Origin: Hymenolepis diminuta
Taxonomy: Eukaryota > Platyhelminthes > Cestoda > Cyclophyllidea > Hymenolepididae
DNA: 64,000 bases
Reading direction: 5' to 3'
Assembly: GCA_900708905.1 (NCBI GenBank)
Contig: CAADRB010000009.1
Coordinates: 755,435 to 819,434, forward strand
Each line of letters opens with the position of its first letter. Position 1 is the first letter of the stretch. A program made the translations under genes and the position numbers. The notes under the pieces are model-generated. The model ran no database searches, was not told where the DNA came from, and saw nothing but the letters and a program-made list of their open reading frames with translations. This document shows positions 1-64,000 of this stretch, one piece after another.

Positions 1-283
1 AAAAATAGTATACAAAATAAGTTCAGATCCTCAGCATCCCTGATTCTTTTCAAATAAACTCGGAATGAGAATGACCATAACAAAACCATAGAAAATAAGA
101 GCCACTTTCATGTAAGTGCGAAACGTATTAAATTCTGTCATCAAAAAGAGTCTTCATGAAAAGAAATCTATCGTGTAATTCCAAATCTATTCAGAACACT
201 TCCTCAGCCACAATTCTCTCAAATTGCCACCTTACTATTAAATGTGGGACGTTTTTGCTGTGCTATTATAAAACATCACTTAC

Positions 284-1489
284 TCTATCAGAAGTAACAG
301 CAGGAAGAAAGACAGGGTGAAAAGTGTTGCCACCATCCTCAGAAACACTGAGTTTTAGGGGACCTTTCTCATTATCAGCATCCTCTGTGAAGTGTGCAGC
401 ATAGAGAAAACGACCAGCAGGCCCACTTTTAGGATCATCGTCGTCTGCATCAGTGTAGGTTTCCGGGGCCCAAATTTTACGGACATTCCTCAACAATACT
501 CGCCATGTACTACCCCCGTCCTCAGATTTTGACAGCGTATAGGCATCTCGATTTGAAGTTGCTGTGGTTAAATTATCGATAAAGTAATAATCGAGTAATA
601 TGGTATATGAACTCAAGAAGTAAGACCTACGCTTCTTGGGACTTTTTCCGTGGAGGGCATAAATTGTATCCTTGGGATCAAAAGTAAATCGGGACCAGAA
701 GAAATCTTGGACATCTTGCAGAGCCGATTTCCACGATGAATCATCACCAATAGAGACGAAGAGTGTCTAAAAGTGCATAACATATAAACAAAGGCATAAA
801 AGCATACCTTTGTATTAGCTTCCATAGCTAGCACTGAGTATGAATCCGCATCAACAACTAGCAGCTTCAACTTTCCGTTCAAAATGAAAGGCAACTTCGA
901 TTTGTTCCAACTCTGACCGGAATCGGTGGTTGAGTATATGAGAGTGTGGTTTCGATTTTGCATATCATAACATACAACGTAAATCTTTACTAAATTCGAT
1001 CATATTATCAATCAGATACATACTTTTCTATTTTTTGCAGTTTTCCATGTTTGCAGACCGTTTTCACGTTTTATATGGATGTTTTCATCAAGATTCCCAG
1101 TGATCTTTTCGAAAGTTTTCCCATTATCAGTACTATGGAATAAAGTGAGAATTTGATATTACCTTCTATATAGATCAGATGGCTGTCCAAGACCCTGTTC
1201 ACTCTCACTCATTGTAACTAAGATTATGATCTGGAAAGTTATTATATTAAAACCACCTTACGCCAGTTGAATCACCAGTCCATGTAAGCTGGATAGTTTC
1301 CTTTGTATCATTTTTGAAGTAATACTAGGAAATATGAGAAAAAAAGCAACATACAAAATCAATGGGATGGCCATGCTTTATCGCCTCTGTAAATAATTTC
1401 TGTTGCGCCTTGCATTTATCTGGATCAGATGCGTATACTGACGCAGTAACGGCGAGGATAGTTAGAAGAAACATTATGCTGCAGCGCAT
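284..1489 (-). CDS. Sortilin-type VPS10 domain receptor, 5' part (partial)
   Basis: VPS10 receptors bind ligands in the lumen of Golgi and endosomes. Exons read on the minus strand: 1489-1355, 1324-1262, 1230-1163, 1132-1024, 984-808 and 766-284, giving 345 codons in one frame. The first ATG in frame is at 1489 (MRCSIMFLLTILAVTA), a clear signal peptide. Then come the VPS10 signature WTGDSTG and LYRSTDNGKTF, and Asp-box type motifs YSTTDSGQSW, SKSEDGGSTW and SVSEDGGNTF, as in the ten-bladed propeller of sortilin. The five introns are only 30, 31, 30, 39 and 41 nt. The last exon ends at a good donor (GTAAGTG) in phase 0. I could not find a matching phase-0 acceptor in 1-283, so the rest of the propeller, the membrane segment and the tail probably lie to the left. 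A hydrophobic reading frame on the minus strand at about 31-150 (MKVALIFYGFVMVILIP) could be a membrane-segment exon, but its phase does not fit directly. Family assignment is firm; the subfamily is not resolved. Confidence 0.85.
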
Positions 1490-2484
1490 CCAAAGCCCAT
1501 TACCTTTAAATACGTGCAAGCGGACTCAAGGTTAAAAAGTTGGTAAAATTCACCCAAATAAAAGACATTTGTGAAATATAACACATAGTTAAAAGTGTTT
1601 GAGTTTTCCATTTAATTCACCAGACAATTACAGTACGCAGTATTTTATTAATATCTTATTGTCGCCATGTATTAAACTACTCTAACATATTAAATGAAAA
1701 ATTATTATACATGTTTAGTAAAATGATTCAATGGAAAGTCCTTAAAAAATTTTTAATGGCTGTTTGTTGTATGACAGGGGTTTATATATTTATAAATATT
1801 CGGATCTATTCGGATCAAAATGACTTGACTTCACGTTGAGCCCATAACTCATAACGCATGAATATCACAACCGAGATCATGAGCTTAAAACTCGTTCGTG
1901 TACAAACACTAATTAGTATGATCAATTCTAGCGAATGCCACTGTTTTGAATGACTGGATGTAAGAATCTCGGTAAGGACGAGACTAAAATATATCCCTCA
2001 CTGATTTGATGATGGGAAACTGATTTCATTAAGATAAGATTTAACGTCAAGCATATCCTCTATAATGGCTAATTGAATTCCAACTGATTGTAGATTTTTT
2101 TACTACCTTCTTTCAGACTTTTTGTTGATAGAGAGTTCGATTTACTTTGTTGACATTGCAAAGTTCTTGGATTGTTAATTTATTTGCACATTTTAATAGA
2201 AATTGTGATACTTACATAAGTCATAGCTCATCTAGAAAATGTTCATTTCTTTTCTCATAAATCATTAACATGTCTGTCCCTTTTAATACATGTGCATTTT
2301 GGCGCTTTTGATAAATAGTAGTAAGACCTCAAGTTGTCTCATATTCCTTTCAAATTGGATTTTTATTTATTACTTTTATGTAATGTAGCATATCGTCAAA
2401 AATATTAATATTCACATTTTACGCGTTTATATTTCTCAAATAAGAAATCCCTTTTTGTTAACAATTGATTCTTTTAGACAACTA
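1490..2484. other. Divergent intergenic region between VPS10 gene and CMC1
   Basis: About 1 kb of AT-rich sequence separates two genes transcribed away from each other, so it probably carries both promoters. I see no coding exon, repeat or clear TATA box. A pyrimidine tract ending in TTCTTTTAG at about 2470-2476, just before the CMC1 start codon, could be a 5' UTR intron acceptor or a spliced-leader acceptor. Confidence 0.5.
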
Positions 2485-2961
2485 ATGGGCAATTATCTAT
2501 TCAAGAGTGATACTCTTGACTTCGCAGTTTTACCCTCAGAAAAGATAGAAGGCCCTTTAGGACTAGGTACCCTCTTAAATAAAATTTTATCCCATCTGAG
2601 GCTTTCCGGATGATGAACATCTAAGCAACGTTGAGAAGGAGACATTAATTCCCGCACTTTGCATGCAGCACGTGCGCAGAAATCAATGTGCCAAACCATG
2701 GACAGGTACTGACAAATTTCGCAATATTAATATTTCACCCGTAGAACTTGCTGAATGTTCAAAAAAGTGGCACTGGGCTTCAGTGGCCCTTTGTCGTAAA
2801 CACTTCGAAGATTCTATGAAGTGCAGCAAGAAAATGTAAGACACCTTTAAGTATCTGACCTTACAAGTCTTTCAGATCCTGAGTTCCAAGAGGAAATGCG
2901 GAAACGCTATTTAGAACTACGAGCTACCTACCGATCAACGGGGATCGAGTCCAAATACTAG
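2485..2961 (+). CDS. CMC1: CMC1-like twin CX9C mitochondrial protein
   Basis: Exons 2485-2566, 2601-2705, 2745-2835 and 2868-2961 give a 123-residue protein. Introns are 34, 39 and 32 nt. The motif DEHLSNVEKETLIP near residue 31 matches the CMC1 start region, and two CX9C motifs follow (CAKPWTELAEC and CRKHFEDSMKC). The first has exactly nine residues between cysteines only when the 39-nt intron is removed, which supports the model. The end (DPEFQEEMRKRY, then STGIESKY) matches the CMC1 C-terminus. CMC1 is a soluble intermembrane-space protein of the twin CX9C fold that stabilises newly made COX1 with COA3 during cytochrome c oxidase assembly. The N-terminal extension of about 28 residues before the conserved part, and the first intron, are less certain than the rest. 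The gene is tail-to-tail with the left SF3B1 copy, whose stop codon lies 150 bp downstream. Confidence 0.85.
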
Positions 2962-3053
2962 AGATCTTGTAAAATAATCTACTACTTCATTCCCTTCCAC
3001 TAAAAGAGTGTTTTAATAGTAAAAATCTTGCTTTTACTTGAAAATTTCCCGAT

Positions 3054-3059
3054 AATAAA
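3054..3059 (+). terminator. Poly(A) signal AATAAA for CMC1
   Basis: A canonical hexamer lies about 93 nt past the CMC1 stop codon, in the short gap before the oppositely oriented SF3B1 copy. Confidence 0.5.
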
Positions 3060-3110
3060 TAGAAACACAATGTAGGGTATAATACAGAGAATCAGTTTGG
3101 ACCAAAACCA

Positions 3111-6100
3111 CTACAGGATATAATCCAATTCGTGCCGAATGTACGTGTTTTTCTCCTCGTCTTTAATTCTGGGGAATCCATAAACCAAACCGTCCTGATT
3201 TCCAATGTAGATCGTATTATACACCTTCCACATTATATCTCGCACCTTTCGAGCTGGATGGTAAAGACCCTGCAGGACATATTGAATGAGTTTATTCGGA
3301 CCCAGGGCTACCCTGAAGCCTTCTATGGCACACAGAAAAGCCTGAATAACATGAGGCGATGTCTCAAAGACATTCGGCCAGACATAGTTGAGAAGATGCA
3401 GCAAGGCATCTTCACAACCAAATCCGTAGACACCCAATGCCATGTGACCCACAGCTGACATAGCAGTCTGTCGATGCACCAAATCTCTATCCATTAACGC
3501 ATCCTCAAGCAACGGCGTCACTGCGTAGATGTAGTCCTTACTCATCTCTCCTATGTACTCAAACATGAAGGCCAGTGACTTGAGTACACCATTCTGCACA
3601 TTCAACTCGGGCACTCTGTACTCGTTCATCAATCCAGGCAACACTGTGAAGGGAGAACAGGTCTCAGCCACAATAGCGATAGCCACTGTGGTGCAAACTC
3701 GATTCTGACGCTCCTGCACTTTTAAGTTGTTGAGGAGAGTGGCCAACACATCGTGGGGACCAATGGCCTTTGCAATGTAACCAAAAGTGTTCACCGCAGC
3801 ACGACGAATTGACTTCTTGTGCGCCTTGATCAACTCCAACAACTCGAAACAGATTCGCATCCACTCTCGAGATGAGACGTACTCCGAGCCACGATCTGCT
3901 ATTCTCCCCACCAAGTCGATACAATTCTCTTCCACCTTCTCATGTCTAAAAAGGAACAAAACGGTTACCACCTATAGAAAATAGGCAGTATTAGTAAGAC
4001 AAGGAAGAACGGTCAACTCACCGGTTCTTGAGAATGGGTGTCAAGCGAGGTAGGAGTTCTTTGATGGGAGGGGTCATTTTGGTCATTCCAATGACATTCA
4101 CAATGCTCTTCAGTGCGCCCAGAATTGAACCGAGGACTTCTGGATACTCCTCACCGAGATACTCGTACAGCACCACACCCAAGTGGCCCATCAACTTCTC
4201 TTCTTGGCAAATCTTCATCACTCCCGCGATACGACTAATCAAATCGGCTGCCTGCTGACGCACCTTCGCCGACTTGTTGTTCAGACGCCACAGAATAGTT
4301 CCGCAAATCTGAGGCAGATAGGGCTTCACTCGCACTCCCAACGCGTTAACCACTGTTCCGAATCCGGTCAGTAGAACAGCATCCTAGAATAGAACAGGAA
4401 TATCATTAACAAAATTCATTTAGGTGAAGAACTATTGATACTAATGGTGGCAAAGTAATATTTAGTGACTACCCACTAAGATTATATTTGAAACAAGTAA
4501 ATCGATGTTGTAGTGGTTAACAACTCCGCACTTTTTGAGTATCATATCCTCTAAATGCACCTAAGTTCAAATAATTTTTACTAGATACATACCTTTGCAT
4601 ATACCAGCTAACCGTTCTGTAACCTTGAAGATGGGGTAGACGCCACCGCTCGAACACATAAACCCGTGTAGTTTCAGGTTTACACTTTTTCGGCTATCAA
4701 ACATCAAAATTGATTTATGAAACTAAACTACTAAAATATATTTCAAACCAAAGCGCCTAAAACATTGTTCATATTTCAGTCACAAGTCTTTACATTCATT
4801 CTCCACCAACTCTTTTAGTCAAATTCATATCTTGTAACGAGCTGTAAAAGATTATTTTGACTACATTACGTTTTAACATCGATGTGCTTCAATGGATTCA
4901 ATACACATTAACAATTAACGACTAAAATTATGGCCATGAATTCTAGAGAATGAGACTGCTGAAACGATTTACCACACAGCAGTCGACTAGGACTTGAAGG
5001 TAAAACAGATCACACGAATAATACTGGTAAAAATAAGCAATTGCTTTCAAGCACAGATTAAACTTGATAAAACTAGATAAACGCGAAAGTAATTTAAAGT
5101 AAGGTTCGGCAATTAAAGCAACAGATTTTAAACAAGTATAGTAATAGTTACCATGCACATATTCTAAATTTAAAACTCAAGATAACGCATAGGACTTCCA
5201 AACAGTAATAAAATCTAGCGACATTTAAACATCTCTAACCGAAAACGGACCTACCTCAGTGGTCTGTTCTTGGAAGGCGTAGAGAATGCCATCAATCAAT
5301 TGTTCCTCCAGTCTCGCATCGATTTCTTCGCTGCCCAACGACGACATCACCTTCTCTATCGTCTCCATCACCATCTTACGATACTGCTCCGATTCCTCCT
5401 TTAAGTCATCCACTATACGAGTGATGATCTCGGCCGCGCCCACTTTGCCCGCTATCTCCACCGTTGTGTCCACCAACTAGCGGGGAAAGAAAAGAAAACA
5501 GAACAACAGTAAAGCGATAAGCCAACTAGACTCCAAGATTAAAGACAAGCCCCAAGTCAATGAAAGGACAGCTCACCGGTCGGTAGTTGCGTCGATCTAG
5601 AGCCATGCGCTGATTCCAAAAGTGTCTGAAGAATGGCGGCAGAATCTCATTTCGAATGTAGTCAGGTTCTACACCCTCCGTGGCACAGCACTGCTTCACC
5701 ACCTTCAGCACAATCTTCTTCATCTCCTCATCCGGAGAAGGGAACTCTCGAATCAACACCAACATCACTTCTCTCGTGTAGTAGTTCGCGTACTCTGCAT
5801 CCATCAGAGGAATCAAGTACCCAATCGCTTTGAGGAATGCTGCTAGACCCTTGCCACGATGACTACGAATGCCTCTCCACAGGGGCTTCAATACTGAATC
5901 AAATGACTCAATACCGTACGGCGTGGCTGCTTCAGCCAACGCGGCCAGAGCAAGTGCTGTGATGGTACGCACCTTCTGCTGCTCATCAACCAACCCGTGC
6001 TCAATGATCTCAACCAGAGAACGCAAGTGAGGCAAGATGGCGCAACCCATCAGAATGGAGATCTGCTGCACTATCTTGATTCCTGTGTGTCTCGCTTGCC

Positions 6101-9100
6101 ACGATTTCTTCGACTTGCACACTGCCTATAAGGAGAGAGGAACAATAATCAAGTTAGTTGAGATACCAAGACTCCATATAGAGAATGGGGATAAGTAAAG
6201 AGACATTTTGAGAAACGAACCTTCAAGAAGGGCAGTAGACTTGGAATGCCCAACGCCGACGCCACGACTGCAAACGCACGAGCCGTCGTGTTTCGCACAT
6301 ACTCGTCCACATTGTCTATATCTGGACGCATTGTCGATATCATTGTCGCCAATCCAGCTGCCTACAAGCAAGAAACTAGTTAGACGAGAAGGACAATACT
6401 ACTTATAAGAGAAAAGAATAGTAGCCAAAACCCACCTTGGCGAGATTGGAGATGATTTCACGGCCTTCCACACGCGCATAGTAGTCTTCGTCAATCAGAA
6501 GGGGCTCTATAACGACCAAAATCTTGTGCACATATGGACGCACCAAGTCATCCAACTTGTACAATATACGATCGATAACCTTAACCAACAAGTGACGCTC
6601 CTGGTCCTCCAATGTGGGTGACATTAGAAGAGGCAGAATCTGATTGAAGAGAGGACCCGCACCAAACTCTCTCGCCTTATCGGTGATCTGTCTTAGCGCT
6701 GACTTTCGCATTGGCGGTGTCCCATTCTTGATCTTCAACAGCAGAGTCATGATTTTGCGTTCAGTTGCCTCTTCCGGTGGCAAACTATCCTCATCCACGT
6801 CCTGCAACAACTTGTCAAAGTATTGCAAGTCATCTGGACGCATCATTGGCAGGTTGTCGCCCTTTGGCTGCAAATCACCCAACGCCACCGCATTCGCACC
6901 AGTCGCCGCTGATCCAATTCCCGCCACTGTTCCCACATCCGGCGTCGCCATGTGAAAACCAAAAGGCGTTCCAGCAACAGGTGTTGGAGTGGCCAGCAAT
7001 CGACGACCTGGTGTTCTCAAGGGTACATAGCCCGCTGGAGGGGGAAGAATCTTGTAGCCAGGAGGCAACATCTCATCCAACTCTTCGTCTGTCAATGGAC
7101 GATTTCGATCGTCCATCTCCTGCTGCCACTGCACAGCTCGCATCTGCTCTGGAGTCATTGGAATTCCTGTTCCGGGAATTGTGCTGGCTATTCCAAATCC
7201 TGGCGTCGCCATTCCAATCACCTTGGGGCCACTGGGAGTTGCACCAGAGGGTGTGAATCCCAGACCAGGGGTTGCTATTCCGGGAGTGGCCATGGCCGGA
7301 GTGAAACCACTTGGAGTGGCACCTGCAGGAGTCATGCCACCCATTGGTGTGTTACCGACTTTCGGCGTCTCATCCCAACGCGACTTGCGCTTCGCCATCA
7401 CAGCCGCCGCCGTATTAGGCGTCTGACCGAATGCCTTGTAGTTCGAGGAGGGTGTGTCTTGGATAGAATTCACTCCACCATCGGCTCTCGGAGTCTCTGC
7501 CCAGCCCGCTCCGTGGCCTGGTGTGTCCGCTCCAAAACGCTCTGAATGGGGTGTCTCGTCCCAGCGGTTCTTGCGTGTGCTTGGTGTTCCCTACAAAGGA
7601 GAGAGAAAACAGATAGTGCATAAAATTACATAATGAGATCTGAAAATAGTCATGTAGATACATGAGTGACATCGTGTGGTAAAATGTTCATTCGTCAATA
7701 ATGTTTACCTTCCAATATCCCAAACTTTCTAGCAAAGTAACGAGATTAAGCCCAAGTCATATAGAAGACAGTATCCAATGCAATAAATCGAACAAGCTAG
7801 AAACCACTCAAAAATCCAATTTGGTGCTTTATAAAGAATCTATAGGATGTGAATCCTAATTGCAAAATCCGCAATTTCTCATTTGAGTTGGTTCCGACTC
7901 AATTGAGCTGGGGAACAGGGATTATTCCCAACCAACTAGCGATTTTCAACTCAACATTCTTATGCTGCGAATCTTAAAATATATACGATTATTAGAAAAC
8001 AAGTAAAACTAACTGTAAGATACCTACCGATGTAGCCCTTCATAGTCTCCTAAGTAACAGACGTTCACGCAGTCCAAGTTAGTCGGCGCGATCCAACAAG
8101 AGCAAACTACAAACAACCAAGAGCAGAAACGAATACCTAGAGAACGGAAAGAAAACTAACAAACGACCCAACACACTCTTTTGCTAAGGACCCTTCAAAC
8201 GGCCATATCCAACTACCAAGCACCAAAAAGGCCTGGTATTAAGAAATAACCTTACTTGAACACTATGCTATTCATTGGCAAGTGTATGTCTACCGTGCAA
8301 GCCCTAAGTGGTCCACCTAATCCATTTGATGGACAACAGACAGTGAAGTGAAACCTGCCGATAGTTCGAAAAACCTTTAAGTGAACGATCTTATCAAGTA
8401 AATGCGAACTGAATAAAATGAAGGAAGAGAAATAAGCTTGTAGTTTTTTAATTAAAGGACAACTAGCGACCGTGATGTTCACATAAATATGTATGTCGTA
8501 TACAAGACTTGATCATGCAAAAAAAGACTGAAGGAAAGACAGTGAGGGGTATAAAAAGAGAAACTTACAGCTAGAGCATCACGACCCGGTGTTGCAGCAG
8601 TAGGCACGTAAGCCGGCGTTTCAGCCCACTGCCTCGACCCAGGAGTGGCACCCCCTGACACTCCATCTCCAAGTGGTCGCCCTGGTGTCTCCTCCCACTG
8701 ACGTCTCCCCGGCGTCTTAGCACTGCTCGGAGTGGCTGATGGTTGAATGGGTGTTGCTGCGGCCGATATGTCCTTTCCATTAGCGTCTGACGACGGTTGA
8801 TCCCATCGACGACGTTTCACAGGTGGTGGAGGTGCTACCGGTTCGGCTACTTTTAACTCTCCCGACTTCGCCTTCGCGCTTATCTCTGCACGCAGTACTC
8901 GCTGCTCTTGATTGAGCTTCTGATTGAGCATAACATCTTTGTAAGTACTCAGTCTTGGATCGGGGGTCATATCGCCTGATAGCAAGCAAGACAAAATGAA
9001 ACAATTATTCGCATCATCGCACTAAGCTATTAGGACGCGCAATTTATAAAAAAAACAATGGGAAATAAACAAATTTGGCACATTTACGTAAGATAAACCA

Positions 9101-9317
9101 TGCTGATCGTCTTATTAGTGCCTATCGGCTATATGAATCCCATCACATGAAGAAAACCTTTAGATGATAAATGCCAAAAATAAAATCCAAATTTATTACC
9201 GTCAGCGAAGGGATCCGCCCGAACTGGCGAAAGAACGGCCTTTAGACGTTGAGCATGATATTCATCCTCGCGATCAGCAATCGCCTTTCTTCTAACATCG
9301 AGCTCATTTTCCTCCAT
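3111..9317 (-). CDS. SF3B1: SF3B1, left copy of inverted pair (5'-incomplete)
   Basis: Splicing factor 3B subunit 1, the large HEAT-repeat protein of the U2 snRNP that clamps the branch-point helix. Exons on the minus strand: 9317-9200, 8975-8569, 7590-6436, 6361-6221, 6125-5577, 5476-5255, 4383-4022 and 3945-3111 (1,262 codons plus stop). It is base-for-base the mirror of the right copy up to 3121. From 3120 on it differs: the last codons read TAT ATC CTG TAG, against TAC ATT CTC TAA on the right, both encoding YIL-stop. The 3' flank is only loosely similar to the right copy. No AATAAA is seen; an ATTAAA variant lies near 3012-3017 (minus). The first about 95 residues of the family are missing, as in the other copy. 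It could be a true paralogue, or an assembly duplicate of the right copy joined to a real second 3' end. Confidence 0.9.
4593..4693 (-). other. Candidate poison exon, left SF3B1 copy (mirror)
   Basis: Exact mirror of 14461-14561, with the same splice signals and frame consequence. Confidence 0.4.
8028..8106 (-). other. Candidate poison exon, left SF3B1 copy (mirror)
   Basis: Exact mirror of 11048-11126, with the same acceptor, donor and premature stop. Confidence 0.4.
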
Positions 9318-9836
9318 ATTGCTTTTGAATAAGCCGGTTATGCTATGGGCTAATTAAAGCACATACTGACATCTAGATTAGACAAAAATGATGGAGCAAA
9401 TAATGCACTATTCTGATATTTCAAAAACAAAAGTTTATTTTCTGACTCAATGAAGATATTTTCTTAAAAATTGGCAGTTGCTATTTTAAAAAAATTTAAA
9501 AATTCACATTTGTCAACAAGAAACAATATGTCATGTTATAGTACTGATTTAGTGTCTTTTCTTCTATTTTTTGCATNATGCAAAAAATAGAAGAAAAGAC
9601 ACTAAATCAGTACTATAACATGACATATTGTTTCTTGTTGACAAATGTGAATTTTTAAATTTTTTTAAAATAGCAACTGCCAATTTTTAAGAAAATATCT
9701 TCATTGAGTCAGAAAATAAACTTTTGTTTTTGAAATATCAGAATAGTGCATTATTTGCTCCATCATTTTTGTCTAATCTAGATGTCAGTATGTGCTTTAA
9801 TTAGCCCATAGCATAACCGGCTTATTCAAAAGCAAT
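9318..9836. other. Palindrome centre: spacer between the two SF3B1 start regions
   Basis: About 259 bp on each side of the axis, AT-rich, with identical mirrored sequence. I find no exon matching the conserved SF3B1 N-terminus here. Possible acceptors precede the first recognisable exon (TCTAATCTAG and TTTAATTAG on each arm). If the palindrome is real, this 519-bp stretch would have to act as a shared bidirectional promoter. Confidence 0.6.
9577..9577. other. Single undetermined base at the palindrome centre
   Basis: The only ambiguous base in the window lies exactly on the symmetry axis, between GCAT and ATGC. Some scaffolding programs write a lone n where two contigs are joined with a negative gap estimate, so this may mark a contig join rather than a sequenced base. 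Confidence 0.9.
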
Positions 9837-12800
9837 ATGGAGGAAAATGAGCTCGATGTTAGAAGAAAGGCGATTGCTGATCGCGAGGATGAATATCATG
9901 CTCAACGTCTAAAGGCCGTTCTTTCGCCAGTTCGGGCGGATCCCTTCGCTGACGGTAATAAATTTGGATTTTATTTTTGGCATTTATCATCTAAAGGTTT
10001 TCTTCATGTGATGGGATTCATATAGCCGATAGGCACTAATAAGACGATCAGCATGGTTTATCTTACGTAAATGTGCCAAATTTGTTTATTTCCCATTGTT
10101 TTTTTTATAAATTGCGCGTCCTAATAGCTTAGTGCGATGATGCGAATAATTGTTTCATTTTGTCTTGCTTGCTATCAGGCGATATGACCCCCGATCCAAG
10201 ACTGAGTACTTACAAAGATGTTATGCTCAATCAGAAGCTCAATCAAGAGCAGCGAGTACTGCGTGCAGAGATAAGCGCGAAGGCGAAGTCGGGAGAGTTA
10301 AAAGTAGCCGAACCGGTAGCACCTCCACCACCTGTGAAACGTCGTCGATGGGATCAACCGTCGTCAGACGCTAATGGAAAGGACATATCGGCCGCAGCAA
10401 CACCCATTCAACCATCAGCCACTCCGAGCAGTGCTAAGACGCCGGGGAGACGTCAGTGGGAGGAGACACCAGGGCGACCACTTGGAGATGGAGTGTCAGG
10501 GGGTGCCACTCCTGGGTCGAGGCAGTGGGCTGAAACGCCGGCTTACGTGCCTACTGCTGCAACACCGGGTCGTGATGCTCTAGCTGTAAGTTTCTCTTTT
10601 TATACCCCTCACTGTCTTTCCTTCAGTCTTTTTTTGCATGATCAAGTCTTGTATACGACATACATATTTATGTGAACATCACGGTCGCTAGTTGTCCTTT
10701 AATTAAAAAACTACAAGCTTATTTCTCTTCCTTCATTTTATTCAGTTCGCATTTACTTGATAAGATCGTTCACTTAAAGGTTTTTCGAACTATCGGCAGG
10801 TTTCACTTCACTGTCTGTTGTCCATCAAATGGATTAGGTGGACCACTTAGGGCTTGCACGGTAGACATACACTTGCCAATGAATAGCATAGTGTTCAAGT
10901 AAGGTTATTTCTTAATACCAGGCCTTTTTGGTGCTTGGTAGTTGGATATGGCCGTTTGAAGGGTCCTTAGCAAAAGAGTGTGTTGGGTCGTTTGTTAGTT
11001 TTCTTTCCGTTCTCTAGGTATTCGTTTCTGCTCTTGGTTGTTTGTAGTTTGCTCTTGTTGGATCGCGCCGACTAACTTGGACTGCGTGAACGTCTGTTAC
11101 TTAGGAGACTATGAAGGGCTACATCGGTAGGTATCTTACAGTTAGTTTTACTTGTTTTCTAATAATCGTATATATTTTAAGATTCGCAGCATAAGAATGT
11201 TGAGTTGAAAATCGCTAGTTGGTTGGGAATAATCCCTGTTCCCCAGCTCAATTGAGTCGGAACCAACTCAAATGAGAAATTGCGGATTTTGCAATTAGGA
11301 TTCACATCCTATAGATTCTTTATAAAGCACCAAATTGGATTTTTGAGTGGTTTCTAGCTTGTTCGATTTATTGCATTGGATACTGTCTTCTATATGACTT
11401 GGGCTTAATCTCGTTACTTTGCTAGAAAGTTTGGGATATTGGAAGGTAAACATTATTGACGAATGAACATTTTACCACACGATGTCACTCATGTATCTAC
11501 ATGACTATTTTCAGATCTCATTATGTAATTTTATGCACTATCTGTTTTCTCTCTCCTTTGTAGGGAACACCAAGCACACGCAAGAACCGCTGGGACGAGA
11601 CACCCCATTCAGAGCGTTTTGGAGCGGACACACCAGGCCACGGAGCGGGCTGGGCAGAGACTCCGAGAGCCGATGGTGGAGTGAATTCTATCCAAGACAC
11701 ACCCTCCTCGAACTACAAGGCATTCGGTCAGACGCCTAATACGGCGGCGGCTGTGATGGCGAAGCGCAAGTCGCGTTGGGATGAGACGCCGAAAGTCGGT
11801 AACACACCAATGGGTGGCATGACTCCTGCAGGTGCCACTCCAAGTGGTTTCACTCCGGCCATGGCCACTCCCGGAATAGCAACCCCTGGTCTGGGATTCA
11901 CACCCTCTGGTGCAACTCCCAGTGGCCCCAAGGTGATTGGAATGGCGACGCCAGGATTTGGAATAGCCAGCACAATTCCCGGAACAGGAATTCCAATGAC
12001 TCCAGAGCAGATGCGAGCTGTGCAGTGGCAGCAGGAGATGGACGATCGAAATCGTCCATTGACAGACGAAGAGTTGGATGAGATGTTGCCTCCTGGCTAC
12101 AAGATTCTTCCCCCTCCAGCGGGCTATGTACCCTTGAGAACACCAGGTCGTCGATTGCTGGCCACTCCAACACCTGTTGCTGGAACGCCTTTTGGTTTTC
12201 ACATGGCGACGCCGGATGTGGGAACAGTGGCGGGAATTGGATCAGCGGCGACTGGTGCGAATGCGGTGGCGTTGGGTGATTTGCAGCCAAAGGGCGACAA
12301 CCTGCCAATGATGCGTCCAGATGACTTGCAATACTTTGACAAGTTGTTGCAGGACGTGGATGAGGATAGTTTGCCACCGGAAGAGGCAACTGAACGCAAA
12401 ATCATGACTCTGCTGTTGAAGATCAAGAATGGGACACCGCCAATGCGAAAGTCAGCGCTAAGACAGATCACCGATAAGGCGAGAGAGTTTGGTGCGGGTC
12501 CTCTCTTCAATCAGATTCTGCCTCTTCTAATGTCACCCACATTGGAGGACCAGGAGCGTCACTTGTTGGTTAAGGTTATCGATCGTATATTGTACAAGTT
12601 GGATGACTTGGTGCGTCCATATGTGCACAAGATTTTGGTCGTTATAGAGCCCCTTCTGATTGACGAAGACTACTATGCGCGTGTGGAAGGCCGTGAAATC
12701 ATCTCCAATCTCGCCAAGGTGGGTTTTGGCTACTATTCTTTTCTCTTATAAGTAGTATTGTCCTTCTCGTCTAACTAGTTTCTTGCTTGTAGGCAGCTGG

Positions 12801-15800
12801 ATTGGCGACAATGATATCGACAATGCGTCCAGATATAGACAATGTGGACGAGTATGTGCGAAACACGACGGCTCGTGCGTTTGCAGTCGTGGCGTCGGCG
12901 TTGGGCATTCCAAGTCTACTGCCCTTCTTGAAGGTTCGTTTCTCAAAATGTCTCTTTACTTATCCCCATTCTCTATATGGAGTCTTGGTATCTCAACTAA
13001 CTTGATTATTGTTCCTCTCTCCTTATAGGCAGTGTGCAAGTCGAAGAAATCGTGGCAAGCGAGACACACAGGAATCAAGATAGTGCAGCAGATCTCCATT
13101 CTGATGGGTTGCGCCATCTTGCCTCACTTGCGTTCTCTGGTTGAGATCATTGAGCACGGGTTGGTTGATGAGCAGCAGAAGGTGCGTACCATCACAGCAC
13201 TTGCTCTGGCCGCGTTGGCTGAAGCAGCCACGCCGTACGGTATTGAGTCATTTGATTCAGTATTGAAGCCCCTGTGGAGAGGCATTCGTAGTCATCGTGG
13301 CAAGGGTCTAGCAGCATTCCTCAAAGCGATTGGGTACTTGATTCCTCTGATGGATGCAGAGTACGCGAACTACTACACGAGAGAAGTGATGTTGGTGTTG
13401 ATTCGAGAGTTCCCTTCTCCGGATGAGGAGATGAAGAAGATTGTGCTGAAGGTGGTGAAGCAGTGCTGTGCCACGGAGGGTGTAGAACCTGACTACATTC
13501 GAAATGAGATTCTGCCGCCATTCTTCAGACACTTTTGGAATCAGCGCATGGCTCTAGATCGACGCAACTACCGACCGGTGAGCTGTCCTTTCATTGACTT
13601 GGGGCTTGTCTTTAATCTTGGAGTCTAGTTGGCTTATCGCTTTACTGTTGTTCTGTTTTCTTTTCTTTCCCCGCTAGTTGGTGGACACAACGGTGGAGAT
13701 AGCGGGCAAAGTGGGCGCGGCCGAGATCATCACTCGTATAGTGGATGACTTAAAGGAGGAATCGGAGCAGTATCGTAAGATGGTGATGGAGACGATAGAG
13801 AAGGTGATGTCGTCGTTGGGCAGCGAAGAAATCGATGCGAGACTGGAGGAACAATTGATTGATGGCATTCTCTACGCCTTCCAAGAACAGACCACTGAGG
13901 TAGGTCCGTTTTCGGTTAGAGATGTTTAAATGTCGCTAGATTTTATTACTGTTTGGAAGTCCTATGCGTTATCTTGAGTTTTAAATTTAGAATATGTGCA
14001 TGGTAACTATTACTATACTTGTTTAAAATCTGTTGCTTTAATTGCCGAACCTTACTTTAAATTACTTTCGCGTTTATCTAGTTTTATCAAGTTTAATCTG
14101 TGCTTGAAAGCAATTGCTTATTTTTACCAGTATTATTCGTGTGATCTGTTTTACCTTCAAGTCCTAGTCGACTGCTGTGTGGTAAATCGTTTCAGCAGTC
14201 TCATTCTCTAGAATTCATGGCCATAATTTTAGTCGTTAATTGTTAATGTGTATTGAATCCATTGAAGCACATCGATGTTAAAACGTAATGTAGTCAAAAT
14301 AATCTTTTACAGCTCGTTACAAGATATGAATTTGACTAAAAGAGTTGGTGGAGAATGAATGTAAAGACTTGTGACTGAAATATGAACAATGTTTTAGGCG
14401 CTTTGGTTTGAAATATATTTTAGTAGTTTAGTTTCATAAATCAATTTTGATGTTTGATAGCCGAAAAAGTGTAAACCTGAAACTACACGGGTTTATGTGT
14501 TCGAGCGGTGGCGTCTACCCCATCTTCAAGGTTACAGAACGGTTAGCTGGTATATGCAAAGGTATGTATCTAGTAAAAATTATTTGAACTTAGGTGCATT
14601 TAGAGGATATGATACTCAAAAAGTGCGGAGTTGTTAACCACTACAACATCGATTTACTTGTTTCAAATATAATCTTAGTGGGTAGTCACTAAATATTACT
14701 TTGCCACCATTAGTATCAATAGTTCTTCACCTAAATGAATTTTGTTAATGATATTCCTGTTCTATTCTAGGATGCTGTTCTACTGACCGGATTCGGAACA
14801 GTGGTTAACGCGTTGGGAGTGCGAGTGAAGCCCTATCTGCCTCAGATTTGCGGAACTATTCTGTGGCGTCTGAACAACAAGTCGGCGAAGGTGCGTCAGC
14901 AGGCAGCCGATTTGATTAGTCGTATCGCGGGAGTGATGAAGATTTGCCAAGAAGAGAAGTTGATGGGCCACTTGGGTGTGGTGCTGTACGAGTATCTCGG
15001 TGAGGAGTATCCAGAAGTCCTCGGTTCAATTCTGGGCGCACTGAAGAGCATTGTGAATGTCATTGGAATGACCAAAATGACCCCTCCCATCAAAGAACTC
15101 CTACCTCGCTTGACACCCATTCTCAAGAACCGGTGAGTTGACCGTTCTTCCTTGTCTTACTAATACTGCCTATTTTCTATAGGTGGTAACCGTTTTGTTC
15201 CTTTTTAGACATGAGAAGGTGGAAGAGAATTGTATCGACTTGGTGGGGAGAATAGCAGATCGTGGCTCGGAGTACGTCTCATCTCGAGAGTGGATGCGAA
15301 TCTGTTTCGAGTTGTTGGAGTTGATCAAGGCGCACAAGAAGTCAATTCGTCGTGCTGCGGTGAACACTTTTGGTTACATTGCAAAGGCCATTGGTCCCCA
15401 CGATGTGTTGGCCACTCTCCTCAACAACTTAAAAGTGCAGGAGCGTCAGAATCGAGTTTGCACCACAGTGGCTATCGCTATTGTGGCTGAGACCTGTTCT
15501 CCCTTCACAGTGTTGCCTGGATTGATGAACGAGTACAGAGTGCCCGAGTTGAATGTGCAGAATGGTGTACTCAAGTCACTGGCCTTCATGTTTGAGTACA
15601 TAGGAGAGATGAGTAAGGACTACATCTACGCAGTGACGCCGTTGCTTGAGGATGCGTTAATGGATAGAGATTTGGTGCATCGACAGACTGCTATGTCAGC
15701 TGTGGGTCACATGGCATTGGGTGTCTACGGATTTGGTTGTGAAGATGCCTTGCTGCATCTTCTCAACTATGTCTGGCCGAATGTCTTTGAGACATCGCCT

Positions 15801-16043
15801 CATGTTATTCAGGCTTTTCTGTGTGCCATAGAAGGCTTCAGGGTAGCCCTGGGTCCGAATAAACTCATTCAATATGTCCTGCAGGGTCTTTACCATCCAG
15901 CTCGAAAGGTGCGAGATATAATGTGGAAGGTGTATAATACGATCTACATTGGAAATCAGGACGGTTTGGTTTATGGATTCCCCAGAATTAAAGACGAGGA
16001 GAAAAACACGTACATTCGGCACGAATTGGATTACATTCTCTAA
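9837..16043 (+). CDS. SF3B1: SF3B1, right copy of inverted pair (5'-incomplete)
   Basis: Exons 9837-9954, 10179-10585, 11564-12718, 12793-12933, 13029-13577, 13678-13899, 14771-15132 and 15209-16043, with introns of 224, 978, 74, 95, 100, 871 and 76 nt. The 1,262-residue product starts near IADREDEY, which sits about 100 residues into the human protein. Then come TP-rich repeats with RWDETP-type ligand motifs for U2AF-like domains, the p14-binding segment ([11 protein letters not shown] to [12 protein letters not shown], about residues 320-370), and HEAT repeats to the end (HELDYIL). Residues mutated in human cancers are conserved: VRNTTARAF (R625 site), WQARHTGIK (H662 and K666) and DEQQKVRT (K700). 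The ATG used is the first available. The frame is open a few codons upstream to a possible acceptor (TTAATTAG), so this exon is probably internal and the true first exons are absent. AATAAA follows 100 nt after the stop. Confidence 0.95.
11048..11126 (+). other. Candidate poison exon in the 978-nt SF3B1 intron (right copy)
   Basis: A 79-nt block of about 50% GC sits in an otherwise AT-rich intron. It follows a strong pyrimidine tract ending TTGTTTGTAG and ends at a good donor (CATCG|GTAGGTAT). The flanking exons join in phase 0. Read in that phase, the block hits TGA at its 14th codon, and its length is not a multiple of three. Inclusion would therefore truncate SF3B1, as expected of a poison exon. 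The mirror copy is at 8028-8106 (minus). Splicing use is inferred. Confidence 0.4.
14461..14561 (+). other. Candidate poison exon in the 871-nt SF3B1 intron (right copy)
   Basis: A 101-nt GC-richer block lies between an acceptor (TGTTTGATAG) and a strong donor (GCAAAG|GTATGTAT). It is open throughout in the phase left by the preceding exon, beginning [17 protein letters not shown]. It exits in phase 2, so joining it to the next exon gives a stop within five codons (AGG ATG CTG TTC TAC TGA). Skipping it restores the conserved [13 protein letters not shown] junction. The mirror copy is at 4593-4693 (minus). Confidence 0.4.
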
Positions 16044-16142
16044 TGTTTTTTTGCCGAATCTATTTCATTGTATCATATTCGCGCATTGTGCTAATATTTA
16101 GTATAATTCTGTTTGGATGTTTGTATTTCTTCATGTTCATGA

Positions 16143-16148
16143 AATAAA
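16143..16148 (+). terminator. Poly(A) signal AATAAA for right SF3B1 copy
   Basis: Canonical hexamer 100 nt past the stop codon. It lies outside the duplicated arm, so the left copy lacks it. Confidence 0.6.
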
Positions 16149-17498
16149 GGAAATTGGATGTATCCTGATATGTCTTTCATTGTTTTATTTGCTGTAAATT
16201 AGTTCAGGTGTTACTGATGTCATAAGTATGTATTTGGTATGTTTCATCTACTCTTTCGATGTTTATTGATAATGTTATATTATTGCCTCTGTGCCTTAAT
16301 GAACTTGATTTACTGAATTGTGGTGATTTTTTTTCACCTAGAGTTTGTTTTTACACCACTTACTAGACAATACAGAATACCCTACGTTTATCTGCTCGAT
16401 GAATTATTACAATAATTGTGGTTGGGCGTTTACTTAAGATCCGAATAGTACGTCATTATATTATGAACGAGGTGACTTGATGAGTGAAGGTGTTAGAAAG
16501 TCCATTTGCCAGGATTTTCAAATGCTGTGTGTTTACAAAATTGTTGTCGTTTACAAAATAGACACCCTTCCAACCATTATTGTCGGATGTAAGCTTTCAT
16601 ATGATCTTTCCAAATTCAAGAATGCTATTAGAAACACAGATTGTTGATAAAACAAATAATAGGTGTCGATGACTAGTGCTTAAATGGGTATAACTTTCTT
16701 ACTAAAAGTCACAGGTCAAAGCTGAAAAAAAAAACAATTTCAAATGTACTAAAACTTGAAAGAATGCATCTTTTCGTCCCTGTTCCTCAACGATTTATAA
16801 TATGCAATTCATAAGTGGCAAAGCTTTGTTCAGTAGGTGAGGAGGGGACAAACATAAGATGGGTTCTAGGGATGCTTGCGAACAGATGTCGGGAAGATAT
16901 ATTGACGGATTTGAGGGGAGACTGATAATAAAGTCGGTGGAAAACGATTGTTATAACAGTAGAACTAGATAGAGCAGAAATATTGAACTTGAATGTCTTC
17001 TGATTCTAAAGTGCAGTCTAGAAATTTTAATTAACTTTATTCCGCAAATACCCTGTTAGTGTCTTCAAGATACCCTCTGAATATTTCTCTCCCAATTTAG
17101 AAAAAATGATTAGGCACGAGAGCAATAATTTTGTGATCAGTTACAAATGCATTGATGTGTTTAATTTTTAGTTTCAGAATTATTACTGTTCTAGCAGTAT
17201 TAAAAATAGGGTAAAATCTTTTACTCTAGAGATTTAGATTATCAAATATAGATATAAATACAAAAACCGTAATTCGCTCCGGTTCATTAAGAGCAAAACT
17301 ACTGGTTGACTTCCAAATTGTAATTCTTTCTGATTATTTCGTAAGACATTTTAACATTTGTTGCTATCTGGAATCCGATGGGAATAACCAACCAAATTCT
17401 ACCAACAATTTAAACATTCCGAGCCGTGTGTTTTTTTTGGTGTTGGGGTATAATGGTAAATATAAATTTGATCACTTATATTGAATATTTAGTCTGCA
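16149..17498. other. Intergenic, SF3B1 right copy to centrin
   Basis: AT-rich, with no convincing exon. A short direct repeat (GTTTACAAAAT, twice) lies near 16530-16560. Just before the centrin ATG, ATG|GTAAAT...ATATTTAG|TCTGCAATG (17453-17501) could be a 37-nt intron that would add a two-residue-longer in-frame start. Confidence 0.4.
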
Positions 17499-18056
17499 AT
17501 GACAAACAAATCTGCAAAAAGGACTGAAATTAATTTCCGGGTAAATACCTTGGAGGTAAGAACTCGGTTGGATGGATTTAATTTTTTAAAGTCACAAGAA
17601 ATTCAAGAAGCTTTTGACCTATTTGATACAGATAAAACAGGTTTTATCGACACAAAAGATTTAAAAGTGGCCATGAGAGCACTTGGCTTTGAACCAAAGA
17701 AGGAAGAAATAAAGAAACTCATAGCAGAATATGATCCCGATGGCAAAGGTATGTAATTATAATATTTATTATAATCATTAGGTGTTCTATCATATTCCGA
17801 TTTTTTAAAAATGATGACAATCAAGATGCAGGACAAAGATGCTCGTGAGGAAGTAATCAAAGCATTCAAATTATTTGACGATGATGAAACTGGAGCCATA
17901 TCTTTGAAAAACTTGAAACGCGTCGCCAAGGAACTTGGTGAAAATATTACAGATGAAGAACTTCAGGAGATGATTGATGAAGCTGATAGAGATGGTGATG
18001 GGGTTGTCAATGAAGCGGAATTTCTTCGCATTATGAAGAAGACTAATATGTACTGA
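17499..18056 (+). CDS. Centrin (caltractin), four EF-hands
   Basis: Exons 17499-17555, 17592-17748 and 17782-18056 give 162 residues, the usual centrin length. Introns are 36 and 33 nt. The 36-nt one is a multiple of three with no stop, so it could be missed; removing it brings the sequence in line with other centrins ([14 protein letters not shown]). EF-hand loops: [36 protein letters not shown] and [12 protein letters not shown]. Only the fourth has the canonical glutamate at position 12, so strong calcium binding is expected mainly there. [27 protein letters not shown] and the C-terminal KKTNMY are diagnostic of centrins rather than calmodulin. Centrins act in centrioles and basal bodies, and in XPC and nuclear-pore complexes. 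The gene is convergent with OSGEPL1. Confidence 0.95.
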
Positions 18057-18821
18057 TGAACGGATTTTTCTCTCGAATCACATTCCATTGTAAGCCACTC
18101 TGTTAAAAATTTCTCTCATCTTTACCATTATTATTGTTATTCAAAACCTCCTTCATTTTGTTATATCAATGGGTTGGCTCATTTTCGCCTTTCATTATTT
18201 CTAAAAGGGGAAACCCGTCCAATTAACATTTTTAACTTATTTATTGAAGCACTTTTAAGTTTTCTTCTATGCGTTAAATAAATTCCCTTATTAAATTACA
18301 CGACGACCTCCATGCATTAAGAAATTTAGTAATCTTTGTTATTACCTCCCTCATTCTGTTAGATCGATTTTCTTTCTACCCAAATTCCTTTTTTGGGTAT
18401 TATCACTTCCTAATATCGTTTCGTCATTGTTAGGAGTTTTGACAAACCACTGAATGTTTGCCGTTGTTTCTCTTTTAAATGTCCATTTGGTTTGAAAGAA
18501 AACCCACATTCCTTAATACTATTATGTCCTCGAATGGAGACATACCTATGTAAATATATACACCATTTATTTAACTATAAATGAATTTATTCAGTTGGAA
18601 TGCCTCGAAAGTGCAATTAAGCTAAACTAGAATTATATAATTAATGATGATATACATACATGATATTGAAGGAGTCCTTCAGAAGTACATAAAAAGGACT
18701 TAGAGGAATTATATATTAAGAATACTTCATTCATATTCCTTTGCTTGTAGGTAGTGTGCAAAGAATCACAAAAATTCGTGAAGGCACGTAACAAAATATT
18801 ATTACAAAATCTAAACAATTT
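18057..18821. other. Convergent 3' spacer, centrin and OSGEPL1
   Basis: About 765 bp between two stop codons facing each other. It holds the likely 3' UTRs; TTTATT (AATAAA on the minus strand) near 18566 and 18586 could serve OSGEPL1. No other feature seen. Confidence 0.4.
18277..18282 (+). terminator. Possible poly(A) signal AATAAA for centrin
   Basis: First canonical hexamer past the centrin stop, about 220 nt downstream. Confidence 0.4.
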
Positions 18822-21081
18822 CTATGCACTATTTTCACCCGATCCTCGACATTTACCAACTTGAAGTGGCTTTATTCTAATATTTGCTGCAGCAACTTCC
18901 GCCCGAATGTCCTTTCCAAGGGGTGCCCTGAAAAAATAAGAAAATGTTAATTTCTAACACTTAGTAGAAAATTAACAATGAAAGAGAAAAATAGATTACC
19001 TTGGACTGAAGTCAATTGAACTTGGGTTATATTCAATTCGTCTGCCTTGGGAATGGAGCAAGGCACCGTTCCTACAAGTACAGAAACAAACTTTTATAAT
19101 ATTAGTAACGACGGGGATAGTAATAATTCTCAAGACCATAGAGGAAAATAGTTTTTAGACACTCATGTTAGGTAGAGGAACGAAATTCTAGGTTCGTTCT
19201 GGACGGAAAAACTAATTCATTTGCCTCTTTTGACCATTCCATTCACCAGACTTATATCAATTCACCACGAACCTACGGTCTTCAATAAGAGATACATATT
19301 AACCTATAGTTAGTCTCCTGCGTTCTGGATAAATTTTCATAATTTCTACTTTTCTTTGTCCAAATTGAAGTGTTTAAGTCAGCCGAAATTACGCTCAGCT
19401 TTCTAATTCCGCTATGCTTACCAAGCTATCACCAGACTGAATTCGCTTGAGTTACAGGCCACCGCCACAATCTTCCTATTGCTTACCGGTGTGTTAATAA
19501 TGAGGTACCAGCCTGCGACTATCACATTGGTACCACTTTGTTACAGTAGAGATTTAATTGTCGAAGCTATTAGGGTAGGAATTAACTAAACTGGGGATAA
19601 CCATCCTAATCGATCCTACTTTCCGTTTCGGTTTGCGTAGCAATTAGTGTTAAAGCTTAATAAATAACTATACTACCGACAACAACACAGAGATACGGGT
19701 ACACAAATAGGGTTAACTCACCAAGCGATCATTACACCATTATCTGTACATAATCGGGGAGGAGGGGCAGTAAAACGCATTCCATAATAAGCAGCCACTT
19801 TAGCCAACTCTGATCGCATAAAGTGATTGCTTGCTACCCCACCAGAAATCACCTAGATTTAAAGGAGGTAGACATCTATTAATCAACAGTAAATTTGCCA
19901 GTTGCGTAAATATTATGACAAAATAGCATACAAGTGCTGGTGCCGAAAGGTCAGTGACTTCCCGAATTTCAGGTCTCGACCATGTGGGCTCAGGAATTTG
20001 CACCGACGAAGGAAGAAGAGAATTATGCACACAGTACGCTATAGCTCTCTGCACTCTTCTACAAAACAATCTAGTCACTGACGTTTGACAAGCAGCACAA
20101 ATCGATGCAATTACGTCAGTCGGGAGGGGACTACATTGCATCTCCTTTTCTAAGTTAGCAATCAATCGTTCGGCCGCTGATCTAATACCCGAGAAGGAGA
20201 AATCACAATCCCGAGAAACGCTGCGCGGTGTAGGCATAGGATACGCAGTTGGGTTGGAACTGGTTTGTGCCATTAATTCAATAGCCATTCCACCGGGAAT
20301 TTGATTAAATTCACCATCATTTAAGGTTGATAATTTTAAACGACGGGCAATCTAAGAGTTCTAAATTAACAAAACATATACTTACCTTATCTAAACAATC
20401 TCCCGGAGACATGTCCAAAGATGTTCCAAGTAACAGAAATTCATCTACACTTTTCGCGAGAGCCAAAAGTGAATGTCCACCACTAACTAACAGAACCAGA
20501 AATGGAAAAGTTAAACTTTCATATCAGATTGTGAAAAAACCAGAATTACTTTTTATCTGTTAGTAAAGCGGTTAAGGCATGGGCTTCCATATGGTGAATA
20601 GGGATAATTGGCAGTCTATCAAATAAAAAATACAGTGAGAACGTGGTCAAACTTGTATTTAGTGGCCAAATTCTTCGCATAGACGACACCGATTTTAAGG
20701 GATAAAGCCATTCCAGGTTTTACAGTTACTGCGATAGCATCTAAATCTCTAAACGAAAGGCTTGAATTTCTCATAGCAGTTAAAACTGTCGACGCAATAT
20801 TTTCAGCATGCAATTTTTGTGCAATTGGAGGTACTACGCCGCCATTTCTAGATGTGAATTTAGCATAAAATTAAATAAAACAATAAATACTTTACTGAAG
20901 TGGCTGTCTGAGATGCGATCGCTTCACCTAAAACTAACCTTTGATCATTTACAACTGCAGCACCAGTATCATCACAGCTTGTTTCTATTCCCAAAATAGT
21001 TGAAAAAGATCGAAATTTAAAGTGTCTTGTGGCGCATATTACTCGAGCAACAACGGAGTATGAGAACAGCATCAAGGTCAA
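18822..21081 (-). CDS. OSGEPL1: Mitochondrial tRNA N6-adenosine threonylcarbamoyltransferase (OSGEPL1/Qri7)
   Basis: Transfers the threonylcarbamoyl group to A37 of ANN-decoding tRNAs (t6A) in mitochondria. Exons on the minus strand: 21081-20891, 20847-20653, 20615-20550, 20515-20386, 20351-19932, 19852-19722, 19071-19000 and 18927-18822, giving 436 residues (the human protein has 414). The first four introns are 43, 37, 34 and 34 nt; the rest are 79, 650 and 72. The N-terminus ([20 protein letters not shown]) is basic and hydrophobic like a mitochondrial presequence, followed by the Kae1/TsaD signature [14 protein letters not shown]. Other landmarks: [10 protein letters not shown], metal-binding [48 protein letters not shown] and [15 protein letters not shown]. 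Intron 1 must use the second GT (AAA|GTATTT) and intron 2 the donor GTTTGA to keep the conserved frame. All catalytic motifs are intact. The presequence points to the mitochondrial paralogue, not cytosolic OSGEP. Confidence 0.95.
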
Positions 21082-23569
21082 CAGATTAAAGTCACTCGCG
21101 GGAATTCATCAAAACCTTGAAAAATGTTATGAGGAAATAAACCTTTAATTTAATGTTTTTAAACTTTTTATTTATATTGTAATGTATTTAAAATTATGTA
21201 AGCTTAGTATTTTGCTTTCTATGAATATAAAGCTGTAAGAAATTTTATAAACTGCAAAAATTACGAAAAGGTGGGTCTATTGAACTTTATTAAAGTACTT
21301 TTTGTTCACTTTAGATGGTGTTTATAAAATATTTTGAAATGTAAAATGCTATTTAAATTGATTTTATATTAATTATAGAATATAAATCTGATATTAATAT
21401 GCAATTTCACTTTTGTCTGCTTTTACAAATAATAAGGTTTGCAGAATTGTACGGCAAAAATTCTATTAAATTATACATAAATGGTTACTCATGAAATAAT
21501 GTCCAATTGTTATTTGATAAAATATGAGATTTCTGATTCCTTTTTGATTCGATTATGCTTACTAGCTTTCAAATTCCCATACTTTATTGCTCATGGTTTT
21601 CATTGCCGAAGAATTGGTTACAAGTTTGACCATAGCAGCTCAGATGAAGTTATTCACAAATGGACGAAATATCATTACTTCATGCAAACATTTTAAAAAT
21701 GATCGAACAGAGCTAAGCATATAATGATAATGTATCCATCGTAATTACGAAAAGTATACACTGATTTTGGAAATTTATTCAAGTTAAATTGATGGAAATT
21801 AGAACGAAATTAATTGATCTCCTAAATCATTTGATTCAGAAGTTCCGTAATTTCTCCAATCAAATATTAGAGTTGGGTAAGCAAAATTCATTAATTCAAT
21901 ATGATTAAGCACTTGAATAATGAGGTATGGATCGAATTAATTTAAGGAAAAGTTGGGATGAGTCAGTTGTAAAAGAATATGTGAATAAATGTATAGTCCA
22001 AATATTAAGAAAGTGCAAATACAAATGCCCTTTTCTTCTCATCTCAAAAAAATATTAATTTAGAATTTATACTCTTCGATTAATTCACTTATTGTTCTAA
22101 TAATTTTCCCGACTTATTCCGTCATTCAAAAGGAATTCAAGGATCATCTTTATACCCTGTCCGAAATTTCCGTTTACCTTTCGTACGAATAACTTGAATT
22201 GATAGGTGATAGAATACGATCTACATGGTATCATGAATACATATTAAATAAATTGCAATAATTTGATTATATGTATCTAATAATTATCCTGGTAAGACAT
22301 TTGCTTCCATCTTGATCACGGAATGATGCTCAATCGATTTTGACACACTATAAACCTTAAGTGAACTGACAATTTAGGTGAATATTTAATTTTAAAATAA
22401 ATGCGGAAGCATACACCTAGCTTTAATTTGTCACTTTCAAATACATTCAATATTTTGACGTTTTCGTTCTAAAATAGATGTTTTCAATCGGTAAAGATCA
22501 ACAAAATAAGTGTATATCATTAAGACAGTTGATTGGAGTCCAACTTAAGCTAACTCTAATGAGCTTTGCTATATTTAATGAATCGCTTCCAGTTTCATCT
22601 ACCTTCTCTTGGGTGTGAGAAGATACGGATGATTCTGAATATTATGGATATACATTCACCCAAGTAGCAAGATACTCACCTTTAGAATATTTTTTTAAAC
22701 AAATATTTAGAATATTTGTTTATAGCAAAGTGAATTGTGCTCTTTATGGGGAAGTGGTTATCCCATGCAAAAGAACTTACACAAGTATTTTTGCATTACC
22801 GATTATAGAAAATGATAATTTCATGTTCGTATAAGATACGAGTTGGACAAAGAGATATGTGGGGGTCAAGAATACTATTATTAAAAGATGAATAAAGTAT
22901 GATTGTAAGAGTTTATTTCTAAACATTAAAGGATTTTCTTGATTTTAAGTAGTGATAGGTACTATTTGAACCTAACAACTTTCTTATATTTAAGCGCATT
23001 CATTCTAATTGCTATATTTTCTAAGGCCAAAAGCTTGCATGCATACTGTTCCAACCGTTCATGATATTTTAATAGCAAGTATATGGGTATATTTGAGCCT
23101 GTATGAATATATGATATTTAGTGATGGTTTCTTTCTCATCTTCTAGTTTGGGGTAAGAGAAAAGTGAACTGGTTTAAATTCAGTTTTAAAAAGGATTATT
23201 TCGATGAGGTAAGAAATTTGACGTAATTTGAAGAGGAAAACCAATTATCTGATAATATCTATGGGCTTTTCAAATTTTTTCAAATCGGTGATAATCTGCA
23301 ATTATCAAGAAATTATTAATTTAAGTCCCTTAATTGGCCCAGATTTTTTAATATTTTGACGTTTCAGAATCAGTATTTCAGACTCATATTTTTGGAGAAA
23401 TTTCCCTCAAATAAATTATCCCCCAAGAAGAGAAATCTAATGTTGGGTTTCATAAAAAAATCAGAGACCATTAATTTTTTAAATTTGATTAATTATTATG
23501 TATACTGAGTGCCTAATCAAAATAAAATAAAAGATCGGGAATAAGTTGAAATCCAATGATCAGAAAAAG
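21082..23569. other. AT-rich spacer
   Basis: Very AT-rich, with only short chance reading frames. It contains the upstream region of OSGEPL1. No repeat or exon could be supported. Confidence 0.5.
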
Positions 23570-23905
23570 CTAATTGAAGCGACAGGACCTACCATTCTTG
23601 AATGAATAGTACCGGTCAGTGAGCACTGAACATCGTAGACAAGCATTTACTGCAATCCAGGGCACGAAGCATGAAATTTGGATTTTGGAACCAAATATTT
23701 TGCAAAATTTGTACGACCCAAATTTACATATCAAATGAGGCAAGATTCGATATTGCTCTCTGGACCTTTTTTATCCACTCCATTTATCATTCATTAGAAT
23801 TACTGTTATTCAACGTCACTTGCTTCCCACAATTAAAAATTGTAACATTTTTCTCATTACCATGGATAATAATAAATAACAATAGTTTAGTATTGTTAGA
23901 AAGCT
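23570..23905 (+). repeat. Dispersed repeat R1, copy 1
   Basis: Shares order and sequence with 39905-40335: ACCGGT(C/A)A, ACTGAACATCGTAGACAAG, ATCCAGGGCACGAA, TCAAATGAGG, and near the end TTCCCACAATTAAAAATTGT followed by an ATAATAATAA run. Strongly diverged, so an old copy. Class unknown. Confidence 0.65.
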
Positions 23906-26317
23906 TTCTCTGTAATGATGATAAAGTCCGCGATTAATTCCGACAAGAGGACAAAGTTGTCGCACCTCCAAGACAATGGCCGATGATAGTTTAATTCATT
24001 AATTTTGTATAAAATAAATGCACGGATGTCGATAACAGAATGTTTACACACATTTCTTATAAGTGATAAAAGCAGCACACAGCAGGATGCTTTTATCTGG
24101 TTATGTGATTGCTGGGTTCATTATTATTACTTGGGATAATGCGAGAAAACGTTCGTAAATTTTTATCATGAGATGAGGGATGGTATAAAACAGAGGTATA
24201 AGATAACTTCTTGAAGCATTACTGTTATATTTTGAAAAATTTCCGAGACTGGACCGATCATAACACTGGATCCTCAGTTAGTAATATTAGAATTATTACG
24301 GTATCAGTGAATTAAGTGGGGCACCCGAAGAATTCGATTAGCAATAAGAATGTATTGATTGTCAGAATTGCGCACAGCAACAGTATTGTCAGTGGGAATG
24401 AATATAGGCGGATGAAACATTCAGGGATTCATTAATGACACTTCACATACAAGCAGACACTAATGCATGTCTTACAGTTCTTTATATAGAGAACTGAATA
24501 GCTGATAATGCGGAGAAGGAATCACTATATTGATGTGATAGGCATTTCATGAAATCAGTATTACCATATATAGACAAGCCTGGGATAAAAGACAACATGT
24601 AATTAATCATTACTATTGAGCTGCCCACTTTTTCATGAGGGTACAGTTCACTCTGCAATAACAAAATATCACAAAGCCCAATTTTCATGATTCATCCTCC
24701 GGATTTCTGAATGAGTTCCTATCCGCGAAATCAAAACTTGCTGACCATTTGATTTTATTGAATGGTATGTTCCACGACATTTACCTTTTCAAAAATTATT
24801 TATAACAGAATTGTTAAATTGAATATCTGGCTTCTTTTATCTAGCACACCACGTTTTTAGATGGTTAAAATGCATGATTTCAGTGAAAAAAGGAATCGAG
24901 CTTTAATGATTAGTATTTATCAGAACCTGTGACGCATAGCAAAGATAATTTAAATTATATGTTACTTTCTCAGCAAAGTATTAATTATAATAAAAAAATT
25001 CAACTTAATCGACAGGTCATAATCCAATACTTATTTTGGCTGACAAGCTAATTAAAATAAAGGAAAGAAATAGGGCATATTTGGGTTACATTTAAGAAGT
25101 ACTCAGTTAAAATAGTAAATAAATACATAGTGAAGGCATTAGTATAAATATATTAAAATTACAAATAGCAGAGGTAAAACCAATTTGTGTGGTATACAAA
25201 TGCCAGTGTGTGGTCAAATATTGACCCTTTACGAAACAATTGGAAACTAGGTAAACCCTGGCAAAAGCCGATTTCGAACGCTTTTAGGATTTCCATTCTC
25301 GGAAACGCCAAGATTAGTTTTAATAATGCAAATTAAAGATCAGTAATTTAAAATGTTTTGATCAGAATATGTATGCAACATGCAAGTAGATTTTCCCAAA
25401 GATCATCTTCAAAACGAGTAGATAGAGAGTTTCAATAAAAAATCTTTCTGAGAAATGCTAATGAGAATTTTGAATTAATGTTGACGTGCAGTTTGATAAT
25501 TTTTAACATTAAGTGCCACTAAAACGTCAATAATAACATTGAGACTTGTACTATGTTAATTATGTCGTTGATAATCTCAACTAAGTGCTCTCTTAGCTAT
25601 GAACAATTAAATCAATTAAATCGAAGTGACATGTCCATCTGCGTGGGTAAATCAACTGGACAATTGGCTCTGAATACAGCAGACGTAATTCACCCTCGAA
25701 TCTGGGATTCAAACGATGGAGACCGAACATTGGTAAATCACAGAGAGCACCACTTTCCTCTTACAAATAGTGACAACTCAATGTTCCCAATGTCAAATAA
25801 AGTAATAGTCGTGATGTTCTGACTAACTACGCACTTATTGTTGACTCTTGTCCCACTTCATATTTTATTAAAATCGTTTGCCACTCCATTTATTCAAATG
25901 TATTTTTAAGATCAAAACTTGTAAAAGTTTTTTTGTATCATGGAGAATAATAATTCGATTTTTGCTAACTGGGATTTACCAAATAAGCGTTCTAGTGGTA
26001 GCGATTGGAATGGGATATAAACTTTTGAAAACATTATTATAAACAAAAAATTCCATTTAGATTTCAGAAGATACAAACTTAAAAACCGACATATTGGGAT
26101 GACAATGAAATTTGCTTAAAAGTTAAATATAATCGGATGACATTTGCCTTATTTTTGGGTTTTCACAATATGAAAGGAGTATTCATACGTTTGTCCGATC
26201 TTCTCCGGGACACTTTATAATACCACTAACTTCCCACTTAGTTCAGCAGGAATTTTCCAACACTTATCTTGGGTGGAGGGGTAGCATGAGAAAATTGATT
26301 TCTTCCACCCCTTTATT
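23906..26317. other. AT-rich spacer
   Basis: No gene supported. A plus-strand frame at 25553-25822 (89 codons) is within chance expectation at this base composition. Confidence 0.5.
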
Positions 26318-26625
26318 AACCATACAGCCAGTGCTGTTGGCTAATTCACTCACTGGGTAAGCACCAAGGGGCATCGAACAAATAACCTCTGGAATTGTCG
26401 ACGAGTACGTCAATCCTCAGCAAAAATCCTATTTAGGGAAACGTTTCCAACCCTCATTTCGAGCAAATAGTCGTATTATGGACTTTAACCTAACTTAACT
26501 TAACCAGTGCTATTGGCCATCCCGCTCACTAGGTTTGCACCGATGAGACATGAACCCTCTACCCATTGATAATGCAGATGCGCACGATGGCAAATGCGCC
26601 ACCGATCCACAAGAGGTGATAACAG
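26318..26625 (-). repeat. Two tRNA-derived SINE-like copies, reverse orientation
   Basis: On the minus strand, 26625-26497 starts with an RNA polymerase III A-box-like TGGCGCATTTGCCATC and a B-box-like GGGTTCATGTCTC, then the tail CTAGTGAGCGGGATGGCCAA. A second partial copy (about 26425-26318) has TTTGTTCGATGCCCC and CCAGTGAGTGAATTAGCCAA. Both tails match the copies at 39278 and 57955. Confidence 0.6.
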
Positions 26626-27398
26626 CCGCTTTCTTAGATTTTTATTAGGTCAACTTGATAATAAAGTATTACTTAAATATGTCCTATATATGTGTTTAGA
26701 GAAAAGGAAATATATGTCTGTCAGTATCATATTTATCTTAGAGTGAACAAGAGAGTAAAAATCAAGATCTAATATCTTCCATAATGGAAAATAATAATTT
26801 CATTTGTGCTAAAGCCTTTATGATATTGTGACCTTGAGTTGCATGATTTTTCAACCCCAATGGTAGATCTTTTAATATACAAAAAGTGTACATGTATGGA
26901 TTTAAAAGGATGATAATTTAAACATGAACGTTTTTTCGAAATCACTCATTTTACAAACCCTTTGATGAATCGGAAAAGCGGATGTCCGTAATTAATAAAA
27001 TGTAATAGAATTTTAGCATAACATCTAAAGGTACGATTAATTCCAATGTCTGGCGCCTAAAATCACTTACACCAGGGGAACTAATGGTGTCAGTGTTAAA
27101 ATCCCGCATTAATTTGCAATTATAATCTAATTAAATATCAATTTGGAATTAACCACCGTAATTAATGTTCCAGTTATTGCCTCAAATTAGAGTGGATTAG
27201 AAAAGTGTTTGGCATCATGTAGGATCTAACGCTCTGGGGACTGATCATTCAGCTTCCGCTTCTTATTGGCTCTTGAGTTGGAGCATTCACGCGTAGTAAA
27301 TTTCAATATATACCTCTACAAGTAAATTTCCATCATCACACCACTACTAACGCCCTTATTTAAAAAATCAGAGTAACACAGAAAAAGAGGACTCAAAT
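26626..27398. other. Upstream region of cassette gene A
   Basis: AT-rich spacer that ends in the promoter region of the next gene. No exon seen. Confidence 0.4.
27264..27312 (+). promoter_or_regulatory. Candidate promoter of cassette gene A
   Basis: An inverted CCAAT element (TTATTGGC, about 27264) lies roughly 40 bp before TATATA (about 27306), which is about 90 bp before the ATG. Spacing suits a TATA promoter. Judged by position and sequence only. Confidence 0.3.
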
Positions 27399-28830
27399 AT
27401 GCCTTCCCGACGAGCACCTAAATATGGTAGGATCTAACATCCCATCTTTCCCCCTCTTTTTCTCATTTGGAAAAAAACCTGGATTGTTAATGCCATCAAA
27501 TCTTTCCTTTCAGCCTATCCTAAGGCACAGGAAGAACATTACTGGAAAAAGCCAACCAGATATGGTAAAATAATTTTTATGAAACCTTGTTAAACTCTAT
27601 ACTTTTCGTACTAAAACTTACAAGGTTGTTTTTTTTACTTTTTTATAGATATTTCAGATAACGAATCATCAAAGAGCAGTAGTAATTAGAAAAAAATGAA
27701 ATTATTTTTGAAATTTTTGCTTTGAATTCAAAGAGAATTATTTATTTTAGGCGCAGAGTCTTCAGATGATGATGGAGAAGAGAAAATTATGGTAGAACGT
27801 TATTGGAAACGGGAACCGTCCAGTTCGTTATTGCCTCTAAAAATAGTACTCTTTATTTGCTTTTTAAAGTCAAACTAATTGTCTTTATTTGCTATTATTT
27901 TCAGCCCATAAAGGATGTGAGGCACCAAGTGGAGAAGAAAAGATAATCATTTCTCGACTATGGAAAAAGAAATGTGAGTGTAAAAGAGGAGAAAATGAAC
28001 AACTATGCAGTCAAATTGATTAATTTACACTTCTTTCCTCAATCTTTTAGCTACTGGAGCGAATAGCGGAACCGGTGACAAAGAGAGTAAGTTAAGTAGT
28101 TGGTCAAAAGGTGCAAATTGAACGAAATCTTCATTATCAGAGGATAGAAACTAATATAATTAATTTTACTTCTAGCAAGCCGTGGTCATTCGAATGGCCG
28201 GGTATCATCCGCCACAAAATCCGGGTCATCAAATGCTTCGACAAATTCATCAGACGCTTCCACTTCAGAGTCGTCGAGTGAATCAGGAAAATTTAATTCT
28301 GATTACGGTTCCAACATTGATGAAGAATTCAAGGAACACTACTGGTCGCGCAGAACACGAGGTACATATCATCCAACCCTTTCCAATTTTTAACTCTAAG
28401 CTGCTCTCTCGAAAGCTAACACTCAACACATCCATATGTAGAACAAATAATAGCCAAATTTGATTCTCCAGCCTATTCTAAGCCCCGATATTCACAGAGT
28501 AAAAGTCGACTGCATCGTGGTAAGAGCAACTTCGATTTAACCCCCAAAATAATCATAAAAACAAACACATAAGTCTTAAAAGCGGAAATAATCAATAAAA
28601 TAAAATAATGAAGCATTGCTTATTAATAACCTCCTAAAATTCCTTATACTTCATAGCAGATAATCAACGGCCCAGTCCTCGTGGTAGTCGACGTAAGCTC
28701 CTTTCAAATTTTATTTTAACTCATGAATACTTTGAGATAGCCAAGCAGAGATATTTATGCTCCCGTTTTTACTATTCCAGCAGCAGTCTGTCAGAAATGC
28801 GGGTCTTACAAATATCCTCGCAAACACTGA
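27399..28830 (+). CDS. Cassette gene A: unrecognised protein with repeated EE-YWK modules, ten exons
   Basis: Exons 27399-27426, 27514-27564, 27649-27681, 27751-27822, 27905-27973, 28051-28086, 28176-28361, 28442-28519, 28657-28692 and 28781-28830 give 212 residues. All nine introns are phase 1, and the internal exons are 51, 33, 72, 69, 36, 186, 78 and 36 nt, all multiples of three, so any could be skipped without a frameshift. Four exons carry a related module: QEEHYWKK, EEKIMVERYWKR, EEKIIISRLWKK and DEEFKEHYWSRR. Exon 7 has a serine-rich stretch (SSNASTNSSDASTSESSSES), and the C-terminus is basic with two cysteines (CQKCGSYKYPRKH). No signal peptide or membrane segment is visible. The start is the first ATG, 90 bp past a TATA-like site; AATAAA follows 86 nt after the stop. 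I do not recognise the family. The exon pattern resembles flatworm micro-exon genes, which usually encode secreted proteins; this one lacks a leader. Confidence 0.8.
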
Positions 28831-28915
28831 AATGGAAGACACTTCTAGTAATATATTAAACTATCTAATGCAACTAACTTTCGAACGCCTTCTTTTATGT
28901 TTTTTTGATTTTGGT

Positions 28916-28921
28916 AATAAA
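28916..28921 (+). terminator. Poly(A) signal AATAAA for cassette gene A
   Basis: Canonical hexamer 86 nt past the stop. Confidence 0.55.
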
Positions 28922-30710
28922 CGATTCTTGTTGTGTAGAGCCCCTTTCGCTTACTCACTCAGTCTCTTACTCTAACAACCCTTTATTTGATTCTTCAATG
29001 TTTCTTCGCATATATACACATAGTAACAGAATAATAAAGCTAATTTTTGGATAGGAACAGCACTGAGATGTCTATACAAATGTATTAATTTTTTTCAAGG
29101 AGTAGATGGAAAAAATAAACTGCAAAACCGTGAGAATAGCCTCTTCAGACTAGGCGTTAGGAGAATTACAAAGTCCCATATGAGTTCATCCTCGTAATTT
29201 AATTCATCACACAATTAGATTAATTGTGCGCTCAATTAACAAATAGGTTAATTATATTTACAAGATAGAGTGACTCGCTATTTACCAGTTGGTTAGAAAC
29301 TCTCTCCAATTATAAATTGAGTGCAAAAAATATCATCTCCTTTTAATAATAAATACCGTTATTTTATATTATTGGGTATGAAAGTTGAATCCACAGTTGC
29401 AAATCAACGATAGCTCTAAAAGACAAATAGATCGGCATTCATTTGGTAAAACAGATGGAAAAGTATATCTTCAAATTCTTATGAGGCTAGACTAGGAGAG
29501 AGTTCTGAGAAATGTAGACTTATTGAAGTGAAAATTACTTTACTCTTCCTCATTATTTCGTAAAAATACTCTCTATATAAACCGATTAAATCTTTGGAAG
29601 TGCCCCCAATTAAACCGTAAAATGATTTGCTTACAGAATTAATATTTTTACACATAATTCATAGAAAATAGATGACCATTAATGCAATCACTTCCGAAAA
29701 GTGTATTAAATTATGTCCTACCGGATTCGAATAGCTAAATTATTTTATATTTGTGCTAATTTTCATTGACAAAGTTGTAACAAAAAATGTAAACCAGGTG
29801 ATTTTGATAATAATATCAAAATTTAAGGTCTCAATAATGAAAAAACGATTTCATATGGTAAAATGAGTCTCAGAGTGGGATGGCGTGATCAAATAAATTG
29901 TTATCGAACATTTAATCTACGATTTTCCAACGACCAATGCTTGTTCGAAAGTTCGTTTCAATGTGTGTATAAACAGTATCTGGAGCAACTCATAAAGGAT
30001 AACCATTACTGTCGAATATAAGCCTGTATATTATTTAAAGAAACCTAGTGCAGTTTTGCAATCTTTAACAGATTGCACTGCAGTTACAGATCCTGAAAGT
30101 CATATGTCATCACGCCATGGATTACTAGGACAAAATTAATTGGTTTCTTAATACGTGGATTAACGTATTGTAAGTTAATAGTCTGATTTTTCCCAGGTAA
30201 TATAATTAATATGATGAGTGCATGGTAATAGACGTAACAATTAGATTTACGATTCCAAGATCCCTGAAAACATGTTAAATGAGTTCTGAATTGCGCATTA
30301 AAAGTTTGAAGCTAAAAAGGAATATAAGAAGGGTAAACATGATATGACATTTGATTTGAAAATCAAATCAAAACCATTTGCCTACAGTTTCGTAAATCTC
30401 TCATGAATCCATTGTAGGACCTGTGAACATAACGTTTGACATGCCTTTGCGTTAACCTGAGGATTTTCTTCAATAATAACCAACTAAACAACAAATAATT
30501 TTATGAACTTCAACATGTGTTACAGGTTCCGGGAAAGATATTAACTATCTGGTTTTTTATTTGCGTTCGAATGCTGTAATTAATTAGCCTTCGTTTTCGT
30601 CTTTATTATTTTGTGTATCTTACAAACTGACATTTCATCCACACTATTAATTCAAGGACATATCAACTTGATCATGATAAGGTACCACATGAAATTCTTA
30701 AATATTTCAG

Positions 30711-30740
30711 GATCTCCTGCACAGAATAAACGTCTGTTTG
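30711..30740 (+). other. Isolated 30-nt phase-1 micro-exon candidate
   Basis: AATATTTCAG | 30 nt | GTAAGTGC. It is symmetric in phase 1 and reads GSPAQNKRLFG, matching the phase used by cassette gene A. It could be an alternative downstream exon of that gene or part of another one. Confidence 0.3.
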
Positions 30741-33700
30741 GTAAGTGCATAAGTTGAATGACGAATAAGTATTCATTTGACATAAAATTTACTAAAAATC
30801 GATAACCTGAGGGAAAAGCTTTCCACGCGGGCCTTTAATTAGTGATAAAATAAAAAAGGTATTATAAAATGTTCTTGCCAATAGATGCGCAATATTGCCT
30901 TGACATAATTGTATTCCATTTTTAAAGGATTTCATTAAGGTTGATATGTCAATCAGATATTTAACGAAGGTTGTACCGTGACGAATAAAATTATTACACT
31001 CTATCTACACAGTATTCTCTGTACACAAAGACTGTTAAAAATCTGCTCCATATGAAGGAAATATTATTGTGCGCTTTCGGATAAGGAGTGAAGTTTTTCT
31101 GCATTACTATCAAGCTCTTTCAAGAGGTTTAGACATATTTAGAGCGATAAATCACATTCGTGACCCCGAGCATATGTTGCTAAGCCACAGTACGGCTATG
31201 TTCCCATGTCGTTCTGATATTCATTAATTAGAGCTATCAAAATACTTGTAAACGTCAAGCAATTCAAGAATAAAAGATGAATAAATAATTTTCACACCCT
31301 AGCTATATTTCACTCAATAAAAACTAGAAAGGAAAAATCGTTTGATGTTAGTGGTTTTAGGGAAGAAAGTAATGGTTAATTCCCTGTTTTTCCCTGCCGT
31401 CAAGTAAATGTTCTGAGTAAAATAAATGCTGGTGTCTGAACGTAAATAGCGAAAAACTATATCAGAAGTCTCATCTATCTCGCCTATCTTATTTGGGCTC
31501 AACGATGGTACTCGAAGAATCTTGGATAATGTTTGACTTTCCTTTCCTGCCAGAAACAAGAACTTTAAATAAATTGGATAAAATGAGAGGCAGTGGGAGC
31601 TAAATAATACAGCCATTCTGATTAGCTTGGTGAAATGATAAACACAGTCTTTTCTGATTCTCCATTTCAATCCCTATTTATATCACTTATACCCTAGTTC
31701 AATTTTCTCGCTTATAATAAGCTTTTTTGTTTTCTGCTTTTCGTACATTTCACCATGATTGTGTGAGAAACTGAGTCCAAAGTAGAGTTTTATTAAGGCA
31801 CATTATATAAATAAGGCAAATAAATATTAAAGGTAATAAAATTTATAAGATATATGTAAGGTAAAAATTTAAAAAAAGACAGATTACAAATAACGAGTGG
31901 AAACGGCCAATTAACATCATATTCGCCTAACTCAACCAAGAACGACAGTGACTGGTTACTATGCAGCCTGATCTATCTGATGACTTGAACTCCTAGGCCG
32001 CCTTCCCCACTGGTCCACTCTGTGTGCAGGGGTGCGTTTCACTTTAGTTCAGCAAAGTTGAACGCCTAATACTAGCCTGCCTAAGCTTATATTTGTTATT
32101 AATTATTAGTTGCACTTTACTCCTTTGATAGAGAATTCTCACTAGGTTCACAATTCCCTAATGTGGTTGGTCATTCTTTCTTCTCCTTCTCCACTTTTGT
32201 AATGTGGCACATCGAGATTAGAAGACATTGAGTAAAGAAGCACCTATTCTAAGGTATGAGTTCTTAGTCAAGAGAAGGTAAATTTTGCCAGAGAGCTAAT
32301 TTTAAGCTGAATTAACAGCCGCTAACTTCTCTTCCCCACATTTCAGGCCTACAGGAAGCATTTTTATTGTCCATGGCAGCGCAAATAAATTTTTACAAGT
32401 TTTAATTATGAGATAGTATTTGAGTAAGAGGTCGCATAAGATATGAAACGAGAAGGGGGATCAGATGAAGCTGGCAAAGAGGTGTGGAAATCAGATATTA
32501 ATTTGCTGGAATTATGGTAGCATTGTGTTGTCCATAAGAAGTATAAATCACTTTGCGATATAATAATGTTCAGATTTAATGAGATGACTCCTAATTTGTC
32601 CAGAATATTAAGAGCTTGGTGACCGAATCCGTGATAAGTTATGCCACTTCAATTTGTTTAAATACTACTACAGTCAAAAACAGACAAATGAGACTAGCAA
32701 AGATTTTTAAAATTAAGGCAGTTGTTATAAATTCTTATAATAAATGCGTAATTATTGTGAATCAAGAAAGTGCTAAGACTGACATGAGAGGGGGAAATAA
32801 TAACGTGTAGGTGTTTCGGGATGACGTATTTTTCAGTATCAATTTTAACGTGGATATGGTAGCACAAAACGCGCTTGATAAACAAACTGAATAGAGAGGA
32901 TTATTAAATAACTTGAGTTAATCAGATAATTATTGCAATACATTAAATATGCGTGCAGTTCCTGGTGCTTATATAACTATGTTATCTTTGAAAAAGTAGG
33001 CTTGCTGGAGAGAGGATATCACCTAGCAAAAACGAAAATTGGGCAGTAAAAACTAACAAAACTACTGTCTCAAAAATGCTTTAAAAATGTAATCATCGTA
33101 AGAGATGAAAATGATTACTTTGATTGATAATTATTTAAAAAAATCGAAGAGGTATCAATTCCGTAACCGGCAAACTATTCTGTAATAATTTTTACCAAGA
33201 GAAAAGAGAAGTGCAGTCACGTCAAGATGCTTGATAAATTTAGCAAAAACTATTAATAAAAATAAAAATGTTTTTCATAATTAACCTTTGAAATTCCGCA
33301 CATTGTTTGGACCAATGGCAGTGTCCAGACTAACTGGCTTGATGTCTGAGGGAGTAAGCACCTATGTATATATTGTCCAGACTGATATGTCCCATGGAGA
33401 CCACCTAGGACTTAAATTGATAATTCCATGACAACGTGAAGACTCAAGGTATTGAACTGTTTCATCGGTGTCGTATCCCAAATAATAAGATGGTTAAACA
33501 ATAAAGCTCCATATGTAAGCGTTAGCCTATGAGAGAAGTTAATAAAGGGATTTAAGGCCGATCAATGAGTTATGGGCAGAACAACTTGAAGTCAATATTT
33601 TAGAAATGGGAAACTAGAAGAAATCGACAAGTGAGTCACGTGAATAATTAAACGTAGTAGAGAAAGAAAAACACCTCAAAGGAGAAGATAACTTCAGAAC

Positions 33701-34070
33701 AAATGAAAGTTTGTGAGAAATAGTAAGATTATGTTGTATACAAAGGCTTTTAGGGAAATAACACTGAGTTTCAATCAACTGCAAAAGAGAAACACTACAA
33801 TTGGTTGTTTTCATATAAAATTTTTAGTCTAGAGTACCGTTGTTGACTCAAAGTGCTGTTTGTACCTTGTTCCTCTAAATGTAAATCAGTGTTTAGCTGT
33901 CTCATTAAATTAATGATCGTCAATTTTCACAACGAAATAACCTTCAAATTGTCATTTGTGGGGAATCAAAGTTAGGGTTTTAAAGGGTTCTTGCCTTAGT
34001 TATTTTCCTGGGACCAGAATGTACACTTATTTAATGAATAGTTAATAATATTCTAAATTCAAAATTTTAG

Positions 34071-34114
34071 GCAGAACAAATCCACGTATGGAATCTTATG
34101 AATCACATATTTGA
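34071..34114 (+). other. Isolated phase-1 terminal exon candidate
   Basis: After CAAAATTTTAG the frame enters in phase 1 and reads GRTNPRMESYESHI-stop. It would join the 30711-30740 exon in frame. Short, so chance is possible. Confidence 0.25.
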
Positions 34115-36044
34115 TCACGAAGTTAAAAGAATAACTGCATTAGGATGAACAATTTTCCTTGATACTTATTCAATGTAAATAATTAGGGCTCTATTTTAAA
34201 TTATTTAAGTTAATTTTTGGGTGATGACGGAGATGATTTTCCATTCCATTGTGGATGAAATCATTAATTCAAAATAAATCTACGTTTGAATACTCAGCAA
34301 CAATAAAATTTATGATGTATTTTCTGCCAATAATTTAGTATTTTCATCAATAAGACTGACGGCTGATGTCAGGTATTAATAATGACGCTTGATTTTATAA
34401 AAGTTAAAATAAACAAAACTGATTATACAACAAATACTCTAATAATCACGTAGGAAAAATATGGCCAATCTATACCATCTAAGGGCTGTCCAGGGCTAAA
34501 GAGGTAATTAGCACGGTCGTCCGATATTTTAACCGCAGTTAATTCAGATTCACGCTTTCCTCTGCTGTCGAACGAATTTTCATTGTATTAGATCAAGGTA
34601 ATGCAGGCAGGATACAACACCTGCCTCCTAAAAACCAATACCTACCACATTATCTACCCACTAAACTCCAACTAAAGGCCATTAGATCCAATTAGAAATC
34701 ATGATTTTAAGATTGAAATTCTCCACTTTACCTTCCCCTTCCTCTAATTATGTAACTTTTTGAAAGGTATATACCCGGTTTCTCTGTAAAATAACACGGC
34801 TTCAAAACCTTGATATCTAACTTCAAAGCTGTACGCTAAAATATATGAATTGTGTTTGAGCATGAAACAATCAGAACGACAACTTTGCTGAGTAGGCAGA
34901 GTTGTGTTATTTAGTAACCGTAAAAATGTCAACGTAATTTGGAAAAATTAATTCCTCCGTGACCTTACAAGATCCAGACTTAAAGACACGTAACTAAAGC
35001 CAGAGCTTCATCACTCATGCAAATATGTATTGAACTTATGTAATATGTACATTACAAATAACAGAAAATCAATTCATACAAAATAATAATTGAAACTGTT
35101 TATTTATAATGAAATAGAGAACACGCACTACTAATATTAGTTCTATTTAAGCTTAAAGCCACTTTAATCCTATTGATAAATTCATAATGCGTAAGATGCG
35201 CAAGTTGTTTGTTGCATTTCAATATTCTAAAAATGGAGACGCCGTTTTTGCTTATCGCAAATGAAACCAAATTTGTCTCAATTATTTTTATTTTACTGTG
35301 AAAGAAACCATTTTATGTTTTTATTTGGAAATATTGTCTCTAAGTGGTTACTACAAACATTTTTTTGGCAGTTACTACAAGAAAATAATGAGCGAATTTA
35401 ATTTTAGATGAAAAAACCAAATTTGGTACATTAAATATATTACTTATAAATTCTTACAAATCCGTCTTGTAGGTATCCAAATCGAGACAAAATTTTTGTC
35501 CACTTAATGATTAAAATTTTAATTAAAAACTCATACGATTTGAATGGCCTACCAAACCCAGTTTTTGTTCTGAATTTTAATGTTCTATACTTTAAATTTG
35601 ATACCTTTCTTAGCCTTTGATTATGATATTTTTCTAAGGGTAATGTTCGCATTATCACTTTTTCTCTTAAATTTATATTTCGCAAGGAATATGCAGAAGG
35701 TAGCATCGACTTCTAAATTTGGAGGTTTAATTGTATGATAAGTTTTTAATCCTGACATGGTTGTTGTATCAGTTAAGAATTTCACTTAAGTTAACAGGGT
35801 TTAAAAGCATTTAAGTAGTACTACACAATAATCTTTTAATGCAAATTGCCATCATATTTTTTCGGTGCAAACCACGTCCAAGTAAATTTCGCCTTTTTAC
35901 TAATCGGAACTGAAGCATACTCTTCCTATTTAATCGACTTTCTTCGTACAAACAATTATATATAAATTAATTAAAAATAACTCCCAAACTTATCTGAGAT
36001 AATATTATTACAGATCGATTAATCCAATTTTTTTAAAATTTCAG

Positions 36045-36114
36045 CATATTATTATGATGACTCGCCATTCTATGTAGCCAATAGACTACTTTATGATCAA
36101 AGCACTCGAATTTG
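36045..36114 (+). other. Isolated phase-1 terminal exon candidate
   Basis: After a good acceptor (TTTTAAAATTTCAG) the phase-1 reading is AYYYDDSPFYVANRL, then eight residues and stop. Rich in tyrosine and aspartate. No partner exon identified. Confidence 0.25.
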
Positions 36115-38446
36115 ACCCACTTATAGTCCTTACCTAGCTGAGCAGAAAAATGAGCCTCAGGTTTGATTAGAAACCTTCGTTTTCGATAAAAAATCACATT
36201 CAGATATTTATTTTACCCACTCTTCGTTTTATATATCTGCCTGTTGATTGTTCAAAACAATTACTTTTGTTAATTGTCAATTAAAAACATAAAATTTTCC
36301 GACAAAATTGCATATTCTTTCATGAATTTTAAAATTTGAATGCAGTATTTAATAAATTCTTAGTTTAAATGTTAACTATAAGAACTAAGTATACATAATT
36401 AATTCTAAGTATATCCAGAGCTAAGAAAAAGGACGAAAGTTTTATAACAAATTGTTCATTTGCTACCCAAAAAAGAACAATAAAATATTTTTGCGAGTTT
36501 TAATTATTCAAGCTCCGAATAAACAAAACGGCAAATATGCGGAAACGAGAATAAGAATGAAGCGGAAGAGGATTTAGTAAGAGGTAGGCAATGCAGTCTG
36601 AAGTTCATACGTCATATTTAATTCTAATTATTAGGCATTGGGCTGTATATATTCTTTTAAGAACTGTTTCTCTATGCATCGGAGTGATATTTAATATAGC
36701 GATTTGAATCCCAGGTTCATGGGTGAAATTTGTTGTTTGTTGACTAGGTAATTTCATTCATTATTTGTCTTGCCACCTCTATTCCACTCAACAAAAATTT
36801 ATTAATTCATACATTTTACCCTTACCAAAATTAATTTCTACCAAATAATTTCGGTAATAGTCTTCACATTTACAAAGATTTTTTAATAAAATTCATTTTC
36901 TATAGAAAAGAGAAATACTGCTAGTTCTAAGAAGATGTAACCGAGATAAATAGTCAAAAGATTCATTGTGATACCACATTCTCTGTTTTTTCTCTCCTTT
37001 TTTAATGAAAATCAAAGGAGAAAAATCAATTTCTTCCTTTGCAATTTAATGAATATTAATTTTTGGCCATCAAATTATATTACCATACTTCAATTAAAAG
37101 AGATTTTTTTTAATTAGCCGCAGCAGGAATGCAACATTTTCGTGAGGATATTTTTCAGCCTCCCCTTTCTACTATAATCAACTCTTTTTGAAAATGTGAA
37201 TTTTATTGTTTATATAAAAATGAATCTTAACCACGCTAAGGTTATATCAACGTTTTATAATTAACACAAACATGACATTAAGTATGAAAGAGAATAAAAT
37301 TAAAAAAATTATTGAATATTTGATTAATTATTTCCTGAATATTTTAGTTATGCAATTACATATCAATTAAATACATCCGACTATAGAAAAAACTGCCGTT
37401 TATTAACTTAAACAAAGTTAAATGAAACTGTACAAAACACCGTTTATTTTCAGAAAATGAAATAAGGATTGTGTTTTATTTTTTTAACGTCAGATGGTCC
37501 TATTATTTTGTTATTTTTTCTTAATGCTTTCCAGAAAAAGTGCAAATAATTTAACAAAACAAGACATAACTATTCGTTCCAATCTCGATCTAAATTCTTA
37601 ACCAATCGGAACAGCCATACTTGTTAAATGAGTAGTCTGTTATGCCAATCCTGAAAGCTCAAAGTTAACTACGACACCTATTTAAGGGATACAGGACAGA
37701 AGTTTTTGGTGTCTTATTTGGTTCTGCAGTCAAAAATTTATTGCATTTCAGTTTCTAACAGTAATAAGGTGTATTGTATTATCAGTTATAATTTTATTTA
37801 ATATAACAGCATTATATGGAAGCCCCAGAAGAATTTGCGGGCAATCATATCATCAGTTAGTTTTGATTAGAAAATCGTGCCTAACATTTTGCATTCTTTT
37901 GATCTTTCGTGAGCATTTTTATATGCATCTTTCAGAGCTCTTTGTTGTCGCAAGTTTGAATTTTTAATTTCTTCTTATTTCAGAAAAAAACTAACTAAGC
38001 AAAGTTGCCCAATTTTTACAAATAATAGCATGAGCTCTTACGATTATGAAGTCTCCACGGAGCAGGTTGTTTGAACTCTGCATATATTAAAACAATCTGT
38101 TGAAGAATATATGGTAACACATATTTATAATATTTTTAGACTTCAAATTTTAGGACGTAAGTCATAAAATCAAAGTTAATGAAAACTTGTTTTCTTCTGA
38201 GTTTTCTCTCCATTGTTCGTCAATGTATTCCATATTTTAATAAATTAAACAAACCAATCTATTTCAAAAATGAAATCAAAATTGAATTTTAATATTTGAT
38301 TTTGTTTTAAGATCAGAAATAATCGACGACTCAGCATACTATAACGCAGGTGGAGCATGAGAAGGCTTCGATAACAAAACAGTTCTTCTGCAAGTCAATC
38401 AACCCTTTAATCCAACTTAATATACGCTGAATTAATACTAAAAAAA

Positions 38447-38571
38447 TTATACGCCAAATACAAACATATTTTTGTATGTTTGTTCTAGTTCTGCATAACT
38501 GCTAAGTTTTGAGGTTGAAGATCCAAAAATTAGCGATGACGGTGGTGTACTCATATAATCATATGAATGCC
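38447..38571 (-). other. Isolated phase-1 terminal exon candidate
   Basis: On the minus strand, after ACGAAATGTAG, the phase-1 reading is GHSYDYMSTPPSSLIFGSS and continues to a stop after about 41 residues (ends NMFVFGV). No upstream exon found. Confidence 0.25.
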
Positions 38572-39277
38572 CTACATTTCGTGCATTATGATTTAATTTA
38601 AATTTAACATTCAAACATTCAAATTTTAAAATATTATAGTCAGCATTTAATTTGTAAATGCTTAAAATAATAGAACATGATACTGCATAAACACCATGAC
38701 CATCTGATTTTTGTTTTTTCATTGTGGGGCAGTGCATAACTAAGTGCACAATTAACAGTGCGACACTAAAAGCTAGATTTCAAATTATGTCAATCATATT
38801 AAAAGTGATTGTTTTTGTGAAATTAAGGGATTAATGACACTTGAACCAATGACAAATGATATTTTATTTTTTTAACCAAATTAAAGATAAAACTGTAAAA
38901 ACAGAGAAGTGATGACTTTGGAGATTTTATTAATTTTTAGTTGACTAAAAATAACTTCTACTAGTGTAAAATACATGAATATGTTGGATTGGCATAGATC
39001 CATTTAGAGAGGTCATTAGTCTAATTTCAGATAGTTAATGTTCATGAAAATTTGGGTTTCATAAGCAATGGTTAATCAGCAGAGGAGTTAGAGAGTCGAA
39101 AGATGAACACAGCAAAATCACTTAGTCTGAATAAACATGTCCCATAATATTAAAGTTAATACTTTTTTTAAGGATTGAAATAGATTTTACTATCAAACAT
39201 CGTAGTTCAATTTTAATACTTTTCTTTAATTGCCCGTTATTTAACAAATATTTGGACTAATATAAACGCTCCATTAT

Positions 39278-39478
39278 GCGTCAGTGGCGAATTGGTCACC
39301 ATGCACGTCTGCCATGTCAGACGTCATGGGTTTCGTTCCTGTTGACGCACACTCAGTAATTGGAATAGTCAGGCGCACTGTTTAAGATAAATTAGCATGG
39401 AGCGTGATAGAATTTGAGTTACTCTCTATGGAAACCCCTTGATGCCACTCTCCACTCAAGATGAGCGTTGAAAAAGGC
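39278..39478 (+). repeat. tRNA-derived SINE-like element, forward copy
   Basis: The first 72 nt (39278-39349) look like a tRNA. There is a 7-bp acceptor stem (GCGTCAG with TTGACGC, one G-T pair), an A-box-like TGGCGAATTGG and a B-box-like GGGTTTCGTTCC. The anticodon loop is 6 or 8 nt and there is no CCA, so it is not a functional tRNA. The tail (ACTCAGTAATTGGAATAGTCA, then TTGATGCCACTC) matches the copy at 57955-58165. Confidence 0.65.
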
Positions 39479-39904
39479 CTTCTCAAATAAGCCTGTAGAT
39501 TAAGATAATAATATACAATTCATAAGATTTTCATTACAGACAATATTTTTTTATTTTTTTAATTGTGAGTTTGTTGATCAACTGTCAAACTGTTTGATCG
39601 CAGTTTGAGAGTGGGAAAAAAAGTCGTACAATCACTAACATTGTTTGAACGAAGTTTAATTAATTGATTTGAGATGTGTTACTTTCCAATTTTTTGTGAA
39701 TTTTGAAAATTAACGGAATTTTGACCTTTAAAATAACTAAATTTAGCAATAAAGACTAGTAGGACAGTGAGTTGATGAGTAATAAACGGGAAAATAAAGG
39801 GGGCTGTGGTGTGTAAAATTCAAGTAAACAAGTACTATACAGTCTTATTTGGTATTATGAATAGCAAACAAACGCTTCAGTAACGTTAAATAGAAATTGT
39901 GTCC

Positions 39905-40335
39905 ACCTTCAGTGGGCACAGCCAACTGAGCTCTGCTAACCGCTATCTTTCTCATCCTTGCTATGATAAGGCTGTAAGCTCATGAATCACATTAAGAAAA
40001 TTTCCTCTTCTCAGCCATTTGAGGAAAAACGAAATAAAGCCGCAAAACCGACTCTTTCTGATTAAAAAATACCGGTAAATAAACACTAAACATTGTGGAT
40101 AAGTATTTGCTATGATCCAGGGGACAAATCATAAAATGTGAATTTCCGAATACGAACCGTCCACTTAATAAATATTATACATCTGGATTTCAAAAATCAA
40201 ATGAGGTAAGATTCTCGGTCTCCTCCAGATCATTATTTGTCCGGCTTATTGTTAACCGATTTCAGTTGCTTCCCACAATTAAAAATTGTACAATTTTTTA
40301 TGTCACTGTGGGTAGTAATAATAATGGGAATATTA
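39905..40335 (+). repeat. Dispersed repeat R1, copy 2
   Basis: Matches copy 3 in its first half (CCAACTGAGCTCTGCTAACC, CTGTAAGCT, GCAAAACCGACTC, TGATTAAAAA) and copy 1 in its second half (ATCCAGGGGACAAATCAT, AAATCAAATGAGG, TTCCCACAATTAAAAATTGT). It is therefore the fullest copy and shows that copies 1 and 3 belong to one family. Confidence 0.7.
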
Positions 40336-40756
40336 ACACATGGAAGTTATTCAAAGCTGATAGAATTGCATTTATATTTTCTTCCTCAAAATAATAATTT
40401 TGAAATGAAGGAACCAAAGGAAGGACAAAGAAATATAAATCTTGATCTCCTACAATTTTCATCAAATTGCTTCCATAGCTGACTTCCAATCGAACGATTC
40501 AGAAATCTTATAGAATTAAGTTTTGCTTACCAAGAGGCCCTAATTGAAGTCGAACTATGTAGAAATCATAGTCATAAAGGATGAAATTTCCGAATTTATT
40601 CACCTCGATACTCATTGTATTGAGAGCTATGCCCATGATGTCCAAATCGCGTGTTGAGTAGGAGAATTTATTTGAATAGATTAAATAGAGAAGAATCATA
40701 TTTGTTTCAAAGGATAAAGTAGAAAAAAGTAATAATGGAAAATGATAAAAACACAT
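40298..40756 (-). CDS. Low-confidence two-exon small protein with hydrophobic ends
   Basis: Exons 40756-40531 and 40482-40298 on the minus strand, with a 48-nt intron (CTTG|GTAAGC ... GATTGGAAG|TC) in phase 1, give 136 residues. The N-terminus (MCFYHFPLLLFSTLSF) looks like a signal peptide and the C-terminus (VLIFPLLLLPTVT-stop) like a GPI-anchor or membrane tail. Against it: each frame alone is within chance length for this base composition, the acceptor lacks a pyrimidine tract, and the 3' end overlaps repeat R1. Unrecognised. Confidence 0.25.
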
Positions 40757-43700
40757 TAGTATTTCTCTAGAAGTTTTTTATTGAATATAAAATGGCAATG
40801 ATTCAGGTTCAAATAGAAACAATTTTGCTCAATTTTTTCCAGTTGGTTTGCTACCTTAATAAAATTAATACGATTTTCCCCCTTTTGATTGGAACCTTGA
40901 ACTAATCTTCTTGTTTAATGTGGTATAAATCAATAAAATAACATTTTCATCCACCTAGATAAACTCTGATGAAGGTTTACATCTTAATTAATCCAACACA
41001 TTTGTGTAAATTTTAGTTAAAAATAAACAAACATTTGCAGTTTATGAATTAAGAATATATTACATAAAATATTTTACCGAATTTTTCATAGAAGTATTTG
41101 GAAATGCTACTAACTTATGTTATCGGAAAAAGGTAAAATGATCTACTGTAGGTTTGCATAACATTAACCACTTTTATAATATCTTTTAATGAATTATATA
41201 GATTCACTTAGATCACGTTCGCAGTTTTTGGTAAGTTGTAGAATTTAAATTTAACTGAGGATAAAGTGCGATCATTATGGGGATGAAGAAGGCCGAAGAA
41301 AATTTAATCAGGCGAATTGTAAAAACAGATTACAATTAAGAACAAACGAAGCGTATTTGATTAATTAATAATAAGAAACGAAGGGGTAGAAAACAAAAAT
41401 TGGGAAAAAAAGGGTGTGCATTTGAGAGATTTTAATATTTACTAAATTATTGCCAGAAGTATTTTATGCAAATTCATTCTTATTATCTTAATTTACATGT
41501 AAATTTGGAAAATAGAATGAAATAAACCAAAAATTTGCGTTTAACCTTAATTTTTAGTCGATCACAAACCAAAGAGGTAGAATTATTCTGAGTTTTAAAA
41601 ATTAATACGCATAGGTCGTGACATATTCAAGTTCTTCTAGCAAAATAACTTCTTATTCGTTTTAAAAGGACATTATGCGGCCTCAGTTTACTCTATTTAA
41701 GCATTCTCAGCTGCACATGAACTAAAATTGTCTTTTCTCTCATTTGACAAATACATTCCAGTATGTAATTTTTGCATTGCAAAATTAATTATTTTGTTGC
41801 ATAAAAGAAATAAAATTATATTCAATTTATAAACCACACTTTAATTTTTGATGGTACAAATTGTGATGCGGAATGACTGCTAAGCTTTACAAGCTAAAGA
41901 TGATACAGCCTCTACAAATAATGAAGTTGCTTGCCAATATTTGGAGTTTAAATATATGCACTACTGTTATCAATATAGTATAAATTTCATTGTTTATAAA
42001 TTATTATGAAGCAAGGCAATAAACTAATCATATTACCGTTTTCATTAAGAAATGCATCGGTTATGTGAATTTGAAAGCATTTAAATTAGTTGGGCTCTTT
42101 TAATAGAATAAACATTTTCCTTTAAATTTAAAGCGCACCCCTCAATTAACAATTAACCGCATATCATTTTTAAGGCAGAGAATATTATTTATTTTCATCT
42201 TTTTCAGCAAATGTAACCAAAAGAAATTAACTAATAAACTGTAATTATGTTTTTTATGTTAGAACACGTCGGCCCTTTTCCACCAAATGGGACATCCGTT
42301 TTACGGGATTAAGAAACATGAATATATCCCATATTGAGATTCGGAGACCTCATTTGAAATAAAGCACTAAGATGAGCTACACAATTATAGCATTGTTACA
42401 CGTTTTCAGATTTGTTTAATTTGATAAATCAAGAGTCCGAAAAATACGCCTGGCTTTTGAGCTAAGAACAGAAGCAAATGAAAAAGGGATTTACAGGTTA
42501 ATATTTATAAAAATAAGCTTTAGGTTTAAAAAGATCTGACATCTTATTTATTTAAATGAGTTAATTTATTTAAAAACCAAGGATCGTTATATTTATTTAG
42601 AAATATGTTTGCAAAACTGAAAGAAAAATATATTTAATCTGTTTGTTGAATCATCATTTATTCACACATATCTCTTTACGGTTTATTAGGACTGAAAAAA
42701 ATTGATGGTATTATAACCCGACTTGAAGGAGTCAAAGGAGATCCTAGTGAAAAATGCGGTCGGTTCACTGACTGTTGTGTGGAAACCAGTGTCTAATCAA
42801 ATTCTTTTTCTGGGGACTCTGAATGATTATGATATTAACAGACGTTGCGATTAATGAAAGCGGAATAAAAACTAACATAATTTTTCCAGCCATATTTAAG
42901 GAATAGATTCCTTTTAATATATTCAAAACAAGCTTTTTTAAATAAATGAGGAATGCAAAAGACACCTTATCAATTACTATCCGTGTCAGGTACTGATGAT
43001 CAACGATAACGACAGGCTAATTTTCTGAGAGTGGAAAGAGAATAATTCAGGACGTTAATGGAAAAGAGGTGACTAAAATTAAGGAAATCAGATGGTATCA
43101 AATTTATTTCAAAAGTGGTGTTTTCTTTGTGATTAGAGGATTCTACATTAGCAAATTAAAGAAAATGCGTAAGTTGGTATTATAAAATATTGCTACCAAT
43201 GTCCCGATTTCAGAAAGAAGACAAACCCTTAAACATACGGGACTAGTCTAATAACCAGACAAGATCAGATTCATAGATGCATTTTAGAATCTACCTATAT
43301 ATAGCGAACCAATCATTGGTCTTCACTGCCAGAACGACCCAAAATATGAGTGAGATCTATAAATACTTGAATTCATCATGCCCTAATCTACCACGATTAT
43401 AACGTTTGTAACTTGTTGATGACATGGAGTCGATATTACTCTTACAGTATACAGCAAAGCATTACTTTCCTTCCTATTGCAGGTCTTTACTCTGTCTTGA
43501 TAAACGATAATTTGGAAGGAGAAGTGGAGGGTATACAGCATCATAGAGTACACGCTTGATGGCTTCTACATCTACATGTCCTCATTGTTGAATGGTGGGT
43601 TATTAGCGGTCGTTCATCTAACGAGCAAAGAGGGCATAATAGTTATCAGCCTTACCTTATTTATCAAGCCTCACCTGCCCATCGTTGATGCTTGGTTTCT

Positions 43701-45674
43701 TCTCTACAATTCGGATTCCCATTTCCATTCCCCTTAGTCATTCAATATTCATATATTTCTACTAAACACTTTGTTTTCCTCTTTGAGAAAGACAGTTTTT
43801 CCTGTTAGCCTTCGGGAAGATCGTAGATCTGATTTTCATTCTCGGTAGCAGATAGAATGCATAGCCTGAAAAATAGATAAGGACCAAAATTAAACACCAA
43901 AACTGTTAGTCTATCTATCTGAAAATATCACCATATTTGTTTAGAGTTACTAAGAATTGGTAAAATTGAATGTTTCAATAAACAATTGTGAAAAATATTT
44001 TGCACATAAATGTTACTTGTGCAGCTGAGCGTGTGCTCAAATAAGAAGTGTCTTTCTTGGTTAAATTTTTGGGCATTCAAATAATTATCACAAGGAGAGA
44101 GAAAACGGCATTCCATTGAAAGTCGATCTTTGGATTTTAGTTTTAATGTATTTTAATTCATTATATTTATTCCTGTTAGGCAACTTCTTTTATCTATGAA
44201 GCACTATGCAATTCTCTCAGTAAGCGGTATTTTCTAATCATCATTTAGATATTTAATCTCTTTTTTGCTACGTCACCAGAAAATTCGTATGTCTACTTAA
44301 TAATTGATATTATTACCAGGTTGTAACAGAAGTTCTGTCCAATTTTTGATCTATGTGTTTAGGTCACAATTACTTCAATTCAGCTTCTTAATGTTGTATG
44401 CCTATCTATGCTAATTAATAAAATATTATTTCTTCTTTCAGATTGTCTGATAATTATTGTTGTTGATAACTATTTCTAGCCCTAATATACCCTCCAAATA
44501 AAGAGCATATCAGGCATATTTTACTCTTTGAATTTCATCAAGGAAATACGGCAAGCTCAGCAGCAAAAACTCCCAAAGACACTTATGCAATTGATGTTGT
44601 GAATGAAAAGACCTGCAGAGGGCGTGAAGGTGGTTTCTACCTTCACGTCTCAAATCATGAAAAATTGTTTGAATAAGGAAACATTAAGCGAGTCCTATAA
44701 GGTAAGAAAGGGGAAAGGATATCAAGAAAAACCAAGTAATTTAGTCAGGGCATCTGGTATACTACTTTGAATAGACTTCCAAAATCATTGGTGAGGTTAT
44801 GTCCACAACATTCAGAGCATCTTCTCTGGAATTTATCCACCTTTATATGTACTCCCTTTGTAAATACGCTTCCGTCTGTTACCCGCATCTCTGCTGCGAC
44901 CATGGCAACCACCAGTACTTTAGACCACTCCATCTCTTCAGATTGCCCAACTCTTCGCTACTCTAAGATAAGGACCCAAATGCTAGTCTATCCATCTACC
45001 AATATCACCATATCTGTTTAATTAACTGTAAGAGTTACTAAAATTGAATATTTGAGTAAAAATTTATAAAAATCGACGTTGTTAGACAAATTTGTAATGT
45101 ACGGTAACCATTTTTTGTTGTAGTTGTAATTACTATTTGTTTGTGACTTTTAACAAATTTAAATTAATTTGCTTCAAGATTTAAAATTTAAATATTAATA
45201 GCATGGAGGCTTCTAACTGATTTATTTCTACTCAAAATGATATGATTTGGATTCGACACTTCAATAATGGCTCGACATATCTCTGTTTATTCAACTTCGT
45301 AAACGTTGAAATGTAGGTGAAATATGCATTCAACTGATTTGCTAAATTCCTCAGACAACTTTGTTAACTTAACATTAAGCTATCTCCACTCTGCTATGTT
45401 AGGATCATGTAAATCGTTTCATTTCATCTTAGAGCATTCCGCTTCCTCAAAATTCGGAAAATGAGGCAATGTGGCAAGACTGATAATCATAATTATACTG
45501 CTGGATTTGAAACTTTTTGCTTTACACTGGTTTATAATTAATTTTTCATGTTAGTATATTTTCAGCAAGCAATTTTAATAAAATCACTTTAGTCAGAATG
45601 CAGTAAAGATAACTATTAGATTATGAAATGTATATTAAACTTTGAATTATTCAACTTTCTAATTATCATTGATT
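40757..45674. other. AT-rich spacer with a short duplicated segment
   Basis: No gene supported. Segments at about 43880-43965 and 44970-45045 share AGGACCAAAA or AGGACCCAAA, GTCTATC-ATCT, AATATCACCATAT and GAGTTACTA, so they are diverged copies of one repeat tail. A GC-richer patch at 44760-44960 has open frames on both strands but no recognisable protein. Confidence 0.4.
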
Positions 45675-46766
45675 TTATATGTAACCATTTCTTCCATATG
45701 GTCGAACAGCTGTGGATACACCTCTACCATAAGGCATCGCTAAAATGGAAAGCAGCACAAATATCATATGTTTTTTGATCTTTTTATATAAAATGTAATT
45801 TACACTTTATGAACTTACGTGTGACATTTCGGTAGAAGTTTTGAGAATACCGATTTGGGCCGTCAGGTCCTATTAAAATTTGAATAGTAGAAACTTTTGT
45901 ATTTAATCAGTAGCATTCAAAAGCGTGTCATATCTTACTAGATTCAGAAGATGAACAACCTTCAGTTGCGAGAAAATCGGATTCACCTTTAAAAATATAA
46001 AAGACCGTAACTAATTATTGAATTTTTAAGATAGTTGTATATAAAAATTAACCATTAAATGATTTACGTCTTATTAAATTATGAATTTGCGGGTTAGCTT
46101 TCAATCGGGTTTGAATTGGCGAGCCGATATTAACTATATATTTATATAAAGAGAAAAAAATAAACCGTAATAATAAATTAGGAAATTGATATATAATTAA
46201 CCTTATTTATGAAATTAACTTTGTCATATCATTACCTGGAGGAAGGTCTCTGTATCCCTCTACGCGTCGTGGGCAAGTTACTGTCTCCTTTGCTAGGCAT
46301 CGTTCTAAAGTTAAACAAATGTTTATTTATAGAAATAAATTCCGATACTGTAATGATTAAGGATATAAATCACGTACCACATGAACACGTACTATCACTA
46401 CTGAAAGAGCCTTAATTAAAAATGAAATAATTATGTATTTAATGATAATGAAATTGTTAATTGAACTAGGAGCAATTGATTTAAGTTGTTATTAGTTAAC
46501 ATAGGAAAGTTAGGCCACCGCATCGTTAACGCTATCAACTCACTTGCTCTTTTTCTTCTGCCTTAGTTAAAAATTTTGATTTTTAACTACATATTCAAAA
46601 TAACAGTTCATCAATGTCATAGCGTTCAACTTACCCATTTTCGCGAAGTTAATAAATTTAACATCGACACCGAGCCAAGTCTTCAAGAAAGCGCGCTTTT
46701 CTTTCTGGTGCCCAATCAGATTGTCGTATTTTAGCATGAATTCACAATACTCGCATGCATCAAGGG
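45675..46766 (-). CDS. Cassette gene B: unrecognised protein, phase-1 exons (5' end uncertain)
   Basis: Exons on the minus strand: 46766-46635 (132 nt), 46304-46236 (69), 46133-46068 (66), 45986-45939 (48), 45869-45819 (51) and 45739-45675 with stop. All five introns are phase 1 and the internal exons are multiples of three. The first exon reads ALDACEYCEFMLKYDN and on to TWLGVDVKFINFAKM, with a CXXC pair. Later exons give CLAKETVTCPRRVEGYRD, ATEGCSSSES and a C-terminus with PYGRG and RPYGRNGYI. Every exon has strong splice sites, mostly GTAAGT-type donors. An in-frame stop just before the 46766 acceptor shows that another exon is needed upstream. A possible one is 46876-46855 (MHFISSH, weak donor GTTTCG), about 140 bp below a TATA box. 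Family not recognised; no signal peptide seen in the supported part. Confidence 0.72.
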
Positions 46767-46876
46767 CTTAAAAAGTTTAACCTCATCAGCTGGATAATTG
46801 AATTAAAATGAATCAGATAATCTCTTTAGAAAGAAAAAATGGAAACTTCGAAACAATGTGAAGAAATGAAATGCAT

Positions 46877-47624
46877 CTTAATTCATTATACACTAATGTT
46901 AAATGAAATCGATATGGATTACAGAAGAAACAATTATGAAAATATTTCTTAATTTAGGTGATTAATTGAAGGATTGTGAAGAAAACTGTTTTTAAATAAG
47001 TTAAACCAGCATGCTTTTATACGGATGAAATACCGCGACTGCCTGGAATTGAGATACATTAATGAATTTGGGCCTTATTAAGAATCGGTTGCTCTAAAGA
47101 CCATCCCAGTTTTTTTGAGATTTCATTTATGCGTAAGTTGTGCATCAATCAATAAAAGCTGGAAGTTTTACACAGAGCCATCCTGAAATTTTGCCATTTT
47201 TATCATCTAGGTTTACTTTTCCGTATCTGTTAAAGCATTTTAATTTCTAATTAAAATTTGTATTTTGCTATTACGATTCCCACCATTTAATGATGAAAAT
47301 GGAGTAGGGCAAGACCATCTATTTACCGTAGCAAGTCTTATTATGTCTGTTCATAGTGGCTTACAAAGGAGATAAAATCAGATACACCCTCTAGGCGTAC
47401 ATGATTTACTCACAATTCAGCTTTCACGAACGGAGCCTAGACACGTAACTCAGTTTCACTTCCTACATTGGTCACTTTTATCCATCGTTCTGATTTGAGA
47501 ATGGTTGTTTTTCCTATTAGCCTGTAGCAGACTTTGTTGGGGCTAACAAGAACCGAGGTCACCAACTTAAGAGTTACCAAATTGTAGGAACTAATGAACC
47601 AGATCTTCATTGTAGAATCTAAGA
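46877..47624. other. Upstream region of cassette gene B
   Basis: AT-rich, holding the TATA candidate. No further exon for gene B could be identified with confidence. Confidence 0.35.
47014..47021 (-). promoter_or_regulatory. TATA box candidate upstream of cassette gene B
   Basis: TATAAAAG on the minus strand, about 140 bp before the only plausible nearby start codon (46876). Isolated motif in AT-rich DNA, so only suggestive. Confidence 0.25.
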
Positions 47625-48065
47625 ATATAGCTAACACCTAACAAGAGCGACAACAGTTACAGAGCGCAACATCAAGAACTGACTAAGCCAAAATGTATTA
47701 AACAAATCACTATGAGGATTCAAAACTTGGGCTATGAGAGGAAAGGGTTGGAGAAGATAAATGACAGGTATGAGTTAAAAAAACGATGTGGGAGCAAGAA
47801 AATGAGAGGCAAGCATGCGAGCCAATAACTGCAAAGCATGTATGCTTGTGTGTGTGCTTGTAGGCTTGAAAATGCAATGACAATTGTAGAGTAACTTGTG
47901 TATGGATAAACGCGTTTAGATATGACACATATTGGTTTTGAGTCTTGGGGATATAAAGACATCACTTCGGCTTCGTGGACAGAAGACCGAAGTATTGACC
48001 TAGTGAATGCGAATAGAGTAATTCTGGAAATGCACGAGAATCGCCCTTCAAGTCTTTTATAGCAT
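47625..48065 (+). repeat. Dispersed repeat R2, copy 1
   Basis: Colinear with 50972-51425. Shared landmarks in order: GAATATAG, CTAACA(A)CTAAC, ATGAGGATTCA, GCAAGC-TGCG, GTTTGAGTC-like block, GGATATAAAGACATCAC, CGGCTTCGTGG, ACCGAAGTA, GATGCGAATA-type block. About 440 bp, higher in GC than its flanks. Class unknown. Confidence 0.7.
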
Positions 48066-50971
48066 TGGAATTTAAAGAGGATACATCTTAACCAAGCTTG
48101 GATAGATTATGAAAGTGGCTTTATCTGGGATTTGTAATACTTCGATACCATTATGAGGATTATAATTTAATTAAATGTAGAGTCATTTACAAAAAGGGAA
48201 TGGGGTGTTTTTAGTACTCCATGTGCAACAGATCAGTGTAGTCAACATACACCAAGAGCAAATAATACCTTATATTGAAATGCTCAATACACTCCATGAA
48301 CCACCCGAATTTGCAAATTGCTACTAATTAACTAATGAGTAATAATTCTGCGTCGGAATCCACTCACAATTTGAATACTTTATACCCCATCACATCAAAA
48401 CCGAGAGTTATTACCCTTAACTTATTTGTTATTTTAGTGAATTCGATATTTAACTTTAAAAAAGCGATTTCTTATTTCAGATTAAATTTTCAGTCTAATC
48501 AATTCTTCATTTTGCAGATTGAAGCATTAACGAAAAGACGATGAAAAATTTTTACTGAGGTATTAGGAATCAATGAACCCTGTAATATCATACAATATAG
48601 ATAGATAATTTGATATTGAAATACATGAGTTCCGTTTTATTCGAACTGATAAATTATATTGTAGCAATGCACTGATCTTTTGATTTTGAATATATTTATC
48701 TGAAAAAATACTATTATTCATGGCAAATTTCCTAGATAATGTATGAGCTCCCCAAAGGAACTTAGATCAAACATATGCAGTGAGACAAATATCGATATGA
48801 TACTTTTTGGAAGGAAAATGATTCAAAATTATAAATTTTTGCCAAATCAAAGTGAGAAGTTATTGTTTCTGAAAATACGAAGATATTTTAAGTGAATCTT
48901 TTTTAATTTTCAAATTCGAAATATTCCAATTTTATGTTCACTTTCTACTTGTCAATGTGTACTTGCCATTATAATGCAGGTAGGAAAATAAGATAAATGT
49001 TATTTGATTTAGTGAACTTAATGAAATGGAAATTCAAAGTTACTGAAAGGTTTGAATTAGTTTATATTAACATTTTTTGTAATTGATATCATTTTTATCG
49101 AATTTCTCCAAGTAAATTTTCAATTAATCTCAAGCGTTGTGTATAGTTTCGATATATTGGATCGTGCCACTCGAAGCCCTTAGGTTAGCCAAGCCAAAAA
49201 CAGACTCAATGAATATTTTAATTGGGCTCTTTCATTACATTTTGTGGAATTTTTGATTTATATTTTCACACAAACCTTGCAATATTACTTAACTTTATTG
49301 ACATCTATTTATTTGGCAATGGTATTAGTACTACCTCTTTTTAAGAGTTATTTCATTTTTGCAAAGATTATAAAATGTGTCCATTTAAAATTGAGCATAT
49401 ATTGTTAAATTGCACAAATACAAATTTTAACAAAATGGCGAAAAATGCACATTCATTTCACTCTTTAGCTTATTACTTGGAATTTAGCTCTTTTGTTATT
49501 TTGTTTTAATTATATAGAATGCCCTTTCATGAGTATTTTATAGACTACTGCTGTAGAAAAATTGGTGCCCGCCTCAATGTCCTAAGTAAGAACAATGTTT
49601 GAAAATCTTTTTAATAAGTAATAAATAATTAAAAACAACATGTTTATCTTAGAACCGTTATCAACTGACGTAAGATGATCTTGAATTCAAATCATAAAAC
49701 CTAAATTATGATTTAAGTCTCCTTTCAAATATTTTATTCCTTTATTTATGATTTAGCGGCGCCTTCCTATTACCAGCCACCAATGTAAAACAAATCCCAT
49801 ATTTCTAATCATGATCACTGAACATACTGATTGATTTCTAATTATAAAATATATTTTTTATAGGTATCAACCTTGCTTTCCAGCCAAGTTTTAAAAACTT
49901 TGTATTAAATTTGAACATTCTTGCGTTTTTTTTAAATTATAAAATATCAATGGACTTAATATGTAATATGTGCAAAGGTTGTGATATTCAAAACGAATTT
50001 GCTAATTGCAAAAGAGATAAAACGTTCAAATCTGGAAAATTATCTGTAATTATTAAAATGCATCTTATTTATGTTAACATTAAAAAATTCATGGTTAAAC
50101 CGATATTATTTTTTTAATTAATACATTTAATGGCATTTTATTATAATAACATTTATTCATATTAAATAATGCTATTAACATTTCAGGAAATTACTAATAT
50201 TCTCCTCACCCGCAACCTAATCCTGCATTCGGAATTCCTACTCAACCTATGGTGAACACTGGTGAAGTCGCTTCTTTGTCAAGTCCTGTAATCCTGCAGG
50301 GAAATTAGAGATAAAAGGAGGTCATTCCCTTTTAAACATATTTTCTATTTGTTATTCTATTGATGAATTACAATTTCCCTGAGAAATATTCAAATCCACC
50401 GCTGTTTCTTTTATTTAATGTGGCTGAATAAAATGGTGTTTTTTATTCTTCTTCAAGTTAAATGGAAAATGTTTAAATAATTACATTATTCATTTTTGCA
50501 ACTCTCCATGAAGCTATGAAGAAGAGATATATTTACAAATCGAATAAGGATTATTTCCTAATACAACTTTACTGCCATTGCCCAAAGTTGTCTGACAGGG
50601 CTGGTAATGAATTAAATAAATCTACACGGATATCTGAAATAATCAGCACCAAACTTTTCCATGAATACTATCCATCGGATTTTCGCTAACCGCAAAATAC
50701 ATTAAATTATTTAATTTTTAGAGTGACTTAGAGGAAGGAATATAATTATAGGTTACAGAAATATGGAAACGATTTGTATGACAATTTGTATTACATTTTC
50801 TTTATTCATAGACTAAATTCTCATATTCTGATATTCTGTTCATTTATTTGTTATCGGAAATTTGATGCTTTGAAAATAAAAAATACACCGATTTTGCAAG
50901 TCATTCAATCTACAAAATATCTGAAAAGAATAAATACAACATATTTGATTTGAACTGATATACCTTGTTGA
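48066..50971. other. AT-rich spacer
   Basis: No gene, RNA or repeat supported. Confidence 0.5.
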
Positions 50972-51425
50972 ATATAGAGTAACAACTAACGGATGACAGC
51001 TAACAACAATTCCAGAGCAGAAGACCAATAGTTGTTTTGCCCAATCTGTACTGATCAGGCCCCAATGAGGATTCAGGCGGGTCAGAGAGAGATAAGTAAC
51101 AAAGGCGACGAGAGGACAACATAGGAGTATCTGCATGACAAGCGTGCGTCTCATTGGAAGTACCAAGACACTTTATATGAGTCACTTGGGCAAGAACGCA
51201 GGTGAAATGTGAGTGCAGATGCACCTTCAAATACAACGGGACATTTATAGAAAAGGAAGAGCTCATAAACTTGTCTAGATACGATAGATAGGGGTTTGAG
51301 TCATAGGGACATAAAGATATCACTGCGGCTTCGTGGGCGAGAAACCGAAGTAGTTTCATAGAGGATGCGAATAAAGAGCAATTTTTGGAACACATAGAGG
51401 GTCATTCATTGACCTCTTATATAAA
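50972..51425 (+). repeat. Dispersed repeat R2, copy 2
   Basis: Second copy of R2, same orientation. Its minus strand is open for 131 codons (51395-51000). Copy 1 has a loosely similar but interrupted frame (SLYPQDSKP against SLCPYDSNP), so the repeat may come from a once-coding mobile element. No known domain recognised. Confidence 0.7.
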
Positions 51426-53883
51426 ATAATGGTTCTCAGCATTAACCTCTTCAAATTTTTAGTGCTAAATTGGTTAGCTATAACAGTTGCGTCATAATAT
51501 AGGAACATTGGTTCACTAGAACTTGATAAATAGGATAAATATTTCTCCCGAGTTAGTAAAAGTATGCACCTCTATCTTTTAACAAACCGGCAATGAATGT
51601 TTATAGAATTAGCCGATTTATAATAAGTAATGAAAAATACAATAAAAATGCAATGTATTTTTCCAATTTTAAAAGTGAAAATATTAAATAACAAATTTAA
51701 GGAAAGCATAATAAGCCTATTAAAATCTGTTTTTATTGTTTTGTTTCATAAATTAAGAATCTATAAGAGTATGTTTATCCGAAATATGGATCAAGGAGCT
51801 CAAAAGGTAATAAAATGTGAGAGGAATTGACCAACATGACACAATGGAGATGAGTGGGAGTTTAGCTACCGTTCTTTCATGTTAATCCGTGTGCTGGTAA
51901 GTTCTTTACTGACTGCTACCTTGGCTTATTTCAAATTTTCGGTAGCTAATGCTTGCTGGCTTGCAACACAAAAAGTCTTATTATATTTTCCGGGTCACTA
52001 AGTGCTCTCCTTCTTCTCTCACTCTCCTTTCATCACAGTATACGAACTTACATTTGCTTTCTCATAAATCGGCTACCATCTGCCTTCCTCTAATAGCATA
52101 AAAAAAGATAGATTGCCAATTCTGCCTGAGGTTATTTTTTCTCAATGAACAGAAACTTAATTTTAGGCATGCTATATTTTTAGTTTCTGACTGTCATTTG
52201 TGATGACCACAAGGATGACCATAACATAGGAACGAAAGGTTCATTGTTATTTGCCCCGAATACGGTACAGATTCGCCTTTTTTCCAATTTCTCCTCTTAT
52301 TCTACCGTACTATTGAACATAATTAACTGAAATCAAATAGCTAATAGCGTATAAGAATTTTTTTGTTTTTTTATTTCTTTTTCAAATAAAACAAACACGA
52401 TTGAATTGGTTTTTCCAAAAAAATATATTTTATAGTCAGCTTCCTTGAAAATCTCTAGTTTAATTTTTCCCATTTTAATTGACATCTGCAAAATGGACCT
52501 GAACTGAAAGAATGAATTACCCGTCAATCAGGAAATTTACTCTCCTTTAATTACTTCTTCTATTGATGAATTCCAGTACAATTAGGAGTGATTTTGCGTT
52601 TGATTTTCCCTCTATTGAAACGCCATTAATCAGAAAAAATTACGATATTAAAAGCCTAAAATTTAACAATAATTATCGGAAATATGTCTCGTGATTTTAT
52701 TCCAGTGATATCCATTCGATTAAAACACATTTATTAACTCGTATTTTAGCAACGATAAATGAAATGCAATTGAATGCATTTATATGAAATTGTTTTGCGT
52801 AGTCAGCACTTTATACCGAATTGTTCTTGTTATGCATATTGGTAATTCAATTTATTATTTTTATTGAATTTTCCATGCAATTTCTTTCTGTCCAATAACT
52901 GTCCTGGTATGTGGAAAACGTTGAAAAATTCTGTTTTATTCTTTTTTATGAGCAGAAAATTCAACAAAACCTTAAATTTTTGAGCTAAATTTTTCTACCT
53001 TAATGATTTTAACCAATTATCAATTCAGCCAGCTCACTTATTTAAAAATGTTATTCGTTTTAACGACTAAAAATTTATATGCTTAATTAATTTCATTCCT
53101 TTGCACAGTTTCTTGAAACCGTAATTTGCGAAGGCTAGATACTTACAATGCTCTGACAACGTCATTTTATCCCTGACCCAGTGAAACAATATTTAAAATG
53201 CATAAGCTTTTATTCAAACAAAATGGGTCTTTTTGCATGATCTTGACTCTTCATGTAATTATGCGATAGCGATTCAATGACTTCGGCATTATTAATATTT
53301 GTAAATCATTAAAATATCATAAAAATAAAAATGATGAAACATTTTTTTCCCCTTTCAAAGGAAATAAAACAGCTTTTATATTCAATCACAATAAAACTTA
53401 GAAAAATTCAAGATCGTTGCATTTAAAGACCGCAAAACAGTGACCCAAGTACCTTTACAACCGAATTTCAAATGATCCAAAGGCTATCAAATTCTCAAAA
53501 CGAGAGAACGCTAATTACGAGCGCTTAACAGTGTGCATCGAATTTAACCAACAAATCATATATTTTTTAATTGCTGCGCTCCTATGACACATGAAAACAT
53601 TATGATAGTCTCAGAATTTCCATATATTTGTGTGAATTTTACCTAAATTTAGTAGGATACATTCCATTGTTTACTATTATACTGTGCAATTTTAGATATC
53701 CTGGTGCGATTCCCAGCAGGCATTATTAATTTTGAAACCGAAGGAAAATCAATTTGTCCTAAAAAACGGATCTTATTAACCAAATAAACGTGCGTTTCAT
53801 CTATCGCTATGTATTATGACTTAACATTTGTAAAAATGCTCATAAATGTCTCTATGAGAACGCGTTTGTTAGGCCTTCCAACA
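51426..53883. other. AT-rich spacer
   Basis: No gene supported. A short open stretch after an acceptor-like site at about 53694 (ATATCCTGGTGCG onwards) precedes the candidate exon at 53.9 kb but cannot be linked to it. Confidence 0.4.
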
Positions 53884-54489
53884 ATGTCTCTTTTGGATTA
53901 CCCAACCTACTATGGTGGGGATGATTTTCCACGTTATGAAAACAATACAACTCTGAATGTTTTTGGACAGTTACAAAGAGCTCCAGGAACAGCCATACCA
54001 GGTACGGTGTCTGGTATAGTACTCGGTACAGCACCACCCTTCAGTAGGTGACTTAATAATATAACCAAAGTTTCTACCTGAATGAACTTTTCAGATCTTT
54101 ACTTCTACCCCTTTTGATAAACTTTAGCATCCATTTCATTATAAACGAGTAATAGAATAAAAACGGTAATTAAAAAAGCGATCTTTTGTATCTTTTGGGT
54201 TTTAGTGTTTTTTGACTGTCTATTAATACCAAAGCCGGGGATTACCTCAACGCATTTTTGAAAAAAATGAAGAAAGTTCTGAAGTCCTGTTAAAAATGAT
54301 AGTTTAGTATGCTTTTTTGTTAATTTTCAGGCTAGATTCTATTTTAACATAAATTAGTCTTTGCTTAGGATTTAGTCTTGGATAACTGAAATTAGAACAC
54401 AAATGGTCACTGGTAATGGAAGGTCTTCCGAGTACGAGTTGATAAGTGGCAGCGAATGTCTCCCATCCTTGCCAGAGATAAAAAGCTAA
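53884..54489 (+). CDS. Candidate small two-exon gene or 3' exons of an unrecognised gene
   Basis: Exons 53884-54047 and 54396-54489 give 85 residues ending at TAA. The first exon is about 46% GC in a 30% GC neighbourhood and reads MSLLDYPTYYGGDDFPRYEN, then RAPGTAIPGTVSGIVLGT. It ends at CAGTAG|GTGACT in phase 2. The second exon enters in phase 2 after CTGAAATTAG and reads TQMVTGNGRSSEYELISG, then SECLPSLPEIKS-stop. Both exons have coding-like composition and the phases agree. A possible acceptor (TTTGTTAG) 11 bp before the ATG suggests the first exon may be internal, in which case these are the last exons of a longer gene. No signal peptide or known domain. Confidence 0.45.
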
Positions 54490-55914
54490 TTCGTTTAAGG
54501 GAAGTAAATATTATGCATTTTAAATTTGGTTTAATTCTTAATTTAATATTCACCATAAGTTATAGTAGCAGAGGGTATAAGAAGAGTATGAAAAACAATG
54601 CTCACATTCAGTAGAGAGATAGAAGAAATAAGATGTAATTCAATGGAGATTTCCACTAATACTTTTAAACACACAGGGTCGGACCTGAACAGGTTAGTAG
54701 AGGCCTGCTCAAGGGAATAATAAGGTTAAGCAAAGAGAAAGTGTGACACTCGAACGGCAAGAGTTGATACGTTAATAAACAGGTAATGTTAACGCAACAG
54801 GTTAACCCAGGTTAACCAAACTAATCTGTGGATAGGCGTTTTGATGAGCGTTTGGGATTATTAAGCCTCAAAATTGTAAACGATGTGGAGTCAAGATGGC
54901 AAAATAACCGTTTCAAAATATGTCCAAGGGAAGAAATTGGTTAAGATGTATGCATCTAAAATATCATTTTTACTCTTAAATTTATAGACCATAGGTGTAA
55001 TGGGTGAGATGAACTAAGGATTTGGCAAATTCCACATAAAATTTTTACTTCACTCTCTGCTTCTCCAAGTTGAATCACCTGAAAAATTCTTTAGGTGGGG
55101 TATAAATAGTTACATAATTTTCTGGACGCTAAGGGAAGAAGTGTGTCTACACTTTCATTACCAAGATTATCTCGATCTCAATCGTCCGGCAAGACGAACA
55201 GAAGTTAAAGTTGTAGCATAGTGGGAAAAAGCGTGATGGAGAATAAGAACAAGGTAGTTTTTAATACATCTTATTATAAATAAGGAGAGATTTATAATCC
55301 GTTGGATGAAGCACACATTCTTTGGATGTGAGGACATAAGCTTTACAGTGTCTTCACAGCCAATAATCTATAGGTTCGTTAGTAGGAGTTTATTTCGATA
55401 CAAATATTGTATATAGAATTTCAAAGGATTCTCAAAAAGTCGCTAGAAGAAGATAGTCTACATGTATTTATCAATTATCCATTTATAATCTTGGGTTGAT
55501 CTTGTTCAGGCCTGACTCTACTCTCAGCTTTTATTTTCACCTACAGCCTGACTTCGATGTCCCAGTTTTAGTCACATATTTATACGATTCTCATCTCCCC
55601 ATCTCTTGTCAGCGGACTCCTAAAGCCAGGTTCTCCAACCAGCTCTCCTCAACATACAACTCTACACTCATTTTCCATCTCTGCAACTTATCCACCCTCC
55701 TATTTTGTAGCCCCTCTAATTCTACCCCCTCTACCACTTCTTGTTGAAATCTTAATCCCTTTCTCTACTAAATTCTTTATATTCTTCTTAATCTCTGTAG
55801 CTCTATATTTGATAAATATATCTTGTTCTACGATAACTGTTGACCATAGGGTCATGTCTAGAAATAAGACCATGTTGGGTTGATCTTAGGATAGTTGTGG
55901 AGACCCAAGTAACT
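54490..55914. other. Spacer with inverted ends and a pyrimidine-rich block
   Basis: GGTCGGACCTGAACAGG (about 54678) and, inverted, CTTGTTCAGGCCTGACTC (about 55503) are imperfect inverted repeats about 830 bp apart, possibly ends of an old element. GGTTAACC occurs twice within 18 bp near 54810. 55520-55740 is strikingly pyrimidine-rich on the plus strand. No gene supported. Confidence 0.35.
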
Positions 55915-56190
55915 ACAGCTTACGGAACTCTGCCAACTTAAAATCTTTAGCTAACTCATCTTTATTACGATGGTACTGTAAGCTGCTGAATACCAAGTAA
56001 GATTTTTTGCTTTCTCAACCTTTGTTGAGATTTGACGGCAAAACCGACCCTTCTTGATTAAAAACTTGAGCAGGCATTGGTTGCAATTCAGGAGACCAAT
56101 CATGAACTTCGAGTTTTGGAACGTGAATAAGCCATTTATTTACTGTTGTGCGTTCCGAATCCTAAAATCAAATGACTACTGAATGAATCT
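55915..56190 (+). repeat. Dispersed repeat R1, copy 3
   Basis: Shares CTCTGCCAACTTAAAATCTT-like start, CTGTAAGCTG, GGCAAAACCGACCC, TTGATTAAAAA, GCAATTCAGGAGACCAATCA and AAATCAAATGA with copy 2. It lacks the last third of the repeat. Confidence 0.65.
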
Positions 56191-56999
56191 TTCACTCTAA
56201 AGTAAAACAATACTGCATCCGTTTAATGAGAAAAACTTGGCAAATGATAGATGAAAAGAAAATTTACATTGAATAACGATATTTATCTGTGTCAATTTAT
56301 CTGTGTTACTATACAAACCCAAGCTTTTTATAGAAAGCACATGTTTTTTCAAGAAATTACAATATGTAAGCGAATATTCATTCAATCGCCAGTTTGTGAC
56401 ATTTTTGATAAAGATTCATTAAAATTCTACATAATTATAACGCAAAAGGTAGAACTCAAACTTAATCTCCCGAGGAAAACTGCCTTTTAGATCCTCATCA
56501 AAGATATCCCATTCATACTCCGTAAGCAACGATACAAAATGATTTTAAAAATTTCATTTGATCGTTTTAGTGATTTAAAATCTCAATTCCAAATAATTGT
56601 GGGAATTCGCCTTAATCTAGACCTGCTCAACACCATAAATGTAAGTGCTTTAAAGATACATAAAGACTTTAATTAAGAAAATCACTAATAATATAGTTTT
56701 GATTATTGTTAACCATGGCATAACAACAAAAAATCAAAGCATAAAGATAAGTTTAGATCTCCACTAAGTGTGATTTAGGCTAATTCAATGATACTTTATG
56801 GTATAGTTGGTTCAACAAATGACGGTTTGAGTCGCGCAAGCAACTGATGATTATCAATGGATGCCATATATACAGAGTGCGTAAGGCATCTAAGGCCACC
56901 TTACACAACTTACACTTTACACTGAAAAGTGAAACCGTTAACGGTTGAAACTTACAATTTCTTGTAACAAAGCAAATAAACATAATATTAACCTAGGTT
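56191..56999. other. AT-rich spacer next to mariner relic
   Basis: No gene supported. The 3' terminal inverted repeat of the mariner should fall near 56850-57000 but was not identified. Confidence 0.4.
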
Positions 57000-57870
57000 T
57001 TATCGCGTATATCCTCCTTTGACTTCTATCGCCGACTCAATTTGAGTCCAAAAGAGACTGTAAGCTTCAATCAAGTCAAGTGGTCTTTTTTGACGTTCTC
57101 TACTGCTCGGGCTATTGCTTCCAGCAGAGAGAAGGATTTGGCATTATGAGGATGCCTATTAACTTCCTTTTCAAACACGCCCCACTTCACACGTAAAAAC
57201 CCAATGGAATAAGGTCTGGTAATTTAGGAGTCCATGAAAAATTTGGTGTGACATGATGATGAAAATTCTCGGACACCCATTCAATCCTGGGCTTTGAGAG
57301 CTTTATGCGATTGAGCTGAATCTTGTTGGAAGACAAAGGGGGTTCTTCCTCCATTGGCTACGTTGTTTATCCAAGGTGGATTAACAATAATGGTTAAAAG
57401 AGTCTCCACATAGGCGTCTGCATCTGCATTATAGAGAATAGTGGAGTCATGATGTGCCCCTCCCTCACTCCCGACAATATCGAACATCATCACTGTTGTT
57501 GGAACCTTCCTGAGCATAACAATTGGAACTTCAGTGAGGTCCACCCACACTCAGCTACCTATCATTTCTTGCACTGACTATTTCATCCTGGTGGAAGTTT
57601 TTTGCCGGAGAAAAATCAAAGACATTCTCGTTCTCCTGGGTACTTTACTTAGTCTGAGAGTCGTTTTGCAAGCATTAAAGGATTCTCTTGAGTTGTTTTT
57701 GTTGACATAAACTGACCTCCTATAAGAACGTAGGATATTTGTATTCGAAGTTCTGATAAACAAAATTCCTATTGCTCCCTCAGACACCTGAAGATCTTTG
57801 GCAAGATGCCGCATATTGACTTCCCAGGATTTTCGTCCATCAGGCCATGCATTCTTCTGACAAATTCACA
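57000..57870 (-). mobile_element. Mariner transposon relic, decayed transposase
   Basis: Reading the minus strand in shifting frames gives mariner-type transposase pieces in the right order: VRRMHGLMDEN and MRHLAKDLQVSEGAI (second helix-turn-helix), a damaged first catalytic block around 57600, EVPIVMLRK, ADAYVETL, then PFVFQQDSAQSHKALKAQ (second catalytic aspartate in QQDSA), VTPNFSWTPKLPDLIPLGFYV-like text (third block PD), and a C-terminal IESAIEVKGGYTR. Several frameshifts and stops interrupt it (for example near 57812 and 57560). The N-terminal DNA-binding part is missing. It cannot encode an active enzyme. Terminal inverted repeats were not found. It lies beside a SINE copy, in a repeat-rich pocket. 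Confidence 0.9.
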
Positions 57871-57954
57871 ATTTAAGTTTAATTATTGTTTAACTACACG
57901 GCTCTTAATAGATGTCTGCGGTTAACAACACGTAACATTGTAATAATTAGCATA

Positions 57955-58165
57955 GCATTTTTTAGCGCCCAGCTTGGTTTACGGAGTGGCATCATAGAGC
58001 TTTCTGATGAGAAGACCGAATTTTTCCACTTTCATTTTTAGCCAGACTTAACTAATGTGGTTGGCCATTCCACTCACTGGTTGTGTACCGTTGAGAATTG
58101 AACCCTGGACCTCTAACATGAAGAACGTGCCCGGTGACTAATGGACCACTAACGCGCAACGGTAA
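57955..58165 (-). repeat. tRNA-derived SINE-like element, reverse copy
   Basis: On the minus strand: A-box-like TTAGTGGTCCATTAGTCA, B-box-like GGGTTCAATTCTC, tail ACCAGTGAGTGGAATGGCCA, then TATGATGCCACTC and an A-rich end. Same order as 39278-39478; it lies about 85 bp from the mariner relic. Confidence 0.65.
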
Positions 58166-61100
58166 TTGAGTTACATAACCAGGGTAACCAGGATCTACCC
58201 TGACATCTCAAATATGCCAAAAAACTTTGAAAAAGATATGTCCTTATATTTTTAGATACATTTATTTTCAACTTCTTGAAAAAAGGTGAATTAACCATGA
58301 CTTCGGGAACATCGCCTTATGGTAATAATGAAATGAGAAGACTATATTTTTAAAGAAATAAAGTAAAGGGGTCCTAAAATAAACAGATTGACAAATTTAC
58401 TGAATTTTTCACAAGTTGCATACGATAAATCCAGTTACAACTTGTGAACAACGTTAACTTGACCATATAAGCACGAGGCACATGTACAACACCTACAAAA
58501 CACTGTTAATCAGTATTCATTCATATAAAAATTGAAAAAACTTCTGTTTTCTTTGTTTATTCTACTTCTACAATATCCCCCTGTGGATTAATAATTACTG
58601 ATTGAATTGGATGCAAAAAAGTGACCCCATGAACTTATTTGAGACGTGTCAATAACAAAGAGAACTCATTTTAATCACACTTTCTATATCTGCTTGTAGT
58701 GTTTAAACACCAATATAAAGAATGCTAAAATTTAGATATTTTGTTATAAGAGGAGAAAAAACTTCCATGGAGGTTGCGGATCATTGTTAGTGACATCAAT
58801 TAGCGCTTCCCGGACTCTGATTTTTTTGTAAAATTGACAAAGATAATATTGAATTTTACAAAATAATTTGCTTTTAAAACAAAATATTAACATAAATTAC
58901 TTAAATTTATTAGTATATTTATTTCTACAATCGTTACTGAAAGTATTCATTAATGTGATTCTCGTTTGAATATTTGAAATAAATGGTTGGTTATTGTATT
59001 CACATTTTCTCGAGAGCACTTTTTGGCTAAAATAATATATTATTTGTCATTTTTTTCAACGATTTTTCAACAGATTGCATACAGCTTCTTTGTATTGCTG
59101 AAAGTTACGAAGAGGAGCACAATTTGCATTGAAGAAAATATGAAGAGACACGAATATCAAAATATTTTCGATTTTTACATGATAAATAATAGTCACAGAA
59201 AAGAATACTCCACAAAGTACACATTTTTATAGTAACAAGCCCCATAAATGAATATCAATTTCTAGATATATGGAGCAATCTACTGAGGTTAGTAAATACA
59301 TGTTTATCTTACTTAACTTTGTGATGTGTTTCGGAGAAGTCAAGATTATCTCCATTTTTAATGTTACTTAAATAGTTCAGTCAAAATTTCAAATTACGCA
59401 CTTTTCTATTCCGTAGATGCATGATAAATATTTAATTAATAATTAACGCATTGGGCATATTACGGAATTTAGAAAATTGAATTAATACTGACATGCTGAG
59501 AGGCGAGGATCTTAGGAATAAATACTTGGAAGGTACCATATCAAAATAAAAAATAATGTGTTTAAAAGGTTTAGATTGCATCATTCACGAATTTTAAATG
59601 ATTTAAAAATTACACAAAGTATTTATTCAATAAAAATAACAGTAATAACCAGATATTTGATTATTTTAAATGGTAAATATTTGGAACATGTCAATAGCAA
59701 GATTTTACCATAAACAGAAATTAGCACAATACTATTAATTTAACAAAATTAAAACTTTGAATGTTCAGTGAGCGTTCAAGTCTCCTCGACTTTAAGCTGA
59801 ATGGAAGAAATAAGGAGAAATTAACAATATGGTGAGCTGATTTTAAGGTTGTCAGGAAATGAGAAGTTTAGTAAACCTTCAATTACTTACCACTTAATCA
59901 CTTTGAGGTTGGAAATTTGAGGTATAAGAGAATGGATTACTTTAACGAGAAAAAGCACTCGTGTGTCAGTACATATACAATTTAGCTATCTATCGGTTAT
60001 CTCTGTATACAAGAAAGAATGAAACCAATCAGTTAATCATATTTATAATTGCAAAATAACATTTATCAACGTAGTTCGTTTGATATAGATTACACCCAAA
60101 ACTATGAAAATAAATTCGATTGATCAAAGTGACGCAGAGTGAATATATTTACAGGAGAATTAACTAAAGGGAATTCCTTGATGCAATCTTAAGAATTCTT
60201 AAGTTGGCATTTGTGTCAACATTTAAAATCGCTTAAAACTCTAATTTAACAAAAATAATGCTTATTTATTTAAAGTTATTCTGAATTTTTATCATCCATG
60301 TGGAGAAATTGATCATTTAGTGTTTGTATTTACGAAAAATCAGTTGTTAGTGGTAAGTTTAATTAAGAAAGGAAAGGGAAATGTGAAAGAGGTGCATTTA
60401 ATATTCATTCTTCTAACTCAAGGCATAATTCTCACTGGAGATATGTTAGATATTGAAAGTGGCTGGATCAACGGGTAAATGAATGTCATTTTTATTAAAA
60501 GTAGAAATTTCGAAAATTCGGTATCAGTAATGGAAAATGTTCATTTTTTCTTCTAATAGTTGAAAAATGTCGCCAATTTGGCATTGAAATAAGAAAGGAA
60601 AGAGAATTACTTATCTATGGAACTGGTGATTTATGCTAATTAGTTAGTATTTTTAGTTGAGAATGAAAAGCAAAATATACTGCTTAGAAGTGTTGAGTAG
60701 AAAACTTTATATAGACTAAACATTTTATCAACGTTTGGAGTATATGGAGTATGGAGTATATTTTCCTAATTAAGATAGTAAAATTTTGGTCCTACCTGTA
60801 ATTTAAAAATCAAAGAAAATAAAAAATACTCAATATCAATTTAATAAATTTCTCAATTATTGGTGAAGTGAAACAAATTCACAATTTTATTAAATGCGAT
60901 TAAGTTTTCTGACTTTCGAAAAAATATCTGAAGTTGGTGGGCTCTTATTTTAAAAGAAGTAAAAAAATGTATTCAGCCATTGTGCATCATCTCAGCTTAT
61001 AACTTTTATCCAAACGCAAAGGTAGATTTGAGTATATTATTATAAAAAAATTTCATAAAATTGGTAATTTTAAAACTTAAAACAACCCTATAGTTATATA

Positions 61101-62445
61101 ATTTGTATGAATTAGCATTAAAATTTTAAATTCAGTTAATTTTGTTTTATTATTGCTATTGAAAGCAGATATCAGTTTAAAACTGCCGATCGAAAACGAT
61201 AAAATCCTGACGGCAACATATATAGACTGTTAAGGTGTTTGCATTTTTAGACATAGATACCTACGCAGATGTCAGTCGTCACGCGGAGACACTGACGACC
61301 AGGGATGAGTGACAGGTCACAAAGAAATGCTTGCATATAGCAACTGATTTGTTTATCTACAAATCGGGGATGCCTTCAAGGCCACCACCTCATTGATCTT
61401 GCGACATGAGTGGTTTGAACTATTCAATCTATTCATCCAAATCATGATATAGCTAAAAGAGTTTAGTTTTTTCATTCCTACTGCTAAACCAGCAAACGTT
61501 TTATAAATAAATAACAAAGTTACCGGATCAAAAAACTGCTAACTAATACGTTAAATTCCTTTAATCTGCAGAGATTGACCTTACTTCTTACTTCTCTCTT
61601 ATGAATACTGTAAATGGTTTTAAATTTCAATAAACAAAATGATAAATGATCTTTTTTTCGATAAATTAGATGAGGTGCTATGATATCACAATGCTTCAAA
61701 ATTATACAATTTTTAACTAACCAAGAACGATGTTAACTTTTTAATGATGTTTGCTGTCTGAGAGAGTTTTGAATGAAATGTCGCAACTCAAATCTCGGTT
61801 CATATTTATAAAGGATACTAAGCTTTACTCAAAGAAACGTAAGTTCCTTCTTTTTGAAATCTCATTCTGTTATTAATATAGGAATATACATTTTGTCAAT
61901 TCTTTCTCCTAAATCGTATTCTTTTAAGATGATTTCCAAGTTGAGGTTAAACAGGAATGAGTTTTTAGTCGATACTAAAGAAACAAAATTAAACATCGAA
62001 TATTTTTCACCCCAGTGGCAGAGGGAATTAATCAAACTCTAAACAAATTAGCATGTTGAATCATATCAGAACATCAGTATTTGAATGAAAATAGTGAGCA
62101 TTAGAATCGCTTTGTTACAAGAGTCATACTTTATTTGATTTTTTATCTGTAGTTCACCGTTTCACATTCCAAATTTTGAATTTTATAATTTATCTGCTTT
62201 ATTCCAGAAGTTTATGGCCGCTAAGGCCAGTGCCTACTTATAGGTGATTCGTCATACCACTTCTCATATTGATAAGAGAAGTACATTTAAATCGGTTTGC
62301 AAGTTTCAGTTAGTTGTTTTAACATATCAGGATGCCCAATCTAATAAGGAATTGAATTTTTATATTTTCTAAATCGTAAATGTTTTCTCCATTCTTGAAA
62401 AAAAGCATAACAACGTTTTCATAAACTTAAATTTTCAATGCATTT
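58166..62445. other. AT-rich spacer
   Basis: No gene supported. A GC-rich patch at 61255-61330 contains an inverted repeat (GTCGTCA ... TGACGAC, 11-nt loop), and 60740-60765 has three tandem GGAGTATA-like units. Confidence 0.4.
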
Positions 62446-63226
62446 TTATTGATGCTCTTTTTTTGCTTCCTTCTTTACAATAGGAGCTCCTCCATCTGAA
62501 GAGAAATAATTTTTAAATACATACAAATCGATAAAATTAGAAGTTTAAATTTTTATTGGTATTCTTACTCAGACAATAGAGATACATGCCTAAAATAATA
62601 AAAAAGTTAAATCTATTCTCAACAGTCAATTCATATATCCCTAACTATGTTCACAAATACTTACGCTGCCTTTCTCGTTCTCCATATAGAAATTCAGGTG
62701 GATAAACTAAAATTTAAAATAGGCACGAAACATTTTTTAAAATATAAGACATAAAGTATACCTTTAAGTTCGAATTTTTATCTAATTGATTATGAATTTA
62801 TTATGTCAAAAATTTTTGAAACTGGCGTTAATAAAGCTCACATGCTTTTATTAGATTAATCACTTTATTTTAATTGGTTACCTGTTTGTGGTGCTGGATT
62901 AGAGGCTAGTATAAGTGCTTCTCGAGTTTTCCTTTCTGAAAAGCAAACAAATCTGCTAATATTCTTTATTATTTCGTTCCAATTAATTCACTTTTGCCGA
63001 AAATCAAGCAATTCATTAAGATTTATCTATCGTGTATCGTACCCCTTTCACACTGCTCACACATATTACGCCCTACACAAAGGAAATGCTAGCTATAGTT
63101 TGGGTCTTACATAAAAGAATAAAAGGTTAATGTACTTTAAGAAATGCCTTCAAAGTCTTTCTGCACATTAAAATGAAATGAAATGCGTATTTAGTTACAA
63201 CTTACCGCGTGATCTTCCGTGTCCGC
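62446..63226 (-). CDS. Cassette gene C: unrecognised protein, 21-54 nt phase-1 micro-exons (5' end missing)
   Basis: Exons on the minus strand: 63226-63206 (21 nt), 62935-62882 (54), 62706-62665 (42), 62589-62569 (21) and 62495-62446 with stop. All four introns are phase 1 and all complete exons are multiples of three, the pattern of flatworm micro-exon genes. Splice sites are strong (TTTTTTTCTAG and GTAAGT types). The peptide runs GHGRSRERKTREALI, LASNPAPQTVYPPEFLY, GERERQRMYLYCLNGG, APIVKKEAKKEHQ-stop: basic, with one cysteine in the supported part. The stop codon TAA lies inside an AATAAA hexamer. Exons further upstream are needed and may lie beyond the right edge. Unrecognised family. Confidence 0.7.
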
Positions 63227-64000
63227 CTAGAAAAAAATTTTTGAATATGAGAGGTCAATTTCAGTGAAAGGTGGTTAGAGTTTGATTTTTGTTAGCTCTG
63301 CTATTTTAAAAATATTTATTAGCCTCATTTAGGTGTCTTATGGTGCAAGTATTTAAAATGATCCGAAGTGGCATGACCAGTTAAAGAATTAAATCAACCC
63401 TTCACTGAGGTCTAATTTTGAATGTCAAATCATTGGAGCATCAAAACATTGCACATTGAACTAGAAATCTTTTGAGAATACGGACAATATGGGAATTAAA
63501 ATAAGCCAAAAACCTTGATTTCCAGTCTTAAAGCACCACATGATTTTAACGTGTAATATCTGGGCTATGGGTTTTTGGGCAGAATAAACTCCTTCTGAGA
63601 CACCGTGACTTGATAAAAATGGACTCTTGTCGTTAAATTCGTTCGACTTGTCTGACTCATCAGCTGTAACTGACAGAATATATTACGATATTAACAAGAT
63701 AAGATACGTTTCTTCTTGTATCTTCAGGTTTTTTTAACGTGGTCTCCATAATTAAAGAAGGTAAAGAGACTTTAGTTTTCGAGGCAAGCATAAATGAAGG
63801 AATAAATGACATAATCCAAAATATAAAGAGGCTGGACCATGAAATATTAAATAATGCATTTCCATCTCCTGTTTTATGAATTTTTATTTGGAATTTAATG
63901 GGATCAATCTATCAGACACACTAAAGTATTACTCTTGTTATCAAAAAAAGATTAAATTATAAAACACAACCAGTATCATCTAAACCGGTGTTTCTTAGAT
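63227..64000. other. Upstream side of cassette gene C, no further exon found
   Basis: AT-rich. A 6-nt block (ACCTCA) between acceptor- and donor-like sites on the minus strand near 63397-63402 is too short to call. The first exons of gene C probably lie to the right of the window. Confidence 0.35.

Follow-up and report, generated by a model that had tools for sequence, protein, structure and literature searches.

A probable old pair of SF3B1 genes in Hymenolepis diminuta, drawn by its assembly as a perfect palindrome

The tapeworm Hymenolepis diminuta probably carries an old divergent pair of SF3B1 genes whose bodies have been homogenised by gene conversion. The pair lies in a stretch of 64,000 nucleotides (contig CAADRB010000009.1 of assembly GCA_900708905.1, positions 755,435 to 819,434, forward strand), here called the window. 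There, two complete genes stand head to head in two arms of 6,456 bp, each the exact reverse complement of the other, with a single N between them. Just outside the arms, the two genes end in 3' sequences that are homologous and diverged.

These two features must be read differently. The tails speak for two old gene ends. The perfection of the mirror, in turn, may owe much to the way in which the assembly was built, and the chromosome should not be assumed to contain the palindrome in this exact form.

The palindrome and its genes

Counted base by base outward from the N at 9577, all 6,456 mirrored positions match, and the first mismatch falls at 6,457. A repeat search of the 64-kb window recovers the same inverted repeat, with 1 nt between its arms, and the N at 9577 is the only one in the window. 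A preliminary description of this DNA had claimed two exact arms about a lone N, alike in introns as well as exons; the mirror comparison, with zero mismatches, agrees with it on both points. The features concerned are as follows.

3040..3120, minus strand: 3' end of copy A, with TAT ATC CTG, stop TAG and 3'UTR; found at a single place in the 203 contigs searched
3111..9317, minus strand: coding region of SF3B1 copy A, mirroring the exons of copy B; same protein, stop TAG
3121..9576, minus strand: left arm, 6,456 bp, matching the reverse complement of the right arm at every base; contains SF3B1 copy A
9318..9576, minus strand: presumed 5' region of copy A, the mirror of 9578..9836
9577..9577, no strand: the axis, a single N, most likely put there by the scaffolder to mark an overlap of contigs and not a base read by sequencing
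9578..9836, plus strand: presumed 5' region of copy B, 259 bp from axis to start codon, G+C 0.27
9578..16033, plus strand: right arm, 6,456 bp; contains SF3B1 copy B minus its last 10 coding bases
9837..16043, plus strand: coding region of SF3B1 copy B, 8 exons, 1,262 aa, stop TAA
9837-9954, 10179-10585, 11564-12718, 12793-12933, 13029-13577, 13678-13899, 14771-15132 and 15209-16043, plus strand: exons of copy B
16034..16115, plus strand: 3' end of copy B, with TAC ATT CTC, stop TAA and 3'UTR; found at a single place in the 203 contigs searched

Each gene has 8 coding exons separated by GT-AG introns and encodes 1,262 amino acids; in each, the last 10 coding bases fall outside the arm. Copy B starts with the ATG at 9837 (plus strand) and copy A, by mirroring, with that at 9317 (minus strand). 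Both genes are intact.

By its sequence, the protein is full-length SF3B1, the SF3b155 of the U2 snRNP, with its SF3b1 domain and its HEAT repeats. Pfam finds PF08920 (SF3b1 domain, E 3e-40) together with HEAT families, and the solved SF3B1 chain 5ife_C matches residues 301-1262 of the query, reaching the last residue of that chain. The SF3B1 protein of Echinococcus granulosus is 92% identical over its full length. The solved chains and the Pfam families therefore uphold the name that the preliminary description had given to the gene. No Hymenolepis SF3B1 entry appears among the matches listed for the full-length query (best 120 of 2,600, in 90% clusters whose members are hidden). A query with the 398 C-terminal residues found no flatworm name among the best 120 of 1,294 matches, which are likewise 90% clusters and mostly unnamed.

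The preliminary description had also hinted that N-terminal exons are absent. This does not hold, because the ATG sits where most of the flatworm SF3B1 proteins compared begin. In a comparison of nine flatworm proteins, seven (P0001-P0007) begin 10-12 residues ahead of the motif IADREDEY; here the distance is 12. Of the other two, P0009 has a longer start and P0008 a shorter one, and P0001 and P0005 both come from E. granulosus.

Two different 3' ends

The arms do not end at random. The first mismatches fall at 6,457, 6,460, 6,463, 6,466 and 6,469, that is, at every third base. They strike the last three codons, the stop codon and the following triplet, each at its third position. Copy A ends TAT ATC CTG TAG and copy B ends TAC ATT CTC TAA. 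Thus, every third position is changed in the last three codons and the stop, while the end of the encoded protein is unchanged. These three codons and the stop are the entire coding share of the divergence.

Beyond the stop codons, the likeness continues for a short distance. A BLAST alignment across the arm edge spans 87 columns at 72% identity. Its first 16 columns belong to the arm; past the arm, identity is about 66% over about 70 bp. For each length, the alignment score of the two tails was compared with the scores of 3,000 draws made at random in the flanks. Starting at the arm edge, the tails score 12 over 60 bp (reached by 0 of 3,000 draws), 12 over 90 bp (again 0/3,000) and 4 over 120 bp (899/3,000). 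Starting after the stop, they score 13 over 60 bp (0/3,000), 6 over 90 bp (250/3,000), 4 over 150 bp (716/3,000) and 3 over 300 bp (1,307/3,000). Because the scores at the longer lengths fade into chance, the homology of the tails extends over some 60-90 bp and is lost beyond. Each tail has a plausible poly(A) signal, AATAAA at 99 nt past the stop in copy B and ATTAAA at 93 nt past the stop in copy A.

The third-position differences and the alignment of about 66% outside the arms show that there are two old SF3B1 3' ends, standing on one common body. Judged from the sequence, diverged but homologous tails outside the arms are what an old duplication kept alike by conversion would be expected to leave. 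The protein of the last exon matches these two gene ends and no other place in the 203 contigs searched.

Two simpler accounts of the ends were considered and set aside. A fold-back or missed-adapter read would give identical outer ends, whereas those observed are different, homologous tails. Alleles are unlikely, given that heterozygosity in H. diminuta is reported to be below 0.05% (PMC6890685).

The assembly and the N

There is a strong case, made indirectly, that this assembly is the 2019 hybrid assembly of H. diminuta (PMC6890685). That assembly joined short-read de Bruijn contigs (ABySS, dnaasm) by means of nanopore reads, with LINKS and dnaasm-link as linking tools and with k-mer distances of 6, 7, 8, 19, 20 and 30 kb (PMC6890685). 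As published, it has 719 scaffolds and 177.07 Mb, the longest scaffold measuring 6.94 Mb; the underlying reads are in ENA under ERP113437 (PMC6890685).

Where contigs overlap, dnaasm-link is described as placing a single "N" between them (PMC6487145). The N at 9577 is therefore most likely the mark of a join, presumably written, if the match to the H. diminuta paper is correct, by dnaasm-link rather than by ABySS. A single N in an assembly made with that tool is the pattern that an overlap join leaves. The suspicion in the preliminary description that the lone N came from a scaffolder is borne out to this extent.

The contigs are long. Across C9:685435-889434 (204 kb, made up of the window and 14 further stretches of its contig), there is no N besides that at 9577; the count for the 14 stretches is 0/14. 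Three additional stretches were inspected. Two are free of N, and one, C1:3000001-3010000, has a run of 9,387 N at its positions 1-9387, presumably a long gap or sequence that was withheld.

In a de Bruijn graph, of course, a repeat is one node. If that node has two exits, a contig entering from either flank stops at its far end. Since such a node can be used twice, perfect identity and the absence of a spacer can arise from construction. Further, the centre of the mirror is one N, the very sign that the scaffolder writes for overlapping contigs, so that neither the exact identity nor the zero spacer can be assigned to the chromosome. The two arms are exact as assembled, but one graph node may have served for both. 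In the same way, the inverted order and the short spacer are seen in the assembly through the one-N join, the spacer itself being unassembled.

A toy de Bruijn model

How contigs should end was explored in a toy graph with seven cases at k = 64. For an inverted pair separated by a 1-bp spacer, both contigs take 6,456 arm bases and stop at the same base. With a random spacer of 300 bp they take 6,457, i.e., one chance base more, and with dispersed copies that have unrelated 5' flanks, 6,456. A palindrome with zero spacer is read straight through, for 12,912 bases. When the second copy is cut to its last 2,000 or 100 bp, both contigs stop at 2,002 or 100, respectively, and copies at 0.5% divergence stop the contigs at 344.

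At the unitig level, when there is no spacer, the mirror extends beyond the axis by 32, 32 and 48 bases for k of 64, 65 and 97. The real contig end has no terminal palindrome, its longest exact half being 1 bp.

Within this model, the observed ends are compatible with two full-length, near-identical copies that have at least one unassembled base between them, or with dispersed copies. They do not fit a palindrome without a spacer, nor a truncated second copy. "Identical" here means identical up to what an assembler smooths away, because the model omits bubble popping and mate pairs.

Other copies, contamination and neighbouring features

Searches of 203 contigs (170.6 Mb) with a 2.5-kb piece of the arm, the last-exon protein, the innermost 137 bp of the arm and either tail found no third copy and no contig holding the spacer. 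The published assembly is larger, with 719 scaffolds and 177.07 Mb, so these searches may have passed over a small contig. A literature search found no published duplication or paralog of SF3B1 in flatworms.

A centrin gene lies about 1.5 kb past the right arm (17499-18056, plus strand), and 174 of its 174 residues are identical to a Hymenolepis diminuta protein. This speaks against contamination, as evidence that covers flank B only. Third-position G+C is 0.547 in SF3B1 (9837-16043) vs. 0.32 in this centrin, a contrast that is no test, as it sets one gene against one.

Farther along the same side, a piece of a TsaD/OSGEP-type gene lies at 19800-20351 (minus strand; PF00814, E 1.2e-6). On the other side, a small gene-like stretch with two open frames runs at 2600-2961 (plus strand), convergent toward the 3' end of SF3B1 copy A, and is single-copy in the 203 contigs. 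Positions 1-1500 (minus strand) hold a multi-exon gene, putatively a sortilin/VPS10-type receptor as judged by eye; a Pfam scan of two of its exon pieces returned 0 families. Three weak direct repeats, perhaps old dispersed ones, pair 23562-23875 with 40022-40321 (64% over 320 columns), 47906-48023 with 51265-51383 (79% over 121 columns) and 43896-43994 with 44974-45072 (77% over 101 columns). No RNA family reaches its gathering score in the 64-kb window.

A homogenised divergent pair and its alternatives

The reading that we consider probable begins with an old inverted duplication that would have produced two complete, divergent SF3B1 genes, separated by a short asymmetric stretch that is missing from the assembly. 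Ectopic gene conversion between the inverted copies would then have made their bodies near-identical, introns included, and would have halted at the last codons and the 3'UTR, where too little homology was left by then. Such a history would place identical introns next to diverged last codons. A single recent conversion event covering the whole body would suffice. Both genes would yield one and the same SF3B1 protein, and their 3'UTRs would remain distinct.

The assembly offers a sharp arm boundary and homologous, diverged tails, set against one common block of 6,456 bp upstream. From these, we infer that the chromosome has two full bodies, that they lie in inverted order and that conversion is the cause; the head-to-head order depends solely on the scaffolder's nanopore link. 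GC-biased conversion is not supported in the introns. Their G+C in the arms is 0.351, compared with a mean of 0.319 for 200-bp pieces of 20.5-64 kb and with 0.325 for the nearby non-coding flank. Thus, they are barely richer than the rest and bear no clear mark of long GC-biased conversion.

The preliminary description had offered recent duplication, gene conversion or assembly error. Conversion of an old pair is favoured among these, with the assembly having drawn the perfect palindrome without a spacer. A pure copying or fold-back error does not survive the finding that the 3' ends differ and yet are homologous.

Might the two near-identical copies be arranged otherwise than head to head, the nanopore join at 9577 being wrong? 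Dispersed copies with unrelated 5' flanks do give the same contig ends in the toy graph. Further, dnaasm-link discards k-mers that are present more than once (PMC6487145). Arm k-mers occur twice, which leaves only k-mers of the flanks to support the link. With two real arms these would be separated by 12.9 kb or more, while the nanopore reads have means of 6.4 and 10.1 kb and an error of 11% after correction (PMC6890685). The k-mer distances of 19, 20 and 30 kb could, however, span 12.9 kb (PMC6890685), and no independent evidence for another arrangement was found. We regard a misplaced join as unlikely. Somewhat less likely still is a single complete SF3B1 body, which the assembler would also have pasted onto an old remnant with the second 3' end. 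The tails do form an old pair, and the body is one graph node that was possibly reused; the rise of the contig total from 162.78 to 167.66 Mb upon the addition of mate pairs (PMC6890685) may include such reuse of repeats. Against this, with a remnant of 2,000 or 100 bp both toy contigs stop at 2,002 or 100, respectively, and not at 6,456.

The sequence as it stands in the assembly could, of course, be taken literally, as exact arms with a spacer of zero or one base. A one-base spacer does reproduce the observed contig ends exactly in the toy graph, but many other spacer lengths fit as well. If the spacer is zero, the toy graph reads through and unitigs keep 32-48 mirrored bases past the axis, and the real contig end has nothing of the kind. 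Moreover, the instability of inverted repeats is reported to rise with arm length and identity and to fall with spacer size (PMC1803023). A literal palindrome is thus very improbable.

Returning to the homogenised pair, a stronger form of it can be put, to which we give somewhat less than even chances. Here, two SF3B1 genes would truly stand head to head on the chromosome, in arms of about 6.5 kb and near 100% identity, with a very short spacer and a long history of being held alike by conversion. An essential splicing gene would then exist as a self-correcting palindrome of two copies with one shared promoter region.

Comparison with known systems

A real pair would bring a flatworm and a core gene of the spliceosome into the group of divergent pairs that are maintained by conversion, and the last three codons would become a sharply defined place that shows where conversion stops. 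If the pair is not real, it serves as a worked example of how a perfect palindrome, each arm with its intact gene, can come from a repeat node together with a one-N join, and counts of gene copies would be misled by it.

A real pair would, by analogy, work like cases described in Caenorhabditis and on the human Y chromosome. In C. elegans, the divergent paralogs F44E5.4 and F44E5.5 lie in an inverted repeat with arms of 2,207 bp, a spacer of 126 bp and 99.7% identity; in C. briggsae, CBG13231 and CBG13232 are 100% identical over their first 297 nt and 59.6% identical overall, their C-termini having diverged (PMC1803023). An active mechanism of maintenance has been proposed for such pairs (PMC1803023). 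As assembled, the SF3B1 genes resemble them in being two divergent paralogs with near-perfect arms, and their 3' ends have diverged as have the C-terminal parts of CBG13231 and CBG13232. Unlike F44E5.4/F44E5.5, whose arms have been compared between species, the SF3B1 arms come from one species, are three times longer and hold a spliceosome core gene; unlike the Caenorhabditis pairs generally, their arrangement and spacer depend on a scaffolder's join.

In palindrome P6 of the human Y chromosome, minimum conversion tracts have a mean of 2,068 bp and reach 9,023 bp (PMC3723533). There, too, inverted arms are kept alike by conversion, and the tracts are long enough for a body of 6.5 kb. P6, however, lies on a mammalian sex chromosome, and its conversion is seen directly in genotypes and is GC-biased, whereas the SF3B1 introns have no evident GC bias.

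Finally, the junction itself has a known counterpart in the overlap joins of dnaasm-link, where a single N stands between contigs that have sequence common to both ends (PMC6487145). In an ordinary join of this kind, the same DNA is seen twice. Here, by contrast, the common sequence is inverted and leads into a different gene tail on either side.
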